Below are positions 1 to 64,000 of a stretch of 64,000 bases of DNA, piece after piece. A program made the position numbers and the translations under genes. The notes under the pieces were generated by a model. That model was not told the DNA's origin, made no database searches, and saw only the letters and a list, made by a program, of their open reading frames with translations. How positions within the stretch are numbered: position 1 is the stretch's first letter; every line of letters begins with the position of its first letter. Origin of the DNA: Rhodospirillales bacterium (lineage in GTDB: Bacteria; Pseudomonadota; Gammaproteobacteria; Nevskiales; Nevskiaceae); assembly GCA_903970615.1 (NCBI GenBank), contig CAJCJH010000019.1, positions 1-64,000 on the forward strand, read 5' to 3'.

Positions 1-872
1 CCCGCCGCGAGTGCGGCACCAAACGTGGCGATCACGGTATCGCCGGCGCCGGTGACGTCGTACACCTCGCGCGCGACGGTGGGCAGATGCAGCGGCGGCA
101 GGTTCGGCGCGAGCAACGTCATGCCGTTTTCGCTGCGCGTGACCAGCAGCGCTTCCAGCGACAGCTCATTCAGCAGCTGGCTGCCCTTGGCGACGATGCT
201 CGCTTCGTCCGGGCAGGGGCCGACCACGGCTTCGAGTTCGCTCAGGTTTGGCGTGATCAGCGTGGCACCTCGATAACACTGCCAGTCGCTGCCCTTGGGA
301 TCGACCAGAATCGCGCGTCCCGCCGCACGCGCGGCGGCGATCAACTCCGCCGCGTCGGCCAGCGTGCCCTTGCCGTAGTCCGACAGAATCACCACTTGCG
401 CATCGCCGAGTGCGAAGCGGAAGCGTTCCAGATAGGCGCGGCGATCGAACCATGGTTTAGAACCGATTCCGCGGGAATCGGCCGGTCCGATCTGCGACAG
501 CGATTCCTCGAAATCGAGCCGGATCAGCTGCTGATTGCGCGACAGCACGCGCAGCTTGGTGATGGTGGGGCGATCGGCGGATTCAATGAAGTCCGCTTCC
601 ACTGAACTTGCAGCCAGCGTGTCCCGCAGCTTTTGCGCAGCGTCATCGCGGCCGACCACGCCGAGCAAATGCGCAGACGCTCCGAGCGAGGCGACATTCA
701 GCGCGACGTTGGCCGCACCGCCCGGCCGGGTTTCGTCGCGCTGCACGCGCACCACCGGTACCGGTGCTTCCGGCGAGATGCGCGAAGTCGGGCCTTGCCA
801 GTAGCGATCCAGCATCACATCGCCGGCCACCAGCACGCGGGCGAGAGCGAAGTCGGGAATCGTGGCGTTCAA
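1..872 (-). CDS. hldE: Bifunctional heptose kinase/adenylyltransferase HldE, N-terminal kinase part (cut by window edge)
   Basis: This is the PfkB/ribokinase-type domain of HldE (RfaE), which phosphorylates D-glycero-D-manno-heptose 7-phosphate for LPS inner-core synthesis. About 290 residues are present, and the gene runs off the left edge, so any C-terminal nucleotidyltransferase domain is not seen. Visible motifs are GDVMLDRYW near residue 15, [27 protein letters not shown] and the C-terminal anion-hole motif DVTGAGDT. The start is a TTG at 872: beginning there gives MNATIPDF, which lines up with the E. coli HldE N-terminus, and no ATG fits. ilvE ends 40 bases upstream on the same strand, and waaF and hldD follow further up, so this is a heptose cluster. 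The family call is secure from the motifs. Confidence 0.93.
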
Positions 873-912
873 CGCGCCGGCTCGGCGTTCAGGATTTTAG
901 GCGGGATTCGAT

Positions 913-1869
913 TCAGGCCGCCGCTTTCTTGCTCTTGGCGGGCGCATCCACATATGACAGCCATTCCGGATAGCTGTTGTCCGCACCCTTCACCAGATCG
1001 TGATACGCCTTCTGCAATTTCTCGGTGACCGGCCCGCGCGCGCCTTTGCCGATGATGCGGTTGTCGGCTTCGCGGATCGGCATTACCTCAGCGGCGGTGC
1101 CAGTGAAGAAGGCTTCGTCGGAGATGTACATTTCGTCGCGCGTGAGGCGGCGCTGATGCACCGGAATGCCGAAGTCCTTCGCCAGCTGCATCACCGTGCG
1201 GCGCGTAATGCCGTCGAGCGCGGACGTGATGTCCGGCGTATGCAGCGCGCCATCCTGCACCAGGAAAATATTCTCGGCGCTGCCTTCGGCGACAAAGCCA
1301 TCCGGATCGAGCATCACCGCTTCGTCGTAGCCATCGCGCAGCGCTTCGTTCAGCGCCAGCATGGAAGTGAGGTAATTCGCATTGGCCTTGGCGCGGCACA
1401 GGCTGGCATTCACATGCTGACGCGAGTAAGAACTGGTCTTCACGCGGATTCCGCGCTCGACATTATCCGCACCGAGATAGGCGCCCCAGGTCCACGCCGC
1501 AACGATCAGGTGTACCTTCAGATTATCCGCGCGCAAGCCCATGCCTTCGGCCCCGTAGAACACCATCGGCCGCAGATAAGCCTCTTTCAGCTGGTTGATG
1601 CGCAGCACTGCAAGCTGCGCTTCACTGATCTGTTCCGGCGTGAACGGAATCTTCATGCCGATGATCTTGGCCGAGTTGAACAGGCGTTTGGTGTGTTCTT
1701 CGAGGCGGAAAATCGCCGTGCCTTGCGGCGTGTTGTAAGCGCGCACGCCTTCAAACACACCGGCGCCGTAATGCAGGGTGTAGGTGAGGACGTGTGTCGT
1801 CGCCTCGCGCCAGGGCACCATCTCGCCGTCGTACCAGATAAAGCCATCGCGGTCGGCCATCGTCGTCAT
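913..1869 (-). CDS. ilvE: Branched-chain amino acid aminotransferase
   Basis: This class IV PLP-dependent aminotransferase (318 aa) catalyses the last step of valine, leucine and isoleucine synthesis. Typical IlvE motifs are HYGAGVFEGVRAY near residue 40, the PLP lysine region RAKANANY, the cofactor-binding EGSAENIF and GTAAEVMPI. An upstream in-frame extension to 2082 exists, but the ATG at 1869 has a good ribosome site (AGAGGA about 8 bases before it) and gives the usual N-terminus MTTMADRDGFIWYDG. The longer version would run into the end of waaF. It lies between waaF and hldE on the same strand, a common order around LPS heptose genes. The C-terminus ends in a short Lys/Ala tail. Confidence 0.95.
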   Translation of the reverse strand: MTTMADRDGFIWYDGEMVPWREATTHVLTYTLHYGAGVFEGVRAYNTPQGTAIFRLEEHTKRLFNSAKIIGMKIPFTPEQISEAQLAVLRINQLKEAYLRPMVFYGAEGMGLRADNLKVHLIVAAWTWGAYLGADNVERGIRVKTSSYSRQHVNASLCRAKANANYLTSMLALNEALRDGYDEAVMLDPDGFVAEGSAENIFLVQDGALHTPDITSALDGITRRTVMQLAKDFGIPVHQRRLTRDEMYISDEAFFTGTAAEVMPIREADNRIIGKGARGPVTEKLQKAYHDLVKGADNSYPEWLSYVDAPAKSKKAAA

Positions 1870-1987
1870 CGCGTCAATCCTCTTCGCCAGGAAATATTGA
1901 GAAAAATGTTCGGATTCAAGGGCGGCGATTATAAGGCCGCGGGCCCAAGCCGGACGAGTCGGCGCTTGGCAATTCAGCGCCGACGAT

Positions 1988-3007
1988 CTAAAAATCCAGC
2001 AGCGGCTGAAGCTTTTCAAACACCATTTGCGGCGCAATGCCGCGCAGGCAATCGAGATGCAGCAGCGGACAACTGCGCGCAAAGCAGGGGCTGCAGGAAA
2101 GATTCAAGTACAGCACCTGCGCGGCCGCACTCAACGGCGGCGTGTGCGAAGGCGAGGAGCTGCCATAGATCGCCACCAGCGGAATGCCGACCGCGGCGGC
2201 GACATGCATCAGTCCGGAATCGTTGGTCACTGCCGCGCCGCACTCGCCAAGCAGATCGATTACATCGCTCAAACTGGTGCGGCCGGCGAGGTTGAACGCG
2301 GTACCCTCGGAAGCCTGCAACAGTTGCTTGCCGAGTTCGACTTCCTTGGCCGAGCCGAGCACCCAGGTCTGCACACCGCGCGCGAGCAGCATCTTGGCCA
2401 GTGCGCCGTAATATTCCACCGGCCAGCGTTTGGCCGGGCCGTATTCCGCGCCGGGCATCAGGGCAATCGCAGGTCCGGACGGCAGGCCGAGTTCGACGCG
2501 CAGTTGCGCGCCGCGCGAGCGATCAACGCGCAATCGCGGCGGCGGAATTTCTGCGGCGTGAATCGGTGCGGCATCTTCGGCGAGTGCGACGAACTGCTGC
2601 ACGGTACGCGGCAGTCGTTCTCGCTCCAGCTTGCGCAGGTCGTTCAACAGGCCATAGCGCAGCTCGCGTCGATAACCGGTTCGCTTGCGGATGCCAGCAA
2701 AATAAGGCACCAGCGCCGATTTCCAGGAATTCGGTAGTACGATCGCCTGATCGTATCGCGCCCCGCGCAAGCTCAAGCCCAGCCGCCGCCGCGCCGCCAG
2801 TTTCAAGTCGCCATGCGCGAACGGCAACTCGATGCCGCGCCGCACTTGCGGCATGCGCGCGATCACCGGCAGCGACCAGCCCGTCGCCAGAACATCGATG
2901 GCGACCTCCGGATCGCGCTCCCGCAGCCGCAGGAACAGCGATTGCGCCATCACCATGTCGCCCACCCAGGATGGGCCGACGACGAGGATCGAACGGGCGT
3001 TATTCAT
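1988..3007 (-). CDS. waaF: ADP-heptose:LPS heptosyltransferase II
   Basis: This family 9 glycosyltransferase (339 aa) adds the second heptose to the LPS inner core at the cytoplasmic face of the inner membrane. The N-terminus ILVVGPSWVGDMVMAQSL and the motif VTNDSGLMHVAAAVGIP, in the ADP-heptose binding half, are characteristic of WaaF rather than WaaC. The length is normal for the family. It sits 56 bases downstream of hldD, which makes its donor sugar, and upstream of ilvE and hldE. The ATG at 3007 is the only sensible start. Confidence 0.94.
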   Translation of the reverse strand: MNNARSILVVGPSWVGDMVMAQSLFLRLRERDPEVAIDVLATGWSLPVIARMPQVRRGIELPFAHGDLKLAARRRLGLSLRGARYDQAIVLPNSWKSALVPYFAGIRKRTGYRRELRYGLLNDLRKLERERLPRTVQQFVALAEDAAPIHAAEIPPPRLRVDRSRGAQLRVELGLPSGPAIALMPGAEYGPAKRWPVEYYGALAKMLLARGVQTWVLGSAKEVELGKQLLQASEGTAFNLAGRTSLSDVIDLLGECGAAVTNDSGLMHVAAAVGIPLVAIYGSSSPSHTPPLSAAAQVLYLNLSCSPCFARSCPLLHLDCLRGIAPQMVFEKLQPLLDF

Positions 3008-3063
3008 CGCCTCTTAAACCTGCAAGAACGAGGTCTTCGCCAAATGATTTTTCGCACCACGAA

Positions 3064-4020
3064 TTACTGCGCGTTCAACCAATCCAGATAACGCTTCACG
3101 CCCTGCTCGACCGTCAGGAACGGTTGGTCATAGCCGATGGCCTGCAGCCTCGCGTGATCGGCTTGCGTGAAGGATTGATAACGCCCGATCAGATTCTGCG
3201 GAAATGGCACGTACTTCACTTTCCCCTTGCCGTGCCAGGCGATCACCGCATGGGCGATGTCGTTGAACGGCTGCGCACGACCGGTGCCGCAATTGTAGAT
3301 GCCGGATTTCTCCGGATGATCGAAGAACCACAGGTTCATCGCCACCACATCGTCGACCTGAATGAAATCGCGCCGCTGTTCGCCATCGCCATAGCCGTCG
3401 CTGCCTTCAAACAAACGGCATTCGCCATGCTGCGCGATCTGGTTGTTGAAGTGGAACGCAGTGCTGGCCATGCCGCCCTTGTGCTGTTCGCGCGGGCCAT
3501 AGACGTTGAAATAGCGCAGGCCCACGACTTGACTGGTTTTTGTGGCACTCGCATCGAGTCCGGCACGACGCACATTCTGGTCGAACAGAAATTTCGAGTA
3601 CGCATAAACATTCAGAGGATGCTCGCATTCGCGTGATTCCCGAAAGCCGGATTTCCCCATGCCGTACACCGAAGCCGACGAGGCATAGATAAACGGAATA
3701 GCGCGCGCCTGGCAGAACGCCAGTAGCGTTTTCGAGTAGCGGTAATTGACGTCCATCATGAATTTGCCGTTCCACTCGGTGGTCGCGGAGCACGCACCCT
3801 GATGGAAAATCGCATCGATCTTCGGCAGTTCGCCGCGCTCGACATGCGTAAGGAATTCATCCTTGTCCTGATAATCGGCGATGTCCGCTTCGGCCAGATT
3901 GCGGAACTTGGTGCCGTCGCTCAAATCATCCACGGCGATGATGTCGCAGATGCCGCGCGCGTTCAAACCCAGCACGAGGTTGGCGCCGATGAAGCCGGCA
4001 GCTCCGGTGACGACGATCAC
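3064..4020 (-). CDS. hldD: ADP-L-glycero-D-manno-heptose 6-epimerase
   Basis: This is an extended short-chain dehydrogenase/reductase (318 aa) that converts ADP-D-glycero- to ADP-L-glycero-D-manno-heptose, the WaaF donor. It has the NADP-binding [13 protein letters not shown] at residues 4-16, a SSASVYG segment, the catalytic YAYSKFLF (YxxxK) and the sugar-binding region [10 protein letters not shown]. The start is GTG at 4020, placed directly after the TAA stop of glnE (TAAGTG), which suggests translational coupling. The order glnE-hldD-waaF-ilvE-hldE on one strand suggests a single transcription unit. Confidence 0.95.
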
Positions 4021-6816
4021 TTATACGTTCTCCATGTAGCCTTGCCACAGCGCGCTGACGGCGCTGCGTTGGTCGGCGAATTGTGCCTGATCCGCAGTGG
4101 CATCCTGCTGCTGCAAGGCGCGCCGATGCAGAAAGCCCCGGTAAGCGCGCTCGGCGGCGAGCAGCGTGTCTTTATCCTTTGCGTCGATACGGCCGGCCGC
4201 GGCCAGTGCTTCGAGCTGGCGCCAGTTATCGGTGTAGGCCAGCAGTTGCGGATATTGCGCGGCGTCGCGCAGACACAGGAATTGCGTGATGAATTCGGCA
4301 TCGATCAAGCCGCCGCCGGCTTGCTTGATATCCCATCGGGCGGGCAGCTTTTTCTCCAGGCTCGTGCGCATTTTCGTGCGCATGTCGCGCACATCCTGCT
4401 GCAATTTTTTGGCATCGCGCGGGCGCGTCAAAACTTCCCGGCGAATCGCAGCGATCTGTTCGCACAGATATCCATCGCCCGCTACCGTCCGCGCTTTCAG
4501 CAAGGCCTGATGTTCCCAGGTCCAGGCCGATTCGCGCTGGTATCGTGCGAAACCCGCAAGGCTGGTCACCACCAAACCCGAGTTGCCGCTGGGGCGCAAC
4601 TGCAGATCGATTTCGTAAGCGCGTCCCGCGCTGGTCAGCGCCGACAACAAGCGCACGGTGCGTTGCGCCACGCGCGCAAAGAAGTCCATCGCCGGCAGGC
4701 TGCGCCGCCTGCCCGCGTCTGGCGTTTCATCGGTATCCGGCGTGTCGCCGTCGTAGACGAAAACCAGATCGAGATCGGAGCCGTAACCCAGTTCGATGCT
4801 GCCGAATTTTCCGTAAGCGATCGCTGCGAAACCGGCATCGCTGTCGTCCTGCCGTAAGCGTTTTCCGAACTGCAATTCAAGCGGTTTCCGCGCAAACACC
4901 AGCGCCTGCGCGACGATCGCCTCGGCCAGCCAGGTGAGGCGATCGCTGACCTGAACCAGCGGCAGAGTTCCGCCGAGATCGGCAGCGGCGATGCGCAGCG
5001 TCATCTCCTGCCGATAGCGCCGCAGCAAATCCATCTGATCTTCGATGTCATCGCCAATGCCTGCCGCGCGCGCGGCAAGACTCGCGAACAGTTCCGCGCG
5101 CAGCGGCGCGGCACTCGCCAGCCGCGTATCCAGCAAGGCATCCAGCAACGCCGGCGTTTGTGAAATCAGATCGGCGATCCAGGGGCTGGCGGCGGATAGC
5201 CGCACCAGTTGGGCACGTGCCAGCGCGCTGTCGTTGAGCAGCGCCAGATAGGTGCTGCGACCGGCCAGCGCGCCGATCACCTGCAGCGTGCGCACGAACG
5301 CGGTTTCACGGTCTTCCTGCTGTGCGCTTTCTTGCGCGAGAAGATTCGTCACGGAGCGCAATCGCGCTTGCGCCTGCGCGTCGAGCCTGCGCACCAGATG
5401 CGAGTGGCGCAGCCCATCGAAAGCCTGCGCCACTTCCGGCAGGTTTCGTCTGAACCCCAATTCCTGCAGGCATTCAGCCAGCTTGCCGGATTCGGCATCC
5501 CAAAGCTGATGCCAGACTTTTGGCGTCTCGGCGGCGGGTACGGCCTCGGTAAAAATCCGCTCGAATTCGCTTCGCACGAGGTCGCGGTGTCGATTCAGAT
5601 GCCGCAGTAACGCAGGCCAGTCAGGTTCATCGAGCGCGAGACAAAGTGCTCGTTGTGCGGATTCTGCTTGCGGCAATTGATGAGTCTGCTTGTCCTCGTA
5701 AAACTGGATCGCGTTCTCGCAGCGGCGCAGAAAAACATAGGCGGCATCGAGCGCATCGACCGTCTCCCGCGGTAGCTGATTGCCTGCCAGCCTGCGCAAT
5801 ACTTTTCGCAATCGCGGATCGCGCAGACGCGCATCCTGACCGCCGCGCATCAACTGGAACAGCTGCACAATAAACTCCAGTTCGCGGATGCCGCCCGGCC
5901 CGAGCTTGAGGTCTTCCGCTGCACCGTGGACGGCCGCAGCCTGATCGATACGCTGTTTCAGATCACGTAGATTTCCCAGCGCATTGAAATCCAGATAACG
6001 CCTGTAAATAAAGGGACGTAGCGCATTCAGTAGGGCGAAGCCGGCGGCAAGATCGCCCGCAATCGGGCGTGCCTTGATCAGCGCGTAGCGCTCCCACTCG
6101 CGGCCATGATCCTGGTAGTAATTCACCATCGCATCCACCGGCAGCGCCAGCGCGCCGGCACTACCGAAGGGCCGCAGCATCGTATCCACACGAAACACAA
6201 AACCACTGGCCGTGCGCTGCGCCAGCAGCTTCACCACTAGATGTATCAGCCGCGCAAAAAATTCCTCGTTACTGAGGCTGCGCGCACCATCGGTTTCACC
6301 GCTCTCGGTATACGCAAATATCAGGTCGATATCCGACGAAAAATTCAGCTCACCGCCACCGAGCTTGCCCATGCCGAGCACGATGATCGGCGCGGCGGCG
6401 CCGGCCGCACTGCGCGGCGTGCCAAACATTTCCCTTAGCCCTGCGTATGCGCGATCGCATGCGGCGGCAACGGCCGCGTTGGCGAAATCGGACAAGGCTT
6501 GCAGGGTTTCGTCGAGTGCCGCGTAGCCGGCGATATCGCGGTACGCAATGCCGGCGAATTCACGATTGCGCAACTGGCGGATTGCGCGCATCCAGGCGAT
6601 TTCGTCCTGGCTGGTTTCGAGCGCTGCGGCGATTCTCTGCGCGGCGGTTTGCGGATCGGGCCGCTTGAATCGATCGCCCGCAAATTGCTGCGCCGTCCAG
6701 CTCGGCTGCTGGGTAAAAACTTCAGCCAGAAAAGAGCTGGCCCCGACTGCGCGCCGCAGCAGTGGCAAATCCACGTCGTCGGCGAGGGCTGCAAGTTCGG
6801 GTGGCAATTCGTTCAA
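4021..6816 (-). CDS. glnE: Bifunctional glutamine synthetase adenylyltransferase/adenylyl-removing enzyme
   Basis: GlnE (931 aa, normal length) controls glutamine synthetase by adding and removing AMP in response to the PII protein. Both nucleotidyltransferase-fold halves are present: the N-terminal deadenylylase with FSSDIDLIFAY at about residues 159-169, and the C-terminal adenylylase with GYGSDLDLVFVYD at about 670-685. The start is TTG at 6816 (reads MNELPPEL). There is only weak Shine-Dalgarno-like sequence before it, so the start is likely but not certain. It is divergent from the DadA-like gene; the roughly 200 bases between them must carry both promoters. Confidence 0.96.
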   Translation of the reverse strand: MNELPPELAALADDVDLPLLRRAVGASSFLAEVFTQQPSWTAQQFAGDRFKRPDPQTAAQRIAAALETSQDEIAWMRAIRQLRNREFAGIAYRDIAGYAALDETLQALSDFANAAVAAACDRAYAGLREMFGTPRSAAGAAAPIIVLGMGKLGGGELNFSSDIDLIFAYTESGETDGARSLSNEEFFARLIHLVVKLLAQRTASGFVFRVDTMLRPFGSAGALALPVDAMVNYYQDHGREWERYALIKARPIAGDLAAGFALLNALRPFIYRRYLDFNALGNLRDLKQRIDQAAAVHGAAEDLKLGPGGIRELEFIVQLFQLMRGGQDARLRDPRLRKVLRRLAGNQLPRETVDALDAAYVFLRRCENAIQFYEDKQTHQLPQAESAQRALCLALDEPDWPALLRHLNRHRDLVRSEFERIFTEAVPAAETPKVWHQLWDAESGKLAECLQELGFRRNLPEVAQAFDGLRHSHLVRRLDAQAQARLRSVTNLLAQESAQQEDRETAFVRTLQVIGALAGRSTYLALLNDSALARAQLVRLSAASPWIADLISQTPALLDALLDTRLASAAPLRAELFASLAARAAGIGDDIEDQMDLLRRYRQEMTLRIAAADLGGTLPLVQVSDRLTWLAEAIVAQALVFARKPLELQFGKRLRQDDSDAGFAAIAYGKFGSIELGYGSDLDLVFVYDGDTPDTDETPDAGRRRSLPAMDFFARVAQRTVRLLSALTSAGRAYEIDLQLRPSGNSGLVVTSLAGFARYQRESAWTWEHQALLKARTVAGDGYLCEQIAAIRREVLTRPRDAKKLQQDVRDMRTKMRTSLEKKLPARWDIKQAGGGLIDAEFITQFLCLRDAAQYPQLLAYTDNWRQLEALAAAGRIDAKDKDTLLAAERAYRGFLHRRALQQQDATADQAQFADQRSAVSALWQGYMENV

Positions 6817-7016
6817 CGACGATCAACTCTCAAGCGGAATTGCCGCGCAGTTTAACGCTCGCATCGAAGCAGGCGATGCGACAATAAGCCGATGTTCGCC
6901 ACACCCGCCGATTCTCGAATAGTCATGTCGTCTGGATTGACGCTGGATGGCTGCGCAGACCGGCTATTGATGAAGTTGTGCCGAAGCAACGCGGCCGACA
7001 TGAATATGGCCAAAGC

Positions 7017-8264
7017 ATGACAGCCCAACGTAGCGACGTGCTGGTGCTGGGCGGCGGCGTGATCGGCCTGGCTTGCGCGCTGTATCTGCTGCGCGTCGGC
7101 CGCAGCGTGACCGTGCTCGAAGGCAAGACCATCGGCAGCGGCAGTTCGCATGGCAACTGCGGCACCATCACGCCGAGTCATCTGCCGTTGACCGCGCCCG
7201 GCACGGTTGCGAAAGCCTTGAAGTGGATGCTGAAACGCGACGCGCCTTTTTATGTGCGGCCGACGCTCGATCCAACACTCTTGGCCTGGCTGCTGCGTTT
7301 CTCGGCTCGCTGCAACGCCCGCGATTTTGCCGCGACGACGCGCGTGAAAACGCAGCTGTTACTGCATTCGCGCACGCTGCTGGAAGCGCTGGTGCGCGAC
7401 GAAAATCTGCAGTGCGAATTTGATCCCAGCGGCACTTTTTATGTGTACCGCGATGAAGTCGCCTTTACGCAATCGCAGGCCGAAGCGGCGTTGCTGCGTG
7501 AAGTTGGCGTTACAGTGCAAACCCTTGCTGGCGACGAAATCCGCCGACGCGAACCGGCCTTGAACACGAGCATCGTCGGCGCCCATTTTCATCCTGGCGA
7601 TGCGCGGCTGCGGCCGAATCGTTACGCCGCAGAACTGGCGCGCGCGGTGCGTGCCTGCGGCGGCATCATCGAAGAACAGGCGAGCATTCAAGAGTTTCAG
7701 GTCGCCAATGAAAAGATCGTAAACGTAAAAACTTCGCGCGGCATTTTCGCTGGCAACGAAGTGGTTTTGGCGCTCGGTGCCTGGTCTCCGCAAGTTGGCA
7801 AGCAACTCGGTTTGCGATTGCCGATCCAGCCCGGCAAGGGTTATTCGATCACCTACACGCGGCCGCAACTGGCGCCCGTGATTCCAATGGTGCTGAAGGA
7901 ACGCGGCGTTTGCGTGACCAGTTGGGCCAGCGGTTATCGGCTCGGCAGCACGATGGAATTTTCCGGCTATGACCGCTCGCTGAATCGCACGCGGCTCGCT
8001 GCGCTGGCGCGGGGCGCAGCGGAATATTTGCACGAACCGGTCGGCCCGAAAATCGAGGAAGAATGGTACGGCTGGCGGCCGATGACTTATGACGATCTGC
8101 CGATTCTCGGCCGCGCACCCGGCTATCGGAATCTGAGTTTGGCCACTGGCCACGGCATGCTTGGCGTGACTTTGTCGGCCGCGACCGGCGCACTGATTGC
8201 GGAGCTGCTCAGCGGCGTTTCGCCCTCGCTGGATTTGAAGCCTTATGCACCGACGCGGTTTTAA
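7017..8264 (+). CDS. FAD-dependent D-amino acid dehydrogenase-like oxidoreductase
   Basis: This DAO-family flavoprotein (415 aa) resembles the small subunit of D-amino acid dehydrogenase (DadA). The FAD-binding Rossmann motif VLVLGGGVIGLACALYL is at about residues 7-23, followed by VTVLEG. The C-terminal FAD-contact segment GWRPMTYDDLPILGR and TGHGMLGVTLSAATG is typical of the family. The ATG at 7017 puts the dinucleotide motif near the N-terminus; an upstream in-frame ATG at 6978 would add 13 unconserved residues. No alanine racemase or Lrp gene is adjacent, so the substrate (D-alanine, another D-amino acid, or an imino acid such as hydroxyproline) is unknown. Confidence 0.85.
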   Translation: MTAQRSDVLVLGGGVIGLACALYLLRVGRSVTVLEGKTIGSGSSHGNCGTITPSHLPLTAPGTVAKALKWMLKRDAPFYVRPTLDPTLLAWLLRFSARCNARDFAATTRVKTQLLLHSRTLLEALVRDENLQCEFDPSGTFYVYRDEVAFTQSQAEAALLREVGVTVQTLAGDEIRRREPALNTSIVGAHFHPGDARLRPNRYAAELARAVRACGGIIEEQASIQEFQVANEKIVNVKTSRGIFAGNEVVLALGAWSPQVGKQLGLRLPIQPGKGYSITYTRPQLAPVIPMVLKERGVCVTSWASGYRLGSTMEFSGYDRSLNRTRLAALARGAAEYLHEPVGPKIEEEWYGWRPMTYDDLPILGRAPGYRNLSLATGHGMLGVTLSAATGALIAELLSGVSPSLDLKPYAPTRF

Positions 8265-8351
8265 GCTCTGCGAATATTGGCTGTGATCGCAGCACTCAAA
8301 ATCAAGTGTTGACGCACGCTGAGGTTGGCGCAAACGAGCGCGTTTTGAGGC

Positions 8352-9560
8352 TTATCGCGGTGCGGATTGCGAACGGTTTTCGGCCGGCCTCGGCGCGGCC
8401 TGCGGCCGCGGTATGCCGAAGCGCTGACTTGGCAAAGGCAATTGCTGAGGCGGCGTGAGCTGACGGCTCGGCGGCGGCAGTTGTTGCGGCAGATTTTGCT
8501 GCGCCCCGCCCGCCGCATTGCCATAGCTTGGCCCCGCGTCGTAACCGCGCGGTGCACTGGATGATGCAGCAGCGTTGTGCCGATCGCCGTCGTCATCGAA
8601 TGGCGAAACGCCCGCTTTCCCGGCCTTGCCGGAACCCGCTGTGCTGCCGCGATACGCCGGTGGCGAATACGTGCTGAAGGTGCCGCGATGCGCAGCACCC
8701 GGATGAATTTCTCCGGTCTGCCCGAACGCGTCTTGGTTGTTCGAGGTGTCGCCATAACTCCGCGGCGGCGCTGCGCCGTCGCGCCCCGGATGAGCATTGC
8801 TGATGGCCGATCCTGGTCGATAGTGTGGTCCGCGGCGGCTGTCGTAAAACAGCGGCGGACGCGGCCCGTAAATGATCCGAGGCGCTGCGAAAAAGCCCGC
8901 TGAAAAGACCGGGCCGAAAAAAACCGGCGCCGGGTAGTAGGTATAAATCGGGCCATCGAAATACGCGGACGTCGATTCGATAACCGGTGCCGACTGATCC
9001 GCACTCTGATTGCCATCTTGATCGCTGGAAGGCTCGCTGACGGTTTGACCGGTGCCATTCAAAGCCAGCGCCGGCCACGCGGACTCGTCGTCCTGCGCGA
9101 TTGCGCCTGAGCAGTCGATTTGCGCGGGCGCGACATCGCTGCTGTTGGCTGCCGCGCCGATCAGCAGCGTCTGCTTGCGATCCAGCGACTGATTGTCCGC
9201 GCCATACAAAATAAATTCGACCAGATTGCGGCCGGGATGAAAACCCTGCTGCACGGCGATGGAGGGCCAGGCTTCGTCCAGCGCCGATTCCGGCAGGCCG
9301 TTGCCATCGATGAACACCGAATATCGCTGCACGGTAAATGGTGCGCCGACCACCTTGAACGTCACGCTGGCCTGGGCCGCAGCGTCGTCACACGACAAAC
9401 CCGGCGTAGGCACATTGACGGCAGCCAGCACGATTTTGTTATCGGAGATTTCGTCGGCGAGGACAGCAGCTGCGGCAAACAGAAAAGCGCACAAAACGCC
9501 GCCGAAACCGGGCCTGGAGGCCATGTGCGATATCGAAGCTGAAAATTTGCGCCTGTTCAT
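8352..9560 (-). CDS. Secreted proline/glycine/serine-rich protein of unknown function
   Basis: The protein (402 aa) starts with a plausible signal sequence: basic residues, then LCAFLFAAAAVLADE, with cleavage near residue 36. The N-terminal half, up to about residue 150, looks folded and contains two cysteines. The C-terminal half is low complexity: tyrosine/proline stretches around YTYYPAPVFFGPVF, then a Gln/Pro-rich tail. The ATG at 9560 has AGGAG about 8 bases upstream. I do not recognise a family. The Tyr/Pro-rich middle resembles segments of small envelope proteins, including the one at 16701-17015, but no function can be assigned. Confidence 0.7.
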   Translation of the reverse strand: MNRRKFSASISHMASRPGFGGVLCAFLFAAAAVLADEISDNKIVLAAVNVPTPGLSCDDAAAQASVTFKVVGAPFTVQRYSVFIDGNGLPESALDEAWPSIAVQQGFHPGRNLVEFILYGADNQSLDRKQTLLIGAAANSSDVAPAQIDCSGAIAQDDESAWPALALNGTGQTVSEPSSDQDGNQSADQSAPVIESTSAYFDGPIYTYYPAPVFFGPVFSAGFFAAPRIIYGPRPPLFYDSRRGPHYRPGSAISNAHPGRDGAAPPRSYGDTSNNQDAFGQTGEIHPGAAHRGTFSTYSPPAYRGSTAGSGKAGKAGVSPFDDDGDRHNAAASSSAPRGYDAGPSYGNAAGGAQQNLPQQLPPPSRQLTPPQQLPLPSQRFGIPRPQAAPRPAENRSQSAPR

Positions 9561-9890
9561 CCAGAAAACTCCTGCCAGCCCTGTTTAAGCCAGCTTAGGT
9601 GCTTTTCAATCAGACCGAAGCGATCATTCCGCCGTTCCATTTAAGTGCATTTTATGCCCCAAATACGGGCATCCGCGAACCATTTTTGAATGGCGACGAT
9701 CGGATATCGACAGCCGCTTTGCAAACGTATAAAGTCATAGTTGCAATCGCTTCAAGCCGTTTGTCCGCGAACCTTCATGCTCCGCCCAACAGCGGTGTGT
9801 TCTTGCAAGACTCCGGTTACGTTTCTTGATTCGCATGCACCTGCGGGCGGTTAGGCCCGTACACCATCAATCATTATAGGGAACGTTTCA
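9561..9890. other. Intergenic region upstream of the cold-shock gene
   Basis: These 330 bases separate the divergent secreted-protein gene from the cold-shock gene. They are less GC-rich than the neighbours and probably hold both promoters and a long cold-shock 5' untranslated leader. The short open frames here have no recognisable features. The cold-shock ATG is preceded by AGGGAACGTTTCA, a usable ribosome site. No specific promoter can be fixed with confidence. Confidence 0.5.
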
Positions 9891-10103
9891 ATGAGCAATG
9901 TAACGACCGGAACGGTCAAGTGGTTCAACGATGCCAAGGGGTTTGGCTTCATCACTCCGAGCGACGGCGGCGAAGATCTTTTCGCACATTTCAAGGAAAT
10001 CCAGGGCACCGGATTCAAGACGCTCAAGGAAGGTCAGCGCGTCCAGTACGAGGCCAAGCGCGGCCCCAAAGGCATGCAGGCTACGGCGATCAAGCCGCTT
10101 TAA
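9891..10103 (+). CDS. Cold-shock protein, CspA family
   Basis: This is a 70-residue single cold-shock domain that binds single-stranded RNA and DNA and acts as an RNA chaperone. Both RNA-binding motifs are intact: [12 protein letters not shown] (RNP1, about residues 10-21) and DLFAHF (RNP2, about residues 29-34). Length and sequence match CspA/CspD-type proteins. It is a single-gene unit with a strong terminator 20 bases after the stop. Several csp paralogues are usual in these genomes, so the exact name cannot be given. Confidence 0.95.
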
Positions 10104-10123
10104 TCCGATTTGCTTCGAGTTTG

Positions 10124-10152
10124 AAAACCCCGCCTTGTGCGGGGTTTTTTTT
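10124..10152 (+). terminator. Rho-independent terminator of the cold-shock gene
   Basis: A perfect 10-bp stem (AAAACCCCGC / GCGGGGTTTT) with a 5-base loop CTTGT is followed by a run of eight T. It lies 20 bases after the csp stop codon, on the same strand. Confidence 0.95.
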
Positions 10153-10224
10153 GGCTGTGTGCCGAGCCCGGCAGCGGTTGTACGCGGATGCGGCCGCTAT
10201 AATCCTCTTCCTGAGGAGATGATC

Positions 10225-12244
<2,020 letters not shown>

Positions 12245-12364
12245 ATCTGCGGCCCAAGCGGGTGCGAATCTGTTGAACCAAAATCGCGCGAACGCGGACC
12301 CGATCGGCAGGTCTGCAGGGGCAGGCCGCTTGATCTTCATGTTGGCCGATCGACTCCGAACCGG

Positions 12365-13612
12365 ATGACTCTTTTTCCGAAGTACAAAGTGCGCGTGCCG
12401 GCCGATCTCGGCAGCGTCACCGCGATCGCAAATCGCACCGAATCCAGACCGGAAACGGCCGGGCTGGAAGCTGCGGATATCGATGCCATCTGGCAAGCGG
12501 TGGAAGCGCTATATCGTTCGCGGGCGTATCCGGCGCTATCGTTTTGCCTGCGGCGTCGCGGTGCTGTTCTGATCAATCGAAGTCTCGGCCACGCGCGCGG
12601 CAATGGCCCCGCGGATGCGCCTAACATTCCCCAGCAGTTGATGAATCCATCGACACCGGTATGCCTGTTTTCCGCATCGAAAGCGGTTACCGCAATCCTG
12701 ATTCACAAGCTGGCCGAAGAAGGCGCGATCGATCTCGATCAGCGCGTGAGGCACTACATTCCGGAGTTCGCGCAAGCCGGCAAAAGCCGCACGACGATTG
12801 CCGATGTGCTGGCGCATCGCGGCGGCTTTCCTACCATTACGCTGAAGCGCGAGGAGCGTAAAGTCGAACTATTGAATGATTGGGATCGCATCGTCGAGTT
12901 GATCTGCAACGCAGCGCCCGCGCGTTCGCGCACGATGGCGTATCACGCGATCACCGGCGGCTTCATCCTCGCCGAAATCCTGCAGCGCGTAACCGGTCAA
13001 TCGCTGCAAAGATTTCTCGATACACACATTCGAAAACCGCTCGGAATGAAGCATTTCACCTACGGCTTGCCGAGCCGTCATCGCCAGCAGGTCGCGCTGA
13101 ACTACAGTGCCGGCGCGCCGGTCTTGTTTCCGGTTTCAATTGTCGCCGAGCGCGCCTTGCTGCTGCCGTTCGAGCAAGTGGTCGAAGCCTCGAATACGGC
13201 TGCGTTCATGGATGCGGTGATTCCGGCCGGCAACATTTATGCAACCGCCGAGGAGACTTCGCGTTTCTTCCAGATGGTGCTCGATGGCGGTGAATTCAAC
13301 GGACGCCGCGTGCTCAAGCGCGAAACCGTGGCGCGAGCGATTGCGCCGGTAGGACGCATCGATTTCGATCGTTCGCTGCTGATTCCCATGCGCTACAGCG
13401 AAGGCATGATGCTCGGCGTTAATCCCGCTGGCTTGTATGGGCCGTTCACACATCGCGCGTTCGGCCATCTCGGTTTCATGAACGTATTGGGATGGGCCGA
13501 TCCGGATCGGGATATCGCCGCATCGCTGCTCGTCACCGGCAAGGCGATACTCGGCATGCATCTGATTCCTCTGGCCAGGTTGCTCGCCACGATCTGTAAC
13601 CGTTGCCAATAA
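12365..13612 (+). CDS. Beta-lactamase-fold serine hydrolase (class C/EstB-like)
   Basis: The protein (415 aa) has the serine beta-lactamase/penicillin-binding fold. The active-site SxxK is SASK at residues 103-106, a tyrosine motif lies in MAYHAITGG near residue 198, and the third motif appears as HLG near residue 360. Motif spacing fits EstB-type esterases and class C-like hydrolases. No signal peptide is visible, so a cytoplasmic esterase or amide hydrolase is more likely than a periplasmic beta-lactamase. The substrate is unknown. It stands alone between frmA and the convergent rluF. Confidence 0.85.
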   Translation: MTLFPKYKVRVPADLGSVTAIANRTESRPETAGLEAADIDAIWQAVEALYRSRAYPALSFCLRRRGAVLINRSLGHARGNGPADAPNIPQQLMNPSTPVCLFSASKAVTAILIHKLAEEGAIDLDQRVRHYIPEFAQAGKSRTTIADVLAHRGGFPTITLKREERKVELLNDWDRIVELICNAAPARSRTMAYHAITGGFILAEILQRVTGQSLQRFLDTHIRKPLGMKHFTYGLPSRHRQQVALNYSAGAPVLFPVSIVAERALLLPFEQVVEASNTAAFMDAVIPAGNIYATAEETSRFFQMVLDGGEFNGRRVLKRETVARAIAPVGRIDFDRSLLIPMRYSEGMMLGVNPAGLYGPFTHRAFGHLGFMNVLGWADPDRDIAASLLVTGKAILGMHLIPLARLLATICNRCQ

Positions 13613-13651
13613 CGCTACGAAAATCGCAGCAATAATTCATCGCAAAAGTCG

Positions 13652-14368
13652 CTAGCGCAGCAAGTCCTGATTCGGTAGCAGGCCCTGCAATTCGGCATCG
13701 CTGAGATTGCGCCACTCGCCGGTTTTCAATGCGCCGAGGCGAATGTTGATGATGCGCACGCGCTGCAAGCGGCGCACCTCGTAACCAAAAACTTCGCACA
13801 TGCGGCGAATCTGCCGGTTCAAGCCTTGCGTCAAGACGATACGAAATACATGACTGGCATCGCGTATCACCATGCAAGGTTTCGTGGTGGTTTCCAGTTC
13901 CGGCAAATGAACGCCGGCCGACATGGCGGCCAGAAATGCAGGCGTAATAGTCTTGTCGACGGTGACCACATATTCCTTGTCGTGATGATTTTCGGCGCGC
14001 AGGATTTCGTTGACGATGTCGCCATTGTTGGTGAGCAGGATCAAGCCTTCGGAATCCTTGTCGAGCCGGCCGATCGGAAAAATGCGCTCGCCGTGATCGA
14101 CGAAATCGACGATGTTGCCGCGGATATGCCGCTCGGTGGTGCAGGTAATGCCGACCGGTTTGTTCAAGGCCAGATACACCGCAGCTCTACGCGCGCCGAC
14201 CACGCGGCCATCGACGCATACTTCGTCGCTCGCTTCGACCTGCGTGCCGAGTATGGCGCGCGTGCCGTTGACGCTGACGCGGCCGGCTTCGATCCACTGG
14301 TCTGCTTCGCGCCGCGAGCAGGCGCCGGTTTCGCTGATGAATTTATTCAGCCGCATCGCGCCAGGCAT
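13652..14368 (-). CDS. rluF: 23S rRNA pseudouridine(2604) synthase
   Basis: This RluB/E/F-type pseudouridine synthase (238 aa) carries an N-terminal S4 RNA-binding domain ([19 protein letters not shown], residues 5-23) and a catalytic domain with the signature [18 protein letters not shown] holding the catalytic aspartate. [20 protein letters not shown] near residue 185 matches RluF more closely than RluB or RluE. It lacks the long Lys-rich tail of the E. coli enzyme. The SET-domain gene lies 25 bases upstream on the same strand, so the two may be co-transcribed. Confidence 0.92.
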
Positions 14369-14393
14369 TCATCACACATGATGATTGCAATCG

Positions 14394-14912
14394 CTATTTA
14401 GCGCGCGATTTCGCCCGCGGTTTGACTCGCGGTTTGACTCGCGGCTTGCGCGGCTTGGGTTTCAGCAAAGTGCCCGTACAGTTCTTCATTCCGCAGCGGC
14501 AGGCCCAGAGTTTTTTCAGCCGTGGCGAGTGACGATATTCGAGCGTGATGCCGTAATCGTAAGTCAGCTCTTCGCCCGCCTTGATCGGCCGCAAGCTTTC
14601 GATCATCACGCGATCGAGCCTGCGATTACTGGCATGTTCCACCAGCACCGGCTGGCAATTCGGCTCGCAGCTATGGTTGATCCAGCGCGCATCGTTGCCG
14701 CGTTCGGTGCCGTCGATCACATATTTATCGTTGAGGATGAACAGAAACGTGTGGCCGGTTTCGGCGTTTTCCGCATACAGCTTGTCGGACTTCGCGTGCG
14801 TCATCAATTCGCCGCGATACTCGATCAAATATTTCTCGGCGGGCAGGTCTTTGGCGGCGAAAACGCCGTTGCCGTGAATCGGCGAACGGCGCACGACAAT
14901 CGAACGGGGCAT
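14394..14912 (-). CDS. SET-domain lysine methyltransferase-like protein with basic tail
   Basis: The protein (172 aa) has a compact SET domain: GNGVFAAKDLPA near residue 14, RWINHSCEPNCQP near residue 77 (SAM and pseudoknot asparagine), and the catalytic tyrosine region ELTYDYG near residue 114. A post-SET-like cysteine motif, CRCGMKNCTG, follows near residue 137. The last 20 residues are a KPRV/KPRA repeat encoded by a 12-bp direct repeat, giving a very basic tail likely to bind nucleic acid or acidic protein. Bacterial SET proteins of this short type are known, but targets are mostly undefined. Being next to rluF hints at a ribosomal or nucleoid target; that is inference. Confidence 0.85.
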   Translation of the reverse strand: MPRSIVVRRSPIHGNGVFAAKDLPAEKYLIEYRGELMTHAKSDKLYAENAETGHTFLFILNDKYVIDGTERGNDARWINHSCEPNCQPVLVEHASNRRLDRVMIESLRPIKAGEELTYDYGITLEYRHSPRLKKLWACRCGMKNCTGTLLKPKPRKPRVKPRVKPRAKSRAK

Positions 14913-15078
14913 CGTAGTTGGGCGTTTGAATGGGCTATCGAATGAGTGTCGGACGAGCGGCAGTATTGTCGCTCAGGGGCGGTCGTCGGTGTAACACAAA
15001 ACTGTCGTGGTCATGCAACAATTCTGTCGCATTTCATCTCCGCAGTTTTGTCGCCGTTCTCCCACAGCGAGTCATTCC

Positions 15079-16026
15079 ATGCCCCAAGCCCAGGCCAACG
15101 GCCTCACGCTCGAATACGAAACTTTCGGCCGCCGTTCAGCGCCGGCGATTCTGCTGGTGATGGGTCTGGGCGCGCAATTGACCCTGTGGCCGGATCGCTT
15201 TTGCCAGGCGCTGGCAGATGCGGGCTATTACGTGGTGCGCTACGACAACCGCGACATCGGCTTGTCGAGCAAGATCGACGCCGCCGGCAAACCGAAACTG
15301 CTGCGCGCCGGCCTTGCGTATACGTTCGGCCTGCCGGTGAAAGCTGGTTACACGCTCGACGACATGGCGCGTGATGCGATCGGTTTGCTCGATGCGCTGA
15401 AGATTGCGCGCGCGCATGTGATCGGCGCTTCGATGGGCGGCATGATCGCGCAGATACTCGCGGCGAAATATCCGCAGCGCGTCAACGCACTCGTTTCGGT
15501 GATGTCCAGCAGCGGCAATCGCCGGCTGCCGGGGCCGTCGTGGAATATCAAGCTGCGCATGGTCAATCGTCCGAAGCGGCACGATCGTGAAACGCTGGTC
15601 CAGCATTCGATCCGCATCTGGCAACTGATCGGCAGCCCGGCCTATCCGCTGAGCCAGCAGGAAATGCGCACGCGCCTCGAACAAAGCCATTTACGCAGCA
15701 GCTATCCGCAGGGACTCGCGCGGCAAACGCTAGCAATATTGGCATCCGGCAGCCGGCTCGGCCTGCTCGCCGCGATCCGCGCGCCGACGTTGATCCTGCA
15801 CGGCGCCGCCGATCGCCTGGTACCGGTCGCCGCCGCGCACGATCTCGCGCGGCATATCGACGGCGCCAGGCTCGAAATCATTCCCGGCATGGGCCACGAT
15901 TTTCCTGAGCCCCTGATTCCACAGCTATCTGGAACAATCCTGCGGCATTTTTCGATGGCCGAGCGTTCGCGCTTGAATGCGAGCCATGAAAGCGAATCCT
16001 TGGTGATCGAAGCGAAGGCGGCTTGA
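15079..16026 (+). CDS. Alpha/beta hydrolase
   Basis: This alpha/beta-hydrolase-fold protein (315 aa) has an oxyanion segment LVMGLGAQ, the nucleophile elbow GASMGGMIA, and late acid/base residues in LILHGAADRLVP and PGMGHDFP. The ATG at 15079 gives a compact N-terminus; an upstream in-frame ATG at 15007 adds 24 residues of low-complexity character. It is similar in outline to small esterase or aclacinomycin-methylesterase-like hydrolases. The substrate cannot be told, and no pathway neighbours help. Confidence 0.85.
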   Translation: MPQAQANGLTLEYETFGRRSAPAILLVMGLGAQLTLWPDRFCQALADAGYYVVRYDNRDIGLSSKIDAAGKPKLLRAGLAYTFGLPVKAGYTLDDMARDAIGLLDALKIARAHVIGASMGGMIAQILAAKYPQRVNALVSVMSSSGNRRLPGPSWNIKLRMVNRPKRHDRETLVQHSIRIWQLIGSPAYPLSQQEMRTRLEQSHLRSSYPQGLARQTLAILASGSRLGLLAAIRAPTLILHGAADRLVPVAAAHDLARHIDGARLEIIPGMGHDFPEPLIPQLSGTILRHFSMAERSRLNASHESESLVIEAKAA

Positions 16027-16098
16027 TTCGGCCAAGCTTTCTGATCGGACCAGCCCGGACATCCAGACCCTCAGAAAAAGCCTTGCCGGCTTTTCAAC

Positions 16099-16512
16099 TC
16101 AATCTTCGATTCGCGTTCGCAGCGCCTTCAACTGTCCGCGTCGCGTCTTGCCATCTACTCTGCGAAGGCGCGCAGCGCGGGTTGGTTTCGTGGACTTGCG
16201 GATACGCGGAATGACCAGCGCTGTGCGAACCAGGGTTTGCAGCCGTGCAAGCGCGTCATCCCGATTCTGTTCCTGACTGCGGAACTGCTGCGCCTTGATG
16301 ACGATCACGCCGTCGCGCGTGATGCGTTGATCGGCAATTCCGAGCAGGCGTTCCTTGCAGGCCGGCGGCAGCGACGAGGCGCGCACATCGAAGCGCAAAT
16401 GCACTGCGGTAGACGTCTTGTTGACATTCTGGCCGCCAGCGCCTTGCGCGCGCATCGCGCTCATGTCGATTTCGGCGAGCGGAATCTGGATGCGAGAAGT
16501 GATGGTCAACAT
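16099..16512 (-). CDS. arfB: Alternative ribosome-rescue factor ArfB (peptidyl-tRNA hydrolase)
   Basis: This is a class I release-factor-like protein of 137 aa that frees stalled ribosomes lacking a stop codon. The catalytic GGQ is in AQGAGGQNVNKTSTAVHLRF at residues 23-42. The C-terminal tail is strongly basic (RKSTKPTRAARLRRVDGKTRRG), which in ArfB occupies the empty mRNA channel. The length matches YaeJ/ArfB, and there is no codon-recognition domain, which excludes RF1 and RF2. Confidence 0.95.
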   Translation of the reverse strand: MLTITSRIQIPLAEIDMSAMRAQGAGGQNVNKTSTAVHLRFDVRASSLPPACKERLLGIADQRITRDGVIVIKAQQFRSQEQNRDDALARLQTLVRTALVIPRIRKSTKPTRAARLRRVDGKTRRGQLKALRTRIED

Positions 16513-16577
16513 GGAATTCGGTGCGAGCGTAAGCGCCTCGACAAGCGGATTCTAAACGTCGAAGCAATTTCACACCA

Positions 16578-16605
16578 CAAAGAAGCGCCGCCCTTGCGGA
16601 CGGCG
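16578..16605 (-). terminator. Probable rho-independent terminator after the Gly/Tyr-rich protein gene
   Basis: Read on the minus strand, a 7-bp stem GCCGTCC / GGGCGGC with one wobble pair and the tetraloop GCAA is followed by a short T-rich run. It lies about 95 bases after the stop of the gene at 16701-17015 and before arfB. Confidence 0.6.
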
Positions 16606-16700
16606 TCTTGCCAGATCAAACAGTTATCTACAGTTCAGCTCGGCTGCCAATGGATTCTATTGGTGAGTCGGCGCGCAACCGGCGACGAAGACCTGACGAA

Positions 16701-17015
16701 TCAACGGCGACCGTAACCACCGTGATAATAACCGCCGCCGTGGTAGTAGCCGCCACCGCGAAAATAGACACCGCCGTGGTAGTAGCCCGGGCCGTAATAG
16801 CCGCCGTAGTAACCACCATAAACCACCGGGCCGCCATAGCCGTAGCCATAGTACGCAGGCGGGTAATAAACCGGCACCGGCGGCGCGTAATACGCCGGCG
16901 CGGCATAACCGGGAACGCCGAGGCCGAGACCAATCGAGACGTCGGTATGCGCAGACGCGGCAAGCGGCGTCAGGCACGCCGCGGTCAAGACTCCGGTCAA
17001 TAGTAGTTTTTTCAT
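16701..17015 (-). CDS. Small secreted glycine/tyrosine-rich protein
   Basis: This 104-residue protein has a clear signal peptide (MKKLLLTGVLTAACLTPLAASA, cleavage about residue 22). The mature part is almost entirely Gly, Tyr and Pro, with repeated YYGGYYG and YYHGG units. The start has a good ribosome site (TTAGGAG) about 8 bases upstream. Such proteins are common in the envelopes of proteobacteria, but their role is not known. Codon use matches the core genome. Confidence 0.8.
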   Translation of the reverse strand: MKKLLLTGVLTAACLTPLAASAHTDVSIGLGLGVPGYAAPAYYAPPVPVYYPPAYYGYGYGGPVVYGGYYGGYYGPGYYHGGVYFRGGGYYHGGGYYHGGYGRR

Positions 17016-17073
17016 GGCACTTCTCCTAACAGATGGACGTAATCTAGCAGCACAGTCTGAATGGAATCTGAAC

Positions 17074-17337
17074 TTAAATTCCCATCGTGCTGAGGCCGGA
17101 AAGAATCTGGCCGAGGCTGGCGGTCAGGCTGGGATGGTCCACTTCAAAACGGCGTATCGAAACGCTAACATCTTCCAGCAATTGCGTGCGTTGAATCGCA
17201 TCGTCGGTATGGTCGAGCTGATGTTCGATCGCTGCGATCAACCCGGCCAGTCCGGGCCGCGCCGGGGCATCGGCCGGCAGGCGCGCGAATTCGCTTTGCA
17301 GTTTTGATAGGTGCGTGCGCATGGCTGAATCCTGCAT
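17074..17337 (-). CDS. Small DUF4404-like protein
   Basis: This is an 87-residue, probably alpha-helical, cytoplasmic protein. Segments such as THLSKLQSEF, the helix around LIAAIEHQLDH and the C-terminal FEVDHPSLTASLGQILSGLSTMGI match my memory of DUF4404 proteins. Upstream in-frame starts exist, but ATG 17337 has GGAG six bases before it, which best fits a ribosome site. Function is unknown. Confidence 0.75.
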   Translation of the reverse strand: MQDSAMRTHLSKLQSEFARLPADAPARPGLAGLIAAIEHQLDHTDDAIQRTQLLEDVSVSIRRFEVDHPSLTASLGQILSGLSTMGI

Positions 17338-17504
17338 GGTCATCTCCAGCCTCATTGAGGCATTGATTGCTGCAACGATCAAAAAATTTTGATGTCGATA
17401 TGAACGCTACATCGATCGACATCAACGCGCTTTGCGCAGATTCGATAAGGTAAGGCTTGCCGTTCCAGCAAGTTGCCGCACACGATCAACCGGAATATCT
17501 ACCC

Positions 17505-17930
17505 ATGAAATCGATTCGCGTTTTTATCGGCAGCCTTGGCGTACTGCTCAGCTTCACCGCCGCTGCGGATGCACTTACGACACTCAACGATGCCGATCTG
17601 TTCAAGAAAGCGCAGGACGAAGTCGCTCAGATGTCGCACGCCGATCTTGATGCGCTGATTCAACCGGTGGCTACTTGCGATGCGGTGAGTCTGGGCCAGC
17701 GTCCACAGCAATTTGAATGCGAGCGCGCGATTTATGCGTGGTGGGCGCGCGCCAATCGTGGCCGCGCGATCGATACTTACATGAGCGCGATTGCCGGTCT
17801 GCTTACCGGCTTCGACAACAACTCGCTGAATCCGAGCACGGGCATGCTGGACGCTTACAAGAAAACGTCGGTGGGCCTGGTGGCCTTGACCAATGCCATC
17901 AACCAGCGCTACCGGCAGCTCGATAAGTAG
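17505..17930 (+). CDS. Small exported protein of unknown function
   Basis: This 141-residue protein begins with a signal peptide (KSIRVFIGSLGVLLSFTAAADA, cleavage about residue 23). The mature part is helical, with two cysteines (CDAV and FECERAIYAWW) that could form one disulfide. The ATG at 17505 is chosen because it places the signal peptide at the N-terminus. I do not recognise a family. The next gene, an MFS transporter, is convergent. Confidence 0.7.
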   Translation: MKSIRVFIGSLGVLLSFTAAADALTTLNDADLFKKAQDEVAQMSHADLDALIQPVATCDAVSLGQRPQQFECERAIYAWWARANRGRAIDTYMSAIAGLLTGFDNNSLNPSTGMLDAYKKTSVGLVALTNAINQRYRQLDK

Positions 17931-17982
17931 TTCATTTCTGAATCATCACAAAAACACGGAACAGCGATCTGCAAGCCTTGCT

Positions 17983-19431
17983 TCAACTCTGAAGGCGAGC
18001 GCCGGCTTGCGGCAAAACATGCCCGCTGACATTGCTGCCGGCATTCGCATCCAGTCGCAGATAGATCAATCCAGATGCTGCGGTGATGAGGCCGACCACG
18101 CCGAATGCGATGGCGAAGTCGGCGGCGCCCGCCGCGGCGCGATGATCGAACAGCAGGATCACATGCAATAGCTGCGAAGCCACGCCAACGCCGATGCTCA
18201 GCGCAAGCTGCTGCGCCGTGCTGGAAAAACTGGTGGACTGGCTCATGTGCGCTTCGTCCAGATCGGCGAAGGCCATCGTGTTGAAACAGGTGAATTGCAG
18301 CGAATTGAAAAATCCACCGACCACCAGCAGCGTCATGATGAGCCAATGCGACGTAGCCGGATGCAGCTGGCCGCAGGCGAAAAGATAGGCGCCGCCGATC
18401 AGCGAGTTGGCGATCAGCAGCTGCTTGAAACCGAAATGCTTGACGAACGGCCGCGCCGTCGCCTTCATCATCAAGGCGCCAATCGCGCTGGCGAACGTGA
18501 TCGCGCCGGAAGCGGCGGAGGAAAGCCCGAAGCCGAGTTGCAGCATCAGCGGCATCAGCAAGGTGAATGCGCCAGTGCCGAGCCGGAACAGGCCACCGCC
18601 AAGCACCGAGGTGCTGAAAGTGGGGATACGCAACAGTCCGAGGTCGACAATCGGATGCGGTTTGCCGCGCGCATGAAGCACATAGAGCGTAATCAGCAGG
18701 CTGCCGCCGCCGAGGAATAGCCAGTCGATGCTGGCCGGCAATACGCCCTTGCCGAGACTTTCGAAGCCGAGCACGACGCCGGCGAGTCCGCTGCCGACCA
18801 GCAGCCAGCCGCGAAAATCCAGCGGCGGACGATCCGCCGAGCGCACTTCTTCGATGAAGCGCGTCACCAGCCAATAGCCCGCAACGCCGATCGGCACGTT
18901 GATGAAAAAAATCCAGCGCCACGATGCATAAGTCGCCAGAAAGCCGCCGAGCGGTGGACCCAACACTGGTGCCAGCAATGCCGGAATCGTCAGATACGAC
19001 ATCGCGCGCACCAGTTCGCTTTTCGGAATCTTGCGCAGCAGTACGAGCCGCCCGACCGGCACCATCATCGCGCCGCCCACACCTTGCAAAATCCGCGCGC
19101 CGACCAGCTCCGGCATCGTCCGCGAAAGGCCGCAGAGAATCGAGCCGAAAGTGAAAACCAGAATCGCATTGCGAAATACGCGACGCGCGCCGAAGTGATC
19201 CGCCATCCAGCCGCTGAGCGGAATGAATACCGCGAGGCTCAGCAGATACGAGGTGATGGCGAGGCTCAGCCGTAGCGGATCTTCCTTGAACGACGTCGCA
19301 ATTGCCGGCAGTGCGGTGGCGATGACGGTAGAGTCGAGGTTCTCCATGAACAGCGCGCAAGCTACGATCAACGGCACCAGCACGGTGCGGTTGGTCAGCG
19401 GCACAGGAATCATTTTTGGAGCGGACGTCAT
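17983..19431 (-). CDS. MFS multidrug transporter, DHA2 (EmrB/QacA) type
   Basis: This inner-membrane proton-driven exporter has about 14 hydrophobic segments in some 482 residues. Family motifs are the motif C-like LDSTVIATALPAIA near residue 32, the motif A-like GWMADHFGARRVF near residue 75, and a GPPLGGFL segment near residue 150. No membrane-fusion (EmrA) or outer-membrane partner gene is adjacent, which fits a stand-alone DHA2 exporter. The start is uncertain: in-frame ATGs at 19494, 19431 and 19413 all lack strong ribosome sites. The substrate is unknown. Confidence 0.88.
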   Translation of the reverse strand: MTSAPKMIPVPLTNRTVLVPLIVACALFMENLDSTVIATALPAIATSFKEDPLRLSLAITSYLLSLAVFIPLSGWMADHFGARRVFRNAILVFTFGSILCGLSRTMPELVGARILQGVGGAMMVPVGRLVLLRKIPKSELVRAMSYLTIPALLAPVLGPPLGGFLATYASWRWIFFINVPIGVAGYWLVTRFIEEVRSADRPPLDFRGWLLVGSGLAGVVLGFESLGKGVLPASIDWLFLGGGSLLITLYVLHARGKPHPIVDLGLLRIPTFSTSVLGGGLFRLGTGAFTLLMPLMLQLGFGLSSAASGAITFASAIGALMMKATARPFVKHFGFKQLLIANSLIGGAYLFACGQLHPATSHWLIMTLLVVGGFFNSLQFTCFNTMAFADLDEAHMSQSTSFSSTAQQLALSIGVGVASQLLHVILLFDHRAAAGAADFAIAFGVVGLITAASGLIYLRLDANAGSNVSGHVLPQAGARLQS

Positions 19432-19632
19432 CGGCTGCCGATGGACCCAAAAACAGCGACTGAGTTCGGGCAACTTGCGAGGGATTAACGACATGCTAAC
19501 TTGCGCAGCTCGTATTGCGATTTCAAGACCGCCAGCAGCCTCTCGACAAGCTCGGCTGGAAGCATAACCCCGCTCGTTATTTCATCCGGTTTCAGATACT
19601 CATTTCCGAACCCCGCCGCGCATGCTGACCCG

Positions 19633-20115
19633 ATGATGAAAGCGATCACGATCGGCCTGATTTCAGACACGCATGGTCTGCTGCGAGCCAGTGCGATCGA
19701 GGCCTTGCGCGGCAGCGATTTCATCATCCATGCCGGCGATATCGGCGATCCCGGAATTCTGCGGAGGCTGGCTGAACTCGCGCCGCTCACCGCGATTCGC
19801 GGCAACAATGATGTGGGTGCCGAATACGCGAATGTGCCTGAACGCGCTTGGCTTCACGCGAGCGGCGTGCGTATTTATGTCTTGCACAATCTGCGGGAAT
19901 TGAATCCGGCACTGGACTGGAACCGCAGCGAACATCCGGTGCATGTGGTGGTCAGCGGCCATTCGCACAAGCCGGGCTGCGAACGCCGCGCCGGCGTGCT
20001 TTACGTCAACCCCGGCAGCAGCGGCCCGCGTCGTTTCAGGTTGCCGATTGCGCTGGCGCGCTTGCGCATCAACGCCAGCGGAATCGAAGCGCAACCGATC
20101 GAGCTGTCCGAGTAA
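19633..20115 (+). CDS. YfcE/MJ0936-type metallophosphoesterase
   Basis: This small calcineurin-like phosphoesterase (160 aa) has all core metal motifs in order: LISDTHG (residues 9-15), HAGDIGD near residue 35, IRGNNDVG near residue 55, and SGHSHKPG near residue 112, with a final NPGSSG. It belongs to the YfcE phosphodiesterase group; substrates in vivo are unclear. Two adjacent ATGs, at 19633 and 19636, could both serve. Its stop codon is only three bases before the CCA end of the oppositely transcribed tRNA-Gly. Confidence 0.9.
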   Translation: MMKAITIGLISDTHGLLRASAIEALRGSDFIIHAGDIGDPGILRRLAELAPLTAIRGNNDVGAEYANVPERAWLHASGVRIYVLHNLRELNPALDWNRSEHPVHVVVSGHSHKPGCERRAGVLYVNPGSSGPRRFRLPIALARLRINASGIEAQPIELSE

Positions 20116-20118
20116 AAA

Positions 20119-20192
20119 TGGAGCGGGTGATGGGAATCGAACCCACGCTAGCAGCTTGGGAAGCTGCAGTTCTGCCATTGAACTACACCCGC
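20119..20192 (-). tRNA. tRNA-Gly, anticodon CCC
   Basis: On the minus strand the sequence folds as a complete cloverleaf: acceptor stem GCGGGTG / CACCCGC, D-arm with TAGTTCAATGGCAGAA, anticodon stem GCAGC / GCTGC enclosing the loop TTCCCAA (anticodon CCC, reading GGG), and the T-loop GTTCGATTC. The discriminator base is T and CCA is encoded. A run of five T follows the CCA. Confidence 0.96.
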
Positions 20193-20336
20193 GCAGTGCT
20201 CAAGATTCTACCCGATGCTTTTGAACCGCAGCGATTGAGTCGATGAGACTTCCGGGCGCGAATTAGCTGATGATGGATTCCGTATCGCATTTCATTCTTC
20301 CGCGCTCATGGGAAAATTTCGCCATATGACGCCCGC

Positions 20337-21866
20337 ATGATGAACCCGATCAAGAATCTGCAAGCGCGTATTCCGGTGATCGTCGGTGCCGGTGAAGTGT
20401 GTGAGCGTGGCGGCGATTTGCTCAAGTCCAGCGAGCCGCTGAGTTTGATGCAGCAGGCGCTGCTGCTCGCCGAACAGGATGCCGGCGCACCCATGTTGCC
20501 GATGCTCGACTCGCTCGACATCGTCGCCGAACTTTCGTGGCCGTATGCCGACGCCTGCGGCTTGCTCTCGGCACGATTGGGCATCAAGCCGCGCCGCGCG
20601 GTTTATGGCGAAATCGGCGGCGAAAGCCCGCTGCGATTCATTCACGAAGCTGCCTTACGCATTGCGCGCGGTGAGTCGCGTATCGCCGCCGTCGTGGGCG
20701 CCGAAGCCGCTTATGCGGTGGCATCCGCACTGAAGAATGGTGTGAGCCTGCCGTGGACGCCGGGCGATCCCCAGGCCGGAGATTTGAACCTGCGCGATCG
20801 GGTGCATCCGCTGGCGTTTCGTCATGGCGTTACGATGCCGATGCAGGTGTATCCGTTCTACGAAAATGCGGCGCAGGCGCTCTGGGGCCAAACCCAGCGG
20901 CAGGCGCTGGCCGAATCCGGCCGGCTTTACAGCCAGTTTTCGCAGGCCGCGGCGCGCAATCCCAACGCTTGGCTGCAGCGCATATTCACGCCGGCGGAAA
21001 TCACCACGCCTTCGGCCAGGAATCGTTTGATTGCCTGGCCGTACACCAAGCACGTGATAGCGAATCCGCGGGTCAATCAAGGCGCAGCCGTGTTGATCAC
21101 CAGCCTGCGCACCGCGCTCGAAATGGGGGTTGCGAAAGATCGGCTGATCTACATCTGGGGCGGCGCGGCGGCCAGCGAATCGCGCGATTATTTGCAGCGC
21201 GATCAATATCAGCGTTCGCATGCGCAAGAGGCTGCGCTGCGCGCCGCGGTCGGCCTGATCGAAGAGGAAGACGCGACCGCGACATTCGATTTCATCGAGC
21301 TTTACAGCTGTTTTCCCTGCGTGCCGAAGATGGCGCGGCGTGCGCTGGCTTTGACTGAGGACGCGCGACTTTCGGTTGCCGGCGGGATGAGTTTTTTCGG
21401 CGCGCCCTTGAACAACTACATGACGCACGCGGCCGCAAGCCTGGTGCGATCACTGCGCAGCAAGGCTGATTCGTTCGCGCTGTTGTACGGTCAAGGCGAA
21501 TTCGTCACCCGGCATCACGCGCTGGTTTTGTCATCCAGACCGAATCCGGCGCCTATGATGGATGCCTATAACGTCGATGCGATTGCCAACGCGGAGCGCG
21601 CGGATGTACCGCGACTACGGCTGGAATATCGCGGCCGCGCCGCGCTCGAAACCTACACGATCATTTATCGGCGCGATGGCGAGCCGGAGTTTGGCACCGT
21701 GATCGCGCGCACGCCCGCTGGCGAGCGATTGATGGCGCGCGTCGCGGCCGACGATACCGAAACGCTGCGCAGGCTTACCGATCTCGACACACAGCCGATC
21801 GGTGTCGAAGGCCATGTCGAAGCAACCGCGGACGGATTGTTGGCTTGGCAAAGTAGCCGCTCGTGA
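20337..21866 (+). CDS. Acetyl-CoA acetyltransferase-like (thiolase-fold) protein
   Basis: This 509-residue thiolase-superfamily protein is of the SCP-x/non-canonical type. The segment VVGAEAAYAV sits where thiolases carry the nucleophile region, but without the usual CxS pattern. FDFIELYSCFPCVPKMA near residue 322 and GGMSFFGAPLNNYMTHA near residue 355 match the C-terminal catalytic half. The last about 80 residues look like the small beta-barrel added in acyltransferases of this type. It may act in lipid or beta-oxidation metabolism; the reaction is not proven. Alternative start: ATG 20340. Confidence 0.75.
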   Translation: MMNPIKNLQARIPVIVGAGEVCERGGDLLKSSEPLSLMQQALLLAEQDAGAPMLPMLDSLDIVAELSWPYADACGLLSARLGIKPRRAVYGEIGGESPLRFIHEAALRIARGESRIAAVVGAEAAYAVASALKNGVSLPWTPGDPQAGDLNLRDRVHPLAFRHGVTMPMQVYPFYENAAQALWGQTQRQALAESGRLYSQFSQAAARNPNAWLQRIFTPAEITTPSARNRLIAWPYTKHVIANPRVNQGAAVLITSLRTALEMGVAKDRLIYIWGGAAASESRDYLQRDQYQRSHAQEAALRAAVGLIEEEDATATFDFIELYSCFPCVPKMARRALALTEDARLSVAGGMSFFGAPLNNYMTHAAASLVRSLRSKADSFALLYGQGEFVTRHHALVLSSRPNPAPMMDAYNVDAIANAERADVPRLRLEYRGRAALETYTIIYRRDGEPEFGTVIARTPAGERLMARVAADDTETLRRLTDLDTQPIGVEGHVEATADGLLAWQSSRS

Positions 21867-21920
21867 ATCAGTTGTTCAAGACCGCGAACCTCCGCAATCC
21901 CGGCGCGTTAAAATCAGGTG

Positions 21921-22121
21921 ATGGAAATTGTCGTCAATGGTATCGAGCGCCAGCAGAATGATTCGCTGACGATCAGCCTGCTGCTCGAAAACGAAGGCTA
22001 CGCTGGCCGCCGCGTGGCGGTCGAAATCAACGGCAGCATCGTGCCGAAAAGTGCGCACGCGCAATACCGGCTTGCAGCCGGCGACCGCGTCGAGATCGTC
22101 CAGGCGATCGGCGGCGGCTGA
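21921..22121 (+). CDS. thiS: Sulfur-carrier protein ThiS
   Basis: This beta-grasp sulfur carrier (66 aa) donates sulfur as a C-terminal thiocarboxylate for thiazole formation. It starts MEIVVNGIE and ends in VEIVQAIGGG, with the essential terminal Gly-Gly. A GTG codon directly before the ATG could also serve. thiG follows after about 150 bases on the same strand. No TPP riboswitch core could be recognised upstream. Confidence 0.95.
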   Translation: MEIVVNGIERQQNDSLTISLLLENEGYAGRRVAVEINGSIVPKSAHAQYRLAAGDRVEIVQAIGGG

Positions 22122-22274
22122 GCCGGCATTCGCACCAGTTTGGCAAGGCCCGAGCGCCCGGTTGATCTTCGCCAGGCCGTAAACTAGGCAGCATCCACAA
22201 GCTGGATTGACACGCTGGCATCGCGCCGTCGCCGATGCCGAACGCCGCGCTTTCGCGGCTGGAGAAATGATTCG

Positions 22275-23150
22275 ATGACGTCCGCAGCCGTTCCCGCCGC
22301 CAGCAGCCCCGCCGCCGCTTCGATCAAGCCGGAGGCTTCCGGCATCGATCTGCAAAACGATATCGATGCCAACAGGAAATCCGATTTCTTGCGCATTGCT
22401 GGCCGTGATTACAACTCGCGTCTGCTGGTTGGCACCGGCAAGTACCGGGATCACGACGAAACCCGTTGCGCGATCGAAGCCAGTCGCGCAGAAATCGTTA
22501 CGGTCGCCATTCGCCGGGTCAATCTCGGCCAGAAACCGGGTGAGCCGAATCTGCTCGATGTGCTGCCGCCGAGTCGCTACATGCTGCTGCCGAACACCGC
22601 CGGCTGCTACACCGCTGCGGACGCGGTGCGCACCTGCCAGCTTGCGCGCGAGCTGCTCGATGGCCACAAGCTGGTGAAGCTGGAAGTGCTCGGCGATGCG
22701 AAGACGCTGTTCCCTGATGTCAGCGCCACGCTGATCGCCGCAGAGCAGTTGGTGAAGGACGACTTCGACGTGATGGTCTATACCAGCGACGATCCGATCA
22801 TCGCGCGGCGGCTGGAGGAAATCGGCTGCGTTGCGGTAATGCCGCTGGCCGCGCCGATCGGTTCGGGGCTCGGAATCCAGAATCGCTACAACATCATGGA
22901 AATCGTCGAGAACGCAAAAGTGCCAGTGATTGTTGATGCTGGCGTCGGCACGGCCTCCGATGCATCGATCGCAATGGAGCTGGGCTGCGACGGCGTGCTG
23001 ATGAATACGGCGATCGCCGAAGCCCGGAATCCGGTGCTGATGGCGAGCGCGATGCGCCATGCCGTGATTGCCGGCCGCGAAGCCTTTCTCGCTGGCCGCA
23101 TGCCGCGGCGGCGTTATGCCAGCCCGTCATCGCCGCCGGCGGATGTTTGA
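22275..23150 (+). CDS. thiG: Thiazole synthase
   Basis: ThiG (291 aa) builds the thiazole phosphate of thiamine from deoxyxylulose 5-phosphate, dehydroglycine and ThiS thiocarboxylate. The TIM-barrel motifs LLVGTGKY near residue 50, LVKLEVLGD near residue 134 (lysine that forms the imine with substrate), [12 protein letters not shown] near residue 193 and [11 protein letters not shown] near residue 218 are intact. A roughly 37-residue Ala/Ser-rich N-terminal extension precedes the conserved core. A downstream start may be used, but none is clearly better. Confidence 0.95.
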
Positions 23151-23225
23151 ATGAAAAGGCTTTGGATGCCAATGAATACTGATATCGAGACGATTCTGAA
23201 CAGCATCAAGTCAAGCAAGCCATGA
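23151..23225 (+). CDS. Possible 24-codon mini-gene between thiG and trmB
   Basis: An ATG directly follows the thiG stop and opens a 24-codon frame ending in a TGA that overlaps the trmB ATG (ATGA). The peptide has two further internal ATGs and ends ILNSIKSSKP. The tight fit at both ends suggests translational coupling of thiG to trmB through this frame. It may only be a coupling device and not a functional peptide. Confidence 0.35.
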   Translation: MKRLWMPMNTDIETILNSIKSSKP

Positions 23226-23962
23226 GTCGCATCGAACACTGCGAGTCCAGCGCGGGCGAGTTGCTCGCCAATCGCGCGATCCGTTCGTTCGTGTTGCGCG
23301 AAGGCCGCATCACGCCCGCACAGACCCAGGCGCTCGATGCACTGTGGCCGCGCTATGGCATCGGCAGCGGCGATTCGCGGCCGGGCAAGGATGCCGTGCC
23401 GACGATCAATACGACGAGCCTGTTCCAGCGCGAAGCACCGCTGGCGATCGAGATCGGTTTCGGCAGCGGCGATCATCTGGCGGAATGCGCCGCGGCGCGT
23501 GCAGACACCAATTTCATCGGCATTGAAGTGCATCGGCCCGGTGTTGGCCGCCTGCTGCAGCGCGCCGAACAGCTCGGCCTCAACAATCTGCGCGTGGCCT
23601 GCACCGATGCCGTGGAACTGCTGCGGATCGCTGTGCCTGCTGGCACAGTTGATGAGGTGATGATTTTCTTTCCCGATCCCTGGCCTAAAAAACGGCATCA
23701 CAAACGGCGTCTGATCCAGACTGATTTCGCGCGTTTGCTGGCGCGCGTGCTGCGCAGCGGCGGTCGCTTGCGGCTGGCGACGGACTGGGCCGAATACGCC
23801 GCGCACATGCGCGAAGTGCTGGATGCTCTGCCCGATTTCGAGAATCTTGCGGGTGCTACGGGCTTCATCAGCCGGCCCGATGATCGTCCGCTGACGCGGT
23901 TTGAAGCGCGCGGTCTGCGGCTCGGTCATGCGGTGTTCGATCTCGAATATCGGCGCCGTTGA
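23222..23962 (+). CDS. trmB: tRNA (guanine-N7)-methyltransferase
   Basis: TrmB (246 aa) methylates G46 of tRNA. It has the SAM-binding motif EIGFGSGDHL near residue 76, the acidic GIEVHRPGVG motif near residue 100, and the signature FFPDPWPKKRHHKRR near residue 150. RPLTRFEARG near the C-terminus is also characteristic. The ATG overlaps the end of a 24-codon frame that follows thiG. thiG-trmB is a recurring order in gammaproteobacteria. Confidence 0.95.
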   Translation: MSRIEHCESSAGELLANRAIRSFVLREGRITPAQTQALDALWPRYGIGSGDSRPGKDAVPTINTTSLFQREAPLAIEIGFGSGDHLAECAAARADTNFIGIEVHRPGVGRLLQRAEQLGLNNLRVACTDAVELLRIAVPAGTVDEVMIFFPDPWPKKRHHKRRLIQTDFARLLARVLRSGGRLRLATDWAEYAAHMREVLDALPDFENLAGATGFISRPDDRPLTRFEARGLRLGHAVFDLEYRRR

Positions 23963-24001
23963 CGCTGACCAAAGCAATCGAACCATCGGAGGAACAGGGA
24001 A

Positions 24002-24901
24002 ATGTCCGTCAAATATCCGATCGTCGCGGTCACCGGTGCGTCCGGCGCCGGCACCAGCACGGCGCAGCGTGTGTTCCGTCGTATCTTTGAATCGCTGAAG
24101 CTCGACGCCGCGTATGTCGAAGGCGATAGCTTCCATGCCTACGACCGCGAAACCATGCGCGCGCTCACCGAAAAGGCGCGTATTCGCGGCGAAAATTTCA
24201 GCCATTTCGGTCCCGGCGCCAACCTGCTCGCGAAGCTCGAAAAACTGTTCCGCGATTACGGTACGCGCGGCACCGGCCTGGTGCGGCGTTACCTGCACAC
24301 CGAAGAGGAAGCCCGGCAAGCCGGTCTGACGGTCGGCTCTTTCACACCGTGGACCAAGCTGGTGCCCGACACAGATGTGCTTTTTTATGAAGGTTTGCAC
24401 GGCGGGCTGGTGACTTCCGAAGTGAACATCGCGCGCCATGTTGATCTGCTGATTGGCGTGACGCCGATCATCAATCTCGAATGGATTCAGAAAATCCGCC
24501 GCGACAGCGATGAGCGCGGCCACAAACCCGAAGATGTGACTGCAACGATCCTGCGGCGCCTGCCCGATTACGTGAACTACATCACGCCGCAGTTTTCGCG
24601 CACCGATGTGAACTTCCAGCGCGTGCCTTTGGTGGATACCAGCAATCCGTTTGTCGAGCGCGAAATTCCGACGCAGGCGGAAAGTCTGGTAGTCATCAGC
24701 TTCCGTTTGAATTCGCGGGTGGAGGCCGATATCGGAAAATTGGTGGATGGCATCGAAGGCGCGTTCCTGTCGCGGCCGATGACGCTGGTGGTGCCGGGCG
24801 AACAGATGGAAGCGGCGATGGAGGCAACGCTGCGGCCGGCGGTGAAGCGCTTGGTCGCACGGCGCCGAAAAGCGCTAGTCGATGATCCCGAAAAAACCTG
24901 A
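24002..24901 (+). CDS. prkB: Phosphoribulokinase-like kinase
   Basis: This P-loop kinase (299 aa) resembles PrkB/phosphoribulokinase. It has the P-loop GASGAGTST at residues 12-20, EGDSFHAYDR near residue 40, FYEGLHGG near residue 128 and INYITPQFSR-like VNYITPQFSRTDVNFQRVPLVDTS near residue 195. It has a strong GGAGG ribosome site. No RuBisCO or other Calvin-cycle gene is in the window. PrkB proteins without RuBisCO are common in gammaproteobacteria and their physiological substrate is unsettled. Confidence 0.9.
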   Translation: MSVKYPIVAVTGASGAGTSTAQRVFRRIFESLKLDAAYVEGDSFHAYDRETMRALTEKARIRGENFSHFGPGANLLAKLEKLFRDYGTRGTGLVRRYLHTEEEARQAGLTVGSFTPWTKLVPDTDVLFYEGLHGGLVTSEVNIARHVDLLIGVTPIINLEWIQKIRRDSDERGHKPEDVTATILRRLPDYVNYITPQFSRTDVNFQRVPLVDTSNPFVEREIPTQAESLVVISFRLNSRVEADIGKLVDGIEGAFLSRPMTLVVPGEQMEAAMEATLRPAVKRLVARRRKALVDDPEKT

Positions 24902-24970
24902 AACGCCCCCAAAATCCCGCAAAAAAGCCCTCATAAAGTAGCTAAATATCCGTTCATCAAGGAAGCCTAA

Positions 24971-26005
24971 ATGGAATTGCGAAAACTCGGCAGCAGCGAT
25001 CTCAAGGTCAGCCTCATCTGCCTCGGCACGATGACCTGGGGCGAGCAAAACACCGAGGCGCAAGCGCACGAGCAATTGGATTACGTGGTCGCACAAGGCG
25101 TGAATTTCATCGACGCCGCTGAGATGTATCCAGTGCCACCGAAAGCCGAAACGCAGGGTCGCACCGAGCAGTACCTCGGCAGCTGGCTGGCGGCGCGGCA
25201 TAATCGAAACGCGCTGGTCATCGCTACCAAAGTCGTCGGGCCCGGCGCGTTTCCGTACCTCCGCGGCGGTCCGCGCCTCACGCGCGCGCAGGTGCTCGCC
25301 GCCTGCGATGCCAGCCTCAAGCGTTTGCAGACTGACTTCATCGATCTCTATCAAGTGCACTGGCCGGAACGAAGCACCAACTTTTTCGGCCAGCTCGGAT
25401 TCCGAGCCAGCGACGACCAAGCGACCACGCCGATTGCGGAGACGCTGGCTGCACTCGGCGAGCTGGTGCAGGCGGGCAAGGTGCGCCACATCGGCATCTC
25501 CAATGAAACACCCTGGGGTGTCTCCGAATATCTGCGGCTGGCGCGCGAGCAGAAACTGCCGCGCGTGGTGTCGATCCAGAATCCGTACAGTCTGTTGAAT
25601 CGCAGTTTTGAAATCGGCCTTGCCGAATTCGCGCATCGTGAACCGCTGCCGTTGCTGGCGTATTCGCCACTCGCGTTCGGCGTGCTCAGCGGCAAATATC
25701 TGCACGGCGCGCGCCCCGCCGATGGCCGCCTGACTCTGTTCACGCGCTTCCAGCGCTACAACGGCGAGCAGGCGGAATTAGCCACGCGCGAATATGCGAC
25801 GCTGGCGCAGCAGCACGGGCTCGATCTGGCGCAGATGGCTTTGGCCTTCGTCAATTCGCGCACGTTTCTCGGCGCCAACATCATCGGCGCGACGACGATG
25901 CCGCAGCTGCGTTCCAACATCGCGTCGATCGAGGTGAAACTGGATAAGGAAGTGCTCGCCGGCATCGAGGCGATTCATCAGCGCTTCACGATTCCTTGTC
26001 CTTGA
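24971..26005 (+). CDS. tas: NADP(H)-dependent aldo-keto reductase, Tas type
   Basis: This aldo-keto reductase TIM barrel (344 aa) has LGTMTWGEQNTEAQAHEQLD at residues 18-37, the catalytic tyrosine segment DAAEMYPVPP near residue 50 (matching Tas, which has AEMYP), DLYQVHWPER near residue 125 and HIGISNETPWGV near residue 172. FLGANIIGATTMPQLRSNI near the end binds NADP. The start has a clear ribosome site. It ends 27 bases before the convergent modB. Confidence 0.92.
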   Translation: MELRKLGSSDLKVSLICLGTMTWGEQNTEAQAHEQLDYVVAQGVNFIDAAEMYPVPPKAETQGRTEQYLGSWLAARHNRNALVIATKVVGPGAFPYLRGGPRLTRAQVLAACDASLKRLQTDFIDLYQVHWPERSTNFFGQLGFRASDDQATTPIAETLAALGELVQAGKVRHIGISNETPWGVSEYLRLAREQKLPRVVSIQNPYSLLNRSFEIGLAEFAHREPLPLLAYSPLAFGVLSGKYLHGARPADGRLTLFTRFQRYNGEQAELATREYATLAQQHGLDLAQMALAFVNSRTFLGANIIGATTMPQLRSNIASIEVKLDKEVLAGIEAIHQRFTIPCP

Positions 26006-26032
26006 GCTTGTACCGATAACTGCGCGGCGCAA

Positions 26033-26749
26033 TCAACTCAGCAGTGGCCGCGCCGCCGCTTGCGATTGTCGCCGGAAGCCGGCGATCAACAACAACATGG
26101 CGAATGAAATCACCAGCAATAGCAATGCATAACGATGCGCTACGGTGTAGTTGAGATTCTGCGTTTCGTCGTATAGCGCGATCGATGCCACGCGGGTCAC
26201 GCCGGGGATGTTGCCGCCGAGCATCAGCACCACGCCGAACTCGCCGATGGTGTGGGCGAAGCTGAGTGCGCCGCCGGCCAGAATGCCGCTGCGTGCAGCC
26301 GGCACCATCACTTGCCAGAACACCTTGCGCCGGTTTGCGCCGAGCGCGACGGCGGCTTCGATCAAGGCCGCATCGAGTTCGCGCAACGCGAGCTGTATCG
26401 GCTGCAACGCATACGGCAAGCTGTACAACACTGAGCCGATGACGAGGCCGCTGAAAGTGAATGCCAGCGATTGGCCGAACATCCACAGCCATGCGCGGCC
26501 GAGCGGGCTATGGTTGCCGAACGCGATTAACAGATAAAAGCCGATGACCGTCGGCGGCAACACCATCGGCAAACTAGCGATCGCTTCGATCATCGGCGCG
26601 GCGCGCGAGCGCGAGCGGTTGATCCAGCCGGCCAGCGGCAAGGTCAGCATCAGCAGCAAGACCGTGCTAACCGTAGCGAGACGCAGCGTCAGCCAGAGTG
26701 CGCGCCACAGCTCGGCCGGAATGCCGGCAAAGTCTGCGGTGGAATCCAT
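26033..26749 (-). CDS. modB: Molybdate ABC transporter permease
   Basis: This inner-membrane permease (238 aa, about five transmembrane segments) belongs to the molybdate uptake ABC system. The coupling (EAA) loop is seen as EAAVALGANRRKVFWQVMVPAARSG near residue 135. The start of the mature fold, PLAGWINRSRSR, and GEFGVVLMLGGNIPG are typical of ModB. modA is 15 bases upstream. The ATPase modC, expected directly downstream, is absent: the convergent aldo-keto reductase gene ends there instead. Confidence 0.94.
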   Translation of the reverse strand: MDSTADFAGIPAELWRALWLTLRLATVSTVLLLMLTLPLAGWINRSRSRAAPMIEAIASLPMVLPPTVIGFYLLIAFGNHSPLGRAWLWMFGQSLAFTFSGLVIGSVLYSLPYALQPIQLALRELDAALIEAAVALGANRRKVFWQVMVPAARSGILAGGALSFAHTIGEFGVVLMLGGNIPGVTRVASIALYDETQNLNYTVAHRYALLLLVISFAMLLLIAGFRRQSQAAARPLLS

Positions 26750-26764
26750 TGATGTTTGCGAAGC

Positions 26765-27559
26765 TCAGTGCTGGATGGCCGACGCCATCGAATATCCATA
26801 CTGGCTGAAGATCGCCTGCGCGCCCGAAGATTTCAGGAACGCGAGGTACTTCGCCGATAGCGGATTTTTCTCGCCATGCCGAGTGATGACTGCGCCCTGT
26901 TCCAGCGGCGGGTGCGCACTCAGCGGCACCAGCCAGAACTCGCCGACGCCGGCAAGCTTGGGTGATTTCAAGGTTGAATACGCGACGAAGCCGACGTCGG
27001 CATTGCCGGTCTGCACGAACTGCGCAGCCTGCGAAATATTTTCGCCGGTGACCAGCTCGCTTTGCAGCGGCTTCCACAGATTCGTACTTTCCAGAGTGGC
27101 TTTCGCGGCGCGTCCATACGGTGCGGTTTCGGTGTTGGCGATGGCGATCTTGTGGACTTGCGGCTGTGTCAGGCAGAGCAGCCCGCGGCTCACATCGACC
27201 GCCGGATTGGTGCTCCACAAAGCGAGGCGGCCCACCGCATAAAGCAGCAGGGAATCTGCTTGCGCATTGCCATCGGCAATCAACTTGTGCGGAAAATCCA
27301 GGTCGGCGGAAATGAACACATCGAACGGCGCCCCGTTCTTGATCTGCGCATAAAAATTGCCGGACGAACCGGTGGTGACTTTCACCGCGGCATCCGGATT
27401 GTGCTGCACGAACGAAGCATCCAGCACTTCGATCACATCCGCCAGATTGGCCGCCGCGGCGATCTTCAACGCTGGCGATGTGGACTGCGCGGAAGCCGCA
27501 CTCGCCGCAAAAAAGGAAGCCAGAAAAGCCGCCAGAAAGCGCAGGGTCAGATGGCGCAC
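26765..27559 (-). CDS. modA: Molybdate-binding periplasmic protein
   Basis: This is a periplasmic substrate-binding protein (264 aa) with a signal peptide (cleavage about residue 24, SAASA). AAANLADVIEVL near residue 34, TGSSGNFYAQIKNGAPFDVFISAD near residue 63, and the late GNADVGFVAYST motif match ModA. The start is GTG at 27559, supported by GGAG five bases before it. It forms a two-gene unit with modB. Confidence 0.94.
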   Translation of the reverse strand: MRHLTLRFLAAFLASFFAASAASAQSTSPALKIAAAANLADVIEVLDASFVQHNPDAAVKVTTGSSGNFYAQIKNGAPFDVFISADLDFPHKLIADGNAQADSLLLYAVGRLALWSTNPAVDVSRGLLCLTQPQVHKIAIANTETAPYGRAAKATLESTNLWKPLQSELVTGENISQAAQFVQTGNADVGFVAYSTLKSPKLAGVGEFWLVPLSAHPPLEQGAVITRHGEKNPLSAKYLAFLKSSGAQAIFSQYGYSMASAIQH

Positions 27560-27719
27560 GGTAACTCCACAAGGTCAGATGGAAGGCTCAGCGAGCCAGC
27601 ATTGTATCTGCGCGTATATATCGCGTCATCGTGAGGCGAAAAGAGATCCTCGAGCGTTTTGTTGAAGCCTTGATTCGACGACGGAACCGGCCGGCGATGA
27701 GGCGCGCTGGCCTGAGGCA

Positions 27720-29135
27720 CTAGCCCGAAAGCGCTGGTTTTGCAGGCTTCTGGCGCAGAAGCCACAAAATCAGCAGTAAGGATGGCAGCCCGATCACCGC
27801 GGTATAAATGAAGAAATCCGGATAGCCGAAAGTATCGACGATCTTGCCCCACTGGCTGGCGATGCTTTTGGCCGGAAGACTCCACAAGGTGCCGAACAAG
27901 GCATATTGCGTGGCGGTGTAGGCGGTGTTGGTCAGCGAAGACATATAGGCGATGAACGCCGTGCCGGCGATGCCATTGGCGATGTTGTCGAAACTGATCG
28001 CGGCGGCGAGCCAGGCGATATCCGGATTCAGCAGCAGTTTCGGATCGGCCTGATGCGCCGCGATCTCCGCTGCGAAGTGCTGTGCGACCAGCGCGTAAAC
28101 CAGATTGGCGATCGTCAGCATGACGAAGCCGGCCAGCAGGGTTCGCGGAATGCCGTAGCGCTTCACCATCAAACCCGCAGCGAGACCACCGCCTAACGTC
28201 AGCAGGATTCCATAACCTTTTGCGATCACCGCGATCTGTTTGAGCGAGTAACCGATGTCCAGATAGAACGTATTGGCGGCGACCCCCATCGTCGTGTAGT
28301 TGAGCCGATAGGTGACGATCAAGGCCAGAATCGGCAGGCCCGCCCGCAGCCCATTACGCGAGAAGAAATCGACGAAAGGGCATACGACTGCGCCGATAAG
28401 CCAGGCCATCGTATGACGCAGCGGCGCAGGCCAATGCGCATTGCGTTCGAGGAATGCGATCACGCGCGCTTCCTGCGTCATCGTCGCGCGATCGATTTTC
28501 GCATCCGGCTCGGCGATCAACATTGTCGTGATGATGCCGACCATAACGCAAACACTCATCAACAGATAAGCGGTGGTCCAGCCGTAGCCCGCCGCAGCGA
28601 GCAGCGCGCCGGCGCCGGCGCAAATCAGCGCCAGTTGATAGCCGGTTTGATACGTCGCGGCGATCGCGCCCTGCCATTCGAGACTCACCGCTTCGATGCG
28701 GTAAGCGTCGAGTGCGATATCCTGCGTGGCGGCAAAGAAGGCTGTAAATACTGCCATCCAGGCGAAATGAGCGGCATTGTGTGCGGGGTTTCCCAACGCC
28801 ATCAGCACCAGCCCGGCGGCGATACCGCATTGTGCGAACAGCATCCAGCTACGGCGCCGGCCGAGTCGATGCAAGCCGGGCAATTGCAGTCGATCGACGA
28901 TCGGCGACCAGAAATATTTCAGCGAATACGCGAGGCCCACCAGACTGAAATAGCCGATGGTGGTGCGGTCGATTCCGGCTTGCCGCAGACGCGCCGAAAG
29001 CGTGGTCAGCACCAGCGGAAACGGCAATCCGGCGGAGAAGCCAAGAAACAGCATGGCGATCACGCGCGGATGCGAATACGCTGCCAGCGCTTCACGCCAG
29101 CTGCGGCGCGGCGATACTGCCTTATCGATCGACAT
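27720..29135 (-). CDS. ampG: Muropeptide permease AmpG
   Basis: This MFS-type inner-membrane permease (471 aa, about 12 hydrophobic segments) imports anhydro-muropeptides for peptidoglycan recycling. LGFSAGLPFPLVLTTLSARL at residues 31-50 is the AmpG signature, and ATQDIALDAYRIE near residue 138 is also conserved. In species with AmpR-regulated beta-lactamases AmpG also affects induction; no ampR or ampC is in the window. The gene lies 15 bases after xth on the same strand. Confidence 0.94.
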   Translation of the reverse strand: MSIDKAVSPRRSWREALAAYSHPRVIAMLFLGFSAGLPFPLVLTTLSARLRQAGIDRTTIGYFSLVGLAYSLKYFWSPIVDRLQLPGLHRLGRRRSWMLFAQCGIAAGLVLMALGNPAHNAAHFAWMAVFTAFFAATQDIALDAYRIEAVSLEWQGAIAATYQTGYQLALICAGAGALLAAAGYGWTTAYLLMSVCVMVGIITTMLIAEPDAKIDRATMTQEARVIAFLERNAHWPAPLRHTMAWLIGAVVCPFVDFFSRNGLRAGLPILALIVTYRLNYTTMGVAANTFYLDIGYSLKQIAVIAKGYGILLTLGGGLAAGLMVKRYGIPRTLLAGFVMLTIANLVYALVAQHFAAEIAAHQADPKLLLNPDIAWLAAAISFDNIANGIAGTAFIAYMSSLTNTAYTATQYALFGTLWSLPAKSIASQWGKIVDTFGYPDFFIYTAVIGLPSLLLILWLLRQKPAKPALSG

Positions 29136-29150
29136 CGATCCGTGGGCCGT

Positions 29151-29939
29151 TCAAAGCGAATAGTCCAGCGTCAGCGGCGCGTGATCGGAAAAGCGCGGCG
29201 TCCGCGCGACTGTGGCGAGTTTGATCTTGTCTTTCAACGATGGCGAAACTAGCTGATAGTCGATGCGCCATCCCACATTGTTTGCGTAAGCATTTCCGCG
29301 ATTGCTCCACCAGGTATACGCCTCGGCTTCGAGCGTGGGATGAAGCTGACGATAGCCATCGACCCAAGCGCCCGGCGCTTCCGTGCTGCCCAGCAACGCA
29401 TCCATCCACGCGCGTTCGTGTGGCAAGAAGCCGGAGTTTTTCTGGTTGCTGCGCCAGTTCTTCAGGTCGATTTTTGTGCGCGCGATATTCCAGTCGCCGC
29501 AGACTACGTAGTCGCGGCCGCTGGCGGCCCACTCATCGAGAACCGGCTTGAAGAATTCGAGGAAGCGATCCTTGCTGGCCTGACGTTCCGGCCCGGCAGA
29601 ACCGGAAGGCAGATACAGCGACACCACCGAAAGCTGGCCGAAGCGTAGTTCGAGATAGCGGCCCTCATCGTCGAATTCCGCCGCGCCGAGACGATCGAGC
29701 ACTTCATCCGGTTCTCGTTTCGAGAACAGACCAGTGCCGGCATAGCCTTTTTTCTGCGCGTGATTGAAGTGCGCATGCCAGCCCAGCGGCGCAAAGGTTT
29801 CGTCGCCTTCGAGATCGCTCATCTGCGCCTTGATTTCCTGCAGGCACAGCACATCCGCATTCTGTTGCGGCAGCCAGTCGAACAGGCCTTTCCTGGCGGC
29901 GGAGCGGATGCCGTTGCAATTCAGGGTGATGATGCGCAT
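29151..29939 (-). CDS. xth: Exodeoxyribonuclease III (first copy)
   Basis: This exonuclease/AP-endonuclease (262 aa) acts in base-excision repair. It has the N-terminal NCNGIRSA, the metal-binding LCLQEIKA near residue 32, YLPSGS, the catalytic GDWNIARTKIDL near residue 147 and the final catalytic motif FSDHAPLTLDY. The start at 29939 gives the normal MRIITLNCNGIRSA N-terminus; an in-frame extension to 30053 adds 38 unconserved residues and overlaps the divergent pyrE. A second xth homologue lies at 44675-45475. Confidence 0.94.
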   Translation of the reverse strand: MRIITLNCNGIRSAARKGLFDWLPQQNADVLCLQEIKAQMSDLEGDETFAPLGWHAHFNHAQKKGYAGTGLFSKREPDEVLDRLGAAEFDDEGRYLELRFGQLSVVSLYLPSGSAGPERQASKDRFLEFFKPVLDEWAASGRDYVVCGDWNIARTKIDLKNWRSNQKNSGFLPHERAWMDALLGSTEAPGAWVDGYRQLHPTLEAEAYTWWSNRGNAYANNVGWRIDYQLVSPSLKDKIKLATVARTPRFSDHAPLTLDYSL

Positions 29940-30051
29940 GGATGACGAGGGGATCAGATCGCCTGCGGTTGCACGGCAACGTATCTTAGTCGCAACATCG
30001 CTCTTCCAGCAGCCGCGATCCGGCGGCGCGGCGTTCCCATTTGCAGTCTCC

Positions 30052-30720
30052 ATGCTCGACTATAAAAAAACTTTCCTGGCGCTGGCGCTGAAATACGAAG
30101 TGCTGAAATTCGGCGCATTCACGCTGAAATCCGGCCGTGTCAGTCCGTATTTTTTCAATCTCGGCAAGATCGCCAGCGGCGCGGCGCTGCGCGAACTCGG
30201 CGGCGCTTATGCAGCGGCGCTGACCGCGCTGGAACTGGATTTCGACCTGCTGTTCGGCCCAGCCTACAAAGGCATTCCGCTGGCGGCGGCGGTGAGTATC
30301 GCGCTGGCGGATTCCGCGCTGGTGGCGCAGACGCGCGATGTCGCTTTCGCCTACAACCGCAAGGAAGCGAAAGATCATGGCGAAGGCGGCCTGCTGGTCG
30401 GTGCCGCGGTCGCCGGCCAGCGCGTGGTGATCGTCGATGACGTGCTCACCGCAGGCACCGCGTTGCGTGAATCTCACGCCTTGTTGATGAAGGCCGGCGC
30501 CGACCCAATTGCGGCAATAACTGCCCTGGATCGTCAGGAAGTCGGGCCGGGCGGCCGTTTGGCGGTGACGGAAATCACGGATTTACTGGGATTTCCGGTG
30601 CATGCACTGGTCACGGTGCGGGATTTGCTGGATTATCTGGGATCGACGCCCGGATTTATTGATGTTGCGGCAGCGATCCGCGATTATCAGAACCAGTACG
30701 GAGACCCTGGTCGGTCATGA
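30052..30720 (+). CDS. pyrE: Orotate phosphoribosyltransferase
   Basis: PyrE (222 aa) converts orotate and PRPP to orotidine 5'-phosphate in pyrimidine synthesis. It has the N-terminal FGAFTLKSGRVSPYFFNLG, the substrate loop AYNRKEAKDHGEGG near residue 98 and the PRPP motif VVIVDDVLTAGTA near residue 124. The ATG at 30052 gives the usual start MLDYKKTFLALALK. It is divergent from xth; their starts are about 110 bases apart. Confidence 0.96.
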   Translation: MLDYKKTFLALALKYEVLKFGAFTLKSGRVSPYFFNLGKIASGAALRELGGAYAAALTALELDFDLLFGPAYKGIPLAAAVSIALADSALVAQTRDVAFAYNRKEAKDHGEGGLLVGAAVAGQRVVIVDDVLTAGTALRESHALLMKAGADPIAAITALDRQEVGPGGRLAVTEITDLLGFPVHALVTVRDLLDYLGSTPGFIDVAAAIRDYQNQYGDPGRS

Positions 30721-30741
30721 ACAATTGGGGAGTGGGAGTGG

Positions 30742-31374
30742 GTGATAGCCGCTAGACGCTATCGAGGCTGGATCGCCGCGGCCGTTCTGCTCGGGGGAGC
30801 GACGGCGGCTGCAGATCCACCTGCGTCTCAAAAACTGCTGTATCGCTGGGTCGATGCGCAAGGCCATGTGCATTACGGCGATCGTATTCCGCCCGAAGCG
30901 GTGCATCAGGAATATGCGGAAGTCGATGGCACCGGGCGTACGCGCAAGGAAGTCGAGCGCGAAAAAAGCGCGCAGGAACTGGAATCGGCCCAGCGCAACG
31001 AACAGGCTGCGCAGCAGAAGGCCGCTTATGATCGCTACCTGATCGAAACCTATCCCACGCTGAATGATCTGAAGGCGTCGTTTGAAACGCAGTTGCAGTC
31101 GCTAGATCAGCGCAGCGCCAACGCAAAACGGTCGCTGTCCGAGAATCAGGCCACGCTGACCGATTTGAATTCGCGCAGAGCCTCGGCCGAAGCCGAGGGT
31201 TCCGATGCAGTGGCCAAATTGCAGCAGCAAATCGACAGTTTTGAAGCCTCGCGCGCGCAGACCACCGATGTGCTCAACAAGATCGAAATCGAGCGCAAAG
31301 CCAGCATCACGCGCTTCGATTCGGATGTGCAGCGCTATCGCGTGCTGACCGGTGCCGCACCCGCCGATCGTTGA
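30742..31374 (+). CDS. Exported DUF4124-containing coiled-coil protein
   Basis: This protein (210 aa) has a short signal sequence (cleavage about residue 24, ATAAA), then a DUF4124-like segment YRWVDAQGHVHYGDRIPP at residues 35-52. The rest is a long, charged helical region likely to form a coiled coil (about residues 65-200, rich in Glu, Gln and Ala). The start is GTG at 30742, after a GGGAG-like ribosome site. Function is unknown; such proteins are common in the gammaproteobacterial periplasm. Confidence 0.8.
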   Translation: MIAARRYRGWIAAAVLLGGATAAADPPASQKLLYRWVDAQGHVHYGDRIPPEAVHQEYAEVDGTGRTRKEVEREKSAQELESAQRNEQAAQQKAAYDRYLIETYPTLNDLKASFETQLQSLDQRSANAKRSLSENQATLTDLNSRRASAEAEGSDAVAKLQQQIDSFEASRAQTTDVLNKIEIERKASITRFDSDVQRYRVLTGAAPADR

Positions 31375-31486
31375 CCGCGGCGGCGGTAAAAAATCGCCGC
31401 AACCGCGCTTGGGTTTCAGCGCAACGCAGATTCACCCACAATAGGCGGCGCCCAACGCTTATCTGGCAACACTCAATCTGCCGTCG

Positions 31487-32128
31487 ATGAAATCGCAGTT
31501 AATCCTAGCTTCCAGTTCACCGCGGCGCGCCGAACTTTTGCAGCAGCTCGGCCTGCGCTTCGGGGTGCTGCGGGTGGAAGTGGATGAAGTGCCGGCGCCG
31601 GGACAAAGCCCGGCAGATTACGCGCGCGCGATCGCGCTGGCGAAAGCGCAAGCGGGCGCGGCGCAAATCGGCGCTGTGCCAGGCTTGCCGGTGTTGGCTG
31701 CGGATACCGATGTCGCCATCGATGGCGAGATTCTCGGCAAGCCGCGCGACGCTGAAGATGCGTTGCGAATGCTGTTGCGGCTGGCCGATCGCAGCCATCA
31801 GGTTTTCAGCGCGGTCGCGGTGATGAGTGCAGTCGGCATCGACGTCAAACTCAGCATCACACAGGTGCATTTCGGTGCGATCACGCGCGCCCAGGCGATC
31901 GATTACTGGAACTCCGGCGAGCCCGCCGGCAAAGCCGGTGCTTACGCGATTCAAGGCTATGCCGCGCGCTGGGTGCGGGCGATCGAAGGCAGCTATAGCG
32001 GCGTGGTCGGCCTGCCGCTGTTTGAAACCGCGCGGCTGCTGGAGCGGCATGGCGTGCAGCTGCCGGCCGTTGTGATCACCGCCGCCGATGAGAAGCTTGC
32101 CGGCACTGCCGCCGGAGCGTTGGCATGA
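31487..32128 (+). CDS. maf: Maf-family nucleotide pyrophosphatase
   Basis: This Maf/YhdE-type protein (213 aa) hydrolyses non-canonical or methylated nucleoside triphosphates such as dTTP and UTP analogues. It has the N-terminal LILASSSPRRAELLQQLGL, AADTDVAIDGEILGKPRD near residue 71 with the catalytic aspartate, and KAGAYAIQGYAA near residue 149 (YhdE-type signature). Its last codons overlap the rng start (ATGA), and maf-rng is a conserved pair. Confidence 0.95.
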   Translation: MKSQLILASSSPRRAELLQQLGLRFGVLRVEVDEVPAPGQSPADYARAIALAKAQAGAAQIGAVPGLPVLAADTDVAIDGEILGKPRDAEDALRMLLRLADRSHQVFSAVAVMSAVGIDVKLSITQVHFGAITRAQAIDYWNSGEPAGKAGAYAIQGYAARWVRAIEGSYSGVVGLPLFETARLLERHGVQLPAVVITAADEKLAGTAAGALA

Positions 32129-33597
32129 GTGCGGAAATTCTGGTCAACATCGGCGCGCAGGAAACGCGCGTCGCACTGGTCGAAGGTGGCGCGACGCAGG
32201 AAATCTTCGTGCAGCGCACCGCGCGGCATGGTCTGGTCGGCAATATCTACAAAGGCACGGTGAAGCGCGTGCTGCCCGGCATGCAGGCGGCGTTTGTCGA
32301 TGTCGGTCTGGCGCGCACCGCATTCCTGCACGTGGCCGACATGCTCAATCCGGAGGCGCCGGATGCACCCTTGCCGCCGGTCGAGAAACTGCTGCGCGAA
32401 GGGCAGATCGTGCTGGTGCAGATTCTGAAAGATCCGATGGGCAGCAAGGGCGCGCGGCTCACCACGCTGCTGTCGATTCCGTCGCGCTATCTGGTGCTGA
32501 TGCCGTTCGATAAAACCATCGGCGTCTCCGCACGCATCGAAGACGAAACCGAGCGTGCGCGTCTGCGCGAATTGCTCGAAAAGCTGGCGCCGCTGGCGGC
32601 CTCGGGCCTGGTCGAAAGCGGCGGCGGTGTGATCGCGCGCACTGCGGCGGAAGGCGTCGAAGAAGCCGCGCTGGCCGACGATCTCGCTTTCCTGATGCGG
32701 CTCTGGCTCGGCGTTGAAGAGCAGGCGCGGCATGCGAAGGTCGGTGAACTGGTGCATGGCGATCTGCCGTTATCGATGCGAATCCTGCGCGATCTGATCG
32801 GCACCAAGGTCGAGCGTGTGCGCATCGACAACGCCGAAGAAGCGCGCCGCGTGGCGCAGTTCGCGCGCGTGTTCCTGCCGGATCTGGCGCACACGATCGA
32901 GCCTTATTGCGGCAGCGCGCCGATCTTCGATCTGTTCGGTGTGGAAGACGAATTGAATCGTGCGCTGGAGCGCAAGGTGGATCTCAAATCCGGCGGCCAT
33001 CTGGTGATCGACCAGACTGAAGCGATGACTACCGTCGATGTGAACACCGGCGCTTTCACTGGTCATCGCAATCTCGAAGAGACCATCCTCAAGACCAATC
33101 TCGAAGCCGCCGCAGCGATCGCGCGGCAGCTGCGGCTGCGCAATCTCGGCGGCATCATCATGCTCGATTTCATCGACATGAAAAGCGAGGAGCAGCGCCA
33201 GCAAGTGCTGCGCACGCTCGAAAAAGAAGTGCAGCGCGATCCTGCCCGCACGCATATTTATCCGTTCACCGAACTCGGCCTGGTGCAGATGACGCGCAAG
33301 CGCACGCGCGAAAGCCTCGGCCATATCCTGTGCGAACCCTGCGCGGCCTGCGGCGGTCGCGGCAATGTCAAAACCGTCGAAACCGTATGCCAGGAAATCG
33401 CACGTGAAGTGCAGCGCGCCGCGCGTGCTTACGATGCCAAAGCGTTTCGCGTGCTGGCCGCGCCGAATGTCATCGCGCGCATGGCTGAGGAACAGACCGG
33501 CGGTCTCGCCGAACTCGAAGCCTTGTTGAAACGGCCGATCAAATTGCAGGCCGAGCCACAATATCCACAGGAAACTTTCGATGTGGTGCCGATGTGA
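32125..33597 (+). CDS. rng: Ribonuclease G
   Basis: RNase G (490 aa) processes the 5' end of 16S rRNA and degrades some mRNAs. It has an N-terminal S1 RNA-binding domain (GNIYKGTVKRVLPGMQAAFVD near residue 39), the catalytic aspartate motifs MTTVDVNTG near residue 300 and IIMLDFIDM near residue 342, and the zinc-link cysteines in LCEPCAACGGRG near residue 404. It lacks the long RNase E C-terminal scaffold, so Rng rather than Rne. Confidence 0.96.
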   Translation: MSAEILVNIGAQETRVALVEGGATQEIFVQRTARHGLVGNIYKGTVKRVLPGMQAAFVDVGLARTAFLHVADMLNPEAPDAPLPPVEKLLREGQIVLVQILKDPMGSKGARLTTLLSIPSRYLVLMPFDKTIGVSARIEDETERARLRELLEKLAPLAASGLVESGGGVIARTAAEGVEEAALADDLAFLMRLWLGVEEQARHAKVGELVHGDLPLSMRILRDLIGTKVERVRIDNAEEARRVAQFARVFLPDLAHTIEPYCGSAPIFDLFGVEDELNRALERKVDLKSGGHLVIDQTEAMTTVDVNTGAFTGHRNLEETILKTNLEAAAAIARQLRLRNLGGIIMLDFIDMKSEEQRQQVLRTLEKEVQRDPARTHIYPFTELGLVQMTRKRTRESLGHILCEPCAACGGRGNVKTVETVCQEIAREVQRAARAYDAKAFRVLAAPNVIARMAEEQTGGLAELEALLKRPIKLQAEPQYPQETFDVVPM

Positions 33598-33628
33598 AGC
33601 GCGCAGTTTTGCAGCCGCGGCGCGGGAT

Positions 33629-33736
33629 CGCCATTTGAAGCACCGTTTGAATCGCCGCATGAATCAAAGCCTGAATCGTAGTTTCGATCACGCGTTCAAT
33701 GACGAACTCGATCGCACTTTGAATCGCCGCTCGAAT
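33629..33736 (+). repeat. Nine degenerate 12-bp tandem repeats between rng and yhdP
   Basis: Nine consecutive 12-bp units of the form CGC-NNN-TTG-AAT can be read without a gap. Two units share the identical 13-mer TTTGAATCGCCGC at 33646 and 33718. In one frame, which runs from an ATG inside the end of rng (33581-33790, 69 codons), the units encode a four-residue repeat of the type Arg-x-Leu/Phe-Asn/Asp. The period is exact while individual bases differ, which is unusual for a short core-genome spacer. Confidence 0.75.
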
Positions 33737-33764
33737 CGCGCACCGCTATCCCCAACTGCCTGCC

Positions 33765-36700
33765 ATGCACGGAGTCTGCGTGCGGTTTGACTGGCGTCGC
33801 GCGCTGATCTGGGCGCTGTGGCTGCTGGCGTCGCTGGTGATGCTGGCGCTGCTGGTCAGCGCGGCGTTCACGCTGGCGATGCGCGCCGTGCCGGATTACC
33901 GCGAAAAGGTCGAGCAGCGTGTTTCCGCAGCGGTGGGTTATCCGCTGAAGATCGGCCGCATGAATTTGTCCTGGCGCGGATTTTTGCCGACGCTGAATCT
34001 GCGCGATGTCGCACTGTTGCCGAAGAACGGGGTCGGCAATGCGCCGACCTTGCTGCACCTCGGCGAACTGCGGCTGGCGTTCAGTCCGTGGCGGCTGCTG
34101 CAGGCCGATGCGTGGCCAGTGAATGCCGAACTGCGCGGCCTGGTCTTGCGTGCCGATGTCGACGAAGTCGGACATTGGTCCCTGCGCGGTTTCGATGGCG
34201 CCAGCGGCGGTGATGCCGGCGCGGTGCTGGCGGATTTGCAGCGCCTGCAACGCCTTCGCTTGATCGCCTGCCAGCTGGAAGTCCATGACGCGACACTGCC
34301 GCTGCCAGGCACGCCGCTGCTGTTTGAAATGCGGCTGGCCGATATCGAACATCGCGGCGAGACCTTCCGAATCCGCGCCGATGTCGAACCACCGCCGAGC
34401 ATGGCCGGCATCGCCGAATTGCACGGCGCGATTGCCGGCGATCTCGGCCATCTCGAAAGCTTGAACGGCGGCTGGACGTTGACGATGCGCGAACTGCGCG
34501 GCTGGCCTTGGGCCGCGCAGGAACTGGCCGATCACGCCGCGCTGCAATTGCGTGATGCGCGCGTCCGCTTCGACGGCACGCTGAAGGCCGGGCAGGTGAC
34601 ATCGATCGAAGTCAAGGCCAGCGCCGCCGAAGTGGCCGCGCAGCGCGATGCGCATCGACTGGCCCAAATCTCGAAATTGCAGATTTACGGCCGCGCCGAA
34701 CCGACCGCGCAATGCTGGAAACTTGATATCAGCGATCTCGAACTGGATGGCGCACGCGGCCATTGGTCGGCCGGCAGCGGCCATTACGAATGCACGCGCG
34801 ACGACAACGGCATTGCGGTAACCGCCAGTGTCGGGCTGCTGCGGCTCGACGATCTGGCGCCGTGGCTGGGCTTGTGGAAAGACTTGCCGGCCGCGGTCGA
34901 TCGCGTGCAGGATTTGCGCGGTGACTTGCAGGATTTGACGCTGTCGAGTCTGCCACCGAATGCGAATGATGGCGCCGCACGGCGCGGTTTGAAGTTTGAA
35001 GCGCGCCTGCATGAAGGCGGTCTCGCCGCGCATGGCGGCCAGAGCGGCATCAGCGGACTCAGCGGCCACATCGCTGCGGATCAGGATGGCGGCCAGTTGC
35101 AGCTGGATAACACCGCGCTGCAACTGATTTTGCCGACTGTTTTTCAGCAGCCGTTTCCGGTCGAGAGCTTGACCGGCGAATTGAGTTGGCGGCATCAAGA
35201 CCGCGACTGGCATCTGTCGGCGCCGCAGTTCGCCTGGGCTGCGCTTGGCACCCAGGGCAGCGGCCAGTTCGATCTGTTGCTCGCGGCCGATGCGCCGCCG
35301 CGAATTTCGATCGCCGCGAATTTTTCCAGCACCGATGCCACGTTGCTGAAACCCTACATACCGCTGAACTGGCAGGCCTCCACGCGCGATTGGCTGTCGC
35401 GTGCGCTGGTCAAGGTCGCCGTGCCGAAAGCCGCGTTGATCCTCGAAGGCGCGCTGCCCGATTACCCGTTCACTGCATCCGGCAGCGGCCGCTGGTCGCT
35501 GGATCTGCAACTGGCCGATGCCACGCTTGCGTTCGCGCCCGACTGGCCGCCGATCGAGCAGCTGTATGGCTTGCTGAGCCTGCACGGCAACGGCATCAGC
35601 ATCGATGCCGATCGCGGCAAGATCGGCGCCAACGAGATCGACCATGTGCATGCAGCGATTGCGGATTTCCGCGATGCGCAACTCAGCGTGGATGGCAGCA
35701 TTCACGGCGCTTCAGCGCAATTCTACGAAGTGCTGCGGGCCAGCCCGATGCATCAAAAACTCGCCGGCCTGCTGGATAAAACCGACATCAGCGGCGCTGC
35801 GCAACTCGATCTGAAGTTGAATATTCCGCTTGCCGCTGCCCAGCAGACGCGCGCCAGCGGGCAAGTCAATCTGAGCGCGGTCAGCCTTAAAGTTCACGGG
35901 CTCGATCAACCAATCCGCAACATCCTCGGCGCGGTGAATTTCGATGATGCCGGCGTGCACGCCGACGCGCTCAGCGGCAGCTTTTATGCGCATCCGCTCA
36001 ACGCCAGCATCCACGCCGAAAGCGGTGTGCCGGGCGGTGTGATCGAAGCGCAAACGCAGCTGAGTTTGAAGGATGACGATGGCCTTGCCAGTGCCTATTT
36101 GCCGGATTGGTTGCAACGCCAGCTCAGCGGCGAAACCGAACTGCGTGCGCGCTTGCCGCTGGGCGGACCGGACGAAGGCCGGCTCATCATCAGCAGCGAT
36201 CTGCGCGGCGTGCGCAGCCGCTTGCCGCCGCCGCTGGCGAAGAATGCCGACGATGCGCTGCCGATCACGGCGCATCTCGGCAGCGATGCGCAAACGCCGC
36301 TGCGGCTCGGCCTCGAAGTTGCCGATGTGATGCGGCTCGGGGTGCGCTTTGGCGCGGCTGGCGCGAGTCCGAATTCCGCGAGCCTGAATATCCGCAGCAT
36401 GACTGCGCGCGGCATCGAATTACGGCTCGATGGCGGCGCGATTCCGCACGCGGATGCCGATGGCATCGTCGTCGATGGCGCGCCGGAAGTGCTCGATCTC
36501 GCGCCGTGGATCGCCCTTGTAGCCGATCTGGGTACAGCCACCGCACCAGCTGGAATCACGCCTGCGCCGAACGTGGCTGCGCGCGCATCAGCCGGCGCCG
36601 CAAGCTCGACAACAGCCCCGGCGATCGCCGCTGCGCGCGAGCCCCCGCTGAGCCTGTCGTCGGTCGATCTGCGGCCGCAGAAACTTCAGTACGGCGATTT

Positions 36701-38078
36701 CGTGCTGTTGCAGCCGCATTTTCATGCGCAGCCGATCGCGGGCGGCTATCGCGTCGAGCTGGATGGCGCTTCCGCGCAAGGCAGTATCGACTGGTCGAAA
36801 ACCGATCGCGGCCACGTCGTCGCGCGCATGCAGCATCTGGCGTTCGAAGCGATTGCGCCGCACGCGGAAGGCGCAGCCACAACGCAGCCGGAAGCGGCTG
36901 ACAACATGCCGCCGTTTGTGCCGGCTCGCGCGCCGACCTTCGATTTGAGCATCGATCAACTGCAACTCGGCGCGGCCAATTTCGGCCACATGAGTTTGAC
37001 CACTTCGCGCGTCGCCGACGGTCAACAGCTTGACCGGCTGGAACTGCAAGGCGGTGATCTGCAGCTGAACGCGAATGGCGCCTGGCGCCGCGCCACGGAT
37101 TTATCCAGCGCCGAGCTCGCGTGTTCCATCGACAGCACTAACATCGGCGCTGTGTTCACCGCGATCGGCTATCCGCAAACGCTGGTGGCGAAGCAGTCGA
37201 ACATCAAAGCGGCATTGTCGTGGCTGCCAAACGCCGCCGGTCTGCAATGGGCGCAGGCCAAGGGAACGGTGGAGCTGGCTTCGCACAAGGGCGATCTGAA
37301 AAGTGTGGAACCGGGTGCGGGCCGCGCGCTCGGGCTGTTCAGTCTTTACGCGCTGCCGCGGCACTTGCTGCTCGATTTCCGCGATGTCTTCGCCAAGGGT
37401 TTGAGTTTCGATCAACTCGAAGGCAAGTTCGCGCTCGGCGACGGTCAGGCCCGTACCGACCGGCTGGTGATCAAATCGCCGAGTCTGCGCATCGTCATGC
37501 ACGGCCGTATCGGGCTGGCCTATCGTGATTACGATGAGCACGTCACGGTATATCCGGATGTCACCACCAGCGTCACCATTGCCGGCGGGCTGGCGGGTGG
37601 ACCGGTCGGTGCAGCGATCGCGCTGGTCGCGCAGGAAGCCCTCGGCAAGCCATTCAACACGCTCAGCCAGTTCAGTTATCACGTCACCGGGCCGTGGGAT
37701 AATCCGCAGATCAAGCACGGTGAAGCCGGCAAGGACGAATGCCCGGAAGACACGCCGGCCGATGTGAAATCGCCGACCGATGCGCAAGGCAAACCATGCT
37801 CGCGGCGCGTGGAACGAAAGCTGAAAGTGGAGCCTGCAACTGCGCCGATGGCTGAGCCAGCGGTACCGTCCGCGATCGAAGGAATCGATCAATCCAGCAG
37901 TAGCCCGGCCGGCGATCGTTCCCAATCGCCCGCGCCGCTCGAAGCTGCGTCTGCGCCTTCATCCCCGGCCTCGCCAGTTACGCAACCGCTCGACAACCCG
38001 GCCGCCGCCAACATGGCCAATCCCGCCTTGAACAAAATGTCCGAGCCGCCCGAAAATCTGCAGGAAGCGCCGCCATGA
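33765..38078 (+). CDS. yhdP: YhdP-family AsmA-like envelope protein
   Basis: This very large protein (1437 aa) has one N-terminal transmembrane segment (about residues 13-35) and a long periplasmic beta-rich repeat region typical of YhdP (DUF3971/AsmA-like C-terminal), a family thought to help move phospholipid between the inner and outer membranes. GRMNLSWRGFLPTLNLRDV near residue 65 and the late segment VTIAGGLAGGPVGAAIALVAQEALGKP near residue 1275 match the family. The last about 130 residues are a low-complexity Pro/Ala/Ser tail. It follows rng and overlaps the nitrilase start, as in related genomes. Confidence 0.93.
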   Translation: MHGVCVRFDWRRALIWALWLLASLVMLALLVSAAFTLAMRAVPDYREKVEQRVSAAVGYPLKIGRMNLSWRGFLPTLNLRDVALLPKNGVGNAPTLLHLGELRLAFSPWRLLQADAWPVNAELRGLVLRADVDEVGHWSLRGFDGASGGDAGAVLADLQRLQRLRLIACQLEVHDATLPLPGTPLLFEMRLADIEHRGETFRIRADVEPPPSMAGIAELHGAIAGDLGHLESLNGGWTLTMRELRGWPWAAQELADHAALQLRDARVRFDGTLKAGQVTSIEVKASAAEVAAQRDAHRLAQISKLQIYGRAEPTAQCWKLDISDLELDGARGHWSAGSGHYECTRDDNGIAVTASVGLLRLDDLAPWLGLWKDLPAAVDRVQDLRGDLQDLTLSSLPPNANDGAARRGLKFEARLHEGGLAAHGGQSGISGLSGHIAADQDGGQLQLDNTALQLILPTVFQQPFPVESLTGELSWRHQDRDWHLSAPQFAWAALGTQGSGQFDLLLAADAPPRISIAANFSSTDATLLKPYIPLNWQASTRDWLSRALVKVAVPKAALILEGALPDYPFTASGSGRWSLDLQLADATLAFAPDWPPIEQLYGLLSLHGNGISIDADRGKIGANEIDHVHAAIADFRDAQLSVDGSIHGASAQFYEVLRASPMHQKLAGLLDKTDISGAAQLDLKLNIPLAAAQQTRASGQVNLSAVSLKVHGLDQPIRNILGAVNFDDAGVHADALSGSFYAHPLNASIHAESGVPGGVIEAQTQLSLKDDDGLASAYLPDWLQRQLSGETELRARLPLGGPDEGRLIISSDLRGVRSRLPPPLAKNADDALPITAHLGSDAQTPLRLGLEVADVMRLGVRFGAAGASPNSASLNIRSMTARGIELRLDGGAIPHADADGIVVDGAPEVLDLAPWIALVADLGTATAPAGITPAPNVAARASAGAASSTTAPAIAAAREPPLSLSSVDLRPQKLQYGDFVLLQPHFHAQPIAGGYRVELDGASAQGSIDWSKTDRGHVVARMQHLAFEAIAPHAEGAATTQPEAADNMPPFVPARAPTFDLSIDQLQLGAANFGHMSLTTSRVADGQQLDRLELQGGDLQLNANGAWRRATDLSSAELACSIDSTNIGAVFTAIGYPQTLVAKQSNIKAALSWLPNAAGLQWAQAKGTVELASHKGDLKSVEPGAGRALGLFSLYALPRHLLLDFRDVFAKGLSFDQLEGKFALGDGQARTDRLVIKSPSLRIVMHGRIGLAYRDYDEHVTVYPDVTTSVTIAGGLAGGPVGAAIALVAQEALGKPFNTLSQFSYHVTGPWDNPQIKHGEAGKDECPEDTPADVKSPTDAQGKPCSRRVERKLKVEPATAPMAEPAVPSAIEGIDQSSSSPAGDRSQSPAPLEAASAPSSPASPVTQPLDNPAAANMANPALNKMSEPPENLQEAPP

Positions 38079-38926
38079 CTGTTGCCGAATCGATCCAGGT
38101 CGCCGCGATTCAGATGTGCTCCACCGACGTGCGCGACGACAACCTTGCGACCGCTGCTCAGCTGCTCGCGCAAGCTGCGGACGCAGGCGCGCGCCTCGCC
38201 GTGCTGCCGGAAAATTTCGCGCTGATGGGCCGCCACGAGAAAGACAAGCTGGCGATCGCGGAAGCGGCAGGCAGCGGCCCGATCCAGGATTTTCTCGGCG
38301 CTACCGCGCAGAAACTGAAGCTGTGGATCGTCGCCGGCACTGTGCCTTTGGCCGTTGTCGGTGATACCAGCCGGGTCTGGGCGGCTTCTCTGGTGTTCGA
38401 CGATCACGGCCGACCAGTCGCGCGCTACGACAAGATTCATCTGTTCGATATCGAAGTGCCGGATCGGGACGGCGCCGGCAGCGGCGAGCGCTATCGTGAA
38501 TCCGTCAGCATCGCGTTCGGCGCGCCGCAGCAGGCGGTGGTTGTCGATACACCCGCCGGCAAGCTCGGGCTTTCGGTCTGCTACGACCTGCGCTTTCCGG
38601 AGCTGTATCGCAAGCTGGTCGCCGCCGGTGCTGAAATTCTCTGTGTGCCTTCCGCATTCACCGAGCGTACCGGTCGCGCGCACTGGCAAGCGCTGCTGCG
38701 CGCACGCGCGATCGAAAACCAATGTTTCGTGATCGCGCCCGGACAAGCTGGCGAACACGTCAACGACCGACGGACCTGGGGGCACAGCCTGATTCTCGAT
38801 CCTTGGGGCGATGAACTGGCGCTGCTGGAAAGCGGCGTCGGCATCGCTATTGCAGCGCTCCCACGCGAGCGGCTGCTGGAGGTGCGAAGTACGTTTCCAT
38901 CGCTGACGCATCGGCGTCTTGAATGA
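38075..38926 (+). CDS. Carbon-nitrogen hydrolase (nitrilase superfamily)
   Basis: This nitrilase-fold amidase (283 aa) has the catalytic triad regions: glutamate in LAVLPENFALMG near residue 42, lysine in RYDKIHLFDIEVP near residue 118, and cysteine in LSVCYDLRFPELYR near residue 164. It is closest in motif to YbeM/Nit1, now known to act as deaminated-glutathione amidases; that assignment is by analogy. Its ATG overlaps the end of yhdP, and tldD follows, a conserved order. Confidence 0.92.
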   Translation: MTVAESIQVAAIQMCSTDVRDDNLATAAQLLAQAADAGARLAVLPENFALMGRHEKDKLAIAEAAGSGPIQDFLGATAQKLKLWIVAGTVPLAVVGDTSRVWAASLVFDDHGRPVARYDKIHLFDIEVPDRDGAGSGERYRESVSIAFGAPQQAVVVDTPAGKLGLSVCYDLRFPELYRKLVAAGAEILCVPSAFTERTGRAHWQALLRARAIENQCFVIAPGQAGEHVNDRRTWGHSLILDPWGDELALLESGVGIAIAALPRERLLEVRSTFPSLTHRRLE

Positions 38927-39118
38927 GGCCGCATACGCCGGCATCTTAGATGGACCGCTTGATCTGGATCATTGCGTATCCGCCGTTTGCCGGCCGCACA
39001 CAGCGCCCTACACAACGTCGTCGCCCGATAAACGAATATGCTGTCGGCTTAAACTGGATTCCCTTGGGATGTCTCGCAAAGTTCGAGCATCCCGCCCAAA
39101 ATTCTTGACGAGAACCGA

Positions 39119-40561
39119 ATGACTTCTTCACTCGAAATTGCACAGCGCACCTTGCTCGCGCCGGCGTCGCTGGACGAATCCGGCATCGCGCGCGTGCTCG
39201 GCGGCCTGATGAAACCGGGCATCGACGCGGCAGATCTTTACTTCCAGCATTCGCTGTCTGAGAGCTGGTTCTTCGAGGATGGCATCGTCAAGAGCGGCAG
39301 CCATCATGCCGAACAGGGCGTTGGCGTGCGCGCGATGGCGGGTGAAAAACAGGGCTTTGCCTATTCGGATGATCTGGCGCTGCCGGCACTGACCGATGCA
39401 GCCGGTGCCGCCACCGCGATCGTGCGGCAGGGCCAGAGCGGCACGTTGGCGACGCGCCGCAGTTCGAGCGCGCCCGCGTTGTATCCATCGGCGAATCCGC
39501 TGGAGAGCCTGCCGGTCGAAAAGAAACTCGACTTGCTGCGCCGCGCCGATGCCGCCGCGCGTGCCGCGGATTCGCGTATCAAGCAGGTGATGGTGTCGCT
39601 CGCGGCGAGTCATGAAGTGATCATGGTTGCCGCGGCCGATGGCACGCTGGCGGCCGATGTGCGGCCGCTGGTGCGGATGAATGTCACCGTCATCGCCGAA
39701 GACAAGGGCCGCCGCGAGCAGGCCGGTAATGGCGGCGGCGGTCGTGGTGCTTACGCGGAATTTTTTGGCGGCGATGCGCCGGAGCGTTACGCGCGCGAAG
39801 CGGTGCGGCAAGCACTGGTGCTGCTCGAATCGGTCGCGGCACCCGCGGGCAACATGCCGGTAGTGCTCGGCCCCGGCTGGCCCGGCGTGCTGTTGCATGA
39901 AGCGGTCGGTCATGGATTGGAAGGCGATTTCAATCGCAAGGGCACGTCTGCTTACGCCGGCCGCATCGGCGAGAAAGTCGCAAGCCCGTTGTGTACGGTG
40001 GTCGACGACGGCACGCTGTACGGCCGTCGCGGTTCGCTCACGCTCGACGACGAAGGCACGCCAACACAATGCACTACGCTGATCGAAAACGGCATCCTGC
40101 GCGGCTACATCCAGGACAAGCTCAATGCGCGGCTGATGGGCATGCCGGCCACCGGCAACGGCCGCCGCGAATCTTTCGCGCATCTGCCGATGCCGCGCAT
40201 GACCAACACTTACCTGCTGGCCGGAGAATCCGATCCGGCCGATATTATCCGCTCGGTCGATAAAGGCATCTACGCGGTGAATTTCGGCGGCGGCCAGGTG
40301 GATATCACGTCCGGCAATTTCGTCTTCACCGCGACCGAGGCGTATCTGATCGAAGGCGGCAAAGTCACGCGGCCGGTGAAGGGCTTGACGCTGATCGGCA
40401 ACGGCCCCGAAGTGCTGTCACGCGTCAGCAGGGTCGGCAATGACCTGAAGCTCGACAGCGGCGTCGGCGTGTGCGGCAAGGAAGGCCAGAGCGTGCCGGT
40501 CGGCGTCGGTCAGCCGACCTTGAAGATCGATTCGCTGACGGTGGGCGGCACGCAGGCCTGA
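39119..40561 (+). CDS. tldD: Metalloprotease TldD
   Basis: TldD (480 aa) is the zinc-binding subunit of the TldD/TldE protease, which processes small modified peptides and some antitoxins. The metal-binding motif is [16 protein letters not shown] near residue 260. [26 protein letters not shown] near residue 390 and [10 protein letters not shown] are conserved. The partner gene tldE (pmbA) is not in the window, as it usually lies elsewhere. Confidence 0.95.
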
Positions 40562-40576
40562 AGCGTTTTTTCGCCG

Positions 40577-40978
40577 ATGAAGCGGGTCCTGCATCGCGGC
40601 AGTTGCTATTGCGAGCGCATCCGCTTCGAGGTCGAAGCGCCGGCAGTTATCGAAGCGCTCGACTGCAATTGCTCGATCTGCCGGATGACCGGCTTCCTGC
40701 ATCTGATCGTGCCGGCTGCGCGCTTTCGCCTGCTGCAAGGTGCGGAGTATTTAAGCGACTACAGGTTCAACACCGGCGTCGCCAGACATCGCTTCTGCAA
40801 AGTCTGCGGCGTCAAAGCGTTTTACATTCCGCGCTCGCATCCGGATGGTGTGGATGTGAATGTGCGCTGCCTCGATCGAGCGAATATCGAGTCGATGAAT
40901 ATCACGCCGTTCGATGACGCGCAGCGCAAAGCCAGCCCCGCGGCGATCGCACATCTTTCGCGCGATCCTTCAAACTAG
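40577..40978 (+). CDS. GFA/CENP-V-family zinc protein
   Basis: This 133-residue protein has the zinc-binding pattern of the GFA family: GSCYCERIRFEV at residues 8-19, CNCSICRMTG near residue 30 and FCKVCGVKAFYIPRSHPDGVDVNVRCLD near residue 73. The family name comes from glutathione-dependent formaldehyde-activating enzyme, but most members are not proven to do this. It follows tldD by 15 bases. The possible link with the fghA-frmA pair is only suggestive. Confidence 0.85.
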   Translation: MKRVLHRGSCYCERIRFEVEAPAVIEALDCNCSICRMTGFLHLIVPAARFRLLQGAEYLSDYRFNTGVARHRFCKVCGVKAFYIPRSHPDGVDVNVRCLDRANIESMNITPFDDAQRKASPAAIAHLSRDPSN

Positions 40979-41020
40979 GCCCGCCAAACCAGGCCCAGAG
41001 CTTCAACCGGAATTCACGCT

Positions 41021-41374
41021 ATGAACGATGTCGTCGTTATTCCACGCACCAGCACCACCGCAATCGTCAGCCTTATTTTCGGCATTCTGTCGTGGGTGAT
41101 CTTTCCGCTGCCGCTGGTTTGCGCGCTGGTTGCGGTGATCTGCGGCCATGTCGCGCGCGGCGAAATTGCACGTTCCGGCGGCACGCTGGATGGCAAGGGC
41201 GTGGCACTCGCCGGCCTGCTGCTGGGCTGGCTGCATGTTGCGGTATGGGCCTTCGTTTTTCTGTTTCTGATGTCGCTGCCGTTCGGCTTGTTCGGCCTTG
41301 CGCATGGCCTCTGGCAGTTCTTTTTGCAGCATGTTGGTCAGGCCGGCTGCGACAACTCTACCTTCCATCTTTAG
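41021..41374 (+). CDS. DUF4190-type small membrane protein
   Basis: This 117-residue protein has two or three hydrophobic segments (about residues 12-42, 61-88). AIVSLIFGILSWV and VAVICGHVARGEIARSGGTLDGKGVALAGLLLGW match the DUF4190 pattern. Function is unknown. It is followed closely by rsmD. Confidence 0.8.
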   Translation: MNDVVVIPRTSTTAIVSLIFGILSWVIFPLPLVCALVAVICGHVARGEIARSGGTLDGKGVALAGLLLGWLHVAVWAFVFLFLMSLPFGLFGLAHGLWQFFLQHVGQAGCDNSTFHL

Positions 41375-41383
41375 AGCATTTCG

Positions 41384-41983
41384 ATGAGCCACCGGCCGCT
41401 CGGCCGCTTGCGTGTGATCGGCGGCGAATGGCGCAGCCGTTTGATCGAATTCGATGCGGCCGATGGTGTGCGGCCGACGCCGGATCGCGTGCGGCAAACG
41501 CTGTTCGACTGGCTGAGCCCGATCATCGCCGGTGCTGCCTGCGTCGATCTATTTGCCGGTAGCGGTGCTCTCGGCTTCGAAGCCCTGTCGCGCGGCGCGG
41601 CGACGGCCTGCTTCGTCGAGACCGGGCTTGCGCAGACTCAGGCGATGCACGCGGCCGCGGCCAAGCTCGGCGCAACGTCGCGCGTCGAGATCGTCAACCG
41701 TGATGCGCTGGCGTGGCTGCGCAATACGCGCGCGCAGTTCGATATCGCCTTCGTCGATCCGCCTTACGCCGCCTGCTTGTGGCAGCCGGTGCTGCTGGCC
41801 TTGCAGCCGGTGCTGAAATCGAACAACCGCGTCTACGTGGAATGGCCGAAAGCGGTGACGCCGTTATGGCCGTCGGGCTGGCGGGTGTTGAAGGAAAAAA
41901 CCGCCGGTCAGGTAAGCTACGCGCTGGCGACTTACGAGGCGCCGGTTTCACAAGATCCATCGAATCCAGGGAATTCTGCATGA
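41384..41983 (+). CDS. rsmD: 16S rRNA (guanine(966)-N2)-methyltransferase
   Basis: RsmD (199 aa) methylates G966 of 16S rRNA. It begins RVIGGEWRSRLIEFDAADGVRPTPDRVRQTLFDWL (residues 8-42), contains the SAM motif VDLFAGSGALGFEALSRGA and the catalytic FVDPPYAA near residue 125. The stop overlaps the coaD start (ATGA), so the two are translationally coupled. Confidence 0.95.
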   Translation: MSHRPLGRLRVIGGEWRSRLIEFDAADGVRPTPDRVRQTLFDWLSPIIAGAACVDLFAGSGALGFEALSRGAATACFVETGLAQTQAMHAAAAKLGATSRVEIVNRDALAWLRNTRAQFDIAFVDPPYAACLWQPVLLALQPVLKSNNRVYVEWPKAVTPLWPSGWRVLKEKTAGQVSYALATYEAPVSQDPSNPGNSA

Positions 41984-42483
41984 CGATCACCGCGGCTTAC
42001 AGCGGCACTTTCGATCCGGTCACGCTCGGCCATAACGACATCATCCATCGCGCCGCGCGCATGTTCCCGAAGCTGATCGTCGCGGTCGGCTCCAACGTCG
42101 CCAAGCATCCGAAGTTCACGCTGGAAGAACGCTGCGAACTGATCCGCGCCTCGGTGGTCGATCTGAGCAATGTCAAGGTCGTCGGCTTCGATGGGCTGGT
42201 GGTGGATTTCGCGCGCGAGCATGGCGTCACCGTGCTGGTGCGCGGCGTGCGCACGGTCGGCGATGTCGATTACGAAAAGCAGATGGCGGTGATGAACCGC
42301 GATATGTATCCGCAGCTCGATACGGTGATGCTGGCGCCGTCGCCGGAATTCGCGCATCTGTCGTCGAGCCTGGTGCGCGAACTCACCAGCCTCGGCGCGC
42401 CGGTCGCCAAGCTGGTGCCGAAGCCGGTGGTGGCGGAACTGCTGCGGCGTTTCGGCCGGCCGGTAAGGAAGCCGCGGTCCTAA
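41980..42483 (+). CDS. coaD: Pantetheine-phosphate adenylyltransferase
   Basis: CoaD (167 aa) makes dephospho-CoA from 4'-phosphopantetheine and ATP. It has the nucleotidyltransferase motif SGTFDPVTLGHNDII at residues 8-22, VLVRGVRTVGDVDYE near residue 86 and the C-terminal SSSLVREL. The ATG at 41980 overlaps the rsmD stop; the longer in-frame extension upstream is not conserved. Confidence 0.96.
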   Translation: MTITAAYSGTFDPVTLGHNDIIHRAARMFPKLIVAVGSNVAKHPKFTLEERCELIRASVVDLSNVKVVGFDGLVVDFAREHGVTVLVRGVRTVGDVDYEKQMAVMNRDMYPQLDTVMLAPSPEFAHLSSSLVRELTSLGAPVAKLVPKPVVAELLRRFGRPVRKPRS

Positions 42484-44519
<2,036 letters not shown>

Positions 44520-44674
44520 AGAAAGGCTGGTACGTTTTCAATCGTTAAAAAATGCTGTGCGAACGAGCAGGCGTGTTCCCATCGGTGTGATCGTTCGATA
44601 AGACGCGCGGCTTGTCGCCAGGCATGACTCACGGCGGTGCTGATTTCGGCTGCGATGATTTTTCGATCGCCGGT

Positions 44675-45475
44675 TCATTCCTTTGCCAGCACCGGCAACG
44701 GCCCGAACTGCGCAATCACCGGTGCGTGATCCGAAGGTCTTTCGAGGCGCCGCGGCGCGAGATCGGCCACGCAGGAAACACAGGTTTCCGCGAGCTTTTG
44801 CGAGGCCAGGATGTGGTCGATCCTCAAGCCGAGATTGCGCCGGAAACCGGCCTGCCGATAGTCCCACCAGGTAAAGCTTTGCGGTGGTTGCTCGAAGCGG
44901 CGGAAGCAATCGCTTAAACCCAGATCGATCAGCGCAGCGAGTGCGGCGCGTTCGACATCGCTGCACAACACCTGGCCGGCCCAGGCTACGGGATCATGCA
45001 CGTCGGCATCGGCCGGGGCGATGTTGTAATCACCGACGACGGCGAGTTTCGGGTGCGCCGCCAGTTCGCTTTGCAGATACTCGCGCAGTGCGGCGAGCCA
45101 GCGCAGCTTGTAGGCGTACTTATCGCTGCCGACGCTTTGGCCGTTTGGCACGTAAACATTGATGACGCGCACCCCCAGCACCGTCGCCGCGATCACGCGT
45201 TTCTGTTCGTCGTCGAAGCCTGGAATACCCCTCGTCACATCGAGCAGCGGATGCGGCGAAATCAGCGCCACGCCGTTGTAGGTCTTCTGGCCGCTGTGCG
45301 CCCAGTTGAAACCGGCGGCAGCAAATTCCGCGGCTGGAAATTTATCGTCGGTGAGCTTGGTTTCCTGAATGCCGAGCACATCGATCGGCGCATCCGCAGC
45401 TTGGGCCAGCAGCCAGTCCTGAAGATGCGGCAAACGCACGCGCAATGAGTTGACGTTCCAGCTGGCGATTTTCAT
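44675..45475 (-). CDS. xthA: Exodeoxyribonuclease III (second copy)
   Basis: This is a second ExoIII/AP-endonuclease (266 aa). It has WNVNSLRVRLPHLQDWL at residues 6-22, LGIQETKLTDDKFP near residue 34, GDYNIAPADADVHDP near residue 150 and the final SDHAPVIAQF. Residues differ from the copy at 29151-29939, so these are old paralogues rather than a recent duplication. It is the last clear core gene before the accessory region. Confidence 0.94.
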   Translation of the reverse strand: MKIASWNVNSLRVRLPHLQDWLLAQAADAPIDVLGIQETKLTDDKFPAAEFAAAGFNWAHSGQKTYNGVALISPHPLLDVTRGIPGFDDEQKRVIAATVLGVRVINVYVPNGQSVGSDKYAYKLRWLAALREYLQSELAAHPKLAVVGDYNIAPADADVHDPVAWAGQVLCSDVERAALAALIDLGLSDCFRRFEQPPQSFTWWDYRQAGFRRNLGLRIDHILASQKLAETCVSCVADLAPRRLERPSDHAPVIAQFGPLPVLAKE

Positions 45476-45736
45476 TTATTAATTAAGTATTTGTTTTAAT
45501 GAAATAAAATTATATGTATTAGATCAGATACCCGAATAGATACCTGATTTATTGAGGTGCTTGCCTCATCGCAAACTCTCAGGTGAAAGAATAGGTTAGC
45601 TGCACGTTTGGCCCACTACTACTGCAGGCGTCCGCGGAAGGCATACATCTCTGACTCTGACGGCTTAAATTTGAATTCTGCGCACCCGACTCATATCGCT
45701 CTCGTCGTATCGGATAGTGTCGAATCCTTTGTATAG

Positions 45737-45779
45737 AAAACGCCTGCGATATCCGCGTGGATATCGCAGGCGTTTTTTT
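45737..45779. terminator. Large perfect hairpin, probable bidirectional terminator
   Basis: A perfect stem of about 17-18 bp centred on GCCTGCGATATCC / GGATATCGCAGGC is flanked by AAAA on the left and seven T on the right, so it can terminate in both directions. It lies in a region with no confident gene, so it is not clear which transcript it ends. Confidence 0.8.
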
Positions 45780-46662
45780 GTTTATACCCCCACATCGAAA
45801 TAGACCGACAAGTGAGACCGAACGGAAAGCATTGCTTTGCAATTGCTGTTTTCAGCTATTTCGCTTTCTCGATCTGACGGTGTGCGACGACGACTGTCCT
45901 TCCGCCTACAAGCCAATCACTCAGCCGCTCAAGAGCCTGACAAAACTGGAGTGCGGCGATGCGTTACCGGGCGTCAGCCCATCGCTGTAAGTTCATAGAG
46001 CAACTAAGTCGTCGGGCGAAGTCGGTCACTTTAGGATTCAGCTACCACAACTCCATGTATGTGCTTGGCCGAGCAAAGATGATGCAAGCGTCGTCAACTA
46101 GGGTGAATCGAATTATTGTCGATGAGCGCTGCACCGCCAATTCATTGGCGCCTCCATTTGTGGAATCTTCAGTCGATGACTCTGGTCGCAGCGCGCTGGT
46201 GACGCGATACTTCAGGAAGGCCGCTTGAACTTCAGATGAATGTAGCCTATTTTATTATGGCGGTTCATTCACTAAACCGTGTGGGTCAGATTCTAAGAAA
46301 CCCACCATCATTCGCGAAATATCGCCAATTTGAAGATCCGAAGCTGAGTTCTTCCTAAATTGGATAATCGCCCAATCGACGCGAGTTTTGATTTTTTCAA
46401 AACCAGCCGATATCGATAACGGTCCGGCAGAAATCCGACAGGGTTCCATCGCTGAGGCCGTCACCCTCTCCAGCTCCAGAATTGATGCCGCGCCTTGGCA
46501 GGGGCATCAACACATTGACGCGCTTTCGCAAGCTAAAGCCGCGATCAAACTGGGCGATCTCTTGTGAAATTTGGGCCTTTAATGGTCTGCGCATCGCCGC
46601 GTATGCGGCGCCGTTTACAGTGCGCGGGTGGCTGGGCAAGGTCGGCTACGTCGGAAAAATCG

Positions 46663-46698
46663 CCCGCTCTCTGGAGCGGGTTCTTATTTATTTTTTTT
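46663..46698 (+). terminator. Terminator-like hairpin just upstream of the AlpA-like gene
   Basis: A 7-bp stem CCCGCTC / GAGCGGG with a 4-base loop is followed by a T-rich run of about 18 bases. It ends only 11 bases before the AlpA-like start codon, so it may act as an attenuator or isolate the module from upstream transcription. Confidence 0.7.
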
Positions 46699-46708
46699 GG
46701 AGTTTCCG

Positions 46709-46945
46709 ATGGAAAGTTTTTCGCAAAACAACAGTAACCGCGGTCCCGCCTTGCGCCCGCGCCAGCAATGGATGCATATGGGCGTGAGTCGCTCAACCTA
46801 TTACGCAACGCGCAAATCAGATCCGCAGTTTCCGAAGCTGTTCAAACTTAACGAGCACGGCCGAGCAGTCTTCGCGTTCGAGGGCGATCTGAATGCGTAC
46901 CTGGAAATGAAAGCCGCAGAGCACGGCGGGGGAGTGAAAGCATGA
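46709..46945 (+). CDS. AlpA-like small DNA-binding regulator
   Basis: This 78-residue protein has an AlpA/excisionase-like layout: a short N-terminus, then WMHMGVSRSTYYATRKSDPQFPKLFKLNEHGRAVF, where a helix-turn-helix (about residues 22-34) is followed by a beta-wing, and a C-terminal helix. The ATG at 46709 has GGAG about 8 bases upstream. AlpA-type proteins switch on excision or early genes of satellites and prophages. Its stop overlaps the next gene (ATGA). Confidence 0.75.
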   Translation: MESFSQNNSNRGPALRPRQQWMHMGVSRSTYYATRKSDPQFPKLFKLNEHGRAVFAFEGDLNAYLEMKAAEHGGGVKA

Positions 46946-47214
46946 TTTCACAATCAAATTTCGGCCCTACTGCTGAATCGATCAACGCCGCGTTGGATGC
47001 GGCAAATCCCCACAAGAGACGTCAAATCGAGCAGAGATTCTCCGACAGCTACGTCTCGATAAAGGCCGCGATCGAACGAGGTGTAACTCGTAAAGAGATC
47101 CTCGCGATCTTGGCTTCGCAGGGGCTAAAGATGTGCTCGGCCAAGTTCAAAAAACTTATGGCCAACGAAGCAAGCCATCGCGGAGAAACCCAGGCACAGG
47201 AGGTGAACCCATGA
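46942..47214 (+). CDS. Small helical, probably DNA-binding protein of a mobile element
   Basis: This 90-residue protein is mostly helical. The middle part, AIERGVTRKEILAILASQGLKMCSAKFKKLM (residues 36-66), looks like a helix-turn-helix of the sort found in small plasmid and satellite proteins. Both ends overlap neighbours by four bases, so it belongs to the AlpA-DUF3987 operon. I cannot name the family with certainty. Confidence 0.6.
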   Translation: MISQSNFGPTAESINAALDAANPHKRRQIEQRFSDSYVSIKAAIERGVTRKEILAILASQGLKMCSAKFKKLMANEASHRGETQAQEVNP

Positions 47215-48656
47215 ACTTCCAGCGCTACTGGGTTCCAACATTCGTCGATGGAGGTCTGGCCAACTATTTTCCACAGAAGTTGCACGACGAGGTGAAAAGA
47301 ATCGCACGCATCACGCAGGCACCTTGGGATCTTGCTGCGGTATCAACGCTGTCAGCAATCTCAACTGTTTGTAGTCCGCTCATCAATGTGAAAAGTCCGA
47401 TGGGGAACGTCTGCTCTACTGGAACCTTTTTTCTGGTTTTCGCGGATTCTGGTGTTGGCAAGACTCGCGTCGATCACGAGTCTTCAACACCGACGTTGGA
47501 GGGGGACGATGCTTGTCTCCAGGAGTTTCCAGCCTTAATTGCCGCATTAGAAAGGGATCAGGCCATCTGGACAGCAACGCGAAAAGTACTGGAGAAAAAA
47601 TTGACCGACAGCATCAAGTCAAGCGGTTTGGATGTGGAGGCTCACAATGTCCTGAAGATGCACGACGATAAAAAGCCAAAACCGCCGCGCCTGTTGAAAA
47701 CCCACTGGAGCGTAAAATCAGTACCTGCGTTTTGGAAGGCGCTTGAACGTAGCGGCCAATGTATTGCATTGACGAGCGACGAAGGTGGCACAGTTATCGA
47801 CCGCGACTTTATCGAACTTATCCCTTATTTGTGCAAAGCCTGGGATGGTCGAGTCATGATGCCCGATTCCGCCAATCAGCAAAGCGTCGCGGTCAACGAT
47901 CCGCGAGTCACACTATCCATTCTAATTCAGCGCGGCGTCTGGCAGCGTTATCGGAAAAAGTATGGTGATATTTTGCGGGACAATGGCTTTCTTGCACGCT
48001 GCTTGGTGCTTCAGGTGAAATCCAACACAGGCTATCGCATTTTCGAGGATAGACGGCACCACCAGCCTGATCTGCTGGAGTTTCACGATCGAATGCGCGA
48101 ACTCATCAAGCTGAAATCTGATCGAGATCAGAAAGGACGCATCGTGCTTGAATTCGACGACTACGCGCGTATACGGTGGTTTAACTACGCGAATGAATTG
48201 GAGCAACTCACGCAACCTGGACAGTATTTGCACGATGCACCGGATGTCACACCGAAGGCGATGGAGAACATCACGCGCATCGCAGCGCAGCTCCATTTCT
48301 TCTCCGGCCAAGACGGTCTTATCACCGTCGAATCACTGGAACGTGCATATCTCATCGTCTGGCACTTCATACATCATTTCAAAGCAACCATCGCGATACC
48401 GAAGGATGTGTACGATGCGCAGGCGCTTGAGCGCTATCTGCATGAGCAGTTTGTTCTCTACCAGAAGATCTTCATTGAACAAACGTCAATCCTCCAGTGC
48501 GGTCCAGAATGTGTGCGTGAAGCGAAGGCCCTTCATGCGGCAGTCATACGCCTCGTTTCCGAGAACAAGATTACCGTTGTAATCGGGAAAAACCGCGCGC
48601 GACTGATCAATCTGAACTGCGGCTACTTCGCCAGCCTTCCTCGCTGGGCGGCGTAG
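47211..48656 (+). CDS. DUF3987-type helicase/primase-like ATPase of a mobile element
   Basis: This 481-residue protein matches the DUF3987 (YfjI-like) pattern seen in satellites and plasmids. A P-loop-like segment FADSGVGKTRVDH is at about residues 78-90, TSDEGGTVI near residue 185 fits the following Walker B-like position, and DPRVTLSILIQRGVW near residue 227 is also in character. The ATG at 47211 has an excellent ribosome site (AGGAGG about 7 bases before it) and overlaps the previous stop. Likely role: replication of the element. Function in this family is mostly predicted. Confidence 0.75.
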   Translation: MNFQRYWVPTFVDGGLANYFPQKLHDEVKRIARITQAPWDLAAVSTLSAISTVCSPLINVKSPMGNVCSTGTFFLVFADSGVGKTRVDHESSTPTLEGDDACLQEFPALIAALERDQAIWTATRKVLEKKLTDSIKSSGLDVEAHNVLKMHDDKKPKPPRLLKTHWSVKSVPAFWKALERSGQCIALTSDEGGTVIDRDFIELIPYLCKAWDGRVMMPDSANQQSVAVNDPRVTLSILIQRGVWQRYRKKYGDILRDNGFLARCLVLQVKSNTGYRIFEDRRHHQPDLLEFHDRMRELIKLKSDRDQKGRIVLEFDDYARIRWFNYANELEQLTQPGQYLHDAPDVTPKAMENITRIAAQLHFFSGQDGLITVESLERAYLIVWHFIHHFKATIAIPKDVYDAQALERYLHEQFVLYQKIFIEQTSILQCGPECVREAKALHAAVIRLVSENKITVVIGKNRARLINLNCGYFASLPRWAA

Positions 48657-48738
48657 ACCCACTCTCCCAGCTGGTGCCTCTCGGCCAGCTGGGAGCTTTG
48701 ATAGATTGCCTGGCGACGAGTTTCCGACTCTAGCGTTT

Positions 48739-48808
48739 AGTCCTGTAAGGACTACATGATTTTTGCCGCTATTCCTGCTAGCGACTAGCAGGAATAGCGG
48801 CATTTTTT
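48739..48808 (+). terminator. Double hairpin terminator after the DUF3987 gene
   Basis: A small hairpin (TAGTCC / GGACTA, 48739-48755) is followed by a perfect 18-bp stem with a 3-base loop (48764-48802) and six T. It lies about 80 bases after the DUF3987 stop. A four-T run before the stem's mirror image means it could also work on the minus strand. Confidence 0.88.
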
Positions 48809-49266
48809 ATTCATGCCTGTTATTCGGTCGTCTGCGTAATGGCCGGAACACTGTCTTCAATACAGTGAATTCGCTTTTCTCGCTTAGAAGATCCCACTTG
48901 AGACTGACCGTGTTCAACGGATTTTGCGGCATCACTGCTCGTCGCTATTCGTAAAGCATGCAACGTCACCACAATGAAAAAACCATATAACCGTATATCA
49001 GGTGAGAACACTTCACCCTCGACTTCTGCACCTATTGGTAAAAACTGCTATCGATTCCGGTACTTTTCACGATGAAACGATGTTGCTTCTTATGGAATAT
49101 ACAAATACATCCATGAGAACAACACGTATTCACTCTGAATGAATATTGGAATCAATTATCACAACGTAACGAAAGTGGTGATGAAAGCAGAAGTCGTGCA
49201 TAGAAAGCTGAAGTGATCTCTGGTTGATATCCAATCAACCACCACATTCACATCTGGGATAACGAC
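48809..49266 (+). other. AT-rich spacer upstream of the Gp2-like replication gene
   Basis: No gene is supported in this AT-rich stretch. A 7-bp hairpin GGTTGAT / ATCAACC with a 5-base loop (49222-49240) lies 27 bases before the Gp2-like start. It could be part of a replication origin or a regulatory leader; neither is shown. Confidence 0.4.
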
Positions 49267-49893
49267 ATGGATAGCAATGAACACAGCAATAAAAATCAGC
49301 ACACCGATCATCAACGGAGAAACCTCGCTCAGCAGAGAAGGTCGTCTAATAACTATGAGACAGCGATAGCTTTTGAAGAAGCGATGTTCGAATGGAGGTC
49401 ACGGCACTTGATTCTCGTTCTGACGCTGACATACAAAGACGATGTTCGTCCATTTATAACTTTCGAGGATATTCAGAGAGACCGCAATACGTTCTTCAAC
49501 AACGCACGCTGCAATAATCTTCTGCAAGCAATAAATGGATACATCTGGAGAATCGAGGAAGGCGGAGGCCTGGGCGGACTCCACTTGCACGTTGTGATTT
49601 TTTACGACGCCGCGAATCGCGCTGATATCTACATCGCACAGATGATTGGCGAGTATTGGTCGAACGTCGTGACACGGGGCCGAGGTGCATATTGGAACTC
49701 AAACGCAGACAAAGACAAGTTCATGCAAGGTCCATGGGGTGATGCAACAGGCCAGATCGACCGATACAATCACGCGAAGAGGGAATCGCTACGCACATAT
49801 CTCGGGCAATACATTGCCAAGGACGATCAACACGTCTCATCGCGGACGAATCCGCACTGGCGCACATTCGGCACCAGTCGGTTTCCGATCTGA
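49267..49893 (+). CDS. Inovirus Gp2 / YagK-YfjJ-like replication protein
   Basis: This 208-residue protein has the core of the YagK/YfjJ-Gp2 group, distant HUH-type rolling-circle initiators. The metal-binding strand GGLHLHVVIFYD is at about residues 98-109, preceded by INGYIWRIEEGGG, and a helix with YLGQYIAKDD near residue 180 gives a candidate catalytic tyrosine. Codon use differs from the core genome. It probably starts replication of the satellite-like element together with the DUF3987 protein. No coat or assembly genes of a filamentous phage are nearby. Confidence 0.75.
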   Translation: MDSNEHSNKNQHTDHQRRNLAQQRRSSNNYETAIAFEEAMFEWRSRHLILVLTLTYKDDVRPFITFEDIQRDRNTFFNNARCNNLLQAINGYIWRIEEGGGLGGLHLHVVIFYDAANRADIYIAQMIGEYWSNVVTRGRGAYWNSNADKDKFMQGPWGDATGQIDRYNHAKRESLRTYLGQYIAKDDQHVSSRTNPHWRTFGTSRFPI

Positions 49894-50147
49894 CAAGTCG
49901 ATAATCCTCTGAGATGCGCACATGCAGCTGCAGTGAGAACAGAAGGTAGAAGGCAAAAAATCTTTCATCGATTTCTTAGCTTGACCCATTTGGGTGGTGC
50001 TCTATCTTCTTCACGCGAACGCTCTGGTGATGACGCTGTTTGCGTTCAATCGTGATTTTAATGTTCGGCGCTTTGCGTCGGCAGGCTTTCGACTACGAAC
50101 GGCAGTTGAGGCGGGTTATAGTCGAACAAGACGGGCAGGTATCAGCC
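49894..50147. other. Spacer between the Gp2-like gene and the IS element
   Basis: About 250 bases without a supported gene. It ends in the 4-bp target duplication AGCC (50144-50147) of the IS1182-family element; the matching sequence continues at 51769. Confidence 0.45.
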
Positions 50148-51768
50148 GAGGCTGTGTGAAAACGTGGTGTGAAGATTGCTGACCAGTAGCTCCATCATTT
50201 GCACGATGGAGCTGCCGCGATGAAGCGATTTATCGAAGGCGAGGACCGATCGCAAAGCGTCCTCTTTCCGGAACGCCTCGACGACTACATCGGCGAAGAC
50301 AATCCGGTTCGGGTTGTTGATGTCTTTGTCGATGAGTTGGATCTCGCCACGCTCGGGTTTGAAGGTGCGGCGCCCGAAGCGACAGGTCGACCGGCCTACC
50401 ATCCGGCAACGCTGCTGAAGCTGTATATCTACGGCTACCTCAATCGCATCCAGTCCAGCCGCCGCCTGGAGCGCGAGACGCAGCGCAACGTCGAACTCAT
50501 GTGGCTTACCGGTAGGCTGGCGCCTGACTTCAAGACCATCGCCGATTTCCGCAAGGACAACGGTGCAGCGATCAAGAAGGTCTGCAGCCATTTCATCGGT
50601 CTTTGCCGTGAGACGAAGCTGTTTTCCGAAGCGGTCGTTGCCATCGACGGTAGCAAATTCAAAGCGGTCAATAACACCGATAGAAACTTCAGCGAGCGCA
50701 AATTGAAAGCCAGGCTGGCACAACTGGAAGAGAGTGTCGGCCGCTACCTGGAAGAACTGGATCGCGCCGATCGCGATCCCACCCGCGTGACGGATGCCCG
50801 GGTCAGCCACATCAAAAACAAGATCACGATCATCCGGGCCCGGATGAAAGACCTGGCTTTACTGGAGCCTCAGATTGAGGCGTCCACCGACGGTCAGATC
50901 TCACTGACCGACCCCGACGCACGTTGCATTGCCACCAGCGGAAAAGGCACCGCCATCGTCGGCTACAACGTCCAGACGGCGGTCGATCTGAAGAACCACC
51001 TGATCGTCGCGCATGAGGTCACCAACCTGGGGCATGACCGCACACAGCTGGCGTCGATGGCGATCAAAGCCCGAGAGGCGATTGGCAGCACCGAACTCAC
51101 GGTCTTGGCGGACCGCGGGTACTTCAGCGGCAAAGAAATTCTTGCTTGCGAGCAGAGCGGGATCACCGCTCTGGTACCGAAGACGATGACGTCGAACAAC
51201 CGGGCCAAGGGCCTTTTTGACAAGCGAGACTTTCACTACGTCCCTGAGACGGACGAATACGAATGCCCCGCGAAACAACGCGCGATCCGTCGCTTCGAGA
51301 CGGTCGAGAAAGGTTTGGTGCTCCACAAATACTGGCCTTCGGCGTGCCCTCGCTGCCCGATCAAATCGCGCTGCACGACGGGTGAGTACCGACGCATCAC
51401 GCGATGGGAAAGCGAGGCAGTGATCGACAGCATGCAAGAGCGGCTGGATCGCATGCCGGAGATCGCACGATTACGACGCCAGACCGTCGAGCATCCCTAT
51501 GCAACGCTCAAGTCCTGGATGGGTGCAACGCACTTTCTCACCCGAACCATCTCCAAAGTGGGCACGGAGATGAGCTTGCATGTACTCGCTTACAACCTGA
51601 AACGAGTGATGCAGATCCTCGGACTGCAACAAACCATACAGATGATGAAGGCCTAGAACCCGGCGCACCGATTCGCGACGAGAAATACTGGGCATGGCCG
51701 AAATCCAGGGCCGGCCTACCACGGCACGTTGCCTCGCCGTCGGCCAAAGCCGGTTTTCACACAGCCTC
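50148..51768 (+). mobile_element. Complete IS1182-family insertion sequence with target duplication
   Basis: The element is 1621 bp long. Its ends are a 16-bp perfect inverted repeat, GAGGCTGTGTGAAAAC (50148-50163 and its complement at 51753-51768). The 4-bp sequence AGCC lies directly outside both ends (50144-50147 and 51769-51772), a target-site duplication. It carries a single intact transposase gene. The perfect ends and intact frame point to a fairly recent insertion. Confidence 0.92.
50220..51656 (+). CDS. IS1182-family transposase
   Basis: This DDE transposase (478 aa) has the N-terminal DUF772-like region NPVRVVDVFVDELDL and RPAYHPATLLKLYIYGYL near residue 55, the DDE-domain part VVAIDGSKFKAVNN near residue 140, and LADRGYFSGKEILA near residue 297 with the second aspartate. 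The cysteine motif CPRCPIKSRC near residue 382 is typical of IS1182. The start is taken at ATG 50220, though an in-frame ATG at 50199 is also possible. No frameshift or stop is present. Confidence 0.93.
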   Translation: MKRFIEGEDRSQSVLFPERLDDYIGEDNPVRVVDVFVDELDLATLGFEGAAPEATGRPAYHPATLLKLYIYGYLNRIQSSRRLERETQRNVELMWLTGRLAPDFKTIADFRKDNGAAIKKVCSHFIGLCRETKLFSEAVVAIDGSKFKAVNNTDRNFSERKLKARLAQLEESVGRYLEELDRADRDPTRVTDARVSHIKNKITIIRARMKDLALLEPQIEASTDGQISLTDPDARCIATSGKGTAIVGYNVQTAVDLKNHLIVAHEVTNLGHDRTQLASMAIKAREAIGSTELTVLADRGYFSGKEILACEQSGITALVPKTMTSNNRAKGLFDKRDFHYVPETDEYECPAKQRAIRRFETVEKGLVLHKYWPSACPRCPIKSRCTTGEYRRITRWESEAVIDSMQERLDRMPEIARLRRQTVEHPYATLKSWMGATHFLTRTISKVGTEMSLHVLAYNLKRVMQILGLQQTIQMMKA

Positions 51769-51772
51769 AGCC

Positions 51773-52206
51773 CAAAGCTGACCGTCGCCGAATCTACTCT
51801 GTTTAAGCCCAAAGCACTCATTGCTCGCCATCGCTAGGGGGAGCCCCCGCTTCCGTCTACGCCTGCTGTTGGAAAGCTAAGCACCGCTCATCGGGCCACT
51901 TGCAACTCCATTGCCTCTGGTAACAATAATTCTTGGAGCGCTGGGACGTGCCTTCTAAACCAACAACAAGGGTATGACCGCGACAAATTCCAATAAATGC
52001 AATGGCTTATATAGTTATGTTGCCATTCACTCGGGGCGACGCATGTCGGCAGTTCTATCGAGTTGTCGCTTGCCAAGCCGCTGCAACTCGGGTGCACCGG
52101 TGCCGGGCACTTCCGATCTCGACAGTCTTTTGCGACTTACTGGCTTAGGGGGAACACTGAGAGACCGAATGAACTTAAGCGTTCACATCACCACCTGGAA
52201 AAAACG
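51773..52206 (+). other. Leader region upstream of the sigma-like gene
   Basis: These 434 bases hold no supported gene. A GC-rich hairpin AGGGGGAGCCCCC occurs near 51836. This stretch must carry the promoter of the sigma-peptidase-helicase operon, but I cannot fix it. An in-frame ATG at 52063 would extend the sigma-like protein by 48 unlikely residues. Confidence 0.4.
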
Positions 52207-52932
52207 ATGGACACGCCGGCATCCGATACTGAGATCGAAGGCCTCGATGACCAATCGTTGCGCGTTAGGCTAGCGCGCAACGATTGGAAAAACGACACCC
52301 TATTCCTCTCTAATGAACAGATATTCCGCATGTTCTGCCGAGCCCGAATGGGCGGAGACAAGGGGCAGCGTGTGGGGCTACTCGCAAACGCGCTCTCTAG
52401 GCGCTTGGTAGCCCTAGCCAAAGGCTTCTCAGTCCGCAGCAAGATCTACCCAGGGATTTACAGCAACCTCGACGAGGTCGCTGAGGAATTGTCCCAGTTC
52501 GTCTGGGAATGTTTGATCAAAAGACCGAAGGACGCGGCGCATGCCGAAAAATACTTTGGGCAACTATTTGCGCGACGCGCGATCGACTTCCAGAAGCGCC
52601 TACTCGCAAAAAAGCGGAGCAAACAAGAGAGTCTGGATGCGATGGACTGGTCTGACGACGACGATGATCCGGAGAGAACGATCCGCGTTATCACGGCACT
52701 TCGACAGGATGCGAATCCGGCCGACGCCATTGCCACTCAGCAGGAGCACGCCAAAGTGGCTGCTCAACTACAGGCCCTCCTAACCAAGCGTGAGCACTAC
52801 GTCTACACGATGATCTACGTCGAAGACATGGCGATCAAGGACATCGCCGCCGCGCTCAAGGTGACGCCTAGAACCATCAACACCTACAAAAATTCCGCCC
52901 TCGAAAAAGTGCGGAAGGAGTTCACCCAATGA
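52207..52932 (+). CDS. Sigma-70-like RNA polymerase sigma factor (ECF type)
   Basis: This 241-residue protein has an ECF-like layout. A region 2-like helix pair lies around EVAEELSQFVWECLIK (about residues 90-105) and a region 4-like helix-turn-helix is at the C-terminus, MAIKDIAAALKVTPRTINTYKNSALEKVRKEF. An acidic linker with five Asp in a row separates them. The start at ATG 52207 removes an unconserved extension. Its stop overlaps the next gene by four bases. Housekeeping ECF factors rarely sit in a defence-like operon, so it may control this locus or adopt a non-transcription role. Confidence 0.75.
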   Translation: MDTPASDTEIEGLDDQSLRVRLARNDWKNDTLFLSNEQIFRMFCRARMGGDKGQRVGLLANALSRRLVALAKGFSVRSKIYPGIYSNLDEVAEELSQFVWECLIKRPKDAAHAEKYFGQLFARRAIDFQKRLLAKKRSKQESLDAMDWSDDDDDPERTIRVITALRQDANPADAIATQQEHAKVAAQLQALLTKREHYVYTMIYVEDMAIKDIAAALKVTPRTINTYKNSALEKVRKEFTQ

Positions 52933-53570
52933 CATCCCAGACCGCTAGGCCTTCACTTGACGAGGTGTTGGACGAGTTCTTCTTTTCTGCTGACAAACCG
53001 TCCGCCAGCATGGTGCTTCGCGCATGCGAAGCTCATCCGAAATATCGCGAGGATATCCTGGAGTTCGCAGCGCTCTGGTCTTCGTATGAGGCTTCTCCGG
53101 AATTCGATAGCGCGGAGCTCGTCGAAGTATCTGACGCTTCCGTTTCGCGTCTTCAAAGTTTCGTACTTAACTGTCTACATGAGGTAGACGCTAAGCCTTC
53201 GAGTGCGGCCAATTCGGATGCGGAAGCAGCCCGCAAAGCTATCCAGACGTTATCAGGCAACCGCCTAAAGAATGCGGCCGTTGCTGCGGGACTAGGTTCG
53301 TCTACGCTACTTCTGACCAAGATTCTCACCAAGAGCATTGTTGACGTGCCGCACAGGGTAGTGAACGACCTCGCGCACTATCTCAAGACGGCATCTGCCG
53401 CGCTCCAACAATGCTTCGAGCCAAACCTCGCAGGCGCCAAAAGCTACAGCGCCACCATACGTCCTAGTACTTCAGCTCAAGAAAGTTGGGAACAGGCGGT
53501 GCGTTCCTTGTCGGTCAGTAGCGACGAGAGACAGCGCCTACTAGCGCTCCAGGACAGGGAGAATGTTTGA
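52929..53570 (+). CDS. Unknown protein in anti-sigma position
   Basis: This 213-residue protein has no family I can name. It is helical. A central stretch, NAAVAAGLGSSTLLLTKILTKS (about residues 116-137), is weakly hydrophobic and could be an amphipathic or short membrane helix. It overlaps the sigma-like gene upstream and the peptidase-helicase gene downstream. The position right after a sigma-factor gene is where anti-sigma factors usually lie; that role is inferred from position only. Confidence 0.7.
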   Translation: MTSQTARPSLDEVLDEFFFSADKPSASMVLRACEAHPKYREDILEFAALWSSYEASPEFDSAELVEVSDASVSRLQSFVLNCLHEVDAKPSSAANSDAEAARKAIQTLSGNRLKNAAVAAGLGSSTLLLTKILTKSIVDVPHRVVNDLAHYLKTASAALQQCFEPNLAGAKSYSATIRPSTSAQESWEQAVRSLSVSSDERQRLLALQDRENV

Positions 53571-56500
53571 TGACCCCGTTTCAGAGGGCTCGGTTTACTG
53601 CCATGCAGTTGCGGACAACTCTGTTCAAAGAGAACGCGTCTTCAGGCATTCCATCAAAGGACGTTATCGATGCCGTGGCCGCCGAAGACGCTGAAGACTT
53701 CGACATCGCTGACGCCGACCCTCACGACGAAGCCCTAGGAACTGCTGACGCTGTCTTAGTGCGCACATTCCGGCAAATCGTCGTGCGCAACGACGTGTCG
53801 AGCGAGCAGCGTGCATTTCTCATAGCGCATGAGTTCGGACATTGGAAACTTCATCACGATGGCCACGACGGGTGCCATAAAGTAGTCGACTCCAACTTCA
53901 ATCCCGAAGAGAGCGACGCCTCTGGATCGCAAAAGATTGAAGCCTATGGCGCCCGGGAGCGGGCTGAACTCCAGGCGAACATTTTTGCAAGAGAGCTTCT
54001 TCTTCCCCGAGATGTCGCCCGCGCGCTGTTTCTCGCTGGAAATACCGCGTCGGAATTGGCAAATGATCTGGATCTACCTCTGGAGCTGGTTCGCCAGCAG
54101 CTCCTCGACGGATTGCTGCTCCCTGAGGCGTTTGAGGACAGTGGCGAGCCCGCCGCGCCGATTAAGCCCACCAAGGAACAGGTGGCTGCGGCCACGTCGT
54201 CGGAGAAAACGTCCCTCATAGTGGCTGGACCAGGCACCGGCAAGACGGCCACTTTGCTTATGCGGGTGCAGCATCTCCTCTCAACCGGTGCAAAGCCCGG
54301 GGAGTTATTGCTGCTTACCTTTTCAAATCGGGCTGCGCGGGAGCTTGTCGATCGCCTTCAACAGCTTGGCGTCGCGAACGCGCATGACATCTGGGTCGGT
54401 ACGTTTCACGCCTTTGGTATGGAATTTCTACGGAAGAACGCGGACCAATTTCAGCTGCAGCCGCGCTTCGGGGTCGCCGACAAGATGGCGCAAATTGCGG
54501 TTCTTGAGCCGCACATCTATGGCCTGGATCTGAAAGCCTTCAATCCGCTCGGAGATCCACTCGACTGGCTCAAGGAAGTGGTTTCGACTATTCAACGCGC
54601 TAAGGACGAACTGGCGGATGCTGAAGGGTTTTCAGCAGCAGTCGAGAAGTCGACGCAGAAAACCTCGACGCAAGCGTTGGCCAAGCAACGCGATGTCGTG
54701 AAGCTATACAAGTGTTATGAGTCGAGGCTCAGTTCCAATGACAGCCTCGTCGACATGGGCGATCTGGTCATGCTTCCCGCACTCGCGCTAACCAACAAAT
54801 ATTCCAAGCACGCAGCAAGCGTGAAACGGTTTAAGCACATACTTGTTGACGAATATCAGGACGTGAACCGAGCGAGTGCCCAGCTCGTGAAAGCTCTCGC
54901 GAGCCATGCCACGAGCCTTTGGGTGGTTGGTGATGCAAGACAGGCTATCTATCGGTTTCGTGGCGCGTCTATGCGCAATATCGTGCGTTTCGCCGACGAC
55001 TTCCCCAAGCACAAAACCTTCCCTCTTAATGAGAATCGGCGCAGCTACGCGGAGGTCATCCGCGTATTCGAGCACACAGGCCGTGAAGGCAACCCTCTTC
55101 AGCTGGTACTCCCGCTCGATGACGTGGCGCCCGTGCGCGGAAGCAGCGGCGTCAAGCCGCGCCATATTCAGTGCGCAAATGACGACATTGTTCATGGGGA
55201 ACTCGCGGCCAACGTACGCCGCATCCACGGTCTAGGTTTGGCATACCGAGGGCAAGCCGTACTTGCGAGCACCCATGAGACCTGCGGCGCAGCAGCGGAC
55301 GCTTTGAATGCCGCGGGTGTGCCTGTCCTGCATCTTGGCGACATCTTCCAGCGTCCCGAGATCAAGGACCTGTTAACGCTGCTACAGCTTTTCATCGATA
55401 GGTCCGGCAGTGGACTGATTCGTGTTTCCCGCCTTCCTGGCCTCGATCTACCGCCTAACGATGTGGAAATGCTATTGAGTTGGTGTAGGGCGAAGCGACC
55501 AGCTCCTCTCTCTTGGATTGCTGCGCCTCCCCCAGGGCTTTCCACCGCAGGGCAAGCAGCTCTCAAGCGTTGGGATTCAGTATTTGAAGACCTCGCCTCC
55601 ACGGATTCTCCGTGGGACGTCGCATGCACGCTGCTACTCGACCGAACAGGAATACTTCGTCCGCACCTCGCCGGCAGCAACATTCTTGATATCACTCGTC
55701 GGATTGCGCTCTGGCAGTTCATTTATTATTTGCGCGTTCCCGATGGCGGCTGTGCGTACCAGACTATTGGCAGCTTCATCACACGCTTGCGACGCCGCCT
55801 GCGCGTAGGCGACGACCGGGAACTACGCATCCCTCCGCCAGAGGCTGATAGCCTCGATGCGGTGGCAGTCATGACGATTCACGGAAGCAAGGGCTTGGAG
55901 TTCGAGGCCGTACACCTGGTCGACATCGATGCCAGACATTTCCGCAAGAGCGTCGATTCTGAACTTCTCCCCCACTCCCTCCTTAGCTCTGTTGCTTCCA
56001 CCGACGGATTCGAGGAACAAAGCGAGGCGTCCAATAAGCTTTATGTCGCTCTGTCTCGCGCCAAAGAGCATCTAGTACTCTACGAAACCAGAGGGATGTA
56101 TGACGCCTCGTGCGTCGCGGCCATCAGCGGCGCAGCACATCTATTCGAGAAGGTTCAGGGCACGGCCGTCGCGCACAAGCCTGCGGTGTCTCCATCTGTC
56201 TGCGCGCCCAGACCGGCAACCGCAGCATATGAGCTAACCGGCTTCCTCTCTTATAGGGTGTGTCCGCGGCGCTACTACTACGACTTCATCAAGGAGCTTA
56301 GCCCGGCTGCCGGACTGCACCCAGCCGCACTGATTGAGGGAGCAGTCATGCGTGAGCTTTTCGCTCCTTACGGCCAGGAGCCAGGAGTGGCGCCGCCAGA
56401 AGTAGACAGGGTACTCGCATCATTGGGACCAGCCTTCAATGACTCCTTGCCTCACCTGAAAGCCTATGCAGATCAGTTGTTGGCGACCGGGCGTATTTGG

Positions 56501-56893
56501 TTAGGAGCGCAACGCGCTGCGATGGCGAAGCCCTTCGAGATTAAGTGCGCAGACATTCGTATGTCCGTATCACCTCACCGCGTCAGAAAGTCAGGGTCAG
56601 TTGTCACTATTGAATTCGTACGCGCCAAACCCTCGGGCAAGCTGTCACGGCAAAACAAGGCTATGAAGTGGATTCTGAAATACCTGTCCGAGGCCTATCC
56701 GGGGCGCTCATTTCAGGGCCAACTTTTCGTACTGAGCACAGGCTCTGAGGAATCGGTCTCCCCTTACGGTCGGCTCCCGGATAACTTCAATCTGGTGTCG
56801 ATTGCACAGGGACTCATGTCGGGACACTTTGCAGCTAGCCCTAATCAGTGGGAATGCCCTAAGTGCAGGCATTTCGTGTACTGCCCAGCCTAA
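53570..56893 (+). CDS. Fusion of ImmA/IrrE-like metallopeptidase, UvrD-like helicase and AddB-like four-cysteine domain
   Basis: The 1107-residue protein joins three parts. Residues 1-180 hold a zinc peptidase with HEFGHWKLHH (His87, Glu88, His91) and a later QANIFARELLLP, the ImmA/IrrE pattern. Residues 185-830 hold a superfamily 1A helicase: Walker A GPGTGKT (Lys225), LTFSNRAARELVDRL, Walker B VDEYQDVN (Asp427-Glu428), GDARQAIYRFRGA, and late motifs VMTIHGSKGLEFEAV and NKLYVALSRAKEHL. Residues 870-1107 have four cysteines spaced C898 then C-x2-C-x5-C (1096, 1099, 1105), the AddB/Cas4 iron-sulfur layout. The nuclease motif itself is weak (VTIEFVRAKPSG), so cleavage activity is doubtful. Start: ATG overlapping the previous stop (TGATG). 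Confidence 0.85.
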   Translation: MTPFQRARFTAMQLRTTLFKENASSGIPSKDVIDAVAAEDAEDFDIADADPHDEALGTADAVLVRTFRQIVVRNDVSSEQRAFLIAHEFGHWKLHHDGHDGCHKVVDSNFNPEESDASGSQKIEAYGARERAELQANIFARELLLPRDVARALFLAGNTASELANDLDLPLELVRQQLLDGLLLPEAFEDSGEPAAPIKPTKEQVAAATSSEKTSLIVAGPGTGKTATLLMRVQHLLSTGAKPGELLLLTFSNRAARELVDRLQQLGVANAHDIWVGTFHAFGMEFLRKNADQFQLQPRFGVADKMAQIAVLEPHIYGLDLKAFNPLGDPLDWLKEVVSTIQRAKDELADAEGFSAAVEKSTQKTSTQALAKQRDVVKLYKCYESRLSSNDSLVDMGDLVMLPALALTNKYSKHAASVKRFKHILVDEYQDVNRASAQLVKALASHATSLWVVGDARQAIYRFRGASMRNIVRFADDFPKHKTFPLNENRRSYAEVIRVFEHTGREGNPLQLVLPLDDVAPVRGSSGVKPRHIQCANDDIVHGELAANVRRIHGLGLAYRGQAVLASTHETCGAAADALNAAGVPVLHLGDIFQRPEIKDLLTLLQLFIDRSGSGLIRVSRLPGLDLPPNDVEMLLSWCRAKRPAPLSWIAAPPPGLSTAGQAALKRWDSVFEDLASTDSPWDVACTLLLDRTGILRPHLAGSNILDITRRIALWQFIYYLRVPDGGCAYQTIGSFITRLRRRLRVGDDRELRIPPPEADSLDAVAVMTIHGSKGLEFEAVHLVDIDARHFRKSVDSELLPHSLLSSVASTDGFEEQSEASNKLYVALSRAKEHLVLYETRGMYDASCVAAISGAAHLFEKVQGTAVAHKPAVSPSVCAPRPATAAYELTGFLSYRVCPRRYYYDFIKELSPAAGLHPAALIEGAVMRELFAPYGQEPGVAPPEVDRVLASLGPAFNDSLPHLKAYADQLLATGRIWLGAQRAAMAKPFEIKCADIRMSVSPHRVRKSGSVVTIEFVRAKPSGKLSRQNKAMKWILKYLSEAYPGRSFQGQLFVLSTGSEESVSPYGRLPDNFNLVSIAQGLMSGHFAASPNQWECPKCRHFVYCPA

Positions 56894-56995
56894 GTCGAAC
56901 ATTCCAACCACTTCCGATTTCCAGGGCGTCCTGCGACTTACCACCTATAAGCGGCGCATCCCGCGCGGCTTACCAAGGTGAGTAGGAGACCAGAA

Positions 56996-57499
56996 ATGCC
57001 AACCCGCATCTACATCCAATCGGAACACTTCCCCGACGTCAAACTCGTCGAAGTCGATGACGCTGCCACTATCGACGAGGTCAAGCATGTTGCCCTTGCG
57101 CTGCTGCCGCCCGGCACCGACGCAACCGAGCTTACGCTGTCGATCGAGGACGACGACGACGACGACGACGCACATGCTCACGCGACACACATCAAGCACC
57201 TGAAGAAGGAGCACGGCGTCCGGCTGCACCTGCATCGCTGCAAGCACGTGGAAGTTCATGTGCGTTTCGGGACGGAAATCGTTCACCACCAGTTACGCCC
57301 GGCGACGACTGTGGGCCGCGTCCGCATGTGGGCTGGCCACAAGCTGGGGATGGCGCCCGGCGACGTCGCCGAGCACGTGCTGCAGGTTGCCGGCACCACC
57401 GAACAGCCGGATGTCGACACCCACATCGGCACGCTCACGAAGTGCCCGCACTGCTCGGTGACGTTCGATCTGGTGCCGGCGCACCGCATCAACGGCTAA
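56996..57499 (+). CDS. Tandem ubiquitin-like (beta-grasp) protein of a bacterial conjugation system
   Basis: The protein (167 aa) contains two beta-grasp-like modules: residues 3-50 and about 84-162, joined by an acidic/His linker with seven Asp in a row (residues 52-58). The second module ends with CPHCSVTFDLVP and a C-terminal HRING, so the chain already ends in glycine. That matches multi-ubiquitin-like proteins used by bacterial E1-E2 systems such as Bil/Bub. The ATG at 56996 has GGAG about 7 bases before it. Neighbours E2-like, JAB and E1-like complete the pathway. The gene starts 103 bases after the peptidase-helicase gene. Confidence 0.85.
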   Translation: MPTRIYIQSEHFPDVKLVEVDDAATIDEVKHVALALLPPGTDATELTLSIEDDDDDDDAHAHATHIKHLKKEHGVRLHLHRCKHVEVHVRFGTEIVHHQLRPATTVGRVRMWAGHKLGMAPGDVAEHVLQVAGTTEQPDVDTHIGTLTKCPHCSVTFDLVPAHRING

Positions 57500-57513
57500 T
57501 CAGGAGGGCGGCA

Positions 57514-57972
57514 ATGGCACCGGATGAGCAAGCTCTGCGTGCCGACCTTGCGTCGGCGCGCTTCCTTTCAGGAGAGGATCGCAATCGCTGGCAGTTCAAA
57601 AAGCTAGAGTGGCCTCACCTCTATGTGAGCGTCATCGCCCGCGACTGCCGCGAGTACACGTTGCGTCTGAACTGCAGCGGCTTCCCTGCGACACCGCCGA
57701 CGGGAACATTCTGGGACCTGGCATCGAGCAGCCGTCTCCCGTTCGACAAGTGGCCCAGCGGCGGCGAGCGTCTACGTCTGGCGTTTCGGCCGGACTGGAA
57801 GAACGGCGACGCGCTTTACATCCCCTGTGACCGTGACAGCTTCGTCGGTCATGACGGGTGGATATCTCAATATCCGCAGCTCATTTGGAAGCCCACTAAG
57901 GGCATCAGCCACTATCTGGAGGTTGTCCATGAACTTCTTCAAAGCCGGGACTATGTCTGCGCCGCTGCTTGA
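57514..57972 (+). CDS. E2-like ubiquitin-conjugating-fold protein
   Basis: This 152-residue protein fits the bacterial E2-like fold. NCSGFPATPPTGTFWD (residues 53-68) corresponds to the YPxxPP-type segment, and Cys105 in LYIPCDRDSFVGHDGW (residues 101-116) is the likely thioester cysteine, with a nearby histidine-aspartate pair. The ATG at 57514 has a very good ribosome site (AGGAGG). It would take the activated ubiquitin-like protein from the E1-like enzyme and pass it to a target. No RING or other E3 gene is seen. Confidence 0.82.
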   Translation: MAPDEQALRADLASARFLSGEDRNRWQFKKLEWPHLYVSVIARDCREYTLRLNCSGFPATPPTGTFWDLASSSRLPFDKWPSGGERLRLAFRPDWKNGDALYIPCDRDSFVGHDGWISQYPQLIWKPTKGISHYLEVVHELLQSRDYVCAAA

Positions 57973-58426
57973 GGCACCGGCGCAGGTCTGGGCCGACCTT
58001 TTCGCGCATTTGCGTACGCAGGGTGCTGGCGTCCGTGAGAGTGGCGCCTTCCTGCTTGGGCACAAGAGCGAAAGCCGCCGTGTGATGACGCGTTTCCTCC
58101 CTTACGAACAACTACAGGCTGACGCACTGCACAACGACTACGTCACCCTGAGCGCGGCCAGCTTTTCCAAACTCTGGGAGTTCTGTCGCTCGGAGGGCGT
58201 TGCTGTCGTTGCGGACGTGCATACCCATCGCTTCGGGCCGGGCCAGAGCCGCTCGGACCGCGCCAATCCCATGATCGCGATCAAGGGTCACGTTGCTCTC
58301 ATCGTGCCTCAATTCGCGCAAGGCAATGTCTGCCTCCAGGATTTGGGCCTTTACGTCTACCAAGGCGAGCACAGATGGATCGCTTTTTCGGGTTCCGATG
58401 TCAGCCAGCTCGTGCGACTTAGCTGA
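57929..58426 (+). CDS. JAB/JAMM metallopeptidase, likely deconjugase of the ubiquitin-like system
   Basis: This 165-residue protein has a complete JAMM motif: Glu37 in ESGAFLLG, His98 and His100 in DVHTH, then Ser107 and Asp110 (HxH-x6-SxxD). Such zinc peptidases remove ubiquitin-like tags or trim their precursors. Because the ubiquitin-like protein here already ends in glycine, tag removal is the more likely job. The ATG at 57929 lies inside the end of the E2-like gene and has GGAGG upstream, so translation is coupled. Confidence 0.87.
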   Translation: MNFFKAGTMSAPLLEAPAQVWADLFAHLRTQGAGVRESGAFLLGHKSESRRVMTRFLPYEQLQADALHNDYVTLSAASFSKLWEFCRSEGVAVVADVHTHRFGPGQSRSDRANPMIAIKGHVALIVPQFAQGNVCLQDLGLYVYQGEHRWIAFSGSDVSQLVRLS

Positions 58427-58440
58427 TTTTGGAGACACCA

Positions 58441-59808
58441 ATGACCACGCTCGACGCGGACTCCATGCACCGCCTAGCCAAGATGGCGTTGGACGCAGGG
58501 GAGGTATCTTCCCCGGAAGAAGCGGTCGAGTTGTTTGCTCGATATCGCTTGCGCCTTCACGCTGGCTCGGGCTGGGCGGAGACACTGGCTGGTCAAGCCT
58601 GCTTCCTGACGGCCCTCAACACGGCAGCGCGCGCCTTCCTGGGCGGAGTTGAGGTGTATGGAGACCTCAACTCTGTGCTTCGCGTACCTCTTTACGAGGG
58701 ACGGGAGGCAAGGTACGTGATCGCAGAACTCGGCGGCACGGTGGTCAGCAGTGCTGATACGGACTTGCCGACCCTGGTAATTGGATCGACAGCACCGACC
58801 ATGCCACCACCCTTCTGCGTACAGCTGAGCTGGGACCACTGGCGCTGCTCCATTGCCCCAGCTTCTGCTGGCACCCCCTTGATTTGCACAAATGACAATC
58901 CACTTGCCGGTGTCGCCGCCGCTGCCCTGGGTGTCAATGAGGCGTTCTCACACATTCGCGGAGACCAACCCGACGCTGGGCACCGCAGCTTCGGGTTGTC
59001 GCTTTGGGACCCACTCGCCGTCACGGACGGGCGCGACGAAGTACATCAAGGCCCTGCTCTTTCCTATCTTCCGCAGGCTTTGTGGCTCGTGGGGCTGGGG
59101 CATCTAGGCCAAGCGTACGCCTGGATGCTGGGGATGCTTCCGTATCCGTCTGATGCACGTCCACACTTGGTTCTTCAAGACTTCGATAAGGCAGCGAAAT
59201 CGAACCTCAGCACGTGCATGTTGCTCTCAGCTGCTGACCTGAAAAAAAAGAAAGTCCGTGTCGTCGCTCAGCGCTTAGAAGCAGCAGGCTTTACGACGGC
59301 CCTCGTCGAGCGCCGCTTTGGCCCCCACCATCAATTGATGGTCGACGAGCCCACGACGGTCCTTTTCGGGGTTGACAACCCGACGGCACGCAGAGACCTC
59401 GAAACGGCAGGATTTTCCTTCGCCGTCGAAGCAGGATTGGGCAGCGGCTACAGAGATTTCCGCAACATCAGAACGCACACGTTTCCTGGCTCAAAAACGC
59501 CAACGCAAATCTGGACTGCGGATACAGCAGTCCAGGCCGGAGTCGAATTGAGCGATACGTACAAAAAACTTGCAGAAGAGCGCGATGATCTCTGTGGAAT
59601 AACACAGCTGGCTTCTCGCGCCGTGGCTACGCCGTTCGTTGGTTCATTGGCTGCAACGCTGGTCTTGGCAGAGGTCATGCGGCCACTTCATGGCGGTCCC
59701 ATTCATGCCACATTGGACTTGCAGATGAAGAGCCTCAGATTCCGCTCTGGTTCTCCGCCCACAAGAAATCAGAGTTTGCTGCCGCCCTACACGTTACGCG
59801 CCAACTGA
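58441..59808 (+). CDS. E1-like ThiF-family activating enzyme
   Basis: This 455-residue protein has an N-terminal region of unknown fold (residues 1-205) and a C-terminal ThiF/E1 domain. The Rossmann motif is WLVGLGHLG (215-223); QDFDKAAKSNLS (246-257) matches the nucleotide-binding D-x-D...N element; Cys385 in DDLCGITQLASRAVATPFVG (residues 382-401) is the likely catalytic cysteine. It would adenylate the glycine end of the ubiquitin-like protein and pass it to the E2-like protein. The ATG at 58441 has GGAG six bases before it. It is the last gene of the ubiquitin-like operon. Confidence 0.87.
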   Translation: MTTLDADSMHRLAKMALDAGEVSSPEEAVELFARYRLRLHAGSGWAETLAGQACFLTALNTAARAFLGGVEVYGDLNSVLRVPLYEGREARYVIAELGGTVVSSADTDLPTLVIGSTAPTMPPPFCVQLSWDHWRCSIAPASAGTPLICTNDNPLAGVAAAALGVNEAFSHIRGDQPDAGHRSFGLSLWDPLAVTDGRDEVHQGPALSYLPQALWLVGLGHLGQAYAWMLGMLPYPSDARPHLVLQDFDKAAKSNLSTCMLLSAADLKKKKVRVVAQRLEAAGFTTALVERRFGPHHQLMVDEPTTVLFGVDNPTARRDLETAGFSFAVEAGLGSGYRDFRNIRTHTFPGSKTPTQIWTADTAVQAGVELSDTYKKLAEERDDLCGITQLASRAVATPFVGSLAATLVLAEVMRPLHGGPIHATLDLQMKSLRFRSGSPPTRNQSLLPPYTLRAN

Positions 59809-60318
59809 GCATGTAGCCGGTTTCTTAATCGCGCCCGATGGATGACTTCGACATCTGGGACCCATGCGCCAGCTCAGGCGCGTGCCGATGCTGCGCTTTG
59901 AAGCTGCAATTATGACCGTCCGCTTCTGGCACTCAACTGACCCTCGACGGGCGCTAACCAGGCCGAAGCGACTGTTCGAGACGAGCAGCTTTCAGCTAGG
60001 CTAGAAGCGTGCAATGTTGTAACAGTCTTAAATATACCTATGTAGGATGCCTAGCCGGCTCACCGTCATTAATAGGGGATTGGAGCCGGTGATCGGCATG
60101 ACGCTAACACCCCGTTTCACACGATCGTAGCCGACTCGGCTACCAGAAACCCTATGTCACTCGCAGTCGCAGTGGCCGGATACAATCACTTGAAACGACG
60201 GCTAAAATCAGCCTGAAACAGGCGGCTAGATACTGCTTTGATCCGCCCCCAAGTTGAAGTCGCAAGACCAGCCTGGACTACATCGTCGATTGCACAAACT
60301 TCGAATTAAAAATTCCGT
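59809..60318. other. Spacer between the ubiquitin-like operon and the convergent AAA+ cluster
   Basis: About 510 bases with no supported gene. It contains an inverted repeat CCGGCTC / GAGCCGG (60055-60061 and 60083-60089, 21-base loop) and many in-frame stops. The two operons converge here, so terminators are expected, but I see no strong hairpin followed by T. Confidence 0.45.
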
Positions 60319-60747
60319 CTACGTCCCCTTACTCTGATCTGGCTCCGTAACCTCGAACTTGATCTCTCGCTTTGCCCGAATATCAGCGAGCGATCTTTCA
60401 TCCAGCAACAAGCAGGGCAGCTTCTGCGTCAGTCCCTTGAGAATCACCTTGCCATCTTTGTCAGTGAAATAAAGATCGAGACCTAGCTGAAATGATTTTG
60501 GATCGTTCTGTAGCGCTTTAACGACGACGTGTCCGCCAACAAAAGCGATACCTTCCGACTTCTGTAGTTTGATGATCAACCGATCCGTATCGTCGGAAAA
60601 TCGAGAAACAAAAGCATCGATTGAAACCGGTTCGATTTTGTGATGCTCGTTCAGCGTATCGAGCAGCAAGTCCAACTGCGAAAGAACTCCGCGAACCTCA
60701 TTGCTGATAAATTTTCCTACAAAGCCATCAATGAAATTCTTTTTCAT
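60319..60747 (-). CDS. Small soluble protein of the AAA+/membrane cluster
   Basis: This 142-residue protein has no recognisable family. It is mixed alpha/beta with no signal peptide or membrane segment; the C-terminal part contains a run of alternating hydrophobic strands (LGLDLYFTDKDGKVILKGL). It is the last gene in a minus-strand cluster of four, 10 bases after the membrane-anchored small protein. It may be a partner or substrate of the AAA+ ATPase; that is inference. Confidence 0.7.
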   Translation of the reverse strand: MKKNFIDGFVGKFISNEVRGVLSQLDLLLDTLNEHHKIEPVSIDAFVSRFSDDTDRLIIKLQKSEGIAFVGGHVVVKALQNDPKSFQLGLDLYFTDKDGKVILKGLTQKLPCLLLDERSLADIRAKREIKFEVTEPDQSKGT

Positions 60748-60757
60748 GGCATGGCGC

Positions 60758-61108
60758 TCAGGCGGCTAAGGTCAGTTGCTGCTCGACATCGCTGGTGATG
60801 TCGAGCTTGGCGCGATCGTTCATTTTTTTCAGAATGTCTTCGGGAATGGACTGGGGCGACACCTCACGCGAAACAACGGTTTCTGTCCATTGCTGCTTTT
60901 CCTTGTCGTATGAGTAGTAATAAAAAACATTCTTCATCGTTGATTCGACTTTCTCTAGATACGCCTTGGCACCCTGAAGTTGCTCCTTCACCACCGGGGG
61001 AAGCTTCTCCCAGACCTTACCTAGCCATGCCCGAATTTCTTTCCAGAACGCAGCCAAGACAACGGCGCCGATAACTGCGGCACCCGCCAGAATAATTACC
61101 GGGATCAT
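60758..61108 (-). CDS. Small membrane-anchored protein of the AAA+ cluster
   Basis: This 116-residue protein has one N-terminal hydrophobic segment (IPVIILAGAAVIGAVVLAAFW, residues 2-22), followed by an amphipathic helix (IRAWLGKVWEKLPPVVKEQL) and a soluble part with FYYYSYDKEKQQW. The ATG overlaps the AAA+ stop (ATGA), so the two are coupled. It could anchor the ATPase at the inner membrane. No family recognised. Confidence 0.72.
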   Translation of the reverse strand: MIPVIILAGAAVIGAVVLAAFWKEIRAWLGKVWEKLPPVVKEQLQGAKAYLEKVESTMKNVFYYYSYDKEKQQWTETVVSREVSPQSIPEDILKKMNDRAKLDITSDVEQQLTLAA

Positions 61109-62088
61109 TTCATCAATTCCTTAACGCGCGTATCGCCAATTTGTTCTCGAACATAGTCTTCAGGGACGTGACGCTCCGTAGTGGTAGATCCACGTTGTTT
61201 GAGACCGCTATTTGCCCGCTTTCCAGCCAAGATTTCATCGATTGCCCGCCCAAAGTCTTCCATGCTCACCGCGGAGCGCGCCCTTCGTGAGGCCGACAGG
61301 GCAGACTTGATGACGCAATTCGAAATCTCCGCCCCGGACAAGCCCTCGGACATCGAGACCAGCTTCTCGACATCGATCTCGACCGGCATCTTGGGTGGAA
61401 TAAACTTGGCCCAGAGTTGCCGCCGCGCATCCGTATCTGGCAGCGTGAAATGGATGTGCGAGATGATTCTTCGAATAAAAGCCGGATCGTAGTTCTCCAT
61501 GAAGTTGGTTGCGAAGATCACCATGCCTCTATGCTGATCCATCAGGGTCAGTAGCACAGAGCGCGTTTGGTTTACGCTGACATCCGTAGAACTCGACATA
61601 TTGGTGACGCGCCGACTCAAAATTGCATCGGCCTCATCAAAGAAAATGATGGCACCGCTGTTCTTGGCTTGATCGAACAGGGCAACCAAATTTTTCGAAG
61701 TTTCGCCGACGTACTTGGATTCGATTTCGGCGTAACTCACCAGGATCAAATCCTGTTCCATTTCGAACGCCACCGCATGGGCGGCGGTGGTCTTGCCGGT
61801 TCCCGGAGCTCCGTGGAAATTGATCGACGATTGGCGGTGATATTTATGCGTCTCGGAAAGCCCCCAACCGTCGAAAACCTTGTCGTAATGCGCCTTGAAC
61901 GCCAGAAAATCCAGCAGCGACGAGCGCGTTTCCCCTGACACAATCAGGTCGCCCAGGCGATATAGCGGCTTGATCGTTTCAAAGCGCGCAGGCACGCCTG
62001 ATTTTGCCGTTGACTCCTGGATCGGCGTTGCAATTTGCTCGGCGGCACCAGGTGCGTTTGAGTCGTCTAATTTCTTGCCGATTCCCAT
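61105..62088 (-). CDS. AAA+ ATPase, membrane-linked cluster
   Basis: This 327-residue protein has a single AAA+ module of the classic (katanin/fidgetin-like) kind. Walker A is GAPGTGKT (residues 93-100), a pore-loop-like ESKYVGET is near residue 123, Walker B IIFFDEAD ends near residue 154, the sensor 1 asparagine is in IFATNFMENYD near residue 195, and arginine fingers are in FIRRI near residue 206. A helical small domain (GLSGAEISNCVIKSAL) follows. It likely unfolds or remodels a protein or complex. It lies between two membrane proteins, which suggests action at the inner membrane. Confidence 0.88.
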   Translation of the reverse strand: MGIGKKLDDSNAPGAAEQIATPIQESTAKSGVPARFETIKPLYRLGDLIVSGETRSSLLDFLAFKAHYDKVFDGWGLSETHKYHRQSSINFHGAPGTGKTTAAHAVAFEMEQDLILVSYAEIESKYVGETSKNLVALFDQAKNSGAIIFFDEADAILSRRVTNMSSSTDVSVNQTRSVLLTLMDQHRGMVIFATNFMENYDPAFIRRIISHIHFTLPDTDARRQLWAKFIPPKMPVEIDVEKLVSMSEGLSGAEISNCVIKSALSASRRARSAVSMEDFGRAIDEILAGKRANSGLKQRGSTTTERHVPEDYVREQIGDTRVKELMK

Positions 62089-62114
62089 GATTGATTTCTC
62101 AGCTGTTTAACGGA

Positions 62115-62963
62115 TCAGGAAATGTCCAGCTCAATTCTTTCGTACGCCCGAGTGTCGGGCTCGGAATTGAGCATGCTCTTGAAGATCACGGACTGGTCCG
62201 CGCCGGGAAGACGGGTTTGGATGCTCTCCATGTGTCCCTGCGAGACCTCATGATTCAGCAGGTACGCCAATAAGAAAGGCGATCCCTTGACCGCGCCCAC
62301 TTTAGAACGGATGTCGTCCACGGACATCAAGCCAAGTGCATGGATGTGGGGCAGGTCGGGCGTTATCAGATCGATATAAATCCGACCATACTCGGCCAAG
62401 GTACTTCTCAGGAACTGGAGCTGCTGCTCCATTTTGTTTCTGTTTTCCGGCTCGAATATGTAGCGTTTCTTGAACGGATACAGAAACGTGTGGATGACAG
62501 CGATTACCGCGAGAATTCCGCCCGCCGAATCGGAAAAGCCGATATCGTGCGTCACCCAAAATGTGATGTAGGCAACAATCGGGCACATCACGATGGCGCC
62601 TAGCTGTTTGCCAAAGGTCAGCGCCGTGGAGGGCGCCGCAAGTTTCTGCTGAATGAGCTGGGATTCTTTTTGATTTTTATCTGCAAGATTAACCAGCACA
62701 TCGAGCTTACGATCTCGGCTGACGTTCTTTTTAGAGAAATTAAAGTTGTCGCTGTCAAACGTGTATTGCTTCCTGGAGTTTGCCTTAACTGCGCTCATCA
62801 AAGCGATGACCCAGCCAATAAATGTCCATCCCCCGAAGAGATTCAGAACCAGCACCGCTCCAGCGCCATCGATCTTCTTTCTGAATGCAAGACTCGCTGG
62901 ATAAAAAAATAGATGTAATGCAAAAAAAATGATGACGTCCGTTTGATCTCCAGAATGATTCAT
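62115..62963 (-). CDS. Multi-pass membrane protein with superinfection-immunity-like N-terminus
   Basis: This 282-residue protein has four likely membrane segments. The first two (about residues 9-26 and 36-60) with NLFGGWTFIGWVIALMSAV resemble the superinfection immunity (Imm) family of phage T4-type proteins. Two more lie in the middle (about 124-165), followed by a soluble C-terminal helix region. It starts the AAA+ cluster, 26 bases upstream of the ATPase. The Imm-like motif suggests an effect on the envelope or DNA entry; that is inference. Confidence 0.75.
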   Translation of the reverse strand: MNHSGDQTDVIIFFALHLFFYPASLAFRKKIDGAGAVLVLNLFGGWTFIGWVIALMSAVKANSRKQYTFDSDNFNFSKKNVSRDRKLDVLVNLADKNQKESQLIQQKLAAPSTALTFGKQLGAIVMCPIVAYITFWVTHDIGFSDSAGGILAVIAVIHTFLYPFKKRYIFEPENRNKMEQQLQFLRSTLAEYGRIYIDLITPDLPHIHALGLMSVDDIRSKVGAVKGSPFLLAYLLNHEVSQGHMESIQTRLPGADQSVIFKSMLNSEPDTRAYERIELDIS

Positions 62964-63062
62964 GGTCGTCCCTGATTCGCCCCGAATCTCATCTCAATTA
63001 CGTCAGTCACGGCAGAGTGCCCAGCGTCGGGCAGACCGATACGCACAACCGCTCATGGCGAT

Positions 63063-63224
63063 TCACCGGATCTCCACAGCGGATATGATTTTTGCCTTGC
63101 CGCTGTTTCTGCCTTTTACGATCTCTTTGGCTTGAGAGGCAGAGCTTGCTGCGACATCGACGATGCGAACGACCTGGTCGTTGCCTTGCATCCTGTAGTG
63201 AACTTTGAATTTCTTGCCGATCAT
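63063..63224 (-). CDS. Small protein coupled to the WYL regulator
   Basis: This 53-residue frame begins IGKKFKVHYRMQGNDQVVRIVDVAA. Its ATG overlaps the stop of the WYL gene (ATGA) and is preceded by GGAG, so it is probably translated by coupling. The basic, beta-rich sequence shows no known family. A longer frame to 63311 overlaps the WYL gene and is less likely. Confidence 0.6.
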   Translation of the reverse strand: MIGKKFKVHYRMQGNDQVVRIVDVAASSASQAKEIVKGRNSGKAKIISAVEIR

Positions 63225-64000
63225 GCGTGAACTCCGGAAGTATTCGATGAGCAGGTCAGGCGAGGCTGTGCCAGGTATCCCCGCAACCCAATCTCCAGTT
63301 CGTCCTGCCATGCCTCCGGGCGGACGATCCGCACATGCGGCAGCCAGTACCGCACGATCGGCACGATCTGGTTGGGATGCGCGAATTTCCCCGAAACCAG
63401 CAAGCAGCCACCCTCCAGTTCCTGTTCGATCACCTGTCTGGCGATGAGCTTGCGGCGGCGGAAGTAAACGGCGGCCGGTGCGGCCACGGTCAGCACCACT
63501 TCGGTTTTCCGTGTGTTCAGCCAGATGCTGTCTTCCTCGTCCAGCATCTGGACGACGGTGGCGTCGGCGGTGAAGCCTGTTTCCATGAGTTCGGGCGCGC
63601 GGAGCTTGCCGAAGGCATAGGCTTTGGATTTGCCATCGTTGACGGCGGCGAGATACCAGACCCCGTTGTTATTGATCAGGCGGTAGGGTTGTGCTTCGAC
63701 CTGCTTGGTTTCAGCTTCCTTGGCGTAGGTAAAACGCAAACAGCGACGCTCGCTGATGGCGCGTTGCAGCGTGCGGAAATCGGCGAGCCTGGAGCGTAAA
63801 TCTTCATGGCTGGGACCGTGAATGCTGAAAGTGTCCCGTAGCCGGGTGTCGAATAGCTCGCGGAAGAATTCGTTATCGAGCACCGGGAACAGACCCTTTA
63901 GCCCAGCCAGTGCAGCGAATCGTTCGACATCCCGAAAACTCATCCGCCCCAGGAAGGCCGGATCGAGCGCGAAGCGCTTGCCGGTCTTCTCGATCGGCAG
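63221..64000 (-). CDS. WYL-domain transcriptional regulator (cut by window edge)
   Basis: About 260 residues are visible; the frame continues off the right edge, where the DNA-binding domain is expected. The WYL domain is clear: RCLRFTYAKEAETKQVEAQPYRLINNNGVWYLAAVND (about residues 86-122 counted from the edge) and a C-terminal region PVVRYWLPHVRIVRPE. WYL regulators often control defence loci (as in CapW and BrxR), sensing nucleic-acid ligands. Here the downstream genes on the same strand are the membrane-AAA+ cluster. Confidence 0.88.
   Translation of the reverse strand: MPIEKTGKRFALDPAFLGRMSFRDVERFAALAGLKGLFPVLDNEFFRELFDTRLRDTFSIHGPSHEDLRSRLADFRTLQRAISERRCLRFTYAKEAETKQVEAQPYRLINNNGVWYLAAVNDGKSKAYAFGKLRAPELMETGFTADATVVQMLDEEDSIWLNTRKTEVVLTVAAPAAVYFRRRKLIARQVIEQELEGGCLLVSGKFAHPNQIVPIVRYWLPHVRIVRPEAWQDELEIGLRGYLAQPRLTCSSNTSGVHA

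What the first reader, a model, noticed from the sequence alone, without database searches (positions are those of the whole stretch)
56996..59808. Complete ubiquitin-like conjugation operon (Ubl, E2-like, JAB, E1-like)
Four tightly packed genes give the whole cycle: a tandem ubiquitin-like protein ending in glycine, an E2-like protein with Cys105, a JAMM peptidase with an intact HxH-SxxD motif and an E1-like enzyme with GxGxxG and Cys385. From established knowledge, related bacterial Bil/Bub operons block phage by tagging phage proteins. This operon has no visible E3 gene. The order Ubl-E2-JAB-E1 and the long N-terminal region of the E1-like protein deserve comparison with known types.
Basis: partly seen in the sequence, partly recalled or inferred. 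Interest (0 to 1): 0.9.

Follow-up and report, generated by a model that had tools for sequence, protein, structure and literature searches.

The report
Ubiquitin-like defence operon with sigma switch
This is a bacterial copy of a known ubiquitin-like antivirus operon (Bil), but it comes with three extra upstream genes (a sigma factor, a helix-turn-helix-like protein and a protease joined to a DNA helicase) and matching promoter-like sites, which look like a new kind of alarm switch for such defences.

Summary
The four genes are real and form a canonical BilABCD operon: full-length PADLOC BilA/B/C/D matches, E 1.6e-53 to 8.8e-173, in the standard order. Alone, that is a new member of a known kind; lack of an E3 and the long E1 N-terminus are normal for Bil. 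The surprise lies just upstream: a sigma factor, a 213-residue helix-turn-helix-like protein and an ImmA/IrrE-protease–UvrD-helicase fusion. This trio precedes 63 of 67 Bil loci of the nearest branch that have enough upstream DNA, and also some Bub (multiubiquitin) operons. A promoter-like element (TTCCG-N17-CGACTTA) lies before both the sigma gene and bilA. In 59 of 67 Bil loci the two regions share such a pair of sites (1 of 67 in each of two controls, 23 of 134 between different loci), and the sequence changes between lineages. In this 3.17-Mb genome it occurs only here. Best reading: the sigma factor transcribes itself and bilABCD, restrained until the protease-helicase senses abnormal DNA. 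CapH+CapP-like genes fill the same slot in another Bil operon. The mechanism is inferred. No description was found in the library searched, whose listings did not include the primary Bil/Bub papers.

The parts
52111..52139 (+). Promoter-like site P1 before the sigma gene: TTCCG-N17-CGACTTA, 67 nt before the start codon
52207..52932 (+). sigma gene: sigma-70-family (ECF-like) factor, 241 aa
   Evidence: Sigma70_r4_2 6.7e-7; 35 of 44 family members match it; sigma70-ECF 1.9e-9, just below its cut-off; profile vs PDB hits sigma factors, best 2.2e-7; predicted structure pLDDT 89.5, region 4 superposes at rmsd 1.2-1.3 over 62-65 residues on CnrH, SigW (5wur) and SigD
52929..53570 (+). mid gene: 213-aa all-helical protein with a possible XRE-type helix-turn-helix (about residues 99-165); putative anti-sigma or repressor
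   Evidence: weak: CapH N-terminal domain Z 4.4, DdrO Z 4.1-4.2; HTH_31 in 4, HTH_3 in 3, HTH_26 in 1 of 56 relatives; none in the window protein
53567..56893 (+). hel gene: ImmA/IrrE (M78) protease fused to UvrD helicase and a C-terminal four-cysteine region that looks like a RecB/AddB-type Fe-S pseudo-nuclease, 1108 aa
   Evidence: Pfam Peptidase_M78 2.4e-12, UvrD-helicase 1.7e-60; M78 profile best PDB hit CapP 2.7e-5; HExxH 60/60, Walker A 59/60; four invariant Cys in 20/20 rows; pseudo-nuclease reading is by eye
56912..56940 (+). Promoter-like site P2 before bilA: TTCCG-N17-CGACTTA, 55 nt before the start codon
56949..56971 (+). Imperfect inverted repeat in the bilA leader (AAGCGGCGC-ATCCC-GCGCGGCTT), present in close relatives, with matching changes on both arms in some
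   Evidence: read by eye
56996..57499 (+). bilA: ubiquitin-like (ISG15-like) protein ending in Gly
   Evidence: PADLOC BilA 1.6e-53
57514..57972 (+). bilB: E2-like protein, Cys105
   Evidence: PADLOC BilB 3.3e-62; DUF7665 2.2e-71
57929..58426 (+). bilC: JAB/JAMM deconjugase
   Evidence: PADLOC BilC 2.7e-63
58393..58421 (+). Third motif copy inside the 3' end of bilC, 19 nt before bilD (1 mismatch); possibly an internal promoter, possibly a result of conserved codons
58441..59808 (+). bilD: E1-like enzyme, Cys385
   Evidence: PADLOC BilD 8.8e-173; ThiF 1.5e-7

Best explanation
The locus is a seven-gene unit: a canonical BilABCD operon plus a dedicated three-gene controller. The sigma factor recruits RNA polymerase to two copies of its own promoter, one before sigma-mid-hel and one before bilABCD. 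In resting cells the mid protein (helix-turn-helix-like, possibly anti-sigma) keeps this off. When the helicase part of the third protein meets abnormal DNA (ends or single strands from damage or phage replication), its ImmA/IrrE protease cuts or removes mid; the sigma factor then amplifies itself and switches on bilABCD. BilD (E1), BilB (E2) and BilA (Ubl) then tag target proteins (phage virion proteins in known Bil, recalled), and BilC recycles the tag. Shown here: gene content, conservation, intact catalytic motifs, twin promoter-like sites that vary together between lineages, absence of the motif elsewhere in the genome. Inferred: sigma use of the sites, cutting of mid, DNA sensing, anti-phage action.
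For: Bil identity. Trio before bilA in 63 of 67 loci with at least 4.7 kb upstream, mid and hel in 65 of 67, in Pseudomonadota, Planctomycetota, Chloroflexota and Acidobacteriota. Of 49 plasmid records with at least 80% of the helicase, 24 are not Acinetobacter: 14 have bilD and 9 have multiubiquitin/ThiF (Bub) genes beside it, 1 (Aquincola) keeps a bilA fragment. Twin sites: 59 of 67 Bil loci match at 15 or more of 18 positions vs 1 of 67 (upstream DNA reversed) and 1 of 67 (stretch inside hel). TTCCG in the hel-bilA gap in 66 of 76 loci vs 8 of 76 control stretches; of 58 loci with TTCCG in both regions, 46 share at least 6 of 7 bases of the -10-like part (best pair chosen per locus), and that part differs between lineages. 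Motif at up to 2 mismatches: 3 hits in the 3.17-Mb genome, all in this locus (pattern read backwards: 1). Sigma identity. Protease: CapP is the best solved relative by profile. The same slot in Paraburkholderia caffeinilytica Bil holds genes matching PADLOC capH 1.3e-5 (second to HTH_VI 8.9e-10) and capP 6.1e-9. CapP is described as an ssDNA-activated protease that cuts the repressor CapH (PMC13373217, passages).
Against: No experiment. The mid fold matches are weak (Foldseek best E 0.72; Z under 6), so its role as repressor, anti-sigma or protease substrate is inference. No sigma structure match had E of 0.001 or less (best 1.1e-3). In 7 Bub loci the twin motif was not found with this spacing; with free spacing only L112 clearly exceeded its control. 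The cross-locus control is not low (23 of 134 reach 15), because related lineages share a promoter, and the 67 loci include close or identical relatives, so they are not independent. Exceptions: L103 has a divergent HTH-ImmA/IrrE protein instead; of six more distant plasmid Bil loci opened (L116-L121) none has the helicase, and only L117 has sigma and mid; Bil of the same-family genome G037 has no trio in its 6.3 kb upstream. The loci were fetched with a BilD profile from trio-bearing operons and are the best 80 of 145 relatives, so the 63/67 rate holds for this branch, not for all Bil.
Confidence: 0.68

Rival explanations
1. The trio is a defence effector of its own (helicase-protease acting on phage DNA or proteins) that travels with Bil, and the sigma factor merely expresses both.
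For: SF1 helicases are known defence parts: PADLOC lists RTasHel (9.9e-55) and GajB models for it; Walker A kept in 59/60.
Against: The C-terminal nuclease-like region keeps four cysteines but not the usual acidic metal ligands (by eye); an ImmA/IrrE protease with an HTH gene or domain stands in the trio's place in other Bil operons.
Confidence: 0.17
2. The 'sigma' protein is a LuxR/GerE-type DNA-binding activator and the twin sites are its direct-repeat operators about 20 bp apart, not sigma promoters.
For: GerE 2.7e-6 in the window protein; several relatives annotated LuxR or response regulator; in the close group the two half-sites resemble each other (by eye).
Against: Sigma70_r4_2 matches 35 of 44 members vs GerE 11 of 44, and 9 of 44 match Sigma70_ECF; the structural matches listed for the full model are, by title, sigma factors or sigma chains of RNA polymerase complexes; the 17-bp spacing is promoter-like (recalled); half-sites do not resemble each other in several lineages (by eye).
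Confidence: 0.15
3. An ordinary Bil operon with housekeeping control; the upstream genes are chance neighbours in a defence island.
For: The region is a lower-GC stretch with a transposase upstream; some Bil operons do without the trio.
Against: Trio in 63 of 67 loci over four phyla in constant order with a median 109-bp gap to bilA; twin sites.
Confidence: 0.02
4. A sulfur-transfer (ThiS/MoaD-type) pathway rather than protein conjugation.
For: E1 domain is distantly ThiF/MoeB-like.
Against: Full-length Bil matches for all four genes with E2-like Cys and JAMM intact; NCBIfam MoeB/ThiF scores far below cut-off.
Confidence: 0.01

Closest known systems
Bil (bacterial ISG15-like) BilABCD
   Same: All four genes, order, catalytic residues, full-length PADLOC matches
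   Different: Here preceded by the sigma/mid/hel trio, which is not part of the four-gene definition
CapH+CapP controller (HTH repressor + ssDNA-activated ImmA/IrrE protease)
   Same: ImmA/IrrE protease beside an HTH-like protein, upstream of an immune operon; CapP is the nearest solved relative of the protease domain by profile; PADLOC capH/capP matches occupy the same slot in another Bil operon
   Different: Protease is fused to a UvrD helicase and a four-cysteine region; mid is larger with extra N-terminal helices and only weak HTH similarity; a sigma factor and twin promoter-like sites are added
IrrE-DdrO (Deinococcus) and ImmA-ImmR (mobile elements)
   Same: M78 protease with an HTH protein (pairings recalled; IrrE and DdrO structures appear)
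   Different: No helicase fusion and no dedicated sigma factor (recalled)
CapK+CapS and CapW/BrxR controllers
   Same: Sit upstream of immune operons such as Bub or CBASS (CapK+CapS also Bil) and respond to DNA damage (PMC13373217, passages)
   Different: Kinase/STAS or WYL proteins; no such domains found in the trio
Bub (multiubiquitin-ThiF-JAB) operons
   Same: Can carry the same trio (divergent in L111)
   Different: Payload genes differ; the window has BilA-BilB-BilC-BilD instead

Membership tests
Bil (BilABCD) | Four genes Ubl, E2, JAB, E1 in this order | tested here: met
Bil (BilABCD) | Full-length match to the Bil profile models | tested here: met
   E 1.6e-53 to 8.8e-173
Bil (BilABCD) | E2 Cys, JAMM motif, E1 nucleotide loop and Cys, C-terminal Gly on BilA | tested here: met
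Bil (BilABCD) | Beta-grasp fold of BilA and E2 fold of BilB | not tested
   no structure predicted for them; sequence profile of BilB found no E2 in the PDB
Bil (BilABCD) | Conjugates BilA to target proteins and protects from phage | not testable with these tools
   needs experiment
CapH+CapP | ImmA/IrrE protease related to CapP | tested here: met
   (7t5t, 2.7e-5, best of 3 hits); HExxH 60/60
CapH+CapP | Stand-alone two-gene module of small HTH repressor plus protease | tested here: not met
   protease fused to helicase, sigma factor present
CapH+CapP | CapH-type HTH repressor | tested here: inconclusive
   mid residues 99-164 vs CapH N-terminal domain Z 4.4, rmsd 3.0 over 61; few of 56 members match HTH models
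CapH+CapP | ssDNA-triggered cleavage of the repressor | not testable with these tools
   needs experiment
Sigma-70 family factor | Region 4 (-35 binding) | tested here: met
Sigma-70 family factor | Region 2 (core and -10 binding) | tested here: inconclusive
   full-length structural alignments to sigma factors span residues 23-241 but mostly at large rmsd; NCBIfam sigma70-ECF matches a long stretch but below its cut-off; no Sigma70_r2 family in the members' list
CapK+CapS | HTH-STAS-GHKL kinase and STAS-wHTH repressor | tested here: not met
   no STAS or GHKL family reported for the trio
Bub | Multiubiquitin Ubl with ThiF and DUF6527-type JAB | tested here: not met
   my multiubiquitin, Bub-E1 and Bub-JAB profiles do not hit the window at E 1e-3

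The most novel reading that the evidence does not exclude
[quoted passage not shown] It is a portable module that has changed partner between Bil and Bub ubiquitin-like systems at least twice (helicase tree), with sigma and promoters co-evolving, so that ubiquitin-like defence in these bacteria is induced by damaged or phage DNA.
Probability: 0.5. Interest if true: 0.82.

Novelty: new variant of a known kind. Interest (0 to 1): 0.7.

Why it matters
How ubiquitin-like defences are switched on is largely open: in one 2026 paper 219 of 544 Bub operons carry CapW or CapH+CapP and 59 of 544 carry CapK+CapS (PMC13373217, passages), which leaves about half without a named controller. A sigma factor with twin dedicated promoters would be a different logic, self-amplifying activation instead of simple derepression, and a helicase-protease fusion would link a DNA motor directly to proteolytic signalling. 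The promoter sequences make it testable at once with a reporter.

Tried and rejected
Led nowhere or rejected: single-sequence searches of BilA, BilB and BilD against the PDB and BilB and mid profiles gave nothing firm; the BilD profile reached ThiF and eukaryotic E1s but no entry named Bil. Twin motif in Bub loci with free spacing: L112 reached 14 of 14 (control 11), the other six were within one of their control, so the motif claim is limited to Bil loci. Third motif copy before bilD: 13 of 19 close loci reach 14 or more of 18 positions, the six others (L023, L038, L039, L042, L043, L045) and all 40 distant loci tested reach at most 10; codon conservation is not excluded, so it is kept out of the main claim. 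Chance neighbours and sulfur transfer were rejected (see rivals). Literature: ten searches listed no title or abstract start describing a sigma / ImmA-UvrD module before Bil or Bub; the primary Bil and Bub papers (Millman, Hor, Chambers, Gong, Ye; recalled or cited) were not among the papers listed and were not read, so prior mention there is not excluded. PMC13373217, PMC11354881 and PMC1779556 were seen as found passages only.
Full report
Observation. PADLOC-DB names all four at full length: BilA 1.6e-53, BilB 3.3e-62, BilC 2.7e-63, BilD 8.8e-173. Catalytic residues are intact and conserved in relatives: BilB Cys105 invariant in 50 aligned rows and PCD in 73 of 74, JAMM motif in 78 of 78 BilC (51 of 78 with a stricter pattern), GxGxLG and DxCG in 80 of 80 BilD. 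BilA ends exactly at Gly; of 74 relatives 53 end in Gly and all 74 have [V/I/L]-[N/E/Q]-Gly within 12 residues of the end. So this is an ordinary, complete Bil operon; the order, the missing E3 and the long E1 N-terminus are standard (BilD domain layout: review PMC11354881, passages). Among 100 genomes (the window's own and 99 relatives), only the window's own and G037 (same family, cut by a contig end) gave a BilD match beyond the general ThiF segment, so it is sporadic.

What lies upstream. Three genes run up to bilA: a sigma-70-family factor (52207-52932), a 213-residue protein (52929-53570, 'mid') and an ImmA/IrrE-UvrD fusion (53567-56893, 'hel'). Annotated plasmids of Variovorax, Xanthomonas, Rhizobium phaseoli, Aminobacter and R. 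leguminosarum show the same seven genes in the same order. A genome-contig scan with a BilD profile kept the best 80 of 145 relatives. Profiles of each gene, built from the plasmid loci and the window, were run on the loci held. Of the 80, 67 have at least 4.7 kb upstream of bilA; 63 have the full trio, 2 more have mid and hel, L040 has only a rearranged bilD and L103 has no trio. The gap from hel to bilA has a median of 109 bp, measured to the start of the profile match.

The trio is shared with Bub. Of 49 plasmid records matching at least 80% of the helicase, 25 are Acinetobacter, of which one was opened (Bub). The other 24 have, beside the helicase, bilD (14), multiubiquitin-ThiF genes (9) or a bilA fragment (1, Aquincola). 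Fifteen of the 24 were opened as annotated regions (with profiles); for nine only the positions of bilD and the helicase were compared. A quick-method tree of 78 helicases puts the 11 Bub-linked ones in two places among the Bil-linked ones (at least 2 changes forced by well-supported branches, mean 10.6 with shuffled labels); the odd one out, L107, has a long branch.

Twin promoter-like sites. Aligning close relatives showed TTCCGATTT-N11-TGCGACTTA before bilA and again before the sigma gene, in flanks that otherwise align poorly. In the window these are 56912-56940 and 52111-52139. Over 74 loci (67 Bil, 7 Bub) the best match between the two regions was scored at 18 positions: 59 reached 15 or more, all of them Bil, against 3 of 148 with shuffled gaps. 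For the 67 Bil loci, 59 reach 15 and 49 reach 16; controls reach 15 in 1 of 67 (upstream DNA reversed), 1 of 67 (stretch inside hel) and 23 of 134 (gap and upstream region from different loci, many of which share a lineage promoter). The loci include close relatives, so these counts are not independent events. Seen as TTCCG-N17-heptamer, TTCCG is in the gap in 66 of 76 loci (8 of 76 control stretches), and of 58 loci with it in both regions 28 have identical heptamers and 46 differ at most once (best pair per locus), while the heptamer itself changes between lineages (CGACTTA, CGATCAA, GAATTAG, CGATTAT). That is what co-evolution of a sigma factor with two promoters predicts. In the whole 3.17-Mb genome the window motif at up to 2 mismatches occurs three times, all here; the pattern read backwards gave one. 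The third copy sits in the end of bilC before bilD and is limited to close relatives (13 of 19).

Parts of the trio. Sigma: 35 of 44 relatives match Sigma70_r4_2 and 9 match Sigma70_ECF; the profile's best solved relative is a sigma-H/AlgU chain (2.2e-7); the model (pLDDT 89.5) is matched by sigma factors, none at E 0.001 or less (best 1.1e-3), region 4 at rmsd 1.2-1.3 over 62-65 residues. Mid: all-helical model, pLDDT 86.4; residues 99-165 resemble XRE helix-turn-helix domains, including those of CapH (Z 4.4) and DdrO (Z 4.1-4.2), but scores are low and not specific. Hel: HExxH in 60 of 60 and Walker A in 59 of 60 full-length relatives; CapP is the best solved relative of the protease domain (2.7e-5), then IrrE (0.0018); the C-terminus keeps four cysteines in 20 of 20 rows while the acidic ligands expected of a RecB-type nuclease are not evident (by eye).

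Why a controller. In some Bil operons without the trio, the same slot holds an HTH gene and an ImmA/IrrE gene (Paraburkholderia caffeinilytica, matching PADLOC capH 1.3e-5 and capP 6.1e-9; Mesorhizobium AR02 and R. anhuiense, divergent, by annotation) or one HTH-ImmA/IrrE protein (L103). CapH+CapP is described as an ssDNA-triggered protease-repressor pair controlling immune operons (PMC13373217, passages). By this analogy and the twin sites, I infer that sigma drives bilABCD and itself, mid restrains it, and hel removes mid when it meets abnormal DNA.

Against. Nothing is tested at the bench. Mid's role rests on position and a weak fold match. The twin motif was not found in Bub loci. Of six more distant plasmid Bil loci (L116-L121) none has the helicase and only Cupriavidus EM10 (L117) has sigma and mid; the Bil of genome G037 has no trio. 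The sampling favours this branch of Bil. The primary Bil and Bub papers were not among the papers listed by the searches.

Verdict. Bil operon: known kind, near certain. Conserved sigma/mid/hel trio with twin, lineage-varying promoter-like sites: well supported as a unit, mechanism inferred; new variant, interest 0.7.

Noticed in passing
window 60319-63943, minus strand: A second candidate defence operon: WYL/WCX regulator, Imm_superinfect-domain protein, IetA-like AAA ATPase and smaller genes. The WYL gene is where a CapW-like controller would be.
   Followed up: partly
window 58393-58421: Third copy of the promoter-like motif inside the end of bilC, 19 nt before bilD; in 13 of 19 close relatives (window included), none of 40 distant loci.
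   Followed up: partly
window 56949-56971: Inverted repeat in the bilA leader, present in close relatives; the arms change together in some (GAGC/GCTC, AAGC/GCTT, GGGC/GCCC, by eye). Could be a repressor site or an RNA hairpin.
   Followed up: no
window about 44000-64000: GC falls from about 0.62 to 0.49-0.58 around 45-56 kb and 0.51-0.54 after 59 kb (bil genes about 0.59-0.62); a transposase (50199-51656), a DUF3987 protein and a Rep-like gene precede the sigma gene: a mobile or defence island edge.
   Followed up: no
L106 12428-12757: Aquincola plasmid keeps the whole trio but only a bilA fragment (123 bits) and no bilBCD match: a decayed or truncated unit.
   Followed up: no
L040 9533-11269: BilD lacking its first ~43 residues is joined in frame behind another, nuclease-like-looking stretch in a metagenome-assembled genome; fusion or rearrangement (by eye).
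   Followed up: no
L117 3644-6111: Cupriavidus sp. EM10: sigma and mid present, no hel; a 295-aa reverse-strand gene without Pfam family stands next.
   Followed up: partly
L111 3611-11195: Robbsia: the trio is divergent from its Bub operon, so both may share one intergenic control region.
   Followed up: no
L023 1-2278, L117 10175-15372: ATPase plus S8 peptidase genes (IetAS-like by name only) lie near Bil in Xanthomonas and Cupriavidus plasmids, and an IetA-like ATPase lies by Bil in the window.
   Followed up: no
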